Assembly (NCBI RefSeq): GCF_020731355.1
Contig: NZ_JAJFZK010000020.1
Span: forward strand, 4,164 to 53,001
Direction of reading: 5' to 3'
Source of the DNA: Bacillus sp. REN16
GTDB lineage: Bacteria; Bacillota; Bacilli; Bacillales; Bacillaceae_L
Length of the DNA stretch: 48,838 nucleotides
The notes beneath the pieces were generated by a model that worked only from the letters and a program-made list of their open reading frames with translations, had not been told where the DNA came from and did no database searches. Every line of letters starts with the position of its first letter. Position 1 is the stretch's first letter. Of the stretch, positions 1-48,838 are shown one piece after another. The position numbers were made by a program, and so were the translations under genes.

Positions 1-1
1 T

Positions 2-100
2 CTAGAAACGGAAATGGATTTAGCTATTTCAAAAGCCATTGGTGTTAAATATGGCCAAGGCTATATATTAGGGAGGCCTAAATCCCTTAAAGTTGTTTAA
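2..100 (+). CDS. C-terminal end of an EAL-domain (c-di-GMP phosphodiesterase-type) protein, partial
   Basis: The window opens inside a reading frame of 33 codons that ends at TAA 98-100. The last residues include GQGYILGRP, the motif that closes EAL domains, which hydrolyse cyclic di-GMP or bind it when degenerate. The catalytic part lies outside the window, so activity cannot be judged. The next gene, 15 bases downstream on the same strand, is a PilZ protein, the c-di-GMP receptor class, so the two probably form a signalling pair in one transcript. The assignment rests on this short motif and on the neighbour. Confidence 0.75.
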   Translation, partial: LETEMDLAISKAIGVKYGQGYILGRPKSLKVV

Positions 101-115
101 TTGAGGTGACAATTT

Positions 116-661
116 TTGAGCTACATCGTTTTTTCGCAAACTATTCTATTAGTTTTTTTGTTAATTTTATTTATTAGAGATGAACATAGATTAGTCAAGC
201 AAACTCATTTAATTGAGACTTTGCATACCAATAACAAATCATTGAAAAGCCAACTAATGAAAGTAAAAAAGTTCAAGCCCCTTGAAAAAAGAGACTCTTT
301 TAGAATCGGTCTACCTGGGATAGAAAGCACATTTACCCTTATAGATTTTGGGAACCATTCTTTAGGAGCATTAAAAAATAAGTCTTTCAATGGAATGATA
401 AATGATATTAGTATTGGCGGATTAAAGTTTCATTCATCTTATGAATTCCCAGTTAAATACAATATTATAATGAAAATAAGCTTTACCCTTCATGGTGAAG
501 AATTCGAATTAAAAGGTAAAATTATTAGAAGAGAAGATCATATAAAAGGTAAATCGGTTGCATACGGTGTCCAGTTTATTGATTTATCCATTAGTGACAT
601 TAAAAGATTAAGCGTAACGCTGCATAATTATCAAGTTGCACAAAGGAATAAAATTAGTTAA
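116..661 (+). CDS. PilZ-domain protein with N-terminal membrane anchor
   Basis: A 181-residue protein starting at TTG 116, preceded by GAGGTGA at a proper distance. Residues about 2-21 form one hydrophobic segment, followed by a charged linker of about 40 residues. The C-terminal part carries the two PilZ signatures: RDSFR (RxxxR type) near residue 59 and DISIGG (DxSxxG) near residue 97, so c-di-GMP binding is expected. It would act as a membrane-attached effector, plausibly of motility or surface behaviour. It follows the EAL gene by 15 bases. The hairpin just after the stop (about 669-705) can end transcription, but it belongs to the small-peptide repeat on the other strand. Confidence 0.85.
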   Translation: MSYIVFSQTILLVFLLILFIRDEHRLVKQTHLIETLHTNNKSLKSQLMKVKKFKPLEKRDSFRIGLPGIESTFTLIDFGNHSLGALKNKSFNGMINDISIGGLKFHSSYEFPVKYNIIMKISFTLHGEEFELKGKIIRREDHIKGKSVAYGVQFIDLSISDIKRLSVTLHNYQVAQRNKIS

Positions 662-675
662 AAATAAAAACCACC

Positions 676-798
676 CTACTTACTACGGAGAGGGGTGGTT
701 TTCTTGTTCTCTAGTATGTTTTTACGAAAAAAGTAGTCGCTTACTTCGCGCACTACCCCTTTCAGAGCTTCTCGTAGAAATTCAAGAAATGTTTTCAT
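676..798 (-). CDS. Short repeated peptide METFLEFLRE family, copy 1
   Basis: A 40-residue peptide starting at ATG 798 behind a GGAGGGGATGATC ribosome site. It begins MKTFLEFLREALKG and ends RKNILENKKTTPLRSK, and is clearly the same peptide as those at 16885-17031 and 31606-31749. The N-terminal half can form an amphipathic helix; the tail is strongly basic. The last codons form a GGTGG/CCACC hairpin that also works as a terminator on the plus strand. Unlike the other two copies, the conserved plus-strand promoter and the ACCTCTACCG segment are missing, because the PilZ gene lies there. Function is unknown; a type I toxin-like role is inferred from the layout of the other copies. Confidence 0.6.
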   Translation of the reverse strand: MKTFLEFLREALKGVVREVSDYFFRKNILENKKTTPLRSK

Positions 799-903
799 GA
801 TCATCCCCTCCTCTCCATTACAGGAAGGAAGTGCGACAACCAACCACACTCCAATATTCAGCTGCATTCCCAATTTATTATATGATGCAAACATTACACT
901 CTA

Positions 904-979
904 TCAATCTTCGACAAACTTCGATGCATCACTGTGACCTAGAATATGGGACGAGGGACCTGTCCCTCTGTCCCATTGC
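904..979. repeat. Interspersed palindromic repeats (CGACAAACTTCG type, then GGGAC/GTCCC type)
   Basis: Positions 904-939 match the repeat with core CGACAAACTTCG and end CACTGTGAC, seen again near 14417, 17147, 31340, 31854 and 31921. Positions 947-976 hold a GGGAC...GTCCC palindrome related to those at 13662, 13924 and 31888. Both look like REP-type elements. Confidence 0.7.
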
Positions 980-992
980 CTACGGGATCATC

Positions 993-2327
993 TTATAGGA
1001 ATATATAGGCGATTGGTGTTGCGATAATTAAAGCAAGAACGGTACGTTGGAACCAAATAATGACTAGTTCAGACATTTTAATTGGAATGTCTGTTGCAAC
1101 TATACAAGGAATTGTTCCTGCAAAGAATATGATAGAGGCAACGGTAACAATTCCGAGAACGAATTTCGTAATTAATGGAGCACTTACGATTAATAATGAC
1201 GGCATAAACATTTCGACAATGCTTAGGGATGCTGCCTTGGCTGCCAACATTGGCTCTGGAATTTGAAGTGCATACGTAAATGGCAGAAATAGATATCCAA
1301 ATATATCAAAGATAGGAGTATACTTTGATAATAAAATACCAATTAACCCAATGGACATACCAGTTGGTAGGACATTCATTGTCATCTTAAATCCATCTTT
1401 CATATTTGACTGGAGATTGGACAAGATACTAGGAGACTTACCGGCAGCATCCATCCCCTCCTTCCAAGCATTTTTAATTAAATTACTTTTCACTTCTGGC
1501 TCAAGGTTTGGTTTATTTAGATAAAATTCGGTACTTTTCTTACTCAAAGGTGGTATTCTGATAGAAATCATGGTTACTAGGAATGTAGTGACCAAAGCAC
1601 TCCAAAAATATAAATTCCAAATTTCCATTAATCCTAGTGTTTTTGCAACTACAATCATGAATGGTGCGGACACCGTAGAAAATCCAGTAGCAATGATTGC
1701 CGCCTCTTTAATCGAATACTTTCCTTCTTTATATACTCGATTGGTAATCAATAGTCCTATCGAATAACTTCCTACAAAAGATGCAACAGCATCAACCGCT
1801 GATCGCCCAGGTGTCTTCCATACCGGCCGCATGATTGGTCTGCATAAAACACCAATGAATTCCAACAACCCATATCCAACAATCAATATTAAAAATGCAG
1901 AACCAATTGGAACTAAGAGGGAAAGAGGGATGATTAGTTTGTCATATAAGAATTGCCCTGAATCCTCAGCGAGAAGCCACCCTGGCCCCCAATTAAAATA
2001 GATAAGCGTTGCAAAAATTAAGCCGAGTACTTTAAAAATACTAAAAACAATATCGGTATTACTATTATTCCATTGTTTCGTAACAAAAGGATAAACAGCG
2101 CCTAAAAGAACAAGCATTAATGCATAAAAGGGCACAATCGAAGGAAATGTATTCCTTATTGCTGTCACTATATGGTCCAACATAATAGAGGAGGTTCCCC
2201 CTATTGTTACTGGGATAAAGAAGATAAAAATCCCCAACATACTTGCTAATAAAAATTTTGCAATATCCAAAACTGTATAACTTTGCAAATCAATTTTACC
2301 CTTTGCATCAATATTTGTTTGACTCAT
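993..2327 (-). CDS. YjiH-family membrane protein (nucleoside-recognition/Gate domain), last gene of the ergothioneine-type operon
   Basis: A 444-residue protein from ATG 2327, preceded by AAAGGGGGATATAGG. An in-frame ATG 57 bases upstream has no ribosome site and its extra residues are not membrane-like, so it was not used. About ten hydrophobic segments are visible. The sequence around GRSAVDAVASFVGSYSIG matches the Gate/nucleoside-recognition region of YjiH-family proteins, whose substrates are not established. As the last gene of the operon, behind the BCCT transporter, it may move a pathway intermediate, an amine or glutamate. That is inference from position only. Confidence 0.7.
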   Translation of the reverse strand: MSQTNIDAKGKIDLQSYTVLDIAKFLLASMLGIFIFFIPVTIGGTSSIMLDHIVTAIRNTFPSIVPFYALMLVLLGAVYPFVTKQWNNSNTDIVFSIFKVLGLIFATLIYFNWGPGWLLAEDSGQFLYDKLIIPLSLLVPIGSAFLILIVGYGLLEFIGVLCRPIMRPVWKTPGRSAVDAVASFVGSYSIGLLITNRVYKEGKYSIKEAAIIATGFSTVSAPFMIVVAKTLGLMEIWNLYFWSALVTTFLVTMISIRIPPLSKKSTEFYLNKPNLEPEVKSNLIKNAWKEGMDAAGKSPSILSNLQSNMKDGFKMTMNVLPTGMSIGLIGILLSKYTPIFDIFGYLFLPFTYALQIPEPMLAAKAASLSIVEMFMPSLLIVSAPLITKFVLGIVTVASIIFFAGTIPCIVATDIPIKMSELVIIWFQRTVLALIIATPIAYIFL

Positions 2328-2387
2328 CCTATATCCCCCTTTGTTTCTTTTAATCCCCTGGAGAAATTTCCCAACGACATACATAGT

Positions 2388-2406
2388 CGAGGTCAGGCCC
2401 CGACAT
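2388..2406. repeat. GTCAGGCCCC palindrome between two operon genes
   Basis: A short hairpin with arms GTCGAGG and CCCCGAC in the 94-base gap between the BCCT and YjiH genes. Its core GTCAGGCCCC recurs at 24159, 26077, 31405 and, altered, at 41931. It is an interspersed repeat inserted inside an operon and could modulate mRNA processing between the two transporter genes. Confidence 0.6.
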
Positions 2407-2421
2407 TACTAAGCATTTCTT

Positions 2422-4026
2422 TTAACCTTCAAATTCTTTCTGTATATCTTCAGTTCTTGAAGGAATAGTTCCTTTTGAATAGGATTGCATTTGATTATCT
2501 CCTTTACTTGCAATCTCTTCAAATGAGTAGTTCTCATCAAAAACAAGTCGTTTAAAAATACCCGCAAACAACATGATCATCACGATTAGAACAGGTAATC
2601 CGAAAATAGCAAGAAGTGTTTTCACACCCTCAATACCACCTGCCGTAACAAATATTACTGCTAAAGCACCCATAAGTGTACCCCAGAAAACCTTAATTGA
2701 AATTGGAGCTTCTTTTACATTGGAATCTTTCAATGACATGACCGATATAGAGGAAGTCATAGAATCGGCCATTGTTACGTACGATAACATAACTGTTAAA
2801 ATGATAAGAGGTTGTATAATATTTCCTAACGGTAAAAACTCCGCAACCTTTAACATTACACCATCAAACCCTGCTGTGTTTATATAATTCATCATGTCAA
2901 ACGCACCTGTTAATTGTAAATTTAAGGAAAATCCACCAAATGTTCCAAACCATAAGACAGCAAACATACCCGGAGCAATTAAATTGATTAAAATAAACTC
3001 TCTAATTGTTCGCCCATAACTAATGCGAGCCAGAAATAAACCAATAAGAGGTGAGAACGATAACCAATCAGCTAGATAGAATGTATCCCACCATTCTGGC
3101 CACATATCCGTATTACCAGGTGATAGAAAAACAGCTGATTCAAAGATATTATTAACGTAATGAACAAAACCTTGTGTTGTGAGGTCGATAATGTATCTAG
3201 TAGGTCCTGCGATAACCACAATCAGCATAAAAATAATAAAAATCCATGTATTTTTATCAGAAAGGAACTTTATTCCCTTCTGAAGTCCCGAAACACTTGA
3301 AATTGTATATATTACCGTAATGCAAATAGCAAGTAGAATCCAAACAACTGGACCTGACGGAATTCCAAACAGCATTTCAACGCCTGATCCTAACTGAAGA
3401 AGCCCATTTCCAAAACCACCTGCAAGACCTGAACATATAGCGATCAGGGCAATTATGTCGACAATATCTTTCCATTTACTTTTAAGAAACTTCTCTCCGT
3501 AGAAAAGAGTCATTCCACTACTAACTGTATTTGGCATTTTCATATTGTATACGGCATAAGCAATGGCTATTCCACATAGCGTATAAAGGGCATAAGGTGT
3601 AAAAGCCCAGTGTGTAAATGATTTTGCCATAGCAAATTGAATGGCGCTCGCACTGCCAGGCTCTAAGTCTACACCTTGTGGGACTTGATAAGTAAATAGG
3701 AGTGGTTCAATTGGTCCCCAAAACATAATACCTGTACCAATTCCTGCACAAAGAGCAATTGTCCAGTAGGCCCAGGTAGAAAGCTCTGCTTTTGCATCTT
3801 TACCACCGAATTTAATACGTCCTGTTTTTGAAAAAGCTAAGTAAACAATTCCAACTAGGAAAATCAAACATGTAATCTGAATGAAAGCACCAAAATACTT
3901 TGCTATAAAAAGATAGATATCCGTAACAAAGGTAGCAGTCGCATTGGAATTAATCATACTAGAACCAATAATGATTAAAAAAATAATGATCGGAACAGAA
4001 ATTACCTTAAGACGAAACTTACTCAT
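2422..4026 (-). CDS. BCCT-family betaine/carnitine/choline transporter, candidate ergothioneine importer
   Basis: A 534-residue protein from ATG 4026 behind AAAGGAGGTTATTTA. Twelve hydrophobic segments are expected. BCCT hallmarks are visible: GIGTGIMFWGPIEPL in the third-helix region, and an aromatic-rich segment with WWDTFYLADWLSF followed by GLFLARISYGRTIREF. Family members import compounds with a quaternary trimethylammonium group, usually with Na+ or H+. The operon context (trimethylamine-type lyase, thiourocanate-type hydratase, hydantoinase) makes a histidine betaine such as ergothioneine or hercynine the most economical substrate. The family call is firm; the substrate is inferred. 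Confidence 0.85.
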   Translation of the reverse strand: MSKFRLKVISVPIIIFLIIIGSSMINSNATATFVTDIYLFIAKYFGAFIQITCLIFLVGIVYLAFSKTGRIKFGGKDAKAELSTWAYWTIALCAGIGTGIMFWGPIEPLLFTYQVPQGVDLEPGSASAIQFAMAKSFTHWAFTPYALYTLCGIAIAYAVYNMKMPNTVSSGMTLFYGEKFLKSKWKDIVDIIALIAICSGLAGGFGNGLLQLGSGVEMLFGIPSGPVVWILLAICITVIYTISSVSGLQKGIKFLSDKNTWIFIIFMLIVVIAGPTRYIIDLTTQGFVHYVNNIFESAVFLSPGNTDMWPEWWDTFYLADWLSFSPLIGLFLARISYGRTIREFILINLIAPGMFAVLWFGTFGGFSLNLQLTGAFDMMNYINTAGFDGVMLKVAEFLPLGNIIQPLIILTVMLSYVTMADSMTSSISVMSLKDSNVKEAPISIKVFWGTLMGALAVIFVTAGGIEGVKTLLAIFGLPVLIVMIMLFAGIFKRLVFDENYSFEEIASKGDNQMQSYSKGTIPSRTEDIQKEFEG

Positions 4027-4155
4027 TAAATAACCTCCTTTTGGTTTAATTTTTCACATGACAAACGACTCTAAATACTGTTCTTTAAGTGTAATCCAAG
4101 AGGTAGAAGGATCCCTTAAAAGTATTAGCAATGCCGTTGCTTTATTTAGTAAAGT

Positions 4156-5631
4156 TTATACGGTTGTTTTATTAATAATCATGTTCTCAACAGCACGTAC
4201 TTTTTCTGATGGGCTTATGAGTGAAACTGTTAAACTAGTCAATTCCTCCATTAAACTCTTTAAAGGACCTTTTAAAGTAACAGAAGAAAACGTTAAGGCA
4301 CGCGTAGCGACTGTTAATTCAATCGCAATTATTAAACGCCAAATTTGCACCATTTTTTCCAATGCCTGTGCGGCTTCTGTCGCCATTGCTCCATAGTCTT
4401 CTACTCCTTCTGCAGCCATTCCGAATTGTGGTGACGTTACTTGTGCAAGTCTTGCAACTTTGCCAACCAGTGATAACACTGTATGATGCAAGACATCAAA
4501 GCCAGCATACCCTTCTTGAAAAGCTAATCCAGTTGGATATCCAGAGAAATAGGTAGTTAATAACTTTCCTACTCTCTTCTCCTGAAGTAGAATTGTTCTA
4601 AATAACGCATTACGCAAAGCATCACATTCAATGGTAAATTGGGTAGGATCAAAGTTTCCAATTGAAATTAACTCGGATGTTTCCTTTTTAAAAAATGGAT
4701 TATCTAGTGGGTTGGATACTTCATCTAGCACACAAATTTCAAACCGATTCATATAGTTTAATAAAGCTCCTTGAACGTGAGGGACACATCGGAAAGAAAG
4801 GGGATCCTGTATACTTTTAGGCTTGTATTCAATACCCGAAATCAACTCTTGTATGCGACTACCAATCTCTGAAACTTCATTACCTCGAATTGTTAAAACA
4901 TCAGACCGAAGCTGGGACGGATTTGCCTTGAATGCAATCCAGGATAGGGAAGTTGTCTTCAATGACCAATCCATATATGATTGTGCATCCCAAATGGCTA
5001 ATCCGGCGATTGCAGCGGAAAAACTGTTTGTTCCAATTAAGGCTAATGCGTCCCTTGGTTGCAATATGATTGGCTTTAATCCGGCCATTTCTAACGCCTT
5101 ACTTCCAGATACTTTCTCTCCCTTAATATAGGCTGTACCATGTCCAAGTAAAACAAGAGAGATCTGGCCAAGCTGGCCTAAATCTGCTTCGCCCACTGAA
5201 CCCCACTTGTTCACTACTGGAGTAATGTCTGCATTTAGTAAATTAAGTAATGCCAGAAACGTTTCTGGAGAAATTCCCGACCCTCCCTGGGCAAGAGCAT
5301 ATAAACGATTAAATATCGTAGCCCGAATAACATCTTTTGATACTTCTGGTCCAACTGCACTTGCATGTTCTATAATAATCGCTTCATTATAATTCCTAAG
5401 ATTTTCTTCTGATAATCGGATCTCTTTTTGTGATCCCAAACCAGTTGTTAATCCGTAAATGGAAGTTTCACTTTTGATAAATGATTTGACTTTATCATGT
5501 GCTTCCCGTAAATTTTTCATGACTTCTGCACTAACAGATACCTTTGCATTTTTCCTAGCTACACAAATTATGTCGTGTAATGTATTTCTCTTTCCTGTAT
5601 CTATAAAAATGGTAGAATTAGAAAGTTCCAA
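4156..5631 (-). CDS. Ergothionase-like lyase (aromatic amino acid lyase fold lacking the MIO triad)
   Basis: A 491-residue protein from TTG 5631 behind a GGGGGG ribosome site. It follows the histidine ammonia-lyase fold throughout: the Tyr loop YGLTTGLGS at residues 59-67, helix segment EHASAVG near 89, and C-terminal EGVEDYGAMATEAAQ. However, the site where Ala-Ser-Gly cyclises to the MIO cofactor reads GSVGEADLGQL (144-154), with no ASG. The second catalytic Tyr of HAL (QDxYSLRC) is Leu278 in QDPLSFRC. It therefore should not act as a normal histidine ammonia-lyase. Ergothionase, which eliminates trimethylamine from ergothioneine, is recalled as a MIO-free member of this fold. Operon partners fit that reaction. 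Other betaines (hercynine, S-methyl-ergothioneine) remain possible. Confidence 0.75.
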   Translation of the reverse strand: MELSNSTIFIDTGKRNTLHDIICVARKNAKVSVSAEVMKNLREAHDKVKSFIKSETSIYGLTTGLGSQKEIRLSEENLRNYNEAIIIEHASAVGPEVSKDVIRATIFNRLYALAQGGSGISPETFLALLNLLNADITPVVNKWGSVGEADLGQLGQISLVLLGHGTAYIKGEKVSGSKALEMAGLKPIILQPRDALALIGTNSFSAAIAGLAIWDAQSYMDWSLKTTSLSWIAFKANPSQLRSDVLTIRGNEVSEIGSRIQELISGIEYKPKSIQDPLSFRCVPHVQGALLNYMNRFEICVLDEVSNPLDNPFFKKETSELISIGNFDPTQFTIECDALRNALFRTILLQEKRVGKLLTTYFSGYPTGLAFQEGYAGFDVLHHTVLSLVGKVARLAQVTSPQFGMAAEGVEDYGAMATEAAQALEKMVQIWRLIIAIELTVATRALTFSSVTLKGPLKSLMEELTSLTVSLISPSEKVRAVENMIINKTTV

Positions 5632-5683
5632 TATACTTCCCCCCTCTATTTTTGAATTTCACAAAAGTTCAAAAAACAAACGA

Positions 5684-7327
5684 TTACCTCTGACCCGGTA
5701 TTTTCAATCCAAATTGCTCCGCTGTTTCTATCGCTTTCTCATAACCAGCATCAAAGTGTCTAACTACTCCAATAGCTGGGTCATTTGTAAGACAACGTTC
5801 AATTTTCGCTTCAGCTTCGTCAGTCCCGTCCGCAATCACAATTAATCCAGATGACATCCACCCTTCTGAGTTCATTCCCGCTGAACCATGGACTGCCACA
5901 AGGTCTGCTCCCCCGCTCGTATTAAGTAATGCATTTAAAATGGGCCAATCGGCTACCCCATCCGTACCATCCTTCATCCCTTCTGTCTCTCGGTTTGGCA
6001 TTGTAACAGATCCGGTATCCAAGTGATCTCGGCTAAAAGCAACAGGTCCTTTTAATTCCCCACGTCGATAGAGGTCATTCACGATTTTCCCGAACTTTGC
6101 CCTTTCTCCTAAACTGAGCCAACAAATCCGTGCAGGTAAGCCTTCAATTGGTACTACCTTTCTTGCCATCTGAATCCAGTTAATCATCGTTTGATTTTCT
6201 GGAAATGCCTCCATAATGGCATCCTCTGTTTTCCGCAGATCCTCAACATCCCCAGATAAACAAATCCAGCGGAAAGGACCTCTGCCTTCACAAAAATGCG
6301 GGCGGATATATTCAACAACAAATCCCTTTATTTTTTTTGAATATTGGTATCCAGCTTCTTCTGCCTGATATCGAATAAAATTACCATATTCAAAGACCGT
6401 GACCCCGTCATCCTTGAAACGAACCATTGCATCAATATGACGAACGATTGTTTCCTTTGCTTTTTCGATATAACCGTCTGGATCCTCGGTTCGTAATTCC
6501 TTTGCCGTTTCAACCGAATAACCAGATGGAATATATCCATACAATGGATCATGTGCAGATGTTTGATCTGTTACAATATCTGGGCGGAAACCAGATTCAT
6601 AGAGTGATGAAAAGACGTCAGCTGCATTCCCTAAAATGGCAATCGATTTTGCTTCTCCCTTTTCTTTTGCATCTATTGCAAGCTGAATCGCTTCTTCAAT
6701 ACTTTCCGTAAAAGTATCACAGTAGCCAGTCTCCAAACGACGTTTAATTCTTTCCTTGTCTATCTCAGCGACTAGACAAACACCGCCTAATAACTTAACA
6801 GCAAGCGGCTGGGCACCACCCATCCCTCCAAGTCCACCGGTTAGTACGATCCGACCTTTCATTGAACCTTCAAAATCTTTTTTTGCACAGGCTGCAAAGG
6901 TTTCATAGGTACCTTGTAAAATTCCTTGAGTACCAATATAGCACCATGAACCAGCTGTAAACATTCCATTCATCATCAAACCTTGCTTCTCCATTTCAAG
7001 AAAACGACCAAACGTCTCCCATGATTTAACTAAATGAGCATTAGCAATCATGACTCTTGGTGCATAGCGATGTGTTTTTAAAACCGCAACTGGTTTACCG
7101 GATTGTACAATTAGAGTTTCATCCTCATTAAGGTTTTTAAGGGCATCTACAATCAGATAAAAACTATCCCAGTTTCTAGCCACCTTTCCGGTTCCACCGT
7201 AAATAACTAAATCCTGAGGACGCTCTCCATTATTCAACGTGTTCTCAAGCATCCTTAGAATCCCTTCCGTAAGCCAACTTTTACAACGCATTTCCTTCCC
7301 AATCTCCGGAACTGTCTTAAAACTCAC
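5684..7327 (-). CDS. Urocanate hydratase family protein, probable thiourocanate hydratase
   Basis: The start is GTG 7327, behind AGAAGGGGGATTGATAAA; its bases overlap the TGA of the preceding gene (GTGA), indicating translational coupling. The 547-residue product is the normal length for HutU. The longer open frame upstream is rejected because it lies inside the previous gene and lacks homology. Visible are the NAD-binding GGLGGMGGAQ segment, TAGSWCYIGTQGI, and the active-site FCEGRGPFRW. Members add water to urocanate using tightly bound NAD+ as an electrophile. Next to a MIO-less lyase and hydantoin-processing enzymes, and with no hutI or hutG nearby, the likely substrate is thiourocanate (or an S-substituted form). 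Confidence 0.8.
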   Translation of the reverse strand: MSFKTVPEIGKEMRCKSWLTEGILRMLENTLNNGERPQDLVIYGGTGKVARNWDSFYLIVDALKNLNEDETLIVQSGKPVAVLKTHRYAPRVMIANAHLVKSWETFGRFLEMEKQGLMMNGMFTAGSWCYIGTQGILQGTYETFAACAKKDFEGSMKGRIVLTGGLGGMGGAQPLAVKLLGGVCLVAEIDKERIKRRLETGYCDTFTESIEEAIQLAIDAKEKGEAKSIAILGNAADVFSSLYESGFRPDIVTDQTSAHDPLYGYIPSGYSVETAKELRTEDPDGYIEKAKETIVRHIDAMVRFKDDGVTVFEYGNFIRYQAEEAGYQYSKKIKGFVVEYIRPHFCEGRGPFRWICLSGDVEDLRKTEDAIMEAFPENQTMINWIQMARKVVPIEGLPARICWLSLGERAKFGKIVNDLYRRGELKGPVAFSRDHLDTGSVTMPNRETEGMKDGTDGVADWPILNALLNTSGGADLVAVHGSAGMNSEGWMSSGLIVIADGTDEAEAKIERCLTNDPAIGVVRHFDAGYEKAIETAEQFGLKIPGQR

Positions 7328-8583
7328 TTTATCAATCCCCCTTCTAATATAGTTTTGGAAAAACTTTGTACCATATTTAAAATGGCTGTTGCACCTAGGG
7401 CAAGATCTTCCTTTTCTGCCCATTCTTCCGGACAATGACTTCGACCATCCCGACATGGAATAAATAGCATACCCACAGGCCCAATTAACGATATTTGATT
7501 TGCATCATGTCCGGCTCCACTCGGAAGTTCTATAACAGGATTCGTGACCTTCTCACATGATTCGCGCAACATTAATTTAATTTGATCTTGCACGACAATT
7601 GGAGTCGAACGTGAAATTGATTCAATTGTTACTTTTAATCCTCGACGATTCGAAATAGCATTTGCTTGTGTAATAAAATGTTCACACACCTTATCAATAA
7701 CATTTGATGAAATACTACGAACTTCCACGGAAAAGGTCACCCTCCCAGGAACCACGTTTGAACCATTTGGAAAATTATTAAATTCCCCGACTGTTCCTAC
7801 GACAGGAGCATCATAGGTTTCATTAGCAATCCTTTCTAACTGTAGAGACATTTCACATGCCCCATTCAATGCATCGTTCCTCATATTCATTGGCGTTGTA
7901 CCCGCATGATTAGGCAGTCCTTCTACTGTCACATGATAACGTTGAATCCCAACGATTCCAGAAACAACACCCAATGAGGATTGTTTTTTCAGCAATACCG
8001 GTCCCTGTTCGATATGAAGTTCTAAATAAAGGGCGATTGTATCTGCTTTTCGTTGGATTGTATGAATTTCTTTTGGATTCCCGCCTGACCGTCTAATGGC
8101 TTCAGCTAATGTTTCTCCTGCCTTGTTCGTATATGAAAGCATATCTTCAGTCAAATTCCCTGACCAAGCGCGGCTGCCTACAGTGGACAAACCATATTCA
8201 GATGGTTCTTCCGCTGTAAAATCAACTAATTCAATTGGGTATTCAAGTATGATTCCTTTCTCATTCAAGGTACGGAGAACCTCTAGTCCCACCAACACAC
8301 CTGAAATACCGTCAAACCTCCCGCCATCTTGTACCGTATCTGTATGTGAGCCGATAACGATTGGAGGTAAAGAAGGGTTTTGTCCCGCTCTCCGACCTAT
8401 GATATTTGCTGCGGCATCTACCTCTATTTCTAACCCAGCGGCTTCCATTTTTCGAATTAACCAATCACGCCCTTCATTATAGAGCTTTGAAAAAGAACGT
8501 CTGGTCCAGGGTTGACCTGACTCTGTATACGTTGCTAATTCCATCACATCTTGCCATAAGCGATCCGCATTTATGATGTTCAT
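7324..8583 (-). CDS. M20-family N-carbamoyl-L-amino acid hydrolase, probable N-carbamoylglutamate hydrolase
   Basis: A 419-residue protein starting at ATG 8583 with an ideal TGGAGGTGATAGAA site; an in-frame start 24 bases upstream lacks one. Dimetal ligands of the HyuC/AllC branch are visible: GSHTDT (His80), GGRFDG (Asp91), FTAEEPSE (Glu125/126), ELHIEQGP and a final RSHCPEEW. Family enzymes remove carbamoyl from N-carbamoyl amino acids or act on allantoate. Behind a hydantoinase, and followed without a gap by the hydratase gene, decarbamoylation of N-carbamoyl-L-glutamate to glutamate, CO2 and ammonia fits best. Allantoate amidohydrolase is the alternative, but no other purine genes are present. 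Confidence 0.8.
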   Translation of the reverse strand: MNIINADRLWQDVMELATYTESGQPWTRRSFSKLYNEGRDWLIRKMEAAGLEIEVDAAANIIGRRAGQNPSLPPIVIGSHTDTVQDGGRFDGISGVLVGLEVLRTLNEKGIILEYPIELVDFTAEEPSEYGLSTVGSRAWSGNLTEDMLSYTNKAGETLAEAIRRSGGNPKEIHTIQRKADTIALYLELHIEQGPVLLKKQSSLGVVSGIVGIQRYHVTVEGLPNHAGTTPMNMRNDALNGACEMSLQLERIANETYDAPVVGTVGEFNNFPNGSNVVPGRVTFSVEVRSISSNVIDKVCEHFITQANAISNRRGLKVTIESISRSTPIVVQDQIKLMLRESCEKVTNPVIELPSGAGHDANQISLIGPVGMLFIPCRDGRSHCPEEWAEKEDLALGATAILNMVQSFSKTILEGGLIK

Positions 8584-8626
8584 TTCTATCACCTCCACAA
8601 TTTTCATAATCTAGTAACTTAACAAT

Positions 8627-10030
8627 TTACACTTGTACAGTCCCTTTATTACCTTTAATCGGAAGCAGTGAATCATGTGTTGCGCGAACAAAACGGCCCT
8701 GTCCTTGTGTTGAAACCACATTTTCTCCGTCATAAACTAGTTTTCCTCGTACAAATGAATGAGTGATTTTCCCTTTTGCTTCATACCTGTCATACAAGCT
8801 CCATCCCGCAAAGCTGTGTTGGTTTTCATTTTTTATGAGGAACGATTGGTTAGGGTCGATAATAACGATATCAGCATCTTTACCTACTTCTATTGAACCT
8901 TTCTGATCAGACAATCCGTATACACGGGCTGGGTTTGTAGACATTAAACGGATAAAATCAAAGATAGATAGTCTTCCTTCCATGACACCCTCTGAGAATA
9001 GAACTGGAAATAAGGTCTCAACACCTGGTGAACCAGAGGCATTTTCTAAAATTACCTCACTTTGTTTACGATCAAGCTGCCATGGAGCGTGGTCAGATGC
9101 AACAAAGCTGATATCCCCTGTTTGACACATTTCCCAAAGGGCTTCCATATCTTCCTTCTGACGTAGTGGAGGGTTAATTTTTGCTTTTGCCCCAAACGTT
9201 TTCATATTTTCTTCTGTAAAAGTTAAATATTGAATACAGGTTTCAACACTCACTTTTACACCTTCCTCTTGATATCTTTTAACAAGCTCTATCGCACGGG
9301 GAATTGTTGTATGATGAAAATGCAAGTGAACACCAGTCCATTTAGCAAGCTCTAGAGCCGTCGCAACAGCTGCTGCTTCGGCAACTGCTGGCCTTGCTTC
9401 ACAATGAATCATCGGATCCTTTTGATCCTTGTCTTCCACTAGCTTAGAATAGTAGCGAACGATATCATCATTTTCCGCATGTAACCCAACTGCTCTTCCT
9501 GCTTCTTTTAATTCTTTAAAAGCTGCTACCATTTCACCTTCATGAATGCGTGGAAAACGATATGAATGTGTATTGAATGTTGACATCTTAAAACCACATG
9601 CACCCATTTCTGTTAGTTCATGAATAACAGATAAATCACCGCCTGGGCGAATAGTGGCAAGAACCGCAACATCTACATGCGCTTCATTTTGGATCAAATC
9701 AAGCTTCTTATTAAATTTTTCGGCACTCCAAACAGGTTCATCCGCATCATATGGCATCTCAATAATTGTAGTAATCCCACCTGCTGCTGCCGATCGGGTT
9801 GCGCCTTTAACTCCTTCACGCGGTTCGCTATAGCAGTGTACGTGGGCGTCAATTCCTCCAGGCAATATCCAAGAGCCATTCGTATCGAGAATTGAATCCG
9901 CCGTTACATCTTGATTTCCATCATAAATTGCTACAATCTTTTCATTATTTATCGCAATAACTGCGTTATCTGCTATTGTTCCATTTGGTAGTGGTAATTT
10001 CCCTTTTATAATTTGTTCATAATGTGCCAT
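8627..10030 (-). CDS. Dihydropyrimidinase/allantoinase-type cyclic amidohydrolase, probable hydantoin-5-propionate hydrolase
   Basis: A 467-residue amidohydrolase-superfamily enzyme. Metal ligands appear in order: DAHVHC (His63, His65), bridging Lys148 in GFKMST, GLHAEN, LHFHHT and ASDHAPW. The pattern is that of allantoinases and hydantoinases, which open five- or six-membered cyclic ureides. Its ATG shares one base with the TAA of the IclR gene (TAATG), so translation is coupled. In the proposed pathway it opens hydantoin-5-propionate to N-carbamoylglutamate, the substrate of the next enzyme. Allantoinase activity cannot be excluded by sequence alone. Confidence 0.8.
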   Translation of the reverse strand: MAHYEQIIKGKLPLPNGTIADNAVIAINNEKIVAIYDGNQDVTADSILDTNGSWILPGGIDAHVHCYSEPREGVKGATRSAAAGGITTIIEMPYDADEPVWSAEKFNKKLDLIQNEAHVDVAVLATIRPGGDLSVIHELTEMGACGFKMSTFNTHSYRFPRIHEGEMVAAFKELKEAGRAVGLHAENDDIVRYYSKLVEDKDQKDPMIHCEARPAVAEAAAVATALELAKWTGVHLHFHHTTIPRAIELVKRYQEEGVKVSVETCIQYLTFTEENMKTFGAKAKINPPLRQKEDMEALWEMCQTGDISFVASDHAPWQLDRKQSEVILENASGSPGVETLFPVLFSEGVMEGRLSIFDFIRLMSTNPARVYGLSDQKGSIEVGKDADIVIIDPNQSFLIKNENQHSFAGWSLYDRYEAKGKITHSFVRGKLVYDGENVVSTQGQGRFVRATHDSLLPIKGNKGTVQV

Positions 10031-10830
10031 TAAGTGTAACTCCTTTCTTTCAAATGAATCGTTCCATTGTAATTTAATTTTTTCGAAATTAACAAACCCG
10101 CTTCCACAACAAGCTCTCCGTATTTTTCGATGTTTTCCATCGATATTCTCTCGGTAATGCCCAAAATACTCACTGCCCCAACAACATTAGCATCCTTATT
10201 AAAGATTGGAGATGCAACCGCACTCACTCCCAAATCAAGTTCTCCATGACTGATTGCATAACCTCGTCTTCTTGACTCCAAAAGCTCGTTGTTTAACGTT
10301 TCTTTTGAGGTTACCGTGGAATGAGTAAAAGCTTCTAGTGGTGTTTCGGTAATATAATCAAATAACTCTTTTTTTGGAAGAAAAGCTAGCATTGCTTTCC
10401 CTGTTGCAGCAGCATAGAGTGGAGAAAATCTACCTACCAAGTGTGTAACATGAACAGGTGCATCGCTTTCAACTTTATCTAAGCACTGCGCCTTGTCTCC
10501 TACAAGGGAGGAAAGAGTGACTGTTTCGTTACAAAGCCGTGAAAGCCTATCAAGCTCCGGTTTAGCAATTCGTTGTAAACTAATTGAAGAATCAAATTTG
10601 TCAACAATCATTTGAAATTCTTCAACCCGTAAACCATAGCTCCCATCGTCATACTGGTATACAAACCCTCTTTTTTGAAGAGTTTTTAAAATACGAAAAG
10701 TAGTGGGTTTATTGAATTTCATCTCCCCAGCTAATTCACCGACTGTAATTGATTGATTAATTTGTGCTAAATATGAAATAACTTGTAGTCCTTTATCTAA
10801 TGTTTGAAGAATATCAGGGTATTTATCCAA
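10030..10830 (-). CDS. IclR-family transcriptional regulator of the operon
   Basis: A protein of about 266 residues. A winged helix-turn-helix (SITVGELAGEMKFNKPTTFRILKTLQKRGF) occupies the N-terminus and an IclR effector-binding domain follows (VTHLVGRFSPLYAAATGKAMLAFL; GYAISHGELDLGVSAVASPIF). I chose TTG 10830 because GAGGTG lies nine bases before it; the in-frame ATG at 10854 has no ribosome site. The gene sits inside the operon it probably controls. TTTCTAT/ATAGAAA palindromes at the operon promoter (13169-13220) are the likely targets. The effector may be the imported betaine or thiourocanate (inferred). Confidence 0.85.
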   Translation of the reverse strand: MDKYPDILQTLDKGLQVISYLAQINQSITVGELAGEMKFNKPTTFRILKTLQKRGFVYQYDDGSYGLRVEEFQMIVDKFDSSISLQRIAKPELDRLSRLCNETVTLSSLVGDKAQCLDKVESDAPVHVTHLVGRFSPLYAAATGKAMLAFLPKKELFDYITETPLEAFTHSTVTSKETLNNELLESRRRGYAISHGELDLGVSAVASPIFNKDANVVGAVSILGITERISMENIEKYGELVVEAGLLISKKLNYNGTIHLKERSYT

Positions 10831-10860
10831 TCTAAGAAGCACCTCATTTAACATTTTTTA

Positions 10861-11535
10861 TCAATTGCTTGGTTGTTTACTAGAATGAAAGACAATCTGT
10901 TTTAGTTTTTCAATTGCAAGGCTCTGCGGTCCATAAACCGAACACCCATACGTTTGCTCAAGTCTATCTGAAAATTCAACATCGTATCCATAACAGTCTA
11001 GAAAAACATAATCTGGTTGTAACGTCTCAATATGAGATTTCATTTGCTCAAGCGTATCAATTGCTCCCGGTTCTACAGTTCGAATGATTTTTTCTCCCTT
11101 TATAGCACTCCACTTTTTCTTTGTATCCTCCAACTGATCTTGTAATGGAATAAAAACTAATACTCGATTCGTGTCTTGTACTTCTCTGCCTTTGTCCCTC
11201 ATTTCCAAAACTGGCTGCACAATTTGCATCCTTTTGGATGAACAATCGAACTCACCCATACAAAGAATGACCGCAGCCGATGAGACTGTTTCATATTTTT
11301 TAACTAATTCTTGCATTTTGGATTCAATATAATCATGTCCAATATTGGCAGTTCCGTATCTTGTTCGAACAAAAAGCAATGGTTCTCCCCCATGCTCTTG
11401 AAGCTTTAAAATTTCTTGCTCGGAAAGCTCGTCAAGTACTCCTACTAGATTCAGTTCCTGTTCAAATTTTGCATATTGAAATGGTCCAAGTAAATCAGGT
11501 CGTGGAGTTTGACCAATCGTGAATAGAGTAATCAT
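10861..11535 (-). CDS. AroM-family protein, possible two-cysteine hydantoin/Asp-type racemase
   Basis: A 224-residue protein from ATG 11535, six bases after AGGAGG (a GTG one codon earlier is too close to it). The N-terminus TLFTIGQTPRPDLL is typical of the AroM family, whose function is not established. Two cysteines sit in equivalent-looking strand ends, VILCMGEF (Cys92) and VFLDCYGYD (Cys181). This spacing resembles the catalytic pair of cofactor-independent Asp/Glu/hydantoin racemases. Within a hydantoin-producing pathway a racemase role is attractive, since the hydratase product may epimerise and the carbamoylase is usually L-specific. That role is inference. Confidence 0.6.
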   Translation of the reverse strand: MITLFTIGQTPRPDLLGPFQYAKFEQELNLVGVLDELSEQEILKLQEHGGEPLLFVRTRYGTANIGHDYIESKMQELVKKYETVSSAAVILCMGEFDCSSKRMQIVQPVLEMRDKGREVQDTNRVLVFIPLQDQLEDTKKKWSAIKGEKIIRTVEPGAIDTLEQMKSHIETLQPDYVFLDCYGYDVEFSDRLEQTYGCSVYGPQSLAIEKLKQIVFHSSKQPSN

Positions 11536-11551
11536 CACGCACCTCCTATTA

Positions 11552-13102
11552 TCATTTTTTTAGTTTAGCTGTATTTGGATATTGACTTGGAGGAGTATAG
11601 AATTGATTGATTCTTTCAACACCCTCGTCATATAAGCTTCTTAAATATGGTTTTAATTTTTCAGCTTGAATCATTGAATCATCATAAACCTTCATACCAC
11701 GCTCAATCACGTTATATAGAACCTCGACATCTCTTCCCTCATCAAATTGTGTTGGTTTTCCATGGTCTAGGACAAGTTCTCCATCAACAAATACATACGT
11801 GATTTCTCCAAGCCCAACATGGACAAGTTGACGAGCCAACATACCTGGCTTTTGGAAACGAGAATCTCTCCTCATTACGACTAAGTCCGCTAATTTGCCT
11901 ACCTCAATATTTCCAGTTTCATGATTGGTCAACATTCTTGCGCCATTTGTTACCGCCATATCAAAGGATTCTTCTCCGGAAATCCAATAATCTGGATTCG
12001 GTGTTGATAACCGATGAATAAGTGCGGCTAATTTCATTTGATCGCTAATTGAGTATGCATCACTGGAATCACCACCATCTGTGCCAAATCCGATATTTAG
12101 GCCCTCATCCCTTAAATGAAGAACAGGACTTAATCCACTACCTGTTCGTGAGTTGCTGCATGGATTATGCACAATATGTACGCCTCGCTCAGCTAGCTGT
12201 CTCATTTCTTGGGATTCAATCCATATGACATGTGCAGCAATAAAATTGTTGTGTAATGCTCCGATGCGGTCTAAATAAGCAATAATTCCTCCTTCAAAAT
12301 TCGTTTGTGATTGGATACGTTGACGCCTCGTTTCAAGTAAGTGAGTATGTAATAATGTCTGATATCTGTGTGCTAATTCTACTGATTTCTCAAAGGTGTC
12401 TTTCTTGCAGAAGGTAGGGGCGCCTGGTCCAACAATTACTTGCATTCGCTCAATTCCATCTTTTCTTGCCATAAGGATTGACTCCTCGACAATTTGAAGC
12501 TGTTCATTTCCTGTAAGAGCTGGGGGCTTTTCAAAAATTTCTCGATGTTCCAAAGGAATTTGATATGACTTGAGACTATAATTTTCTTGCATGGATACAT
12601 CCACAATGCTAGGGGCTAAAATCCCACGAATCCCACTTGTTTTTAACCCATTATAAGCGGACTCAATCGACTCACCAGTTAAAGCCGGACGTAAAAACAT
12701 GTGGTCGAGCACTGTTGTCACTCCGTTTCTTAACAACTCCAATGCCGAAAGCCGTTCTATTGATTCAACCTCTTTTGGTGTTAAATTAACGGCTACATCT
12801 AATGCCGATTTAAATGGTACCCAAGGCTCTAATGGAAGATTATCGCGAACACTTCGCTGCCAATATTCCAACAGATGTGAATGGCAATTATGCAACCCCG
12901 GGAATATGACCATCCCTTGGCAGTTAATTATTTCTACCTTCCCATGAAGAAGATCCTCGTTTGGATCAATCTTTGATTTAACTTGTAAAATTCGGTTATT
13001 GCGAATCAATACATCTTCTTTCACCACATGCCACTCATTATTATTTTTCTTTAATATTTCGCCATCTTTTAATAAAAGATAATGTTCTTTATTTTTAACC
13101 AT
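11552..13102 (-). CDS. Amidohydrolase (atrazine chlorohydrolase/guanine deaminase branch), candidate thioxo-imidazolidine desulfhydrase
   Basis: The first gene of the operon; 516 residues from ATG 13102 behind GAAGGAGGAAAC. Single-metal amidohydrolase ligands are visible: NCHSH (His74, His76), LHTHLLET, AAHVIW and GFGTDGGDSSDA. The branch displaces amino, chloro or thio groups from amidine-like ring carbons. In the proposed pathway something must replace sulfur by oxygen on 3-(5-oxo-2-thioxoimidazolidin-4-yl)propanoate, giving hydantoin-5-propionate and sulfide; this enzyme is the best candidate in the operon. The alternative is hydrolysis of another ring. The family is firm, the substrate inferred. 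Confidence 0.7.
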   Translation of the reverse strand: MVKNKEHYLLLKDGEILKKNNNEWHVVKEDVLIRNNRILQVKSKIDPNEDLLHGKVEIINCQGMVIFPGLHNCHSHLLEYWQRSVRDNLPLEPWVPFKSALDVAVNLTPKEVESIERLSALELLRNGVTTVLDHMFLRPALTGESIESAYNGLKTSGIRGILAPSIVDVSMQENYSLKSYQIPLEHREIFEKPPALTGNEQLQIVEESILMARKDGIERMQVIVGPGAPTFCKKDTFEKSVELAHRYQTLLHTHLLETRRQRIQSQTNFEGGIIAYLDRIGALHNNFIAAHVIWIESQEMRQLAERGVHIVHNPCSNSRTGSGLSPVLHLRDEGLNIGFGTDGGDSSDAYSISDQMKLAALIHRLSTPNPDYWISGEESFDMAVTNGARMLTNHETGNIEVGKLADLVVMRRDSRFQKPGMLARQLVHVGLGEITYVFVDGELVLDHGKPTQFDEGRDVEVLYNVIERGMKVYDDSMIQAEKLKPYLRSLYDEGVERINQFYTPPSQYPNTAKLKK

Positions 13103-13168
13103 GTTTCCTCCTTCTATATAAAAATCCTATACTGCGTTGGTACTTCATAAAAACTAAAACCAATTTAC

Positions 13169-13220
13169 GTTTCTATTATAGAAACACTCATTTCTATTTT
13201 TGGTATGTAGATTATAGAAA
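13169..13220 (-). promoter_or_regulatory. IclR-type operator palindromes
   Basis: A perfect inverted repeat GTTTCTAT-T-ATAGAAAC lies at 13169-13185. Two further half-sites, TTTCTAT at 13191 and ATAGAAA at 13214 (overlapping the -10 box), continue the series. Placed over and just after the promoter, they suit repression by the IclR protein encoded in the operon (inferred). Confidence 0.6.
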
Positions 13221-13239
13221 GAAACCTTCGGGGTGTCAA
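13211..13239 (-). promoter_or_regulatory. Consensus sigma-A promoter of the ergothioneine-type operon
   Basis: On the minus strand TTGACA (13239-13234) is followed after exactly 17 bases by TATAAT (13216-13211), a perfect consensus. Transcription would start near 13204, about 100 bases before the first gene. Such strength suggests tight repression, consistent with the overlapping palindromes. Confidence 0.75.
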
Positions 13240-13276
13240 TCATCTTTTTGAATTTTCTATAAATTATTTCGCATTT

Positions 13277-13304
13277 ATTATACACAAGTAATATATTTTG
13301 CCAA
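13277..13304 (-). promoter_or_regulatory. Second candidate promoter, downstream of the riboswitch terminator
   Basis: TTGGCA (13304-13299) and TATAAT (13282-13277) with a 16-base spacer on the minus strand. It lies between the riboswitch terminator and the main promoter. Confidence 0.4.
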
Positions 13305-13353
13305 TTTTGTAATCGGGCAACGCTAGTGGAACTTTCCCTCTATCCCTGAAGCA

Positions 13354-13390
13354 CAAAAAAACCCCTCTTCTAAAAATAGGAAGAGGGGGT
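13354..13390 (-). terminator. Riboswitch-associated intrinsic terminator
   Basis: On the minus strand an ACCCCCTCTTCC stem closes with GAAGAGGGGT and is followed by seven T residues. It lies 27 bases after the SAM-I aptamer, the normal expression platform of S-box leaders in Bacillaceae. Confidence 0.9.
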
Positions 13391-13416
13391 AAATTACATA
13401 TAAGTGACCTACTCTT

Positions 13417-13515
13417 CTTATCTACTAGCTTTAAAGCTACTGGAATTGGCACAGTTCTTAAATAAGTCCGCTGCCGAGGTATCAAAGGGCCAGTCCCTCC
13501 ACCTCTCTGGATAAG
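13417..13515 (-). promoter_or_regulatory. SAM-I (S-box) riboswitch aptamer
   Basis: The minus strand shows the S-box consensus in order: P1 arm CTTATC, then AGAGAGGTGGAGGGACTGGC, CCTTTGATACC, CGGCAGC, and the closing P1 arm GATAAG at 13422-13417. With the terminator directly after it, S-adenosylmethionine binding should end transcription. The first gene downstream on this strand is the sulfur-releasing amidohydrolase of the ergothioneine-type operon at 13102, with its own promoter between. Read-through under methionine/SAM shortage would add to operon expression. No methionine gene lies on this strand before the operon. Confidence 0.93.
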
Positions 13516-13546
13516 AAAAAATCAGAAGTATTAAATTATGGAAATT

Positions 13547-13575
13547 ACTTTACTCTATTAAAAATGAATTGTCAA
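13547..13575 (-). promoter_or_regulatory. Promoter of the SAM-I leader
   Basis: Minus-strand TTGACA (13575-13570), a 17-base spacer and TAAAGT (13552-13547); the aptamer begins about 30 bases downstream. Confidence 0.65.
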
Positions 13576-13661
13576 TAATAGTTAAAATTTTCTTGTAAGT
13601 TACTATTGTAAACAAAGTACAGCTCGTCTGTTTTCCTAATTGAGTGGGACCGAGGGACAGG

Positions 13662-13900
13662 TCCTTCGGTCCTATCGTAGAATACTAAATTAATAGTATA
13701 ACAGTAGAGTTCACAATCCTTTATTCTTTACTTTAAAAAATCAAACAAACGTTTGATTGAATTTGTAGTTACTCGATATTATTGACTTAGGCCGTTAAAC
13801 AATCGTTTGTTTGAAATTAGTGTTTTTGCAAAATGGTCGATTGGTACAGATTTTCTTAAATCGCGATATAGATATTCTATTATAATAATTTATTTTTGAT
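13662..13900. repeat. Paired-palindrome repeat, copy a
   Basis: The segment begins with a GGGACAGGTCC palindrome (about 13650-13674). It continues with ATACTAAATTAATAGTATAAC, a sequence also at 41610. Two palindromes of the CAAACAAACGTTTGTTTG type have centres at 13750.5 and 13804.5, exactly 54 bases apart. The tail TTCTATTATAATAATT recurs at 41802. No gene is seen here. Related copies lie near 25877, 41666, 42047 and 48656. Confidence 0.75.
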
Positions 13901-13923
13901 GAAATATGGTGTTGATAATGATT

Positions 13924-13951
13924 TGGGACAGTGAACCAGTCCCTCAGTCCC
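13924..13951. repeat. GGGACAG/CAGTCCC-type REP palindrome
   Basis: A GGGACAGTGAACCAGTCCC hairpin followed by another AGTCCC, touching the stop of the DUF2442 gene. It is related to those at 947, 13650 and 31888. Confidence 0.6.
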
Positions 13952-14262
13952 TACAATTGCTCAATGAAATCTGCAAAGATTGTTTTTGTTTTAATGGCTT
14001 TTGCAAGGTTATGGGCTACTTTAATACTGATTCCCTCGATGTACAGATTATCTGGGTCTAAGTCCAGTTCACCTGGCCATGAAATTGTATGAAGTTCTGG
14101 ATCTACATATACTTGTTCAAAAAACTCTTGATCTTTTAGCTTTTGTAAGACTCCTTCCATTTGTGGGTTGATGTCTACAAGTTTTCGGATCCCGTTATCG
14201 AACTCAATAAGCAGCCATCCTGTAAGACCTGGCACAACCTCAGCTTCCTTTATTAGAACCAT
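13951..14262 (-). CDS. DUF2442-domain protein
   Basis: A 103-residue protein from ATG 14262 behind TAGGAGGTGCTATTTT; an earlier in-frame start has no ribosome site. The sequence LLIEFDNGIRKLVDINP followed by VYVDPELHTISWPGELDLDPDNLY is typical of DUF2442 proteins. These are often found beside DUF4160 proteins as putative toxin-antitoxin-like pairs. No DUF4160 partner is visible; upstream there is only a GGTGGGA/TCCCACC inverted repeat (14283-14315). The molecular function is not known. Confidence 0.75.
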   Translation of the reverse strand: MVLIKEAEVVPGLTGWLLIEFDNGIRKLVDINPQMEGVLQKLKDQEFFEQVYVDPELHTISWPGELDLDPDNLYIEGISIKVAHNLAKAIKTKTIFADFIEQL

Positions 14263-14416
14263 AAAATAGCACCTCCTAAGAAAGTGGTGGGACCTTTTGA
14301 GGCAATTAATTCCCACCGCCTTCTAGTATATAGCGATTAAAAAAGAATTTATTCTAATTGATGCAATACAATTCGTCAAACCAACAATGGTTACCAATAA
14401 TTCCATAAGATATCCA

Positions 14417-14452
14417 TCAATCTTCGACAAACTTCGGGGCGTCACTGTGACC
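14417..14452. repeat. CGACAAACTTCGG...CACTGTGAC repeat forming the end of a transposase ORF
   Basis: This copy of the dispersed repeat supplies the last dozen codons of the RAYT gene (GHSDAPKFVED and stop) on the minus strand. Confidence 0.8.
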
Positions 14453-14995
14453 GTTCCCCACCCCTCCACAATACTTCCTCTTCTGTTCCGATGGTGTCCC
14501 TTCATAGTAATCCAGTATACTCCTAACATTCATAAAAGCCGGAATGTCTTTATTCTCATTCTTATAATACTTATAGCTACTCCACGGATAGTTTTCTGGC
14601 AGTTTTACCATTTTAGCCTCGACGGGATTGAGATGAATGTAACGGCTTACCTCCAACATGCCTTCCTTTGTCCCAATTACTTTGTCGTAAAAACGCTTCT
14701 CATATACATGGCCAGTGAGACGGTATTTTGTATTATGGTAATTGGCATAGCGTTTATTCATCAGGCCCATGATTTTGGAAATAGGTGTTTCAAATGAGCG
14801 TAGCTGTAAGTGATAATGATTGTTCATGAGGCAATAGGAGGCCATTTCAAAAGGTTTTTTTTCATAGAGTTGTTGAATGATGTGGAGAAACGCTTCAAAA
14901 TCACTAGCATTTCGAAATAATGGATCTCTACGATTCCCCCGGCAGACAATATGGTAAAACTGCCCTGGTATAAAAATTCGTTTCTTATAAGGCAT
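14417..14995 (-). CDS. REP-associated tyrosine transposase (RAYT, Y1_Tnp), copy 1
   Basis: A 192-residue Y1 transposase. The N-terminal FYHIVCRGNRRDPLF, the HUH motif MNNHYHLQL and the region GHVYEKRFYDKVI with candidate catalytic Tyr are visible. YIHLNPVEAKMV and YPWSSYKYY are typical of RAYTs. These enzymes nick single-stranded hairpin DNA and are linked to dispersal of REP sequences. The start ATG shares a base with the TAA of the yifB-like gene (TAATG), so the two were translated together. The C-terminus runs into a dispersed repeat and may be non-native. The HTH-like tail found in many Firmicute RAYTs is missing. Confidence 0.85.
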   Translation of the reverse strand: MPYKKRIFIPGQFYHIVCRGNRRDPLFRNASDFEAFLHIIQQLYEKKPFEMASYCLMNNHYHLQLRSFETPISKIMGLMNKRYANYHNTKYRLTGHVYEKRFYDKVIGTKEGMLEVSRYIHLNPVEAKMVKLPENYPWSSYKYYKNENKDIPAFMNVRSILDYYEGTPSEQKRKYCGGVGNGHSDAPKFVED

Positions 14996-16548
14996 TATGT
15001 TTCCCTCGCAATCACTTGTTGTTTATTCAACTCCCATCGCCTAAGCGTCATCGCTTCCCAAATGGCTTGATCGGAAATCCTTTCATCTTCTGCCAAATCA
15101 GAAATCGTCCTTGCAAGGCGAATGATTTTTAGTTGAACACGGTTGCTCCAGCTTTGTTTGGCTGAAACATGTGTCAGCATCTTTTTCTGTTCCCCACTTA
15201 AAGAGCTCGTTTCCATTAAAATATCAAATGGTACTTTTGCATTGGTCACTTCTTGTTTAAATCGATCATGCTGACGTAAACGAGCACATTCTACTTGTTT
15301 TCGTATATCAGATGATGATTCTTGCTGCTTCGATGACTGGTTGATATTTACTGATTGTAACGACAACAGAATATCAATTCGGTCATAGATTGGACCTGAT
15401 AGTCGATTTCGATAAGTCTGAATTTGTTTTTGAGAACATGTGCAGTAATGATGTGTGGAGCCTAAGTAGCCACATGGACAAGGGTTCATTGCCCCGATAA
15501 GGATAAAAGTTGAAGGATATGTAACAGTAGAATGAGCCCGACTAATCGGCACCGTTCCAGTTTCGAGTGGTTGGCGTAACATATCAAGTGTCTTCTTGGA
15601 GAATTCCGCAATCTCATCAAGGAAAAGAATCCCACGATGAGCCATTGAGATTTCACTTGGTCGTGGATTTAAGCCACCCCCAATAATAGATACAACTGAT
15701 GCAGAATGATGTAGGTGCCTGAAGGGAACATTTTGATTCTGTGTACGTTTCTCACCCGCTAACTGATACAGACTAATCACTTCTAACTGAGCTTGATTTG
15801 TTAAAGATGGAAAATGGACGGAAAGGTTTCAGCCAACATGCTTTTTCCACATCCAGGTGGACCACTCATAAGGAGATTATGCTCACCTGCTGCCGCAATC
15901 TCCAAGGCCCTTTTAGCCTGTTCATGGCCAATCACATGACAAAAGTCCTTTTGATGGTTTTCTGAAGTTTGTATGGGCGGGGTGACAGAAGAGATTAAGG
16001 GGGAAAATGAAAATTGCTCTTGCCCTTCTAAGTGTTGGACGACCTCCTCAATATGGTGTACAACAATACATTCCATATCCTTGATCATATGAAGCGGCAA
16101 ATCACAATCATACGGTACATACACTTTAGAAATCCCAACTCTTTTAGCAACAAGTACAGCAGGCAAAATGCCATCACCGCTTACCACCGTGCCATCAAGC
16201 GATAAACCACCAATGAATGCCACCTCACTCGAAATATCACTCTTAATCTCACCCAATTCCCTCAATGTTGCAACCGCAATTGCTAAATCAAAAAGTGCGC
16301 CATTTTTCTTTTGATCAGCCGGTGAAAGATTGACAACATCCTTCTTATCGGTCACATCAAGATCAAAATGAGCAATCGAAGCCAATACCCGCTCCCGTGA
16401 TTCCTTTACAGACGCATCTGGTAGCCCTCCAATCATCTGGTAGCCCTCCAATCACCATCCCTTTCGTAGCATGCGTAATCCGCACCTCTACCTGAACACG
16501 GTAACCCTCTAGACCTTTTAAACCAATACTTGAAACCTTAACAGTCAT
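14995..16548 (-). pseudogene. yifB/comM-like Mg-chelatase AAA+ ATPase, two frameshifts
   Basis: Begins with MTVKVSSIGLKGLEGYRVQVEV at 16548 and ends at 14995, so the full-length gene is recognisable: N-terminal Lon-protease-like domain, Walker A MSGPPGCGKSML, LFLDEIAEF, CPCGYLGS and the helical end. Two lesions break it. A 19-base tandem duplication at 16416-16453 shifts the frame, giving LPDDWRATR instead of LPDASVKES. One base lost near 15810 creates a stop after PSIFHL. ComM/YifB proteins act as helicases in natural transformation. The RAYT gene overlaps its end. Sequencing error could mimic the one-base lesion but hardly the duplication. Confidence 0.85.
16416..16453. repeat. 19-bp perfect tandem duplication inside the yifB-like gene
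   Basis: Positions 16416-16434 and 16435-16453 are identical. Removing one unit restores the reading frame through GGLPDASVKES. Confidence 0.9.
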
Positions 16549-16824
16549 ACAGAAGCCTCCAATTATTTATTTTTAAAAATGCCGGAAATTAGATTCGTTA
16601 TAAGAAAAATGCAAAAAGATTGGGCGAACCGGTGAATTATCACAGTTAATAGATTGAAAATTTCTTTCGGAGAATAACGGAGAACGCTTTTATAAATCCC
16701 CTATTCTACAAAACCATACAAAATCCTGCAAAATATGCAAAAAAAGTTTTATAAAGTAAACTAGCTATTCACAGTAACCAAACAGACTGCACTTTATATC
16801 ATGGTTTATTTCATGTATAATAAG
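16549..16824. other. Intergenic, no gene seen
   Basis: AT-rich sequence upstream of the yifB-like gene and of the second small-peptide module. I see no open frame with a ribosome site and no clear hairpin. TATAAT at 16818 belongs to the RNA promoter of the module that follows. Confidence 0.5.
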
Positions 16825-16945
16825 AATATACTAAAAAGACGAAGTGCTTGTAACCTCTACCGACAGGGTGGTGGTTGTCAAAACCTATTTTGTTTTTCGA
16901 AAACCACCCTGCTTACTACGGCGAGGGGTGGTTTTCCTGTTCTCT
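16825..16945 (+). ncRNA. Candidate antisense RNA of short-peptide module, copy 2
   Basis: TTCATGTATAAT at 16812-16823 is shared with copy 3 and provides a -10 box. The RNA would contain ACCTCTACCGACAGGGTGG and end at the hairpin AACCACCC...GGGTGGTT (about 16901-16936) followed by a T-rich stretch. It overlaps the 3' end of the peptide gene on the other strand. No strong -35 is seen. Confidence 0.45.
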
Positions 16946-17031
16946 AGTATGTTTTTCCGAAAAAAATAAGCGCTGACTTCTCGCACTATCCCTTTCAGAA
17001 ATTCTCGTAGAAATTCAAGAAATGTTTCCAT
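16885..17031 (-). CDS. Short repeated peptide METFLEFLRE family, copy 2
   Basis: A 48-residue peptide from ATG 17031 with an AAGGGAGGTGATAATC ribosome site. It reads METFLEFLREFLKGIVREVS, then AYFFRKNILENRKTTPRR and a basic Gly/Lys tail. Conservation with copies 1 and 3 is at the protein level with silent differences, which favours a real gene. The 3' end is overlapped by the candidate plus-strand RNA, the arrangement of Bacillus type I toxin-antitoxin pairs. No clear transmembrane helix is present, unlike known toxins of that type, so the toxin label is only inferred. Confidence 0.65.
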   Translation of the reverse strand: METFLEFLREFLKGIVREVSAYFFRKNILENRKTTPRRSKQGGFRKTK

Positions 17032-17146
17032 GATTATCACCTCCCTTCCGACCCATGAAAGATCATGAAAGAAGAGCAACAACCAACCACCCTCCGATAT
17101 TCAGTTTCAATTGCAGTTTACTCTATCCCGCTACCCTATATATCTA

Positions 17147-17182
17147 CCAATCTTCGACAAACTTCGGGGCGTCACTGTGACG
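17147..17182. repeat. CGACAAACTTCGG...CACTGTGAC dispersed repeat
   Basis: Same core and end as the copies at 904, 14417, 31340, 31854 and 31921. It lies about 115 bases upstream of the start of the peptide gene of copy 2, as in copies 1 and 3. Confidence 0.8.
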
Positions 17183-17231
17183 GTTCCTATTTTATAGAAA
17201 TAGAGAGGAGATACCATATACCCCCATTCGA

Positions 17232-17921
17232 TCACTTTATTCTTACATCATTTTCATACCTATCTGAAATCTTCGTTATTAATGTACCCACACCCCAATA
17301 TATTAGTGCTACCATTAAAAATGCCTCAATAAAGCGAAAATTCTGGGCTGCCATAATTTTTGCTTTTGCAAATATATCGATTACTGTGATTAAAAAACCA
17401 AGTGACGTGGCTTTAATTGCAACTGTAAAAGAATTTGCGAAATCGGGTACTGCATGTACAAAGGCCTGTGGGACAATTATTCTCCAAAAAGTTTGAAAGA
17501 AACTGTATCCTAGAGAGTGGGCTGCCTCGATTTGTCCATAATCTACCGCTAAAAATGAACCTCGTATAATTTCCGTTTGAAAGGTGGATAATGTTAGGCT
17601 AACCGTGACGATTAAAATAATAACTGGCGATAAATTATCCATATTATAATTAATACCTAGTAGCGATACGACAATTTGCCCAATTGCTGGCAATGCATAG
17701 TACATTAAATATAAAAAAACAACCATGGGTGTCCCTCTCAAAAACAACTTAAATAATCCAATTAGTTGGGTCAATACTGGAACCTTATATTGTTGGATTA
17801 TAGCCATAACCACTCCCAAAAGGGTTGATAAAACAAGTATTGTTATCGCTAATAGCAAGGTTTGGGGAAGTACTGTCAGTATCCCTAAAAACATATCGTA
17901 TGAAGCTTTTAAGTCAAACAT
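17232..17921 (-). CDS. Amino-acid/opine ABC transporter permease (HisM/OccM type)
   Basis: A 229-residue membrane protein with about five hydrophobic helices. The His/Glu/Gln-type permease segment is visible: FLRGTPMVVFLYLMYYALP near the middle, and the EAA loop ... IEAAHSLGYSFFQTFWRIIVPQA, which contacts the ATPase. It starts at ATG 17921, ten bases after the stop of the other permease. It is the last gene of the importer operon. Substrate is likely a polar or opine-type amino acid, judged from the associated dehydrogenase. Confidence 0.88.
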   Translation of the reverse strand: MFDLKASYDMFLGILTVLPQTLLLAITILVLSTLLGVVMAIIQQYKVPVLTQLIGLFKLFLRGTPMVVFLYLMYYALPAIGQIVVSLLGINYNMDNLSPVIILIVTVSLTLSTFQTEIIRGSFLAVDYGQIEAAHSLGYSFFQTFWRIIVPQAFVHAVPDFANSFTVAIKATSLGFLITVIDIFAKAKIMAAQNFRFIEAFLMVALIYWGVGTLITKISDRYENDVRIK

Positions 17922-17931
17922 TTTTGGCCCC

Positions 17932-18624
17932 CTAGCTCGATTTCGTTATACCACTATCTGAATGATATTTCGCTGTTTTATTTTCAAACATTCTGACTAG
18001 CCCATCAGCTGTAAAACACATTGCAGAAAATATCAAGGCGATGATAAAGTAAATGAGTATTTGATTTGTACCGTAGGATCTCGCTATAAATAGTTCAGCA
18101 CTTCCCATCACATCAATTACACCAATTGCAAAGATAAGTGAGGTGTCATGAATTAAATAAACTAAACCATTTCCGTATCCAGGAAGGGCGACAGGTATCA
18201 TCTGTGGAAGGGTAATTCTGAAAAACTTTTTAGTAGGTGTATAGCCTAAACTGTCTGCCGCTTCATGTTGCCCTTTAGCAACGGATAGGTATGCTGGACG
18301 AAATACCTCGGATATATATCCTGAATGATAAAATGCCATGGAGATAATTGCAGCGTTTATTGGACTTACTTCCCCCGTAAAACCCATTAAACTTACAACT
18401 TTTGGAATACCAAAATAGGCAATAAACAGTAATATCAACCCGGGAACACTTCGGGCAAAAGAAACATATAAATCCGCTATTTGACTTATTACAGGAATCC
18501 TTTTTATTCTTACCATTGTTAACAAAACAGAAAATAGCAATCCAAGTGCCGCCGACATAATTATAATAATAATATTAATGGGTAAAACCCTTAAAAACTC
18601 CAGTAGTAATCCCTGCATGTCCAT
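17932..18624 (-). CDS. Amino-acid/opine ABC transporter permease (HisQ/OccQ type)
   Basis: A 230-residue permease partner. YVSFARSVPGLILLFIAYFGIP and the EAA loop HEAADSLGYTPTKKFFRITLPQM are visible. It starts at ATG 18624 with a GGAGGGAGGAAT ribosome site. It pairs with the downstream permease as a heterodimer. A 324-base gap containing a large inverted repeat separates it from the binding-protein gene, likely to reduce its expression compared with the binding protein. Confidence 0.88.
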   Translation of the reverse strand: MDMQGLLLEFLRVLPINIIIIIMSAALGLLFSVLLTMVRIKRIPVISQIADLYVSFARSVPGLILLFIAYFGIPKVVSLMGFTGEVSPINAAIISMAFYHSGYISEVFRPAYLSVAKGQHEAADSLGYTPTKKFFRITLPQMIPVALPGYGNGLVYLIHDTSLIFAIGVIDVMGSAELFIARSYGTNQILIYFIIALIFSAMCFTADGLVRMFENKTAKYHSDSGITKSS

Positions 18625-18790
18625 ATGTAATTCCTCCCTCCAATGATGATTGTCTATATTTCGATTTGTGTATATAGTGTAGTATTGCTAGTAGATGTTT
18701 TGCTAGTTTGCGATGATTGGCTTCTTTAAATTAGAATTAATATCATTAAAGACATTGTCTTGCGAGGCATATCTATTTTAGTGTTTGTTT

Positions 18791-18858
18791 ACATCCATAT
18801 TCTCTTCTCACTATTTGATTCCCAGAATTAAAGGCTTCATAAAAGAGAATATGGATGT
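18791..18858 (-). promoter_or_regulatory. Long stem-loop between binding-protein and permease genes
   Basis: Arms 18791-18806 and 18843-18858 are perfect 16-base inverted repeats with a 36-base loop. There is no T-run on either side, so it is more likely an mRNA stabiliser or processing site than a terminator. The rest of the 324-base gap holds no gene. Confidence 0.6.
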
Positions 18859-18948
18859 ATCTAATTTCTTGAGGGGGCTCAATACTTAACTAAATAACCC
18901 CGGATAACAAGCTATTTACTAATGAACATTCCGATATCATTAATTAGT

Positions 18949-19788
18949 TTAATCATATTGGAATACATCTTCATCGTAAAATTCAATAGATAGCTCAGAG
19001 AGTGTGCCATTATCCTTCAATTCTTTTATACCTTCACTTACTGCATCTCTCAACTTCTCATTTTCTTCTGATTTGTGTATCATAAAGTAGGTTGGAATAA
19101 TTTTTATTGGATCAGTAGCACGAACAGGTAAATTCTGTTCCTCTATGATCTTGATTTGTCCATAACTTGATGGATAAAACAATGCGTCATATTTACCGTT
19201 CCCTATTTCCTTAAGTCTGTCCGCAATAGGTATACCAACATCTGCTAATTCATATTCGAGTTTATATTCTGGATTTTCCTTTTCCAAGTCCTGAACCGCT
19301 TTCAAAGTTGCTCCGGCTGGTGAAAGTGGTGAAATTTTCTTTCCTGCTAAATCTTCCATTCCCTCTATACCACTATCTTCTCCAACATAAATTTTGATCA
19401 GAGCACGCCCATTAGATTCTTCAGGGATTAAATACTGTTCTTCACGTTCCTGGGTATAACCTAAACCACCAGCAAGCATGTCATACTTTCCAGTTGCTAA
19501 CCCTGTTTCACCTGCTGAATCTTCAACAGCGATTAATTCAAATTCATAGTCTTCTAGTATTTTATCAAGTTCTTTTATTAATTCTGGTTCATAACCAGTA
19601 ACTTCACCATCGTCATCTACCCAACTTAATGGTTTAGAAGTATGTCCAGTTGCTACTTTAATTGTTCTAACTTCTGAATCACTATCACTATCTGCTTTAG
19701 TTGTTTCATTATCAACTGAATCAGAATTACATGCAGCTAGTATTAAAACTAATATAAAAATAGTGAACGTAATTAACTTTCTCTTCAT
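18949..19788 (-). CDS. Amino-acid/opine-binding lipoprotein of the ABC importer
   Basis: A 279-residue family 3 solute-binding protein. A short basic N-terminus, a hydrophobic stretch and the lipobox LAACNSD (Cys20) mark a lipoprotein. An acidic/Ser linker precedes the binding domain that begins IKVATGHTSKPLSWVDDDGEVTGYEPEL. TGKYDMLAGGLGYTQERE is the usual ligand-binding stretch. It starts at ATG 19788, 30 bases after the ATPase gene. It probably presents an amino acid or opine to the two permeases; the ligand cannot be read from sequence. Confidence 0.88.
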   Translation of the reverse strand: MKRKLITFTIFILVLILAACNSDSVDNETTKADSDSDSEVRTIKVATGHTSKPLSWVDDDGEVTGYEPELIKELDKILEDYEFELIAVEDSAGETGLATGKYDMLAGGLGYTQEREEQYLIPEESNGRALIKIYVGEDSGIEGMEDLAGKKISPLSPAGATLKAVQDLEKENPEYKLEYELADVGIPIADRLKEIGNGKYDALFYPSSYGQIKIIEEQNLPVRATDPIKIIPTYFMIHKSEENEKLRDAVSEGIKELKDNGTLSELSIEFYDEDVFQYD

Positions 19789-19817
19789 TGTAATCAGCCA
19801 CTTTCTTTTTAAAATTG

Positions 19818-20585
19818 TTATTGTTTTTCTACATTTGCATAAAAGTTTTTCAGAAACTGTCTTGTTCTCACATTCTTTGAATTTCCAAAAATTTGTTCAG
19901 GAGGCCCTTCTTCTACGATGTGTCCTTTTTCCATAAAAACAACTTTATTCGAGATGCTTTTTGCAAAGTCCATCTCATGTGTCACTAAAAGTATCGTCAT
20001 GCCTGATTTCGCTACATCTTCAATTACCCGCAACACCTCCTCTACTAATTCTGGATCAAGCGCTGATGTTGGTTCATCGAATAAAATCAACTCTGGGTCA
20101 AGCGCCAGACCACGTGCAATGCCTACCCTCTGTAATTGCCCTCCAGATAAACTAGAAGGATATTCATCTATTTTTTCTTTTAAACCAACCTTTTCTAATT
20201 CCTTATAACTTTTCTCGTATGCTTCTTCCTTAGATTTTTTTTGAACTGCTATTTGTGCATCCATCACATTTTGTATGACCGTTTTATGTTTAAAAATATT
20301 AAAATGTTGAAATACCATGGCAGTCTTTCGGCGAAACATAAGAATATCTTGTTTTTTTACATTTTTATAGTCTAGATATAAATCACCCAATTGAATTTCG
20401 CCTTCATATGGCTTTTCTAAATAATTAACACATTTTAACAAGGTTGTTTTACCTGTTCCGCTTGGTCCAATAAAGGACACTACATCCCCCTTGTTAACCG
20501 ATAAATCTATTCCTTTTAAAACTTCATTATTATTAAATGAAATTCGCAAATTTTTTATAGTTAAAATAATAACCGCCTCCCCCAA
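19818..20585 (-). CDS. ABC transporter ATP-binding protein (HisP/GlnQ type)
   Basis: About 250 residues. Walker A GPSGTGKTTLL, Q-loop MVFQHFNIF, signature LSGGQLQRVGIARGLAL, Walker B LILFDEPTSALDPEL and switch LLVTHEMDFA are all present. The start is odd. The only conventional start in frame is TTG 20585, which overlaps the GGGGGAGG ribosome site. Spacing points instead to ATT at 20570 or 20567, and homology begins right after it (LTIKNLRISF). It drives the amino-acid/opine importer; the opine-dehydrogenase gene ends 15 bases upstream. Confidence 0.88.
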   Translation of the reverse strand: MGEAVIILTIKNLRISFNNNEVLKGIDLSVNKGDVVSFIGPSGTGKTTLLKCVNYLEKPYEGEIQLGDLYLDYKNVKKQDILMFRRKTAMVFQHFNIFKHKTVIQNVMDAQIAVQKKSKEEAYEKSYKELEKVGLKEKIDEYPSSLSGGQLQRVGIARGLALDPELILFDEPTSALDPELVEEVLRVIEDVAKSGMTILLVTHEMDFAKSISNKVVFMEKGHIVEEGPPEQIFGNSKNVRTRQFLKNFYANVEKQ

Positions 20586-20600
20586 ACATTTTGTATAATA

Positions 20601-21650
20601 CTATTCTGGTTTTAACACCTTTTGCATACTTAGTAGGTCCTCCTTGATTAGCCCATTAAAATGAATCCCTTCCTTTCTGTAATCACTATCCATCAGTAAT
20701 GATGCCGTACTAATGATGGAATCAGTATACGGTGTTTCAACTCCCAATATTTTTCCTAGTTCTGAAATAGGAACAAGGCCAAATGGTATATCTTCTGTCA
20801 TATACCTATAATTTAAGGTGGTAGGAGCTATTCCAGATGGGAATAATCCTGGTAAGGCTTCATACAGGCTTGGATACTCTTTATCATAAAATTCATTCAA
20901 GACAGTCAAAATACTTTGAGTATCAACTTTAAGTAAATTTGCAATTTGCAGTCTCTCTAAATCTATCTTTTCAACATAGTTAACTGAATAAGGTGACGCT
21001 CCATCTGGGTAAAATCGAAAAGTTTCTGCCACATCAATCCTTGCCGCGTTAAAAACGGTAATTGGAGGATGGATAACAAAATTTGAATTATTCAATGATG
21101 TTTCAAAAACACTATTTCCTGGAACTAATTGTGGAAACCTATTCATGAATGATGTCGCAATCGAATTCTCCCTGTTTAATGTACTGATAAGCACGTTATT
21201 TTTAATTTTACTTATATTTACTGAACCAGCATTATCCGCTAGACTAACAAAAGGCATGGCACTTGTTTCAGCAATCTTAATGTTTTTATCTTGAATTATT
21301 TCGGAACCTAATATCTGTTCACATTCTATCGCACCCCAATATCCAGGGAAAAACACAATGGTTTGATTGTTTTTCAAAAATGGTTTAATTTGATTTACAA
21401 CTGGTTTATGTCCCATTGCAGTCGTAGATACAATGATAAACTCAGCATCCGAAATAACCTCTTCCATGGAAGTGAGCGCATTAAAGTGTGCTTTTCCGGA
21501 ATATACCCCTGTAACTTCTAAACCCTCTTCTGATATTCTTTGCGCCTTATTTGGATCACGTGTATACAACCTCACGCTTTCCCCTTTTAATGTAAGATAT
21601 CCCGCTATAGCTTGTCCTGTATTACCTCCACCAATTACGGCATATGTCAT
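20601..21650 (-). CDS. Octopine/opine dehydrogenase family oxidoreductase
   Basis: A 349-residue protein from ATG 21650 behind AAGGAGGAAAATAAC; an earlier in-frame ATG has no such site. The N-terminal Rossmann segment is YAVIGGGNTGQAIAGYL. The C-terminal domain carries the opine-dehydrogenase signature FVIHPPITVFNAARID, with the catalytic His. Family enzymes reversibly split or form secondary-amine opines from an amino acid and a 2-oxo acid using NAD(P). Beside an importer and a catabolic-type GntR regulator, oxidative cleavage of an imported opine is the likely direction. Substrate is unknown. Confidence 0.82.
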   Translation of the reverse strand: MTYAVIGGGNTGQAIAGYLTLKGESVRLYTRDPNKAQRISEEGLEVTGVYSGKAHFNALTSMEEVISDAEFIIVSTTAMGHKPVVNQIKPFLKNNQTIVFFPGYWGAIECEQILGSEIIQDKNIKIAETSAMPFVSLADNAGSVNISKIKNNVLISTLNRENSIATSFMNRFPQLVPGNSVFETSLNNSNFVIHPPITVFNAARIDVAETFRFYPDGASPYSVNYVEKIDLERLQIANLLKVDTQSILTVLNEFYDKEYPSLYEALPGLFPSGIAPTTLNYRYMTEDIPFGLVPISELGKILGVETPYTDSIISTASLLMDSDYRKEGIHFNGLIKEDLLSMQKVLKPE

Positions 21651-21708
21651 GTTATTTTCCTCCTTGCAAATTTTGTTTCCCAATCGATTTACATCTTGTA
21701 CTATTAAC

Positions 21709-22395
21709 CTATTTATTGTTAGCAGCCGATTCTTTGTAACTTTCGACTGTCTTTATTGCCTGGTTCATAGAGCCTAAAATATGTTTTTTAATTTCTGCTA
21801 CTGCATTAACCTTATCTTTTTTAATTATGTAATCAAGAATATACCTATGTTCATCTACTGACTTTTTAGTATCAATAATATGCCTATGTGCCAAACGCCT
21901 GTATCTGTTGATTAAGCTGTTTAGCTGTGATAGAAACTTTACAGCTGTTTTATTTCGACTTACTTGATAAATATATTCATGAAATTGGCCACCAAGGTTA
22001 TCGATTGTTTCATAGTTTTCTAAGTTTGCAGAGATCTTGAGTATTTCAACGAGGTATGTTAAGTGTTCAATTTCCTCTTCAGTAATATTATCAATCGCAT
22101 CTTCAATTACAATTCCCTCTAAATTACTCCGTATAATAAATATTTCTTTTACTTCTTGGATGGATACAGGTGCAACGTTACTCCTACCATTCACATTTCG
22201 GATTACTAATCCTTCTATTTCAAGTCTTTGTAAAGACTCTCTCAGTGGTGTCCTGCTAATTCCTAACTCTTTTGCCAACTCATCTTCTACAATAGGTTGA
22301 CCAGGTTCCAGAGTGCATTTTATGATTCTTTTCCTTAATTCCTCATAAGCGACATCCTTAGTTGAGACCCTACCAGTCCCTTTTTCCCCCTTCAA
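21709..22395 (-). CDS. GntR-family (FadR/FCD subfamily) regulator of the opine operon
   Basis: A 228-residue protein from TTG 22395 (GGTGGTGAAGTGAA before it). The winged helix ... EDELAKELGISRTPLRESLQRLEIEGLV is followed by an all-helical FCD ligand domain with metal-type His residues (GQFHEYIYQ, DEHRYILDYI). It is the first gene of the operon with the opine dehydrogenase and ABC importer. The AATTGTAT/ATACAATT palindrome just upstream is the likely autoregulatory site, with the opine or its product as inducer (inferred). Confidence 0.88.
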   Translation of the reverse strand: MKGEKGTGRVSTKDVAYEELRKRIIKCTLEPGQPIVEDELAKELGISRTPLRESLQRLEIEGLVIRNVNGRSNVAPVSIQEVKEIFIIRSNLEGIVIEDAIDNITEEEIEHLTYLVEILKISANLENYETIDNLGGQFHEYIYQVSRNKTAVKFLSQLNSLINRYRRLAHRHIIDTKKSVDEHRYILDYIIKKDKVNAVAEIKKHILGSMNQAIKTVESYKESAANNK

Positions 22396-22417
22396 TTCAC
22401 TTCACCACCTTAAAAAT

Positions 22418-22439
22418 AATTGTATGAATGTATACAATT
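22418..22439 (-). promoter_or_regulatory. GntR/FCD operator
   Basis: AATTGTAT-GAATGT-ATACAATT, a perfect 8-base inverted repeat 23 bases before the regulator start, containing TGTATACA, the core common to FCD-type operators. Confidence 0.65.
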
Positions 22440-22892
22440 ATTTTAACACACACAATATTCAAAAAACAATAACAATTTGCAGACTATTCCTAATTTTCAT
22501 ACCCCCCATTAACACTTTTTATTATTGACTTCATGGTCATTTTAGATTTGACTGTCTGTGTCTGGATTAAAACCATCATCATATTCCTTAAACTCAACCG
22601 TTTTACAGGATGTTTTGAAGTGGATTATTCAGTTTAATTCAAACTCAAAGGGGGAGGATTTATGATTAAAAAAATTTGTAAAGCTTTTTAATTTTCTTAC
22701 CTTCTGGTGTTGTTCAGAATGCGGTTCAAAAGTGACCCCATGATACTAGTTAGATAAGAAAACTATATACGGAATTATATCTATTCAAAAACACTATATA
22801 TTGTATCTAATTCGTCTTTTTTATCTTCATATAATGATGTTTTTGCAAAAATAGATACTATGCGTGATAGATGTATTAATAAATGAAGCAAA
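22440..22892. other. Intergenic with a possible broken tiny ORF
   Basis: No convincing gene. At 22651-22660 GGGGGAGGATTT precedes ATG 22663, which opens only nine codons (MIKKICKAF, stop). One base shift would join it to IFLPSGVVQNAVQK. AGTGACCCC at about 22731 resembles the inner end of IS21-type elements, perhaps an old IS remnant. An AGATA...TATCT pair lies around 22750-22815. Confidence 0.3.
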
Positions 22893-22928
22893 CAAAAAAG
22901 CTCGCCACCGTTTTAAGGTGATGAGCTT
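22893..22928 (-). terminator. Intrinsic terminator, downstream of the nuclease gene
   Basis: On the minus strand AAGCTCATCACC pairs with GGTGGCGAGCTT and is followed by TTTTTTG. It lies about 120 bases after the nuclease stop. Confidence 0.75.
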
Positions 22929-23047
22929 GTCGAGACGAATTTCTTCTATATTTATTACCCTACAACATTTTGAAATGGATCATTCGATACGCATTGCATC
23001 AGGATTAAGTGGGAATTGTAATTTTACATAATCATCAATCCACATTT

Positions 23048-24031
23048 TTATATCTCCTCTCTGACACTCTGTTCGCTGTCCATATACTCCTCACGTATCT
23101 GAGAAAGCGTCTTTCCAGTCTCTTTATGAACAGCAAACACATAAGTCTGAATGCTGGACCAACCAAAGAGCTCCTTTAACCATTTCTGCATGGAGATTTC
23201 TTCGCCATTAACCTCTACATTCCCATTAGCCAAGAGTGTGCCTTCATCATCCCGGCCTTTTGCAACAATTATATCACCAGCTTTAACAACGCCCCATTCG
23301 AGCATTTCATTAATTTTAGGCAGTGTTCTCCGTGTGAAGCCTTTTTTCTGTCTACTTTTTATTGGGCTGTCTAAGAAATTAACGTAATAATCTTTATATG
23401 TATTAACTGGCAAAATCTTTTCAATATTTATGTACACTTCATCCTGTATCTTAAAAGGAATCATTTTAAAACAGGTGATATCAACATTATTACTATTTAA
23501 CCAGGCAACTGCTGATAAAGTTTGCTCATCATAATCGGATGCTACTAATATGATTTTTTGATTCTTGTTAAAGTTGCTTTCCGCACCATTTTCCCGCAAA
23601 AATTCCGTTAACTTCCGAGCCCCAAGTTCCACACTCGTTAAAAGACCGCTTTCAAATTCACTCCGATACTTCTCGATGTAGGGGGCATAAATTTTGTTTA
23701 CTAAATCCTCGGGGTCTTCAATCGTTGCATAGCTTGCCGCATACCTGATGGCTTGAAATTCAAAGGCCTCTTTTCTTGCCTCAATGTCTTTGCGGTCCCG
23801 TTTAATCTCAACCAATACAATATTCCCTTTATTATCAACAGCGGTAAGATCACTAATGCCATGTTGGGCGTTCCTTACTTGTTTACCAACAATGAGCATC
23901 GATTCTTCTTCATCGCATATCATATCGATATTCTTTCGTAATAATTCTTCGATATCACTTTCTTTATAATTAAGCTCTGAAAAAGTCGTAGCACCTATTT
24001 TTATTGCCTTATCATTGGATACGTTGTACAT
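23048..24031 (-). CDS. PD-(D/E)XK nuclease-like protein with RAMA-like C-terminal domain
   Basis: A 327-residue protein from ATG 24031. The PD-(D/E)XK core is visible as GISDLTAVDNKGNIVLVEIKR (Asp60, Glu74, Lys76 approximately), as in NucS/DUF91-type endonucleases. The C-terminal 80 residues (VVKAGDIIVAKGRDDEGTLLANG..., GWSSIQTYVFAV) resemble the RAMA domain, which accompanies restriction enzymes and methylases and may sense modified DNA. No methylase, helicase or other defence gene is adjacent. It is transcribed alone, with its own terminator. A single-gene DNA-defence or repair role is inferred. Confidence 0.65.
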   Translation of the reverse strand: MYNVSNDKAIKIGATTFSELNYKESDIEELLRKNIDMICDEEESMLIVGKQVRNAQHGISDLTAVDNKGNIVLVEIKRDRKDIEARKEAFEFQAIRYAASYATIEDPEDLVNKIYAPYIEKYRSEFESGLLTSVELGARKLTEFLRENGAESNFNKNQKIILVASDYDEQTLSAVAWLNSNNVDITCFKMIPFKIQDEVYINIEKILPVNTYKDYYVNFLDSPIKSRQKKGFTRRTLPKINEMLEWGVVKAGDIIVAKGRDDEGTLLANGNVEVNGEEISMQKWLKELFGWSSIQTYVFAVHKETGKTLSQIREEYMDSEQSVREEI

Positions 24032-24158
24032 AGTATTTGCCTCCCAATACGGACTAGCTATTTAGATCCTTTTACCATACCACAATTTCATAAAATTTAG
24101 CTAACAACGCAAACAAAAAAACTACCAAGTAGCTGTATAATAAAATACAATTACTCGA

Positions 24159-24178
24159 CAGCGGGTGTCAGGCCCACT
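24159..24178. repeat. GTCAGGCCC-type palindromic repeat
   Basis: AGCGGGTGTCAGGCCCACTG, a member of the family also at 2388, 26077, 31405 and 41931. Confidence 0.55.
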
Positions 24179-24196
24179 GGAAATTCCTCTGTCCCA

Positions 24197-25133
24197 TTAA
24201 TACTCCCTCACGTTTTGTTTTCTCCATTCAATTTGGTTATTTTCGTGTGAGCGGCTTAGTGTCATAGCTTCCCATATTGCTTCTTCTGATATTTGGTTCT
24301 CCGCACGCATATCTGATATTGTGCGGGCGAGGCGGGAACTTGAACCTTGGTAACCACAGGGACAGAGGTTCATGGCACCGATTAAAAGAAAGGCGGCTGG
24401 AAAGGTTACAGTAGAACGCGCTCTGCTAATCGTGACCTTTTGTGTTTCAATTGGTTGACGCAGCATGTCTAATGTTTTCTTAGAAAACTCGGCCATTTAA
24501 TCTAAAAACAGGACACCACGATGTGCTAAGGATATTTCACCCGGCTTAGGGTTTTGTCCACCACCTATAATTAATACACTGGATGCGGAATGATGTGGAT
24601 TGCGAAATGATGGTTGATTGATTCGTCCGATTTCACTGCCACCTAAATGATACAGGGCTAACTTTCTCCAACTGTGCTTCGTTTGATAAAGGGGGTAGAA
24701 TCGATGGAAAGGTTTCAGCAAGTAAGCTCTTTCCACACCCAAGTGGTCCCGTCATAAATACATGATGTTCACCAGTAGCAGCAACTTCTAGTGCTCGTTT
24801 TGCGAATTCATGACCTATAACATCCCTAAAATCCCTTTCATATTCGAAGTTAGCCTCCAGAACTGGCTGAGGAGGAAGAAAAGGAAGAAGCAGTTGACCT
24901 GATAGATGTTGAGTGACTTCATGAAGTGAGGCAACAAACACGATCTCAAGCCCCTCCATTTTGATTTCCGGCAGATTGGGGTCAAATGGCATGTAAACGA
25001 TCGTAAACCCTAATTTCTTCGCAGCCAATTCAGCTGCTGGCAAACCTTCAAATGGAAAAATGGAACCATCTAGGGATAACGCCCCAATAAAACATGTAGT
25101 TGCTGGAATTTTAACACGGATAACACCTGCACT
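24197..25133 (-). pseudogene. yifB/comM-like gene remnant, second copy
   Basis: A decayed relative of the gene at 14995-16548. The coding remnant begins right after the RAYT stop with IPATTCFIGALSLDGSIFPF, lacking about 70 N-terminal residues. Walker [17 protein letters not shown] is intact. A frameshift follows near 24665. A GAA-to-TAA change at 24496 interrupts FLD-MAEF. About 100 residues are deleted after NLCPCGYQG, where the frame joins RLARTISD. It cannot make a functional ATPase. Confidence 0.85.
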
Positions 25134-25670
25134 TTAAATTGAATTCTCAACAAAATGCTGATAATTTAATGTAATTGGTTCTTGAAAATAGCGAAGTGTT
25201 TTATGAAGAAAAACGTGGTGATTATCGACTAGATTTACATAGGCCGGATAACTACTCCATTCATAGGATGATAGTTGCCTTACCATCTTAGCCTCAAGTG
25301 GATTTCGATGAATATAGCGGCATACTTCAAGAAAATACTGATCGGTATCTATGACCTCTGCACCATATCTCCCTTGGAAAACATGTCCATCGTAATGATA
25401 TTTCTTGTTAAAATAAATAGCATACCTTGAGTGCATCTCTTTCATGATTAATTTAATATGGAAATTCGTTGTTTGAACTTGAAGATGAATATGATTGGTC
25501 ATTAAGCAGTAGGAATGAAGTGTAAAAGGGTACATAGAACGTGTGAACTCGAGGGTTTCTAAATAGGAAAGATAATCATCACGTTGATTAAAAAGTGAAG
25601 ACCTTCGGTTTCCCCTTGCAGTGATATGATACATAGCACCTGGAAACCAAACTCTATGCTTTCGTGTCAT
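25134..25670 (-). CDS. REP-associated tyrosine transposase (RAYT), copy 2
   Basis: A 178-residue Y1-type transposase from ATG 25670 (AGGAGATATTGA before it). MYHITARGNRRSSLF, HUH motif MTNHIHLQVQ, GHVFQGRYGAEVI and YIHRNPLEAKMV are present. It is well diverged from copy 1. It lies upstream of a yifB remnant, the reverse of the order at copy 1, and its stop directly abuts the yifB fragment. The frame is intact, so it may still be active. It lacks the C-terminal extension usual in many Firmicute RAYTs. Confidence 0.85.
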   Translation of the reverse strand: MTRKHRVWFPGAMYHITARGNRRSSLFNQRDDYLSYLETLEFTRSMYPFTLHSYCLMTNHIHLQVQTTNFHIKLIMKEMHSRYAIYFNKKYHYDGHVFQGRYGAEVIDTDQYFLEVCRYIHRNPLEAKMVRQLSSYEWSSYPAYVNLVDNHHVFLHKTLRYFQEPITLNYQHFVENSI

Positions 25671-25730
25671 TCAATATCTCCTTCTCTTAACTATTTCTGT
25701 TTCCGAATCCAACTTATCAAATAAAAGGAA

Positions 25731-25787
25731 CAAAGACTAAGAGCGCCACGTCCTGTGGCAACGTCTTTGTGACCCACGTCATGTGGG
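25731..25787. repeat. Double hairpin upstream of RAYT copy 2
   Basis: GCCACGTCCTGTGGC (25745-25759) lies inside an outer CAAAGAC/GTCTTTG stem. It is followed by CCCACGTCATGTGGG (25773-25787). The paired short hairpins beside the RAYT start look like candidate transposase substrate or leader RNA structure. Confidence 0.6.
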
Positions 25788-25867
25788 CCTCAACTTAAAA
25801 ATAAAAATGTCGAACTTTAACATCAGGCAAAGTATAACAGCATCACTTACACAACTCTTTTCCTCAC

Positions 25868-26000
25868 AAAATAAAATCAAACAAACGATTGATTGAATCA
25901 CTAGTCTCAAGCTATCACTAGCCTAACCCCTTAAACAAACGTTTGTTTGAAATCACATTTTTCAAAAAGCACCCAATTAGTACAGATGGCATATTTCCCG
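25868..26000. repeat. Paired-palindrome repeat, copy b
   Basis: Two CAAACAAACGTTTG-type palindromes with centres 25886.5 and 25940.5 (54 bases apart), then AATTAGTACAGAT as in copies a and c. No gene is seen between 25671 and 26136. Confidence 0.7.
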
Positions 26001-26055
26001 CCAAAAAATGCAACTAAGCTATCAAACGTATTACCTCTGCATTTTTAAAAACTTT

Positions 26056-26127
26056 AGTACGGTAAAACTTTATCACTGCGGGGGTCAGGCCCCCCTTTTT
26101 CCTCTTTCACGGGTGTCACTGTGACCT
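26056..26127. repeat. GGGGTCAGGCCCC repeat followed by a GTCACTGTGACC fragment
   Basis: TTTATCACTGCGGGGGTCAG with CCCCCC after it (26070-26095) closely matches 31401-31424. At 26110-26123 the end of the CACTGTGAC repeat is present. Confidence 0.65.
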
Positions 26128-26136
26128 AAAATTCCA

Positions 26137-26817
26137 TCAAACAAAATCCGGACTACAGTTGAGCTTAAGGGCTTCCGGATTGAGGACTTCGAGGCAATTT
26201 CGGGATGTTTTGATGATCCCATCGTCGCGCAATTTTTTTAGGGATCGCGCAACCTCTAGCCTTGTCTCCCCAATGATCTCACCGATTTCTGCCTGGGTAA
26301 GGTTAATCCCCATCTTGTTCAAGTAGTGGGTATAGATGTAAACAATGTTGCAGGTTTTCACGAAGGCGGAATCATAGCTAAGGGTAAGCGTTTCGTGCAT
26401 AAATAGATTGGAGTGCATGATGACATAATCCAGCATGGCTATGCCTAAATCAGTGTTTTCTTTCAGAGCCTGATGGAAATCTTTCGGCCGGATACGGATC
26501 GTGTCGATGTCGGTAATGGCCGTGATCGCGAAGAAATCGACATCAATTTGGAATGTTCCATTGATCGGTCTGCTTAAGGAGTAGGGACAAATAGAACCCT
26601 CGCCATGGAAGCAAATCGTCTTGCTGACACCTTCAATATGATTGACTGATAATCGGAAGATGCCTTTCTCTATATAGTACAAGTATAAGGGTTCGATATT
26701 ATTGGTGATGACACTGCCTTTCTCTAGCAAATACCTTTCCCCGATTTCCAATAATAGAGGCTTAAAGTCTGTAAACTGATTTTCGAAAAATAAATTGTTT
26801 TTCAGCAAACTGGTCAT
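26137..26817 (-). CDS. Crp/Fnr-family transcriptional regulator
   Basis: A 226-residue protein. The N-terminal cyclic-nucleotide-type beta barrel (about 20-130) lacks Fnr cysteine clusters. The C-terminal winged helix reads LTQAEIGEIIGETRLEVARSLKKLRDDGII, where the recognition helix has the Crp-type RxxVxRxLxxL pattern in altered form. It is divergent from the MatC-like operon, with 280 bases between the starts containing a TTTTCAT/ATGAAAA palindrome, and probably controls that operon. Effector unknown. Confidence 0.82.
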   Translation of the reverse strand: MTSLLKNNLFFENQFTDFKPLLLEIGERYLLEKGSVITNNIEPLYLYYIEKGIFRLSVNHIEGVSKTICFHGEGSICPYSLSRPINGTFQIDVDFFAITAITDIDTIRIRPKDFHQALKENTDLGIAMLDYVIMHSNLFMHETLTLSYDSAFVKTCNIVYIYTHYLNKMGINLTQAEIGEIIGETRLEVARSLKKLRDDGIIKTSRNCLEVLNPEALKLNCSPDFV

Positions 26818-26920
26818 TCCTCCCTCTATAAAAGTAATTCAATGAAAGCAGGTACATGGGTAGGAAATCCTGTCCCATTTTATTCATTATACTAAACCAT
26901 TCTTTCTCTTCAATATCTCC

Positions 26921-26940
26921 TTTTCATAATTTAATGAAAA
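26921..26940. promoter_or_regulatory. Palindrome TTTTCAT-N6-ATGAAAA, candidate Crp/Fnr-type operator
   Basis: A perfect 7-base inverted repeat with the six-base centre usual for Crp/Fnr sites, located midway between the regulator and the carrier gene. Confidence 0.5.
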
Positions 26941-26965
26941 TAATAAAAACTATGTATCAAATGAT

Positions 26966-26983
26966 ATAGAAAGCGCTTTCCTA
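26966..26983 (+). promoter_or_regulatory. cre-like site (CcpA)
   Basis: AGAAAGCGCTTTCCT fits the symmetric core of catabolite-responsive elements. It lies 12 bases before TATAAT (26995-27000), over the -35 region, suited to glucose repression of the cassette. Confidence 0.65.
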
Positions 26984-27096
26984 TTTTTGTACGATATAAT
27001 TACGAAAACAGTTGTAAATAGCAAATGGACGGTGTTACAAAACTTCATTTGTATTGGCAACCTGGCTATATAAAAAGGATAGGAGGATGGGATTGC

Positions 27097-28377
27097 ATGG
27101 AAATTATTTCTTTATTATCCCTCATCTTTGTCATCGCATTAGGGATTTACACGAAAAAGAATATAGGAATTCTCTCCCTTGCAATGGCAATCGTACTGGG
27201 AATGATCGGTGGGATCTCTAGCAATGATGTAGTAGCAGGTTTCCCCACGAGTCTATTCCTGAATTTATTTGGAATGTTTTTCTTCTTCGCGATTGCACAA
27301 AATAATGGATCTTTGGAACTGCTGTCCAAGAAACTGTTTGCCTCATTGGGCCGTTATGCCACCTTGTATCCTCTTATGGTCTTTCTAGTAAGTGCTTTTA
27401 TCACCGTTGTCGATCCAGGTGGTTTGACTGGTTATGTGGTGTTGCCTGCGATTACCATGAGTGTTGGGTACCAGATGGGATACAACCCCATTCTAATCGG
27501 AGTGCTCACCATCTTTGGAGCGAACGCTACGCTTATGACACCAGTAGGTGTATTTGGGAATACAGCCAACTTGATTATCGAAGATGCTGGCTTTCCCAAC
27601 TACGCGACACAAATTCTGCTAAATGGAGCCATTCTCTTCTCAATTGCGGGGATTTTAGCTTATATTGGGTTCCGCGGCTGGAAGAGAAACCAACATCCTG
27701 GCGGCATGTTGACTTTAGACGGAAATGCAGATCCAATCGACCTTCCCGTTTTTAATGGCAAGCAAAAACTGACCTTGCTGATGTTGGTATTAATGATCAT
27801 CGCCATCATGTTTTTAAAAACACACGCAGGATTCACGGCGCTATTTTTCAGTATTATTCTGCTGCTGGCGAAGTCTGCGGACGAAAAGGATGCCTTTCTG
27901 GGTGTTCCCTGGGAAACCATTTTCCTCTGTATTGGGATTGGAAATCTCCTGAGCGTGATTGATTCGTTGGGCGGGTTATCCCTTTTGGCTAGCTTATTGT
28001 CTTCTATTTCAACAGAGTGGACATTGGCCCCTTTACTCGGGGTCACATCGTCGATTATGTCCTTCTTCTCCCTAGCGATTGCAGGACCTATTCCGACTTT
28101 GATCCCTACAATTGAAGCGTTGAATGCTTCGAGCGGGAATCCATTCCTAGATATGGAATTGATCAGCACCGTCATCAATGGTGGATTCACAGCTGCCATT
28201 AGTCCCTTGTCGCTGGGCGGCGCCATGGTTCTGGCAGCCTATGGAACATTGTTCAAACCAAGTGCTGAGGAAAGAACGAAAGTCTTTAATAAGTTGTTCC
28301 TAGTGGCCATCGGGATTTCCATCATCGCTGGAACTCTGGCCAATACCAGCATCTATAAAATCACGGCAGGCTTATAA
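27097..28377 (+). CDS. MatC/SLC13-like dicarboxylate-type carrier
   Basis: A 426-residue membrane protein from ATG 27097 behind GGATAGGAGGATGGGATTGC; the in-frame ATG at 27025 lacks a site. About 11 to 12 hydrophobic helices are seen. The N-terminus (LLSLIFVIALGIYTKKNIGI) resembles the MatC N-terminal domain. Two similar half-repeats with VVDPGGLTGYVVLPAI and IAGPIPTLIPTI fit the ion-transporter superfamily. It probably imports an organic anion for the three enzymes that follow on the same strand. The G+C content looks higher here than in flanking DNA. Confidence 0.75.
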   Translation: MEIISLLSLIFVIALGIYTKKNIGILSLAMAIVLGMIGGISSNDVVAGFPTSLFLNLFGMFFFFAIAQNNGSLELLSKKLFASLGRYATLYPLMVFLVSAFITVVDPGGLTGYVVLPAITMSVGYQMGYNPILIGVLTIFGANATLMTPVGVFGNTANLIIEDAGFPNYATQILLNGAILFSIAGILAYIGFRGWKRNQHPGGMLTLDGNADPIDLPVFNGKQKLTLLMLVLMIIAIMFLKTHAGFTALFFSIILLLAKSADEKDAFLGVPWETIFLCIGIGNLLSVIDSLGGLSLLASLLSSISTEWTLAPLLGVTSSIMSFFSLAIAGPIPTLIPTIEALNASSGNPFLDMELISTVINGGFTAAISPLSLGGAMVLAAYGTLFKPSAEERTKVFNKLFLVAIGISIIAGTLANTSIYKITAGL

Positions 28378-28517
28378 TTCTGCTTGCTCTTTGTCAATCA
28401 AAAGCTATCAAACTTATTTCCATTCGTTATTGAAGGAAGTGGTTCGAATCATAGAATCATTGAGACATGCTGAGCATAAAGTTTGATTCAGTCTACTATT
28501 GTAAGGAGGAGTAAAAA

Positions 28518-29405
28518 ATGGATAGAAGTATTTTAATAGGAATGTATGATGTGCATGTGCACTGTGGACCATCCACAGCGAAGAGATCAGTGGATGCTGC
28601 GGAGATGCTTAAGTTGGCGGAAGAAGTCGGGTATGCAGGATTCGTCGTAAAGGATCACTATGTTCCTGCCCTCTTAGGAACGAAAATGGTGGAGAAACAT
28701 TTAGGAAACGGGACCTGTAAGGTTTACGGATGTCTGGTTCTGAATAATGCCGTTGGTGGCTTGAATGTCAATGCTGTAGATAAAGCCAGACAAATGGGCA
28801 CGGCCATGGTTTACTTACCGACTGTCTCCTCTAAAACGCATATCGACAATCACAAAGGATCGGGATTTGTTGGCGGCGCAGGTGCCTCGGATGTAGAAGA
28901 AGAGCCAATTGTGATCGCAGATGAAAATGGAAATCTCAATCCTAAAGTTGTGGAGATCATTGAGTACATGGCAAAGTATGATATGGTGTTGGCCACTGGA
29001 CATGGCAATGAGATTGAAGTGGACGCAACCGTTAAGAAAGCTTTTGAATTGGGAATGAAACGTGTCCTGGTCACACATCCGCATTATCAAGTAGGAGCAA
29101 CTATACAAGATATGAAGAGATGGGCAGAAATGGGTGCCTATATTGAAATTAACGCCTGTGTGTTTAAAGATAGCGGTTCGAAAGTAGAAGCCGTAACAGA
29201 TCTATCCGTAGCAAAAGAGATGATTGATGCTTGTGGTGTGGACCGCATCATTATCGATACCGACTATGGTCAGGCTGCAAATGGCTCCCCGATTGAAGGA
29301 ATGTATAATTTCGTCAATGCCCTAGAAGAACATTTTGGCATCACTGAAGAAGAAATTAACATCATGACCAAGAAGAATCCGAAAGAGCTGTTTAATTTCC
29401 AATAA
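28518..29405 (+). CDS. DUF6282-type amidohydrolase-like metal hydrolase
   Basis: A 295-residue protein from ATG 28518 (AAGGAGGAGTAAAAA). The N-terminal YDVHVHCGPST gives an HxH metal pair; later motifs are VVKDHYVP, ATGHGNE, VTHPHYQ and IIDTDYGQ, the order expected in an amidohydrolase TIM barrel. These proteins are not characterised as far as I recall. With a cupin and an aldolase downstream, a lactone or cyclic amide hydrolysis before retro-aldol cleavage is plausible but unproven. Confidence 0.7.
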   Translation: MDRSILIGMYDVHVHCGPSTAKRSVDAAEMLKLAEEVGYAGFVVKDHYVPALLGTKMVEKHLGNGTCKVYGCLVLNNAVGGLNVNAVDKARQMGTAMVYLPTVSSKTHIDNHKGSGFVGGAGASDVEEEPIVIADENGNLNPKVVEIIEYMAKYDMVLATGHGNEIEVDATVKKAFELGMKRVLVTHPHYQVGATIQDMKRWAEMGAYIEINACVFKDSGSKVEAVTDLSVAKEMIDACGVDRIIIDTDYGQAANGSPIEGMYNFVNALEEHFGITEEEINIMTKKNPKELFNFQ

Positions 29406-29445
29406 GAACAGCAAACAATCATTCTATCAAACAGGAGGAATAAAA

Positions 29446-29829
29446 TTGACAAAATTGGATTACGGGAATTTGGATAACCTACCTTGGCAATTTGTGAGAG
29501 AAGGCATCACACGGAAAGTATTCGGGATGGGCGCAGAAAATATCAACGTTACCATCAATAAAATTGAGAATGGCAATGAGAAGAATCCGCATTCCCATGA
29601 AAAAAATGAACAGATTGCGCTGATCTTGGAAGGGGAATGTGACTATTATGTCGATGGGCATCCATACCGGATGACCAAAGGTTCTTGGATTACCGTTCCA
29701 GCAGGTGTGGAACATTATATTGATGTCTACGACAGCCCTGTACCTGTGCTAAACATGGACATCTTCTATCCTCTTAGAGAAGAGTACAATGAATCCTACG
29801 GTAAATTCATTGAGAACTACCGTAAGTAA
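29446..29829 (+). CDS. Small cupin-domain protein
   Basis: A 127-residue single-domain cupin from TTG 29446, seven bases after AGGAGG. Cupin motif 1 is NPHSHEKNEQIALILEGE (His, His, Glu metal ligands) and motif 2 is WITVPAGVEHYI. It may be an isomerase, decarboxylase or sensor in the pathway with the flanking hydrolase and aldolase. No specific function is readable. Confidence 0.8.
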   Translation: MTKLDYGNLDNLPWQFVREGITRKVFGMGAENINVTINKIENGNEKNPHSHEKNEQIALILEGECDYYVDGHPYRMTKGSWITVPAGVEHYIDVYDSPVPVLNMDIFYPLREEYNESYGKFIENYRK

Positions 29830-29907
29830 ATACGAATCAAAGCCTTAGGTAATGCGACTGATTCGTTCGTTGTTATCAACCGCTTAGTTCAAAGGAGAGA
29901 GTATGAA

Positions 29908-30684
29908 ATGAAGATGCGTAATTTGGTCAAAGAGAAGCTTGCGAAAAACGGGTATGTTTTGGGGGTGTTCGTGGCTTCTGGCTCCCCGACGAATGTAGAA
30001 ATTTTAGGACTAAATGATTTCGATTTTGTCCTTATTGATAAGGAGCATGCCCAAACAGATATGGAAACCATGGTGAATATGATACGGGCCGCAGAACTAT
30101 ACGACATGGCGCCGCTTGCCCGCGTATATCATCCACATGACGGCCCAATGATGGCCCGAATGCTGGATGTTGGCATTCATGGGTTGATGATTCCCATGGT
30201 GGAGACGAAAGAGCACGCCCACTATATTATTGAAAATGTGAAGCTTGCACCCCTAGGAAAAAGAGGGATTGGTGCCGGCCGCGGACCAAGATGGGGATGG
30301 TATGAGAGTTACAACAAAGGCGAAGTGAATGATAACACCTATGTCATCATGCAATGTGAAACAAGGAAAGGCGTCGAAAATATCGAGGAGATTTGCCAAA
30401 CACCGGGTCTTGACTGTATTTTCATTGGAACCGCTGATTTGTCGCAGGATATAGGCTGTTTTAGCGACAACAACAACCAGGAATTACAAGAAGCGATTGA
30501 CAAAGTACTAGAAGCCTGTAAGAAACACAATATCGTACCCGGGATCGTTACCGGATCGGCGGAAGCAGCAACAAAACGAATTCAGCAAGGTTTCCAATTT
30601 GTGACCATCATGAATGACCTAGGGTTCTTTAAAAGCCAGACGAAAAACCAAATCGATACCGTTCGAAATCGTTTGTCGCTATAA
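29908..30684 (+). CDS. HpcH/HpaI-family aldolase
   Basis: A 258-residue class II aldolase-type TIM barrel. The catalytic motif FVLIDKEHAQ, phosphate/substrate Arg in LARVY, metal ligands in MQCETRKGVENIEEI (Glu) and IGTADLSQDIG (Asp) are present. Family members cleave 4-hydroxy-2-oxo acids to pyruvate and an aldehyde. As the last gene of the cassette it would make the central-metabolism product. It starts at ATG 29908; an overlapping ATG two codons earlier is out of frame. Confidence 0.82.
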   Translation: MKMRNLVKEKLAKNGYVLGVFVASGSPTNVEILGLNDFDFVLIDKEHAQTDMETMVNMIRAAELYDMAPLARVYHPHDGPMMARMLDVGIHGLMIPMVETKEHAHYIIENVKLAPLGKRGIGAGRGPRWGWYESYNKGEVNDNTYVIMQCETRKGVENIEEICQTPGLDCIFIGTADLSQDIGCFSDNNNQELQEAIDKVLEACKKHNIVPGIVTGSAEAATKRIQQGFQFVTIMNDLGFFKSQTKNQIDTVRNRLSL

Positions 30685-30714
30685 TTCAACTTAAACAAGG
30701 GTAAACAATAAACA

Positions 30715-30750
30715 AGGGGACGGTTCTTAGTGTTTTCCTATTTTTTCCAC
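30715..30750 (-). repeat. AAATAGG...ACCGTCCCC dispersed repeat (reverse orientation)
   Basis: The minus strand reads GGAAAAAATAGG then AGAACCGTCCCCTT, matching copies at 41886, 42170, 44368 and 48774. A T-run after GTCCCC (30826-30838) may act as an end signal for the cassette. Confidence 0.6.
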
Positions 30751-30895
30751 CATTAAAATTATGGGTAGGATTGTAGCAATAAGCGGCAACTTTTGCCGTC
30801 TCTACGCTTCTAATATAGGTAAGGATAGTCCCCTTTTTTTGCCTTATTTCATCTTACATATGGTCAAGCCTTAAAAACAAGGTTCAAAGAGATCC

Positions 30896-31119
30896 TCAAT
30901 ATCCTTGCTGCCTGTCGCATTGATATTCCTTAATTCCATTTACCTTTTGGAGTATTTCTTTTCTTTTTTCTTTGGGCAGGCTCTTTACATGTGGAATTTC
31001 CATTGCTCCTAGTAATTCCTTAATTTTTAGTCTTGCTTTTCATCGATTAGTCTTCTTTCATTCGTTGCCACTTCCAGAGATTGATCATTATTTGTTCTTT
31101 CATTAAATTCTTTAAAGAG
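30896..31119 (-). pseudogene. C-terminal remnant of a RAYT transposase
   Basis: On the minus strand LFKEFNERTNNDQSLE at 31119 continues to RRLIDEKQD and a stop near 31029. A shifted frame then gives KIKELLGAMEIPHVKSLPKEKRKEILQKV before ending at 30896. This pattern (EFN...NNDQ, LPKEKRxEIL) is the C-terminal extension of many Bacillus RAYTs, which the two intact RAYTs in this window lack. The catalytic part is gone. Confidence 0.6.
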
Positions 31120-31339
31120 GTTTGGAGCGACTTTGTTATCAGGAGAAAACATCTTTAATAGAAAATCACAATCCAGTAACCCTTGAGTTAGGACAATTTT
31201 TTTCAGTGTGGACTATCGTAGTTAAGGAGAGTGGACTTACATGGGTTAAGGCTATCCCTTTAACAAACAACGAACTTTACACTTTAAATAATGAAAATTA
31301 CATAAATTACCGAAGTAGATCAGTTACTGATTTCTACTA

Positions 31340-31430
31340 CCCATCTTCGACAAATTTCAGAGGGCCACTGTAACCATAACTTTACTTTAATACCGTAAAC
31401 TTTATCATAGTGGGGTCAGGCCCCAAAATT
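31340..31430. repeat. Degenerate CGACAAA...CACTGTAACC repeat plus GGGGTCAGGCCCC repeat
   Basis: 31340-31375 is a diverged copy of the CACTGTGAC family. 31401-31424 reads TTTATCATAGTGGGGTCAG followed by GCCCC. The 83-codon frame at 31122-31373 ends inside the repeat and has no ribosome site, so I do not call it a gene. Confidence 0.65.
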
Positions 31431-31524
31431 GGAATAGCGGAATTGCGGACGTCACTGGGTCATATACATTTGTCCTTCCCTCAACCCTCTTCTCACAAGG
31501 AATAAATTCATGTATAATGGATAT

Positions 31525-31665
31525 ATAATAAAAAAGAAGAAGTGCTGATAACACTTCTTCTTTGCAACCTCTACCGTCAGGGTGGCGGTTGTCAAAAATG
31601 TATACCTATTTGTGAGAACCACCCTTTTGCTTCCTACGGCGCGGGGTGGTTCTCTTGTTTTCTAG
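31525..31665 (+). ncRNA. Candidate antisense RNA of short-peptide module, copy 3
   Basis: A TTCATGTATAAT box (31509-31520) shared with copy 2 precedes an RNA with an AAGAAGAAGTG/CACTTCTTCTT hairpin, then ACCTCTACCGTCAGGGTGG. It would stop at hairpin GAACCACCC...GGGTGGTTC followed by TCTTGTTTTC (31615-31665). It overlaps the 3' part of the peptide gene. The first hairpin, read on the minus strand, ends in TTTTTTATTA and would terminate the peptide mRNA. Confidence 0.5.
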
Positions 31666-31749
31666 TATGTTTTTTCGAAAGAAATAAGCGCCTACTTCGC
31701 GAGTAATTCCTTTCAAAGCCTCACGTAGAAATTCAAGAAACGTTTCCAT
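31606..31749 (-). CDS. Short repeated peptide METFLEFLRE family, copy 3
   Basis: A 47-residue peptide from ATG 31749 behind AAAGGAGGTGATAGTC. It reads METFLEFLREALKGITREVG, then AYFFRKNILENKRTTPRR and a basic tail. This is the most complete of the three modules: peptide gene, its own terminator and a convergent promoter. The layout matches type I toxin-antitoxin loci of Bacillus, where the antisense RNA overlaps the toxin 3' end. The peptide is amphipathic and basic rather than plainly transmembrane. Function is inferred only. Confidence 0.65.
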   Translation of the reverse strand: METFLEFLREALKGITREVGAYFFRKNILENKRTTPRRRKQKGGSHK

Positions 31750-31853
31750 GACTATCACCTCCTTTCTACAGAAGAAAGAAGTGCGACAACCAACCACCCT
31801 GCAATATTCAGTTGCTATTTCAGTTTATCATATACTACCATTCTTATTACATA

Positions 31854-31956
31854 TCAATCTTCGACAAACTTCGGGGCGTCACTGTACCTGTCCCCCTGTC
31901 CCCCTGTCCCTCATTAACTATCAATCTTCGACAAACTTCGGGGCGTCACTGTGACC
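31854..31956. repeat. Two CGACAAACTTCGG...CACTGT repeats flanking a GTCCC-rich segment
   Basis: Near-identical copies at 31854-31889 and 31921-31956 with GTCCCCCTGTCCC between them, an example of the dispersed family in tandem. Confidence 0.8.
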
Positions 31957-31965
31957 ATAAGTGAA

Positions 31966-32004
31966 GAAGGCACATCGAGCGTTAAAACAGCTTGATGTGC
32001 CTTC
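31966..32004. terminator. Terminator-like hairpin at the end of the levoglucosan-type cluster
   Basis: GAAGGCACATCGAGC pairs with GCTTGATGTGCCTTC (one mismatch) around a nine-base loop; short T-rich flank. It lies 67 bases past the last gene. Confidence 0.7.
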
Positions 32005-32070
32005 TTTCGTACAAAATTTCCGGCTGTCCCCTTTAAGAACCGTACCGATGTATTCACGTGTTTTAATCCC

Positions 32071-33039
32071 TTATGCCCACCACATTTCTGGCATAGGTTC
32101 TCTGAATAAATTGTTTTTTAGTAAATTGATTGATTTGCTTAAGCCTTCATCGATAGATGCCAAGGAATCCTCGTGCTCAATGGAAAGAACATAATCGTAT
32201 CCAATGGACCGAAGAACACTAATCATATCTTTCCAGACCTTCTCATCTTGTCCATACCCTAAGGACCTAAATGTCCATGCCCGGTCTAATACTTGACCAT
32301 AGTGCTTTGTATCCAACACACCATTAATACTTATATTTGCTTTATCAAGATAAGTATCTTTTGCATGGAAATGGAAGATTGCATTTTCTTTCCCTAGGTA
32401 CTTTAATGCTTCGACTGGATCCATCCCCTGCCATACTAAGTGGCTTGGATCAAAGTTAGCACCGATATTGTTACCAGCTGCTTTTCTTAATTTTAACAGT
32501 GATTCGGGGTTATAGACGACAAATCCAGGATGCATTTCAAATGCGATTTTCACGCCGTGCATTTCCGCGTATTTTGCCTCTTCCTTCCAATATGGAATAA
32601 CAACCTCATCCCACTGCCAATTTAAAATATCCATAAAGTCTGGTGGCCAAGCGCAAGTCACCCAATTGGGGGCTTTTGCATTCAGCTGATCTCCTGGACA
32701 TCCTGAAAATGTATTCACAATTGAAACGTCTAACATTTCTGCAAGAAGGACGGTTTTTCTCCAAACATCATGAGCCTCTTTCGCGATTCTAGGGTTGGGA
32801 TGCAAAGGATTCCCGTGACAGCTGAGTGCACTTATAATTAAGCCACGCTTTTCAACAGCATCCTTTAAAGCTGTTGCCTTCTCGGGATTCCCCAACAATT
32901 CATCTGGATTACAGTGGCTGTTCCCCGGAAAGTTCCCGGTTCCTAGCTCGACTGCCTCAATCCCCATTTCCACGACTTTATCTAGCATATCCTCAAAGTG
33001 CAATTCTTGATAAGGTACTGTAAATAGCCCTACTCTCAT
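32071..33039 (-). CDS. TIM-barrel sugar isomerase/epimerase-type enzyme, candidate LgdB component
   Basis: A 322-residue AP-endonuclease-type TIM barrel. It starts at ATG 33039, overlapping the TGA of the preceding oxidoreductase gene (ATGA). Metal-binding segments AFEMHPGFVV, NFDPSHLVWQG, HFHAKDT and LSIEHED are visible, giving the usual Glu/Asp/His/Glu site. In levoglucosan dehydrogenase clusters two such barrels perform beta-elimination of the 3-keto sugar and rehydration. This one is the last gene of the cluster. Which of the two steps it does cannot be decided here. Confidence 0.78.
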   Translation of the reverse strand: MRVGLFTVPYQELHFEDMLDKVVEMGIEAVELGTGNFPGNSHCNPDELLGNPEKATALKDAVEKRGLIISALSCHGNPLHPNPRIAKEAHDVWRKTVLLAEMLDVSIVNTFSGCPGDQLNAKAPNWVTCAWPPDFMDILNWQWDEVVIPYWKEEAKYAEMHGVKIAFEMHPGFVVYNPESLLKLRKAAGNNIGANFDPSHLVWQGMDPVEALKYLGKENAIFHFHAKDTYLDKANISINGVLDTKHYGQVLDRAWTFRSLGYGQDEKVWKDMISVLRSIGYDYVLSIEHEDSLASIDEGLSKSINLLKNNLFREPMPEMWWA

Positions 33040-34214
33040 ACTGACACCCCCTGTTTTGCTTGGACTTTAATCCATTTGCTCTCATTACTACTTTGTAAAA
33101 TAGCATCTGTAATACACATGGAGAAATGTCCATCCTCAAATGTTGCGAAATTAGGTTTATCCTTTTCGAGATTTTTACCATCCCTAATAAAAGAATAATA
33201 GTTTGACATCATATTTTTTAATGCATCTGGCCAACCTTCATTATGTCCACTTGGATGATGGATGGATCCTCTTGCTTCGGGTACGAATAAGGCTGCATCT
33301 GCAAGAAGGATTTCATTCGGTTTGTCGCGATGTCCAATCCATAATTTTTCAGGCTCTTCTTGATTCCAGGCAGCCGCTGCTTTACTTCCAGCGATTTCAA
33401 AGTGCAAATAATTTTTTCGACCAGCACTTACCTGAGAAACAGTGAATACCCCTCTTGAACCATCTTCAAATCGGACAAGAACTGATGCATAATCTTCTGT
33501 TTCAATTTGTACGTCTTCATATTCTACTTCCACTTCACCCTGTGAGCTAAATGTATTAATTGAAGACTTCGATTTCTTTCTAATTGGTAATACAGTAGCA
33601 AGATCAGCAAAAACTTCAACAATTTTTTTCCCAGTTACAAATTGAACCGTATCACACCAATGTGAGCCAATATCGGCAATTGCTCTCGTTTTCCCACCTA
33701 ACTCCGGTTTCATACGCCAATTATAATCCGTTTCATAGAGTAACCAATCCTGTAAATATCCCCCATGAACGATATTAACTTTACCAAAGTCACCGTTTGC
33801 AATTTTTGAATGTAAGTTTTGCAAACTAGGGAATTGGCGATAATTAAAGTTTACACCGTGAACGACCCCGTGTTTTTTTGCCAAGTCAAGTAATTCTCTT
33901 GACTCTTGACTGTTCATTGCTAATGGCTTTTCTGAAACTACATGTTTTCCAGCTAAAATAATTTCCTTATTAATTTCAAAGTGCAGATGATTTGGAGTAC
34001 AGTTATGTACAACCTGAATCTCTTCATCCAGTAACATTTCTTTATAATCTTTGAAGGCTTTTGGGATACCTAATTCATTCGCCTTTTCTTCTGCCTTTTC
34101 AAGAGATGATCCGGCAATTCCTACCACCTCAACAAAACCTAACCTTCTAATTGCTTCAATATGAGTAGGTCCAATAAAACCTGTTCCTATCACACCGACC
34201 TTAATTTTAAACAT
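33036..34214 (-). CDS. Gfo/Idh/MocA oxidoreductase, candidate 3-keto-glucose reductase (LgdC-like)
   Basis: A 392-residue NAD(P)-dependent sugar oxidoreductase: Rossmann motif VGVIGTGFIGPTH at the N-terminus, catalytic-type SEKPLAMN with Lys, and GGYLQDWLLYETDYNWRMKPELGG with GSHWCDTVQFVTG in the substrate domain. It starts at ATG 34214 (GGAGGAGACGGG). As the second dehydrogenase of the cluster it would fit the final reduction of 3-keto-glucose. The family is certain; the reaction is inferred from cluster composition. Confidence 0.78.
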   Translation of the reverse strand: MFKIKVGVIGTGFIGPTHIEAIRRLGFVEVVGIAGSSLEKAEEKANELGIPKAFKDYKEMLLDEEIQVVHNCTPNHLHFEINKEIILAGKHVVSEKPLAMNSQESRELLDLAKKHGVVHGVNFNYRQFPSLQNLHSKIANGDFGKVNIVHGGYLQDWLLYETDYNWRMKPELGGKTRAIADIGSHWCDTVQFVTGKKIVEVFADLATVLPIRKKSKSSINTFSSQGEVEVEYEDVQIETEDYASVLVRFEDGSRGVFTVSQVSAGRKNYLHFEIAGSKAAAAWNQEEPEKLWIGHRDKPNEILLADAALFVPEARGSIHHPSGHNEGWPDALKNMMSNYYSFIRDGKNLEKDKPNFATFEDGHFSMCITDAILQSSNESKWIKVQAKQGVSV

Positions 34215-34249
34215 CCCGTCTCCTCCTGTCGTAATAGTTCATATCTGTA

Positions 34250-35242
34250 TTATCTGCTTATCGCTTTACGTCCAAGAGCGACGGCTAAAACAATAATGAA
34301 CCCTCTGATAATCATCTGCTGACTGACATCAAGACCCATAATTATTAAACCGTTATTAATAACACCAATCATTAATGAACCTACCACTGTACCAATAATT
34401 GTACCAACGCCTCCAGCTAGTGCTGTTCCCCCAAGAATAACAGCCGCAATAACTGACATCTCGTCACCTTCTCCAAAGGTATAACGACCAGCTTGCATTC
34501 TTCCTGCGTATAAAATACCTGCGAATCCCGCTGCAATTCCCGTTCCCATAAAGGCATACAACTTAACCTTCGCAGTATTAATGCCCGAGAATCTTGATGC
34601 ACTTTCATTTCCACCCGTTGCTAAGATTTGTCTTCCAAATGATGTTTTACGTAAAAGAATGTGACCAACAACTGCTACGATTAAAGTCCAAATTAATAGA
34701 AGTGGGATAGGACCAATACCACCGGAACCAAAAAAGAAATTAAATGACTCATTTAAAATAGGAACCGGTGCTGTGTCCGTAATCCACATTGCAGTACCAC
34801 TAATAATCCCCATTGTTCCTAGTGTAACGAGGAAGGATGGGATGTTTACTTTTGTAATTAATAAACCATTAATTAACCCAACAATTAAGCCTGTTGCAAG
34901 ACCTGCTAATAAGCCACCAATAAGTCCAAATCCTGATTGAATCGCTAGTGCTGCCATAAGAGAGGATAGGGCTGTAATGGAACCGATTGAAAGATCAATT
35001 TCCGCAGAGGCAATAACAAAGGTCATAGCTACAGCCATTATTGTAATCATTGCCGTTTGACGTACAATATTCATCATATTTGCCGTTGTTAAAAATCCAT
35101 CATCATGTAGAGTAATAGAAAAGTAGATTAATACCCCAACAAATGCAATGTATACAATATAATTCCGCCAGTCTAGTTTTGAAAGAAAACCTAATGATAG
35201 ATTTGTTTGCTGATTATTAACCTTAATATCCTTGGATTGCAT
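34250..35242 (-). CDS. Ribose/sugar-type ABC transporter permease (RbsC-like)
   Basis: About 330 residues from ATG 35242 (GAGGAGGCTTTACAAC), overlapping the 3' end of the ATPase gene by 20 bases. Eight or more hydrophobic helices; ASAEIDLSIGSITALSSL and GGTALAGGVGTIIGTVVGSLMIGVI are characteristic of RbsC-type permeases. It forms a homodimeric channel in the importer with the ATPase and the binding lipoprotein of this cluster. Levoglucosan or another glucoside is the likely cargo. Confidence 0.88.
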   Translation of the reverse strand: MQSKDIKVNNQQTNLSLGFLSKLDWRNYIVYIAFVGVLIYFSITLHDDGFLTTANMMNIVRQTAMITIMAVAMTFVIASAEIDLSIGSITALSSLMAALAIQSGFGLIGGLLAGLATGLIVGLINGLLITKVNIPSFLVTLGTMGIISGTAMWITDTAPVPILNESFNFFFGSGGIGPIPLLLIWTLIVAVVGHILLRKTSFGRQILATGGNESASRFSGINTAKVKLYAFMGTGIAAGFAGILYAGRMQAGRYTFGEGDEMSVIAAVILGGTALAGGVGTIIGTVVGSLMIGVINNGLIIMGLDVSQQMIIRGFIIVLAVALGRKAISR

Positions 35243-36722
35243 GTTGTAAAGCCTCCTCTGAATCAATTTCCTTACGTTTCATTTCCTTAAGAATTCTGCC
35301 CTCATGCATAATGAGTACTCGATCACTTACTGCTAAAAGCTCTGGCAGTTCAGAAGATATCACGAGAATAGCTTTTCCGTTATCTGCGAGTTCACGGATA
35401 ATTTCAACGATTTCTGTTTTAGCTCCAATGTCTACTCCAATTGTCGGTTCATCCAAAATTAAGATATCCGGGTCATTTGCTAGCCATTTTGCTAAAACAA
35501 TTTTTTGTTGATTACCTCCTGATAACAGTCGAGTTATTTTGAAGATATCATCTGTTTTAATGTTTAACTTCCTTACTAATTGCTCCGAAATTTCATTTGC
35601 CTTTTTATTATTAATAGTGAAGCCCTTTCTCACCTTAGATAGGATTGGCAAGATCATGTTATCTTTAACACTAAGATCTAACACAAGACCTTGAACACGT
35701 CTATCCTCTGGAATGAGCGCCAACCCTGATTTAATTGCATCTTTGGAGGAATGTATCGATTTTTTCTCACCTTTAATATGTATCTCACCGTTATCAATTG
35801 GATCCATTCCGAAAATGGCACGCGCAGTTTCAGATCTCCCGCTCCCCATTAACCCTGCAATCCCTAATATTTCACCAGGATATAGTTTAAAACTCACATC
35901 TTGAACTCTCCGCCCAGAAGCTAAATTTTTCACTTCCATTATTGGAGATACTTCAGTATCGTAGAATCTTTCAACCCACTCAAATGCCTTGTCCATCTCT
36001 AGACCCACTATATTTTGAACGACCTTATCCATTGTTATATCTTTAATATTCTCAGTAATGATATTTTTACCATCTCGTAGAATAGTAATACGGTCGCAGA
36101 CCTCAAATATTTCTTCCATTCTGTGGGATATATAAATAATCGAGATTCCCTTACTTTTTAGCTTATTTATAAAATTAAAGAGAATTTTCGTTTCATTCTT
36201 AGTTAATGAAGATGATGGTTCATCCATAATCAAAATTTTTGCATCTTGGGAAAGTGCTTTTGCAATTTCAGTCATTTGCCAATAACCGACACCTAGATTC
36301 CCGACTAGTTCATTTGGTTCAATATCAACTTCCAATTCCTTCATTAATTCTTTTGTTTTTTGAATGGCTTCTTTATCATTTAACAATCCAAGGGAGTTTT
36401 TTGATTCTCTGGATAAAAAGATGTTTTGAGCAACAGTTAATGTTGGTATAAGACTGAATTCCTGAAAAATCATCGAAATATGATTCTTTCTTGAGTCCTT
36501 CATATCATTTATTATTACTTTTTCACCATTAATCAGAATCTCTCCGCCATCGGATTTATACACACCAGTTAAAATCTTCATGAGGGTAGATTTACCCGCT
36601 CCGTTTCCACCCATTAAAGCATGTACTTCACCTTTTCGGACTGAAAAATTAACAGAGTTTAACACATTGATTCCATTAAATGATTTGAAAATATTCTTCA
36701 TTTCAAGCACATTGTTTTCCAC
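35223..36722 (-). CDS. Sugar ABC transporter ATP-binding protein, two ATPase domains (RbsA-like)
   Basis: A 499-residue tandem ATPase. The N-terminal half has Walker A GGNGAGKSTLMK and Walker B ILIMDEPSSSLTKNE; the C-terminal half has GLMGSGRSETARAIFG, LSGGNQQKIVLAKWLA and ILILDEPTIGVDIGAKTEI. The length is normal for RbsA/MglA proteins. The start is ATG 36722. A stem-loop at 36743-36766 separates it from the upstream dehydrogenase gene. It energises the sugar importer of this cluster. Confidence 0.9.
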   Translation of the reverse strand: MENNVLEMKNIFKSFNGINVLNSVNFSVRKGEVHALMGGNGAGKSTLMKILTGVYKSDGGEILINGEKVIINDMKDSRKNHISMIFQEFSLIPTLTVAQNIFLSRESKNSLGLLNDKEAIQKTKELMKELEVDIEPNELVGNLGVGYWQMTEIAKALSQDAKILIMDEPSSSLTKNETKILFNFINKLKSKGISIIYISHRMEEIFEVCDRITILRDGKNIITENIKDITMDKVVQNIVGLEMDKAFEWVERFYDTEVSPIMEVKNLASGRRVQDVSFKLYPGEILGIAGLMGSGRSETARAIFGMDPIDNGEIHIKGEKKSIHSSKDAIKSGLALIPEDRRVQGLVLDLSVKDNMILPILSKVRKGFTINNKKANEISEQLVRKLNIKTDDIFKITRLLSGGNQQKIVLAKWLANDPDILILDEPTIGVDIGAKTEIVEIIRELADNGKAILVISSELPELLAVSDRVLIMHEGRILKEMKRKEIDSEEALQHAIQGY

Positions 36723-36742
36723 AAATTCACCTTCTTTTAAGA

Positions 36743-36766
36743 GAGGCCACTCATTTGAGTAGCCTC
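36743..36766 (-). promoter_or_regulatory. Intra-operon stem-loop
   Basis: GAGGCTACTCA pairs with TGAGTGGCCTC (one mismatch); no strong T-run, so probably a processing or attenuating hairpin between dehydrogenase and ATPase genes. Confidence 0.55.
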
Positions 36767-36800
36767 ACATTTCATAGATTTCAATTTACTAAAAAACGTA

Positions 36801-37985
36801 TTATTTTACTGCAGATGGAACTTTCTCAAGACTTACCCATTCGCCTCTTTCAGCAGATTCCAAAATTGCATCAGCTATTAACTCAATGCGATAACCATCC
36901 TTAAAGTTTGGAGAAACATCTGTATCTTCAACAATAGATTTAAAGAAATCATGTGTTTCAATAATTTTTGTTTCACCATAACCAATGCCAAGTGCTGGAA
37001 TTGGCCATAAAGCCTCACCATAAGGAGTTGATGGTCCTGTATATACGGTTCTAAATCCTTTTGCATCAGATGGATCATCAGCAAAGCAAACTTGTAACTC
37101 ATCACGACGCTCATAGTTAAAGTAGATGGAACCTTTTTCTCCATGAATTTCAAATGTTAAGAAGTTATTTCGTCCCCATGCATTACGTGTTGCTTCAATG
37201 CTTCCAACAGCACCATTTTCAAATTTAATCATTGTCATGAACTCATCATCCACGTCAACGACACCCTTTGGTGCATCATCGTTACTCTTAACAGTACCTA
37301 ATTTGTCAACCCCACCGGTTTGAATTGGTCTTTCTGGAATCCAAGTTTTTGCAAGTGCATTGACATCTGTGATTTCCCCAACAAGGTATCGAGCGAAATC
37401 AACAACATGTGTTCCAATATCACCTAAAGCACCTGAACCAGCAACCTTTTTCTGAAAACGCCATGATAATGGTGAATTTGGATCTGCTGACCAGTCTTGT
37501 AAATACGTTCCTCTGAAGTTAAGGATTTTTCCTATTCTTCCTTCTTCAATATACTGTTTCGCTAAAGCTACTGCCGGAGTTCTTCGATAGTTAAATGCCA
37601 CCATATGCTTTACGCCAGCCGCTGTAACTGCATCTAACATCGTTTTAGCTTCCTCAGCTCCTAGAGCTAGAGGCTTTTCACAGATTACGTGTTTACCAGC
37701 TTTAGCCGCAGCAATTGCAATCTCTGCATGCGTATTATTTGGTGTAACAATGTCAATTACATCAATCTCTGGGTTGTTAACAAGGTCTCTCCAGTCGGTT
37801 GAATAATTTTCAAAACCTAATTTTGCAGCCGCATCTTTTGCGATTTCCTCACTAATATCGACTAAAGTATGACGATGCGGAATTGCCGGTGCTGGCCAAA
37901 AGAACATTGGCATCGCTGCATATGCTAATGAGTGTGCCTTCCCCATAAATCCTCCGCCAATCATACCAACATTTAATTTTTTCAT
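36801..37985 (-). CDS. lgdA: Levoglucosan dehydrogenase-like Gfo/Idh/MocA oxidoreductase
   Basis: A 394-residue NAD-dependent oxidoreductase from ATG 37985. The dinucleotide motif is GMIGGGFMGKAHS (residues 7-19) and the catalytic Lys is in CEKPLALG. The segments SLAYAAMPMFFWPAPA, GTYLQDWSADPNSPLSWRFQ and WPIPALGIGYGETKIIE match, from memory, the characterised levoglucosan dehydrogenase of Pseudarthrobacter phenanthrenivorans almost word for word. The enzyme oxidises levoglucosan at C3. The rest of the cluster (second oxidoreductase, two barrels, sugar importer) supplies the later steps to glucose. The symbol is offered on this resemblance, without a database search. Confidence 0.75.
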   Translation of the reverse strand: MKKLNVGMIGGGFMGKAHSLAYAAMPMFFWPAPAIPHRHTLVDISEEIAKDAAAKLGFENYSTDWRDLVNNPEIDVIDIVTPNNTHAEIAIAAAKAGKHVICEKPLALGAEEAKTMLDAVTAAGVKHMVAFNYRRTPAVALAKQYIEEGRIGKILNFRGTYLQDWSADPNSPLSWRFQKKVAGSGALGDIGTHVVDFARYLVGEITDVNALAKTWIPERPIQTGGVDKLGTVKSNDDAPKGVVDVDDEFMTMIKFENGAVGSIEATRNAWGRNNFLTFEIHGEKGSIYFNYERRDELQVCFADDPSDAKGFRTVYTGPSTPYGEALWPIPALGIGYGETKIIETHDFFKSIVEDTDVSPNFKDGYRIELIADAILESAERGEWVSLEKVPSAVK

Positions 37986-38009
37986 AATTTATTCCTCCAA
38001 AGATAGTTA

Positions 38010-39176
38010 TTATTTTACTGCGTTTTGAATTTCTGCCGGTGCTTCTTTTGAATAAACTAGTTTCCATGCTTCCAAAATATTTTCTTGCGTTACCTTTAAG
38101 GATGGAACAGCAACATATGCTGGTGCTTCTTTTCCTAAAAGACCGTATCCCGCTAAAATAGCCTCAGCAACCCCTTGGTCATATGGTAGCTGTGCACCTA
38201 GACCTTTGATGTTACCACCTTGCGCAATGTTTAACGCTACATTCGCACCTAAATCGATTGTTGTAACAACTAAATCCTCTTTTCCAGCAGTTCTTACTGC
38301 CGCTAGAGCACCTTCTGCCGGGACGTCCCAAACAACGAACATACCATCTAGATCCGGGTTAGTTGTTAACATACCAGATGCTACCTTATCGCCATCGCTT
38401 TCATCTGCAATACCACCACGTGCTACAATTTCTATATCTGGATACTTTTCTGTAATTGTCTTTTCAAAAGCTTCTACACGTTGAGCTGTTACAAAGAAAT
38501 CCGCATCGTGATAAATAACGCCAATTTTTCCTTTTCCTCCAAGCTGTTCAGCCATGATATCTGCGGCAGCTATACCATTTCCATAATTGTCAGCAGAAAC
38601 CACACTCACATAGTCTTTTCCAGCTTCCAAATTATTTGGTACATTATCCATAAATACAACCTTTACCCCAGCATCTGCTGCCTTTTTAAATGCACTCGCA
38701 GAAGAAACTGCATCTACTGGGATACCAACAATGATGTCAGGGTCTTTTGCCAAAACTGTTTCTATATCAGATAGTTGCTTTTCAGGTTTAAATTGCGCAT
38801 CAGTGATTGCTACCACTTCAATTCCCATTCTTTCAAATGCAGCCTTTAGTCCGTCAATTTGAGCAGTTGCCCAGTCATTTCCTGCATAGTGCATTACAAT
38901 TGCAGCTTTATAATTTCCCTCTTTAATTTTTGCGATTTCCTCTTCAGTAAGTTCTAAATTTAATGCAGGTTCCGCAGTCTCTCCGTTTGGACCTTTACTT
39001 AGGATTTCCTGATCACCAGGAATGTCCTGATTGATTGTTAATGGACCTTCATCCTTTAATGGAGTACTTGATTTTGCAGAAGGGTCTTCCTTTTCTGTAG
39101 AACCCTCCTGGCTACATCCCACTAGTGCGATACCAATCAAGGCAATTATTGCTAAAATTGATAGAATCTTTTTCAT
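38010..39176 (-). CDS. Sugar-binding lipoprotein of the ribose-type ABC importer
   Basis: A 388-residue periplasmic-binding-protein-like lipoprotein (Peripla_BP_4 type). Signal MKKILSILAIIALIGIALVG with lipobox LVGCSQEG (Cys21), then an acidic/Ser linker of about 70 residues before the binding domain (YKAAIVMHYAGNDWATAQIDGL). GIPVDAVSSASAFKKAADAG and FVVWDVPAEGALAAV are typical of sugar-binding folds. It is encoded 24 bases upstream of the dehydrogenase gene and delivers the sugar to the permease. Confidence 0.88.
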   Translation of the reverse strand: MKKILSILAIIALIGIALVGCSQEGSTEKEDPSAKSSTPLKDEGPLTINQDIPGDQEILSKGPNGETAEPALNLELTEEEIAKIKEGNYKAAIVMHYAGNDWATAQIDGLKAAFERMGIEVVAITDAQFKPEKQLSDIETVLAKDPDIIVGIPVDAVSSASAFKKAADAGVKVVFMDNVPNNLEAGKDYVSVVSADNYGNGIAAADIMAEQLGGKGKIGVIYHDADFFVTAQRVEAFEKTITEKYPDIEIVARGGIADESDGDKVASGMLTTNPDLDGMFVVWDVPAEGALAAVRTAGKEDLVVTTIDLGANVALNIAQGGNIKGLGAQLPYDQGVAEAILAGYGLLGKEAPAYVAVPSLKVTQENILEAWKLVYSKEAPAEIQNAVK

Positions 39177-39204
39177 AAAATTTCCCCCTGTTTACCAATA
39201 ATTT

Positions 39205-40020
39205 TTAGTTTTCATATTTTGAAAGATATTTTCTACTAATTTCCGCGCCTTCTTTTGGATTTGAATAGCTGTCTAATTCAACTGTAATCCAGCCTTCAAA
39301 ACCTGCATCATTCAGGATGGCAACCATCTCATCGAACTTTTGATGACCAACTCCTAGTGGCTGGAATTCTTTATTTCCATAATCCTTGAAGTGAACATAT
39401 TTGATACGATCTACGTATTTTCTAATAACTTCAACCGGGTCTCCTCCACCTGCTTCAATATGTGCAGTATCTGGACATAAATAAATCTTTGTTAAGGGCA
39501 TTAACTTGTCCAATTGTTCCGGTGTTTCAACACAAGTTCCTAGGTGTGGATGATAGCTTGGGGTTAAATTATATTTTTCTGCAATTTCAACCACTTGGTC
39601 AAGTGCACTTGCTAGGTCTGAGAAATCACTTTCCAAAACACCTTCAGAACGAACTGCTCCACCCCCGATTACAAGATGTTCAGCTCCAACTTCAGCAGCA
39701 AAAGCCGCCACTTTTTCAATCTTTTTTAGTTCCTCATCTAAAATTCCAGAATAAATAAAGTTTCCACCTGTATAAACTCCTACAAGCTTTAATGAATTCT
39801 TTTCTAATAAAGAAAGAAATTCTTCTTTTCTATCTATGTACTGCAAAAGGTTTCCATCAAACAATTCAATTCCATCATAATTTGCACTAGCAATATCCTG
39901 TGCTGCCTCTTCAGTTGATCCATTAGCAAGGTAGAGTACATCTTTGATGGAAGTAACACCACCCGGATGACCAACTACTCCTCCCCAAGTGTTTGTCTGA
40001 TAACCAAATTTGAATGTCAT
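39205..40020 (-). CDS. TIM-barrel sugar isomerase/epimerase-type enzyme, second LgdB candidate
   Basis: A 271-residue AP-endonuclease-type barrel from ATG 40020 (ATGGAGGAGATATAC); the ORF could begin five codons earlier without a good site. Metal-site segments are HLVIGGGAVRSEG, PSYHPHLGTCVET, YLCPDTAHIEAGG, VHFKDYG and WITVELDSY. It resembles inosose-dehydratase-type barrels. It is the first structural gene after lacI. In levoglucosan clusters the two barrels act as 3-keto-levoglucosan eliminase and glucal-type hydratase. Confidence 0.78.
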   Translation of the reverse strand: MTFKFGYQTNTWGGVVGHPGGVTSIKDVLYLANGSTEEAAQDIASANYDGIELFDGNLLQYIDRKEEFLSLLEKNSLKLVGVYTGGNFIYSGILDEELKKIEKVAAFAAEVGAEHLVIGGGAVRSEGVLESDFSDLASALDQVVEIAEKYNLTPSYHPHLGTCVETPEQLDKLMPLTKIYLCPDTAHIEAGGGDPVEVIRKYVDRIKYVHFKDYGNKEFQPLGVGHQKFDEMVAILNDAGFEGWITVELDSYSNPKEGAEISRKYLSKYEN

Positions 40021-40130
40021 GTATATCTCCTCCATTTTAGAATCTCTAGATTAATAGAAATGTGATTCCATGTACTTTTCTTTATCACCACCTTTAGATC
40101 TCGGCAATTTAAGGATTGTCATGTGAATTT

Positions 40131-40191
40131 TTGTAATCGATTACAATTAAAACTAAGCAACAACCATTAAATATGTTGTAATCGATTGCAT
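40131..40191 (-). promoter_or_regulatory. Two LacI-type operators before the structural genes
   Basis: TTGTAATCGATTACAA at 40131-40146 is a perfect palindrome with central CG, the LacI-family hallmark. TTGTAATCGATTGCAT at 40176-40191 is one mismatch away. Their centres are 45 bases apart, in the gap between lacI and the first structural gene. Confidence 0.85.
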
Positions 40192-40216
40192 TTATTATTA
40201 AATTACTAGTGGAAAA

Positions 40217-41218
40217 TTATAATTTACATTCTCCACATGAATCTCTAACTATTAATTTATCCTCTAATATAAATTGACGATTTTTCAACTCATTATCATT
40301 CAACAGCATTATAAGCAATTCCATTGCCTTAGATCCTATCTCAAACGCTGGTTGAGCAATAGTAGTTAAGGGTGGTTCAATTATTGAAGCGAATCTGATA
40401 TCATCAAATCCCACTACGGAAATATCCTCTGGAACTTTCAAACCCATTGATTTAATTGCTTTAACAGCTCCAATAGCCATTTCATCACTCGCTGCAAAGA
40501 CTGCTGTTGGAGGATTAGCGGATGCTAGCAATTTTGTCATCAAATTATAACCACTTTCAAATGTAAAATCACCTTCTTGTACAAGGAACGGTTCTAACGG
40601 CAAATCGTATTGAGACATCGCTTGCTGAAATCCCTTTAATCGATCGCGTCCCAACACTACATCTAGCGGACCTGTAATAGTTGCTATTCTCTTATGATTT
40701 AGCTTTATTAAATGATCGGTTATTTTCCTTGCACTACTTATATTATCGATTGAAACCGTTGGAATCGTGGCACCTTCAATATATTCACATGCAAGAACAA
40801 CCGGGAATTCATTTGCAATACTTTCTAAAGACTCTTTATCACTTCTTGCTGTTAATAATATCAAACCGTCGGCTTTTCTTTGCCGCATGATATTTAGGTA
40901 ATTCGTTTCTTGTTCTACTTTGTTTATGATATCGCCTAGTAAAACTTGATAACCATTATGTAATGCCGTTTCTTTAATTCCACGAAGAACTTTAGAGAAA
41001 AAAGGGTTTGATATATCGGAAATAACAACCAGAATTGTCTTTGTCTCCATCGTTCTTAGTTGTCTTGCCAATAAATTAGGTTGATAATCTAATTCTTTTA
41101 TAGCTTCTAAGACCTTCACCGCTGTTTCCTTCCTTACGGAAACACTATTCGTTAAAACCCTCGAAACCGTGGCTGTCGAAACATTAGCCCTTTTTGCAAC
41201 ATCTGCTATTCTTACCAT
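40217..41218 (-). CDS. LacI-family repressor of the levoglucosan-type cluster
   Basis: A 333-residue regulator. I place the start at ATG 41218, giving MVRIADVAKRANVSTATVSRVL; the TTG 42 bases upstream lies against the operator. The helix-turn-helix with hinge ELDYQPNLLARQL is classical, followed by a periplasmic-binding-protein-type effector domain (DISNPFFSKVL..., VFAASDEMAIGAVKA). Operators with core TGTAATCGATTACA lie both directly upstream of it (41262) and before the next gene (40131, 40176), so autoregulation is expected. The inducer would be the imported sugar or a metabolite. Confidence 0.9.
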   Translation of the reverse strand: MVRIADVAKRANVSTATVSRVLTNSVSVRKETAVKVLEAIKELDYQPNLLARQLRTMETKTILVVISDISNPFFSKVLRGIKETALHNGYQVLLGDIINKVEQETNYLNIMRQRKADGLILLTARSDKESLESIANEFPVVLACEYIEGATIPTVSIDNISSARKITDHLIKLNHKRIATITGPLDVVLGRDRLKGFQQAMSQYDLPLEPFLVQEGDFTFESGYNLMTKLLASANPPTAVFAASDEMAIGAVKAIKSMGLKVPEDISVVGFDDIRFASIIEPPLTTIAQPAFEIGSKAMELLIMLLNDNELKNRQFILEDKLIVRDSCGECKL

Positions 41219-41258
41219 ACTCTCTCTCTGTTTCCTTTCTCTATCATCCTCTTGATTC

Positions 41259-41280
41259 AAATTGTAATCGATTACAATTT
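41259..41280 (-). promoter_or_regulatory. LacI-type operator upstream of lacI
   Basis: AAATTGTAATC-GATTACAATTT, a perfect 22-base palindrome sharing its core with the sites at 40131 and 40176. Confidence 0.85.
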
Positions 41281-41607
41281 GAAAATCAACTATTTTTGCA
41301 AAAAATTTATAATATATTTTTAAATAAATATATTTAAAGTCTGAAAATAAAGCTTTTTGTAACCTTTTTTACTGTTTAATAACTTTTTTAATCGGATTCC
41401 CGATGACTTTTTCCACATTTGTAGACCTAAAAAGATATTTTTCAAAGCTATAATGTAATGGATTACATTTAATGTTTTGTTTTGAAAGGTTTATAAATTC
41501 CTATAAATTTATTTAAAACTATCAAACTTTATATAAATATAGAACTTTACTAGGATAACAAGAGTTGGGTAGTGTTTCAAAAGAATCCAGTATACATTAT
41601 TTCCGGA
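41281..41607. other. Intergenic with a remote LacI-type operator
   Basis: No gene is seen. TGTAATGGATTACA at 41454-41467 differs from the operator core by one base in the centre and lies about 190 bases upstream of the lacI-proximal site, suitable for DNA looping. Confidence 0.55.
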
Positions 41608-41835
41608 TACTAAATTAATAGTATAACAGTTGAATTCACAATCCATTATTCTTTACCCCCAAAAATCAAATAAACGTTTGTTTGAATTTTTAGTTTCGCT
41701 ATATCACTGACCTAGATTGCTAAACAAGCGTTTGTTTGAAATTGTGGTTCTTGAAAAACGCCCGATTAGTACAGATTTTCTTAACTCGCCTGATAGGCAT
41801 TCTATTATAATAATTCGTTTTTAGTATAAGATTCC
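41608..41835. repeat. Paired-palindrome repeat, copy c
   Basis: Closest relative of copy a: shares ATACTAAATTAATAGTATAAC at the left end and TTCTATTATAATAATT at the right end. Palindrome centres 41675.5 and 41729.5, 54 bases apart. Confidence 0.8.
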
Positions 41836-41885
41836 CAGCTATACAGGGCGTCGCTATGACACCTTGCTGATGAAAAATTACGTTA

Positions 41886-41960
41886 TGGAAAAAAATAGGC
41901 GAACACAGGAACCGTCCCCATGTTATCACTGCGAGGGTCTGGCCCCAAAATTGGCCCCAA
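41886..41960. repeat. AAATAGGCGAACA...ACCGTCCCC and GGTCTGGCCCC repeats
   Basis: 41886-41920 belongs to the AAATAGGCGAAC family. TTATCACTGCGAGGGTCTGG at 41923-41942 is a variant of the GTCAGGCCCC family, here followed by a duplicated GGCCCCAAAAT. Confidence 0.65.
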
Positions 41961-41962
41961 AA

Positions 41963-42215
41963 TGAGTGGAACCGCCCCCTTGTTTCCTGTTATTATTGAA
42001 TGGTATAACTAAAATTATCCTGATTTCCGTAAGTCTTTAATAGCTTCCTTCAAACAAGCGTTTGTTTGAAGGCTAAAGCAGTTGGGGCTGTAGTGGTAAA
42101 TTGTCAAACAAACATTTGTTTAAATAGCTTTGGGGCATCACCGTGATTATCTCCTACTTGTCTCAATGGAAAAAAATAGGCGAACAGCGGAACCGTCCCC
42201 TTGTTCTGCCCTTGT
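41963..42215. repeat. Paired-palindrome repeat, copy d (about 250 bp)
   Basis: Starts GAGTGGAACCG, carries palindromes centred 42059.5 and 42113.5 (54 apart), and ends with AAATAGGCGAACAGCGGAAC and GTCCCCTTGTTCTG. It aligns over its whole length with 48565-48815. Confidence 0.85.
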
Positions 42216-42232
42216 TCTGAGGTGAATTCATA

Positions 42233-43816
42233 TTGAACATTCAAAAACTGCATAGTAAAAATGTTTTGCTGATTCGTATTTTATGGGGATGTTTTATACT
42301 ATGTATGTTTGTCCAAGTTATAAAACATAAGGACCCTGTTTTCATCGGTATCCTTTTTGGTAGTGGGATTTTGGTATGTGGAGCATTATCAATATTTGTT
42401 TTCAAGAAACTTTTTATTAAGCAAACAATGTATTTATGTGTAATGGGGATGTCGCTTGTTACAATTGTCCTTATAGACAATGAACCTGTTATCTCTAACT
42501 TCTACCTCATTTTTTTAGTCATTTTTATTTTAACTTTATATCAGGATTATCGCCCGATCATTTTAATGACCATCCTGAGTATTTTTATTGGGGCACATTA
42601 TTATCAATACGGAGATCGTCTTAATTATGTTTATCGTGAAGGTGACTTTTCCTACTTTTTGTTTACACTCTCTGTTACTTTTATCGTAGCTTTCCTGCAA
42701 ATTCGTTATAGCAGAGCGGTAAAAAGAGCTGATGATGCAAAAAAAGAGGAAGTAAAAAAGGATAACGAAGAACAAATTTTAGCACTCATCAATTCAATGC
42801 CTGATTTAATTTATATTCAGGATGGCGCAGGAAGATTTATTGAAATGAATCAGTATGCTAAAGCTTTATTTAAATTGGAGGATATTGATTATCGTGATAA
42901 GCGTTTAGAAGAGCTTTTCACCAAAAATGAATGGTTTAAACACTTTCAAACTTGCTTTTCCAACGATGAGATTGCTTGGGAGAAGGGTATGCCTTATAGA
43001 TTCGAATTAGACCTTTCAATTGAAAATCATTTCTCCGCTGTTTTTGATATTATGAAGGTTCCTACTTTTTTTGCAGATGGCAGCAGGAAAAACTTATTGG
43101 TCATCGGACGCGATATTACAGAACAAAAGAAATCGTATGACCTTTTTTTAAAATCAGAAAAGCTTGCTGTCGTAAGTGAGCTTGCTGCTGGAGTTGCACA
43201 TGAAATAAGAAATCCTTTAACTTCTATAAAAGGCTTTATGCAGCTAGTTGATCAAGGTGGAGAATTTAAGCGTGATTACGTACAAGTCATGTTAAGTGAA
43301 ATATCGAGAATGGAGTCTATTGTTTCCGAATATCTATCCTTGGCTAAACCAAACGAAAACTCACCAAAATCTCTTCAACCTATTGATACTCTTGTTAGAA
43401 ATGTAATGACTCTTTTCGAGAGTCAGGCAAACCTGAAAAATATTATGATTCATTCAGAAATAGAGCATTCTAACCAAATATTGTGTAACCCGAATGAAAT
43501 TAAACAGGTTTTTATTAACATACTGCAAAATGCGATCGAAGCGATTGGATCCAATGGGGACATTTTTATCTATTTAAAGAATATCGGCGAAGACGGAGTA
43601 GAAATTACCTTTATTGACAATGGATGCGGGATCGAGAAAGAACGATTAATGAAGATAGGTGAACCCTTTTATTCAACAAAGGAAAAAGGAACAGGACTTG
43701 GGCTGTTAACTTCCAACCGGATTATGGAAAGCCATAATGGATCGATCAAGATTGATAGTGAAGTAAATAAAGGGACCGAAGTGAGAGTTTTTTTGCCCAC
43801 TAGCCAATCCAAATAA
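42233..43816 (+). CDS. PAS-domain sensor histidine kinase (sporulation-kinase type)
   Basis: A 527-residue kinase from TTG 42233 (GAGGTGAATTCATA). Five or six hydrophobic helices cover residues 10-160. A PAS domain follows (ALINSMPDLIYIQDGAGRFIEMNQ, to about 300). The HisKA motif VAHEIRNPLTSIKGF has the phosphorylated His near residue 323. The ATPase end has NILQNAIEA, DNGCGIEKE, FYSTKEKGTGLGL. No response regulator is adjacent, as is common for orphan kinases feeding the Spo0 phosphorelay; that link is inferred. A terminator hairpin follows at 43840. A diverged duplicate of its 3' end lies at 44185. Confidence 0.88.
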   Translation: MNIQKLHSKNVLLIRILWGCFILCMFVQVIKHKDPVFIGILFGSGILVCGALSIFVFKKLFIKQTMYLCVMGMSLVTIVLIDNEPVISNFYLIFLVIFILTLYQDYRPIILMTILSIFIGAHYYQYGDRLNYVYREGDFSYFLFTLSVTFIVAFLQIRYSRAVKRADDAKKEEVKKDNEEQILALINSMPDLIYIQDGAGRFIEMNQYAKALFKLEDIDYRDKRLEELFTKNEWFKHFQTCFSNDEIAWEKGMPYRFELDLSIENHFSAVFDIMKVPTFFADGSRKNLLVIGRDITEQKKSYDLFLKSEKLAVVSELAAGVAHEIRNPLTSIKGFMQLVDQGGEFKRDYVQVMLSEISRMESIVSEYLSLAKPNENSPKSLQPIDTLVRNVMTLFESQANLKNIMIHSEIEHSNQILCNPNEIKQVFINILQNAIEAIGSNGDIFIYLKNIGEDGVEITFIDNGCGIEKERLMKIGEPFYSTKEKGTGLGLLTSNRIMESHNGSIKIDSEVNKGTEVRVFLPTSQSK

Positions 43817-43839
43817 TAGTCTATGCGTTAAAACAAATC

Positions 43840-43871
43840 GGCACCCTCCTACTATTTGGAGAGGTGCTGTC
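43840..43871 (+). terminator. Terminator-like hairpin after the kinase gene
   Basis: GGCACCCTCC...GGAGAGGTGCTG with an imperfect stem, followed by TCTTGTTTCTC. Confidence 0.65.
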
Positions 43872-44023
43872 TTGTTTCTCAGGTTTTCTCGCGCATAATA
43901 CCCTATACTTTTCTTTTGTAAAATCCTACCGGGTGTCGGGCTCAATGGATCGTTCCAATTTAGTTTAAAATCTGTGAATTAGGGTATTTTAACAATACAC
44001 GTTGGGAAAGGAAGGATAAAAAA

Positions 44024-44173
44024 ATGATTTGGACAATTATCGGTATTTTACTTATTCTTTGGATTCTAGGATTCGCTTTCCATATCGCCGGCGGATTAAT
44101 TCATATTCTACTCGTAATTGCTGTTATTGTACTCATTGTTAAATTGATTCAAAGAATGGGAGCCAAAAAATAG
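44024..44173 (+). CDS. Small lmo0937-type membrane protein
   Basis: A 49-residue protein from ATG 44024 behind GGAAAGGAAGGATAAAAAA. It consists of two hydrophobic helices around the motif FHIAGGLIHILL and a basic end (QRMGAKK). This pattern is that of the lmo0937 family of small Firmicute membrane proteins, whose role is unknown (often stress related). It sits between the kinase gene and the kinase fragment. Confidence 0.8.
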   Translation: MIWTIIGILLILWILGFAFHIAGGLIHILLVIAVIVLIVKLIQRMGAKK

Positions 44174-44184
44174 ATGGGTTTTTT

Positions 44185-44358
44185 GAAAAAGGAACCATGC
44201 TTGGATTGTTAACCTCCAACCGGATTATGGAAAACCACAAAGTGACTGTAAAGATTGATAATGAGGTAAATAAAAGGACCGAAGTGAGAGTTTTTTCCCC
44301 ACTATCCAATCTTGTCATGGTTAAATATTATATCGTGGCGTTCGGGGGAACATTATAA
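44185..44358 (+). pseudogene. Fragment duplicating the 3' end of the sensor kinase gene
   Basis: 44185-44316 aligns with 43682-43815: LLTSNRIMENHKVTVKIDNE and NKRTEVRVFSPLSN are diverged versions of the kinase tail. The rest of the kinase is absent, and the frame continues 14 codons to a stop at 44356. It has no start signal. It marks an old tandem kinase copy or local duplication around the small membrane-protein gene. Confidence 0.8.
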
Positions 44359-44367
44359 AATAGAGTT

Positions 44368-44425
44368 GGAAAAAAATAGGGGAACGGTGGAACCGTCCCC
44401 TTGTTTTCCGTCCCCTTGTTTTATG
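44368..44425 (+). repeat. AAATAGGGGAACGG...ACCGTCCCC dispersed repeat
   Basis: Matches 42170-42215 and 48774-48814, with GTCCCCTTGTTTT present twice. Confidence 0.7.
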
Positions 44426-44434
44426 TTTCGCTTT

Positions 44435-45157
44435 TCAATAACTCTGCTCAACTACAAGCTTTGCCCTATCCCCTCTTGTAATAATGTGAGCGTATTCAAT
44501 TATGTTATCTTTGTCGTCATAGGTTCTAGATTCTGATAAGAATGTTGGTGAACCCTTGGGGATCTTTAGATAGCTGCTTGCTACTTCATCGGACAACTTG
44601 GGCTCAATTAATTCAGTCCCGCGGGCAATCTTGATTGAGTACTTTGAATGTAAGGTTTCAATGAGCGAACCTTTACATTCCTCAACTGTAAGTCCCGGAG
44701 CAACTCTCCAAGGGATATAGGATGTAATGTATTGAATCGGTACCTTGTCCGCATACTGTATCCTATATAATTTGATCACTGGATCCATTTCTGCGATTTG
44801 CAGGGTAGATGCAATGGATTGATCAGCTGGGATAACCACAAGCCCTAACACCTCTGTTTCAGTGTTTTGTCCTCTCATTTGAAGTTCTGCAGAACTTCGG
44901 AATTTCTGGTTACGCGATGAAGCTGATATTTGATCTAATGAGACAAATGTCCCTTTTCCCTGAATTCGACTCACATAACCTTCATATTCTAATTGCTGTA
45001 ATGCCAAGCGAACAGTCGTCCTGCTTACTTTATATTCCTCACAAAATTCACTTTCCGTTGGTAATTGATGATCAACCTCGTAATTTCCAGATTTAATTAG
45101 TTCAATAATTTTATTTTTAATAGTGGTATATAAGGCTACCCCTTCGCTTTTGTTCAA
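44435..45157 (-). CDS. GntR-family regulator with UTRA domain (NagR/YvoA-like)
   Basis: A 240-residue protein from TTG 45157, positioned after AAAGGAGGTCCCTTGA. The N-terminal winged helix is [40 protein letters not shown] in pattern, followed by a UTRA effector domain ([20 protein letters not shown] ... YEH-like [20 protein letters not shown]). Regulators of this type respond to phosphosugars such as GlcN-6-P or GlcNAc-6-P. It is divergent from the PTS gene, with a TTGGT-ATA-ACCAA palindrome between them. Confidence 0.85.
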
Positions 45158-45273
45158 TCAAGGGACCTCCTTTAAAAGTTATCATAGCTCTATCATATAA
45201 CAATTGTTGTAACATTTGAACAAAAATTACACACCTAACAGTACGGATTGACGATATAAGAAGGGAATCATCC

Positions 45274-45286
45274 TTGGTATAACCAA
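45274..45286. promoter_or_regulatory. NagR/DasR-type operator (dre-like)
   Basis: TTGGTATAACCAA, arms TTGGT/ACCAA, resembles the operators of NagR-type GntR proteins and lies between the regulator and the PTS gene. Apart from this and the cre-like site, the 435-base gap shows no gene. Confidence 0.55.
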
Positions 45287-45471
45287 TAAGGTAACTACAA
45301 ATTAAAGAATAAAAATACAATTGACAATATTAATAACAAGATGATAAATTCATTATAACAATATAAAACATTTTTATATTTGTAGTAACAAGTGATGAGG
45401 ACAGGCTGTTTGATGACACAATAATTTTTAAAATAATTTATAGAATTACCTCGTATTTCGTTGTTTCAATT

Positions 45472-45485
45472 TGTAACCGTTATCG
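45472..45485 (+). promoter_or_regulatory. cre-like site upstream of the PTS gene
   Basis: TGTAACCGTTATCG differs from the cre consensus only in the final base; it is about 110 bases before the PTS coding region. Confidence 0.45.
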
Positions 45486-45592
45486 TTCATTATTTTATTT
45501 TTATATTTAAGACCCTAACATCAAACACGCAGTGATTATTCTGTGCCGCCTCTACTTCACTTTAATGACTTTTACTTTACCTAGGTTGGGGC

Positions 45593-47581
45593 TTGCCCCT
45601 AAAAAAAGAAAGGAAGGCAATTAGGTTTAAAAAAGCATTTCAGATTTTACAACAACTTGGACGGGCTTTGATGACGCCTGTTGCCGTTTTGCCGGCTGCT
45701 GGACTATTGCTCCGATTTGGTGACACGGACTTATTGAATCTGCCAATAATAAAGGATGCAGGGGGCGTGATTTTTGATAACCTTCCGCTCATTTTTGCTG
45801 TCGGTGTCGCGATAGGTTTATCCGGCGGAGCCGGTGTGGCAGGTTTAGCTGCTGTTATCGGGTATTTGATCTTAACAAAAACACTCGATAACATGGGAGC
45901 CTTACTCGGTTTGGAGCCCCCTTATGAGGGTGCAGAACACTTGATTAATATGGGGGTTTTTGGTGGCGTTATCATAGGCTTACTAGCTGCCTTCTTATAT
46001 AATAAGTATTCAAAGATAGAATTACCTCAAGTTTTAGGGTTCTTTTCAGGAAAACGATTTGTACCCATTATTACATCAATAAGTTCATTATTTACAGGTG
46101 TTGTCTTTGCATTCTTATGGCCACCTATTCAAAATGGTATTAATGCTTTAAGTACATTGATTTCAGATTCTACAATTGGTTTATTCTTCTATGGAACCAT
46201 CTATCGGTTATTAATACCATTCGGTTTACACCATATCTTCTACACTCCATTCTACTTTATGATGGGTGAATACGTAGACCCAAATACAGGTAATATTGTC
46301 ACTGGGGATATGGCTCGATTCTTTGCTGGAGATCCTACTGCTGGTAGATTCATGATGGGGGATTTCCCATATATGATTTTCTGTCTTCCAGCAGCAGCTT
46401 TAGCAATGATTCATGCTGCAAGACCCGAAAAACGCAAAATGGTTTCCGGTATTCTTATTTCAGCAGCATTAACATCGATGCTAACAGGGATTACGGAACC
46501 AGTAGAATTTGCATTCCTTTTCGTCGCACCGTTACTTTATTTAGTTAACGCCATTTTAGCTGGTAGTATGTTTGTCATTATGGATCTCTTCCATGTTAAA
46601 CACGGTTACACTTTCTCAGGCGGCGGAATTGACTATGTCTTAAACTATGGTCTGTCAACAAATGGGTGGGTAGCCATCCCAGTGGGTATTGTTTTTGGTA
46701 TTATATATTATTTTCTGTTCCGTTTTGCTATTAAAAAATGGAACTTACAAACCCCGGGAAGAGAAATTACCGAGGGAGATACTGACGATCAACCAGTAAT
46801 TAATGGCGATGACCTAGCTTACGATGTCCTTGAGGCATTAGGAGGTAAAGAAAATATCGCTCATCTCGATGCTTGTATCACTCGCTTACGTGTAACAGTT
46901 AACAACCCAGCAAATGTTCAAAAGGAACAGTTGAAAACACTTGGAGCCGTTGGTGTCTTGGAAATGGGGAACAACTTCCAAGCAATCTTTGGTACCAAGT
47001 CAGATGCCTTGAAAGATGAAATTAATTCTGTCATAGCAGGCGGCAGTAATAGACCAAAGCGGAATCAAGAAGAAATGAAGGCAGAAGCAGAAGTAGCAGC
47101 TGCTACAATACCTGTCAAAACGATTACGGATACACTTGTTTCTCCTCTAACTGGAAAAATCATACCGTTATCGGAAGTACCTGATTCTGTTTTCTCAAAT
47201 ATGATGCTCGGTGACGGAATTGCGATAGAGCCCACTGACGGAACTATTGTAGCTCCAGTTAATGGAGAAATAATTACGATATTCCCAACTAAACATGCTG
47301 TTGCCATAAAAAGTGATGCAGGAGCTGAAATCCTTATTCATATCGGAATTGACACGGTTGAACTAAAGGGAGAAGGCTTTGAAACACTTGTTTCACCAGG
47401 AGATAAAGTGACACAAGGGCAGCCAATTGTTAACGTTGATTTTGAATCGATTAAAGTCAAAGTACCATCTATTATTACACCAGTTGTTATAACAAATTTA
47501 TCACCAGAAAATCATTTAGACCGAAACATAAATGAAAATGCTATTGCTGGCGAGACAGTCATACTTGAAATTAAATCATAA
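45593..47581 (+). CDS. PTS EIICBA permease of the glucose/N-acetylglucosamine class
   Basis: Up to 662 residues. EIIC membrane domain about 15-390 (LMTPVAVLPAAGLLLRFG; GITEPVEFAFLF). EIIB about 405-485, with phospho-Cys in LDACITRLRV. EIIA about 510-650, with the phospho-His in ILIHIGIDTVEL. Domain order C-B-A is that of NagE-type permeases. The start is unclear: the only usual start is TTG 45593 without a good ribosome site, while GAAAGGAAGG (45608-45617) precedes an ATT at 45620. With the NagR-like repressor, N-acetylglucosamine is favoured over glucose (inferred). Confidence 0.88.
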   Translation: MPLKKERKAIRFKKAFQILQQLGRALMTPVAVLPAAGLLLRFGDTDLLNLPIIKDAGGVIFDNLPLIFAVGVAIGLSGGAGVAGLAAVIGYLILTKTLDNMGALLGLEPPYEGAEHLINMGVFGGVIIGLLAAFLYNKYSKIELPQVLGFFSGKRFVPIITSISSLFTGVVFAFLWPPIQNGINALSTLISDSTIGLFFYGTIYRLLIPFGLHHIFYTPFYFMMGEYVDPNTGNIVTGDMARFFAGDPTAGRFMMGDFPYMIFCLPAAALAMIHAARPEKRKMVSGILISAALTSMLTGITEPVEFAFLFVAPLLYLVNAILAGSMFVIMDLFHVKHGYTFSGGGIDYVLNYGLSTNGWVAIPVGIVFGIIYYFLFRFAIKKWNLQTPGREITEGDTDDQPVINGDDLAYDVLEALGGKENIAHLDACITRLRVTVNNPANVQKEQLKTLGAVGVLEMGNNFQAIFGTKSDALKDEINSVIAGGSNRPKRNQEEMKAEAEVAAATIPVKTITDTLVSPLTGKIIPLSEVPDSVFSNMMLGDGIAIEPTDGTIVAPVNGEIITIFPTKHAVAIKSDAGAEILIHIGIDTVELKGEGFETLVSPGDKVTQGQPIVNVDFESIKVKVPSIITPVVITNLSPENHLDRNINENAIAGETVILEIKS

Positions 47582-47595
47582 CAACCATTATATAA

Positions 47596-47624
47596 AACCC
47601 AAGGAAAGTCCCTTGGGTTTTTCT
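47596..47624 (+). terminator. Intrinsic terminator after the PTS gene
   Basis: AACCCAAGG-AAAGT-CCCTTGGGTT followed by TTTC; a tight GC-containing stem 15 bases after the stop. Confidence 0.88.
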
Positions 47625-47641
47625 GATTGGGGGAAACAGTA

Positions 47642-48493
47642 TTGAACATGATTATAGAACAACTTACTAAGCAGGATATTGAACAATTGATCTTACATAC
47701 AAAAATGCAGGGATGGGCGTATAATCGACAGGAATTAGAAACATTATTTGCGATAGGAAAAATCTTCGGACATAAAAACAAACAGAACGAAATTGTATCA
47801 TGTGCTGCAATCATTCCTTATGATAACAACCGCATCGCATCAATAGGAATGGTTTTGGTGAATCAACATTATAGAGGACTTGGATTAGGTAAGGAAGTTG
47901 TCCTAAGCTGCATAAACGCAGTACCTGCGGAAACCCCCATTATGCTAGTGGCATCTGAAGCCGGTAAGCCGTTGTATGAAAAATTAGGTTTTACGACTAT
48001 TGACGTTGTACACAAAGTAGTAACTATACCAAGAACAGAACCCACAGCCTCTGAACTAGAAGTTAAAATAACTTCTTTTCAAAATCAGGATTTCGATGAA
48101 GTTGTTAAATTAGATGAAGAAACTTTCGGAGCTAATCGAAAAGAATTAATCACCCACAGATTAAAACAAGCAAAAAAATCAATCATTGCAAGGAACAAGA
48201 ACGGGAAACTTATAGGGTTTGGTTTATGCATTCAAATAGATAAAGGACTGGTAATCGGCCCTATCATTGCACCAAATGATCAAATTGCTCTCCTCCAAGT
48301 AAATAAATTAGCCGATAAGCATCAAGGCAATATAAGAATGGATATACCAGCAAAGCACGAATCGTTTCTCAAATTAGTTGAACAACAAGGAGATATAGAA
48401 ATAACCACACGCCCATTAATGGTTAAGGAAAAAGCAAACTATCCCGCAAACAATCGCGCCTTTTATGGGATGGCTGGACAAACGTATGGATAA
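47642..48493 (+). CDS. GNAT-family N-acetyltransferase with C-terminal second domain
   Basis: A 283-residue protein. TTG 47642 is seven bases after GGGGGA and is preferred; ATG 47648 is further away and TTG 47627 too early. The N-terminal half is a GNAT domain with the acetyl-CoA motif HYRGLGLGKEVV and PLYEKLGF. The second half (DEVVKLDEETFGANRKELITHRLKQA onward) is the Acetyltransf_18-type domain often fused to such enzymes. Substrate unknown. It stands alone between a terminator and a repeat. Confidence 0.82.
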   Translation: MNMIIEQLTKQDIEQLILHTKMQGWAYNRQELETLFAIGKIFGHKNKQNEIVSCAAIIPYDNNRIASIGMVLVNQHYRGLGLGKEVVLSCINAVPAETPIMLVASEAGKPLYEKLGFTTIDVVHKVVTIPRTEPTASELEVKITSFQNQDFDEVVKLDEETFGANRKELITHRLKQAKKSIIARNKNGKLIGFGLCIQIDKGLVIGPIIAPNDQIALLQVNKLADKHQGNIRMDIPAKHESFLKLVEQQGDIEITTRPLMVKEKANYPANNRAFYGMAGQTYG

Positions 48494-48519
48494 TCTTCTC
48501 TAGCACATTCGCACAAACT

Positions 48520-48820
48520 CAAGGTTGGACCGTCCCCTTGTTTCGCAAAATTAAAAATGAAATTAAATGAGTGGAACTGTCCTCTTGTTCCCTGTTAATA
48601 CTGAATGGTATAACTAGCATTATCTCGATTTCCTTAGTTTCTTTAATAGGTTCCTTTAAACAAGCGTTTGTTTGAAGTTTGAAATGATTGGGGCTTTGGT
48701 GTTGAATCGTCAAACAAACATTTGTTTAAATAACTTTGGGACGTCACCGTGATTATCCTCTATTTTTTTTGATGGAAAAAAATAGGCGAACAGCGGAGCC
48801 GTCCCCTTGTTCTGCTTGAA
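48520..48820. repeat. Paired-palindrome repeat, copy e
   Basis: From 48565 it aligns with 41963-42215. Palindrome centres 48665.5 and 48719.5, 54 bases apart; the right end is AAATAGGCGAACAGCGGAGC then GTCCCCTTGTTCTG. A further GGACCGTCCCCTTGTTTC lies at 48526. No gene is seen to the end of the window. Confidence 0.85.
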
Positions 48821-48838
48821 ATTTGGCCCTCACTCAAA

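What the first reader, a model, noticed from the sequence alone, without database searches (positions are those of the whole stretch)
993..13102. Complete candidate ergothioneine-utilisation operon in a Bacillus-type genome
Seen: one co-directional run with overlapping start/stop codons encoding a MIO-less HAL-fold lyase, HutU-like hydratase, ATZ/TRZ-type amidohydrolase, hydantoinase, N-carbamoyl amino acid hydrolase, BCCT transporter and IclR regulator, with no hutI or hutG. Known: the ergothioneine route described in Burkholderia goes through thiourocanate, a thioxo-imidazolidine propionate, hydantoin-5-propionate and N-carbamoylglutamate to glutamate. Inference: each chemical step has a matching gene here, including uptake of a trimethylammonium betaine.
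Basis: partly seen in the sequence, partly recalled or inferred. Interest (0 to 1): 0.88.

Follow-up and report, generated by a model that had tools for sequence, protein, structure and literature searches.

The report
Riboswitch-controlled ergothioneine-like sulfur operon
A Bacillus relative carries a rare gene set that probably strips sulfur and glutamate from ergothioneine or a close derivative; it sits behind a sulfur-status RNA sensor and lacks the known sulfur-removing enzyme, so its exact substrate is open.

Summary
The nine-gene, minus-strand operon is real, and its lyase lacks the MIO triad. The glutamate end of the route (hydantoinase, carbamoylase) belongs with enzymes of known Bacillales ergothioneine operons. 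The front half does not. The lyase lies outside the clade of the characterised Treponema-type ergothionase, on a long branch with two uncharacterised relatives (49% and 40%). The hydratase branches beside thiourocanate and S-methyl-thiourocanate hydratases but fails the curated cut-offs of both and passes only that of urocanate hydratase. The known desulfurase family (DUF917/PF06032) has no match in the whole genome; an ATZ/TRZ-type amidohydrolase and an AroM-like protein are present instead. I read the operon as a sulfur-scavenging system for a C2-sulfur-substituted histidine betaine: ergothioneine itself or, about as likely, an S-substituted form such as S-methylergothioneine. It works like the ergothioneine pathway but fails tested membership features, so I call it a new variant. 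Substrate, sulfur release and riboswitch action are inferred, not shown.

The parts
13547..13575 (-). promoter-like site upstream of the riboswitch (TTGACA-17-TAAAGT)
   Evidence: consensus scan, 10 of 12; promoter-like sites in the region are no more frequent than in shuffles (39 against 40.1), so weak
13415..13517 (-). SAM riboswitch aptamer (S-box, RF00162)
   Evidence: 89.3 bits against gathering score 44.4, E 5e-20, full model 1-108
13355..13388 (-). intrinsic-terminator-like hairpin with U tract directly after the aptamer; an alternative antiterminator pairing with the aptamer P1 3' strand is possible
   Evidence: fold -16 kcal/mol, z -2.57; antiterminator appears when P1 5' strand and terminator 3' arm are blocked.
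13211..13239 (-). second promoter-like site between terminator and first gene (TTGACA-17-TATAAT, 12 of 12)
   Evidence: would bypass the riboswitch if active
11552..13102 (-). ATZ/TRZ-type amidohydrolase, proposed to displace the C2 sulfur group
   Evidence: Pfam Amidohydro_1 145.8 bits; solved relatives include several named triazine hydrolase; motifs NCHSHL, LHTHLLE, AAHVIW, GTDGGDSSD begin at 72, 251, 289, 340 (their metal-binding role is recalled)
10861..11538 (-). AroM-like protein, possibly a racemase
   Evidence: Pfam AroM 101.6 bits; two Cys invariant in 4 of 4 aligned; relation to Asp/Glu racemases inconclusive
10030..10854 (-). IclR-type regulator
   Evidence: Pfam IclR_C and HTH_IclR
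8627..10030 (-). ErtD-like hydantoinase (hydantoin-5-propionate amidohydrolase)
   Evidence: NCBIfam NF058539 496.9 bits, below cut-off 650, best of its matches; nests with two Bacillales-type ergothioneine-operon enzymes, SH-aLRT 97
7324..8607 (-). ErtE, N-carbamoyl-L-glutamate amidohydrolase
   Evidence: NCBIfam NF058540 562.4 bits, above cut-off 520
5684..7327 (-). urocanase-family hydratase, separate lineage; likely GTG start at 7327 (listed ORF runs to 7456)
4156..5631 (-). MIO-less HAL-fold lyase, proposed trimethylamine lyase
2422..4026 (-). BCCT betaine-type transporter
   Evidence: Pfam BCCT 420.8 bits
993..2384 (-). Gate-domain membrane protein, possible second transporter
   Evidence: Pfam Gate 48 bits; function not known

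Best explanation
A sulfur-scavenging catabolic operon for a histidine betaine that carries sulfur on imidazole C2 (ergothioneine, or an S-substituted form such as S-methylergothioneine). Proposed steps, all inferred: BCCT imports the betaine; the MIO-less lyase eliminates trimethylamine to a 2-thio-type urocanate; the hydratase makes the thio- or alkylthio-imidazolone propionate; the ATZ/TRZ amidohydrolase replaces the C2 sulfur group with oxygen, freeing sulfide or methanethiol and giving hydantoin-5-propionate; the ErtD-like hydantoinase opens the ring; ErtE gives glutamate, ammonia and CO2; the AroM-like protein may racemise an intermediate. The SAM riboswitch lets the operon be read when SAM, and so methionine and sulfur, run short; IclR probably senses substrate. 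Shown here: gene order, family matches, tree positions, no DUF917 match in the genome, riboswitch match plus foldable terminator.
Against: No enzyme was assayed. The hydratase's best NCBIfam match is urocanate hydratase, which it passes (757.7 against 375), its best solved relative is a urocanase (703 bits; thiourocanate-type 7ned 580), and its nearest rows by path and identity (55%) in the tree are urocanate hydratases; the thio-side placement rests on one supported branch and a long end branch. A perfect promoter-like site lies between terminator and first gene and could bypass the riboswitch. None of 21 other stretches scanned has an S-box, so the regulatory link has no conservation behind it. 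The genome's hut hydratase is broken by a frame change in the assembly, so a backup role in histidine use cannot be ruled out.
Confidence: 0.6

Rival explanations
1. Plain ergothioneine (thione) pathway: the same chemistry as the reconstituted five-step route, with the ATZ/TRZ protein as a non-orthologous desulfurase releasing sulfide. This is one half of the best explanation.
For: ErtD/ErtE kinship; ergothioneine is the common natural compound (background); hydratase shares 5 of 12 columns that separate TUH plus SMTUH from HutU, and matches TUH at 13 against SMTUH at 6 of 30 columns that separate those two.
Against: 11 of 12 lyases in 11 loci with a thiohydantoin-type DUF917 gene carry Lys or Arg where the window has His383; the exception is a second lyase of L100 (Tyr). 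The hydratase has Cys129 instead of the Gln of both thio types and keeps the Arg that TUH lost. No DUF917 match in the genome.
Confidence: 0.32
2. S-methylergothioneine (or another S-substituted or S-oxidised form) is the substrate; the ATZ/TRZ protein displaces methanethiol (or sulfite), which sulfhydrylase-type enzymes of the S-box regulon could turn into methionine. The other half of the best explanation.
For: No Lys/Arg of the thione-type lyases; the MIO-less lyase of an S-methyl-type operon (L209, same operon as L150) has Leu there. The hydratase keeps Arg446 (RETE) and Tyr (EYGN) as in S-methyl hydratases, though HutU has them too. Solved kin of the ATZ/TRZ protein include triazine hydrolase, recalled to remove S-methyl groups. 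A SAM riboswitch would fit methanethiol to methionine. S-methyl-ergothioneine is a minor metabolite in humans given ergothioneine (PMC7653990, passage).
Against: The hydratase matches SMTUH at only 6 of 30 columns that separate TUH from SMTUH and fails the SMTUH cut-off; the known S-methyl route also uses DUF917; His can carry a charge; only one S-methyl-type MIO-less lyase was available, and the other S-methyl locus (L152) has a MIO-type lyase.
Confidence: 0.28
3. Histidine or hercynine (histidine betaine) use: the lyase and hydratase feed ordinary imidazolone propionate, and the hydantoinase genes serve something else.
For: Hydratase's best family and solved matches are urocanate hydratases. 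Actinobacterial relatives of the lyase sit beside hut genes and have Tyr at the His383 position; L071, in the window's lyase clade, lies beside hutU-, hutI-, ErtE-like and a weakly ATZ-like gene and has Tyr; own hutU is frame-broken.
Against: No hutI/hutG in the operon; hydantoinase and carbamoylase lie in the same gene run and are of the Ert type; the hydratase is not inside the HutU group of the tree.
Confidence: 0.14
4. The S-box is a remnant or drives nothing here; the operon runs from the second promoter under IclR and is not a sulfur system. It can be true beside the substrate readings above.
For: Perfect promoter-like site at 13239-13211 downstream of the terminator; repeats and a species-specific segment suggest rearrangement; no S-box at 21 other stretches.
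Against: Aptamer match is full length and terminator and alternative pairing can fold; no other sizeable gene lies between it and the operon.
Confidence: 0.18

Closest known systems
Five-step bacterial ergothioneine pathway (Beliaeva, Leisinger and Seebeck 2021, seen only as a reference, content recalled; NCBIfam thiourocanate hydratase, thiohydantoin desulfurase, ErtD, ErtE)
   Same: Same order of chemical logic, IclR regulator, ErtD/ErtE-type ends, MIO-less lyase, urocanase-type hydratase; such operons occur in genomes of the same order (L064, L065)
   Different: Different lyase clade, hydratase below cut-off, no DUF917 match in the genome, ATZ/TRZ and AroM genes instead, SAM riboswitch leader; BCCT transporter instead of the OpuC-type of L064/L065 (BCCT also occurs beside lyases in L066 and L132)
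S-methyl-thiourocanate route (NCBIfam NF058531, NF058532; loci L150/L209, L152)
   Same: Hydratase keeps the Arg and Tyr that TUH lost (as does HutU); operon plan with IclR, carbamoylase and hydantoinase; lyase of L209 also MIO-less without Lys/Arg at that position
   Different: Hydratase 703 bits against cut-off 880; no S-methyl-thiohydantoin desulfurase; lyase only 24.5% identical to L209's
Ergothionase of Treponema denticola (PDB 6s7j)
   Different: His383 in place of the family Lys; separate clade; closer by sequence score to a Thermoplasma HAL (194 against 136 bits)
S-box (SAM-I) riboswitch regulon
   Same: Full aptamer with terminator, one of 16 in the genome
   Different: Stands before a betaine catabolic operon rather than methionine synthesis or transport genes

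Membership tests
Known ergothioneine catabolic operon (ErtA-E type) | MIO-less HAL-fold lyase | tested here: met
   GSVGEA-DLGQL, no ASG triad
Known ergothioneine catabolic operon (ErtA-E type) | Lyase in the clade of the characterised ergothionase | tested here: not met
   Separate clade with L070 and L071; the 9-row clade that holds L066 lies apart; L066's lyase gives 505 bits to 6s7j (as L029), the window lyase 136. The 6s7j sequence itself was not in the tree
Known ergothioneine catabolic operon (ErtA-E type) | Thiourocanate hydratase (NF058530) | tested here: not met
   671.1 bits against cut-off 930; L065 control 1024.8. L060, in a DUF917 operon, also fails at 766.9 but ranks this model first; the window ranks hutU first
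Known ergothioneine catabolic operon (ErtA-E type) | DUF917-type thiohydantoin desulfurase (PF06032 / NF058529) | tested here: not met
   0 matches in the whole genome; found in 3 of 3 other genomes searched the same way
Known ergothioneine catabolic operon (ErtA-E type) | ErtD hydantoin-5-propionate amidohydrolase | tested here: inconclusive
   496.9 bits against 650, but the canonical L065 enzyme also fails at 520.7; nests with L064/L065 in the tree
Known ergothioneine catabolic operon (ErtA-E type) | ErtE N-carbamoyl-L-glutamate amidohydrolase (NF058540) | tested here: met
   562.4 bits against 520
Known ergothioneine catabolic operon (ErtA-E type) | Release of trimethylamine and sulfide from ergothioneine | not testable with these tools
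   needs enzyme assays
S-methyl-thiourocanate route | S-methyl thiourocanate hydratase (NF058531) | tested here: not met
   703.3 bits against 880; L150 and L152 controls 975.8 and 970.6
S-methyl-thiourocanate route | S-methyl thiohydantoin desulfurase (NF058532, PF06032) | tested here: not met
   no PF06032 match in the genome
Histidine utilisation (hut) | MIO-type HutH | tested here: not met
   MIO triad absent; TIGR01225 hutH 276.1 bits against 539.15
Histidine utilisation (hut) | Urocanate hydratase (TIGR01228) | tested here: met
   757.7 bits against 375; L065 and L150 thio-type hydratases also pass this broad cut-off
Histidine utilisation (hut) | hutI and hutG in the unit | tested here: not met
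   none of the nine genes passes such a family; the ATZ/TRZ protein gives hutI only 38.1 bits against 298.15
SAM riboswitch (S-box, RF00162) | Covariance-model match above gathering score | tested here: met
   89.3 against 44.4 bits
SAM riboswitch (S-box, RF00162) | Expression platform (terminator and antiterminator) | tested here: met
   predicted folds only; not listed by the consensus scan
SAM riboswitch (S-box, RF00162) | SAM binding and control of this operon | not testable with these tools
   needs reporter or transcription assay

The most novel reading that the evidence does not exclude
A SAM-riboswitch-controlled methionine-salvage pathway from S-methylergothioneine (or another S-substituted histidine betaine), built from a new trimethylamine-lyase lineage, a third lineage of C2-substituted urocanate hydratase, and a triazine-hydrolase-type amidohydrolase that displaces methanethiol in place of the DUF917 desulfurase.
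Probability: 0.25. Interest if true: 0.8.

Novelty: new variant of a known kind. Interest (0 to 1): 0.6.

Why it matters
Ergothioneine is a widespread antioxidant, and its fate in soil and gut is poorly known. An operon that ties its breakdown, or that of its S-methyl form, to a SAM riboswitch would show bacteria using it as a sulfur and methionine source, not only as nitrogen or carbon. It would also suggest a second, non-homologous solution to the sulfur-removal step, one that searches based on the known desulfurase would miss. The MIO-less lyase family around it is broad and largely uncharacterised, so substrate assignment here would help annotate many genomes.

Tried and rejected
The first genome-contig scan with the lyase alone found no relatives; a second scan with a two-sequence alignment returned the best 80 of 192 confirmed loci. 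The AroM-like protein folded alone gave an unusable model (pLDDT 35.9), and a profile comparison with one Asp/Glu racemase was inconclusive (probability 4.4%, E 0.0094), so a racemase role is only a guess from two Cys invariant in four sequences and a racemase-family gene in a DUF917 locus (L154). I considered that the operon filled a simple empty site between the PilZ-like gene and the YifB-like pieces; a second copy region in the genome (L173) is not colinear, so that was dropped. I considered calling the hydratase S-methyl type outright; the column counts do not support it. The His383 argument is weak alone because His can be charged. The structural search puts ergothionase first but tied with HAL, so it does not decide. 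Ten paper searches, some with capped lists, showed no listed paper on this variant or on a riboswitch before such an operon; I read titles, abstract starts and, for six papers, passages only. The key biochemical papers did not appear in the listings, and their content is recalled.
Full report
Observation. The window holds nine co-directional minus-strand genes from 13102 down to 993. In order of reading they are an ATZ/TRZ-type amidohydrolase, an AroM-like protein, an IclR regulator, a hydantoinase, a carbamoylase, a urocanase-family hydratase, a HAL-fold lyase, a BCCT transporter and a Gate-domain membrane protein. The hydratase ORF as listed overlaps the carbamoylase by 133 bases; homology begins near residue 50, and a GTG at 7327 with a purine-rich stretch upstream, overlapping the carbamoylase stop, is the likely start.

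Setting. The genome (G000, 4.6 Mb, 73 contigs, 100% complete by the tool's figure) has a separate hut cluster with a MIO-type HutH and genes placed like hutU, hutI and hutG (the last two labels by position and eye); its hutU is split between two frames in the assembly. There are two lyases and two urocanases. In the family search, all 17 genomes match at E 1e-30, but each of the 19 matches other than the window's (one of them the own HutH) carries the ASG triad. At E 1e-52, 7 of 396 genomes of the order and 52 of 398 of the phylum match, own genome included in both, the others at 33% identity or less. Own genome included, the AroM-like gene matches 3 of 393 genomes at E 1e-12 (others at 26% or less) and the amidohydrolase 9 of 393 at E 1e-55 (others at 36% or less). 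Similarity to two same-genus genomes stops at about base 661-667, where a repeat begins (667-938, copies at 16900-17181). The operon therefore seems to sit in a species-specific segment.

End of the route. The carbamoylase passes the curated ErtE cut-off (562.4 against 520) and the hydantoinase scores best with ErtD models, below cut-off, as does the enzyme of the canonical operon L065. In a tree of 14 hydantoinases the window protein joins the two Bacillales-type ergothioneine-operon enzymes L064 and L065 (SH-aLRT 97); the split L060 copy and the cut L132 copy were too short to enter. The ErtE tree, of 19, is weaker and has no starred set holding the window. This makes hydantoin-5-propionate, N-carbamoylglutamate and glutamate the likely last intermediates.

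Canonical comparators. Loci L064 and L065, from genomes of the same order, carry a thiourocanate-type hydratase, a DUF917 protein, IclR, hydantoinase, ErtE, an OpuC-type transporter and a lyase; the L065 hydratase and DUF917 protein pass the thiourocanate hydratase and thiohydantoin desulfurase cut-offs. A Deinococcus plasmid has a similar set. Agrobacterium and Lichenihabitans plasmids carry proteins that pass the S-methyl versions. The pathway was reconstituted in vitro in 2021 by Beliaeva, Leisinger and Seebeck; I saw only the reference and recall the content, including that it is known in Firmicutes. So a plain ergothioneine operon in a Bacillus relative would not be new in kind.

Front half: hydratase. 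NCBIfam scores are 757.7 for hutU (cut-off 375), 703.3 for S-methyl (cut-off 880) and 671.1 for thiourocanate hydratase (cut-off 930); its best solved match is a urocanase, 703 bits, against 580 for 7ned and 554 for 8q9v. Against this, in a tree of 20 (cut or deviant L064 and L143 copies left out) it is sister to TUH plus SMTUH (99/96) and outside both, on an end branch of 1.04, although its nearest rows by path are urocanate hydratases and its highest identity is 55% to one. Of 12 columns that separate TUH plus SMTUH from HutU it matches the former at 5, HutU at 3, neither at 4; position 129 is Gln in both thio types, Ile in HutU and Cys here. Of 30 that separate TUH from SMTUH it matches TUH at 13, SMTUH at 6, neither at 11. 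It keeps the Arg of the RETE motif that TUH lost; among the solved S-methyl-type chains that residue is Ala in 8q9u and Arg in 8q9v (that these are the S-methyl enzyme is recalled), so it was evidently of interest to those authors.

Sulfur-removal step. PF06032 (named S-Me-THD_N) has no match in the genome but is found in 3 of 3 other genomes searched the same way. The operon's ATZ/TRZ amidohydrolase has the family's metal motifs (roles recalled), and its solved relatives include triazine hydrolases, recalled to hydrolyse S-methyl and halide groups. It is the best candidate for replacing the C2 sulfur group, but no close characterised relative was found.

The leader. Rfam finds a complete SAM riboswitch at 13517-13415 on the operon strand (89.3 bits), followed at once by a terminator-like hairpin, which the consensus scan did not list. 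Folding gives aptamer plus terminator as the best structure (-57.8 kcal/mol, z -2.98, 2 of 200 shuffles as good) and an antiterminator when the competing strands are blocked. The genome has 16 such riboswitches. The 312-nt gap to the first gene lies within the 37-412 nt of the other 15 by mechanical ORFs, and holds no ORF over 43 aa on that strand. No S-box was found in 21 other stretches; one of these is this genome's hut region, and only for L064 and L065 did I fetch the leader on purpose (L212, L213). A second, perfect promoter-like site after the terminator may give riboswitch-independent transcription, though promoter-like sites as a class are no commoner here than in shuffles (39 against 40.1).

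Conclusion. The simplest reading is a sulfur-scavenging variant of the ergothioneine route for a C2-sulfur histidine betaine. Sulfide from ergothioneine and methanethiol from an S-methyl form are close to equal in likelihood. It works like the known pathway, but three tested defining features of the known pathway and two of the S-methyl route are not met, so it is not filed as a member of either.

Noticed in passing
L068 10980-11400 (G000 contig 54): The hut-operon urocanate hydratase of the same genome is split between two frames in the assembly; could be real or a sequencing error.
   Followed up: partly
L072, L073, L074, L075: Actinobacterial MIO-less lyases sit beside hutU-like genes (ErtE-like in L072, L074, L075; hutI-like in L072 and L075) and have Tyr at the His383 position; they may be hercynine (histidine betaine) lyases feeding the hut route.
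   Followed up: partly
L102, L110, L111, L116, L120, L121, L125, L126 and others: Many proteobacterial MIO-less lyases lie near OpuC-type betaine transporters, with no hydratase or hydantoinase found in the fetched stretch; perhaps a broad, uncharacterised family of trimethylamine lyases.
   Followed up: no
L150 9873-15770, L152 9870-10481: S-methyl-type operons on Agrobacterium and Lichenihabitans plasmids include a glutathione S-transferase family gene, and L150 also a molybdopterin S/N-oxide reductase (annotations), hinting at conjugated or S-oxide substrates.
   Followed up: no
L199, L201 (G000 contigs 14 and 30): Other S-box riboswitches in this genome precede a putative cyclase and an isochorismatase-family gene, perhaps further sulfur-scavenging routes.
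   Followed up: no
window 14417-16451 and 24633-25670: Two sets of a small transposase-like gene (REP-associated type, by eye) beside incomplete YifB-like ATPase pieces; related copies elsewhere in the genome.
   Followed up: partly
window 667-938, 13672-13897, 16900-17181: Repeated stretches lie on both sides of the operon and have matches on contig 32 of the genome.
   Followed up: partly
window 17232-22395: Amino-acid-type ABC transporter genes with an opine-dehydrogenase-like gene and a GntR-type regulator (all by eye).
   Followed up: no
window 25721-25787: Rfam Bacillaceae-1 RNA (81.3 bits), supporting a Bacillaceae origin.
   Followed up: no
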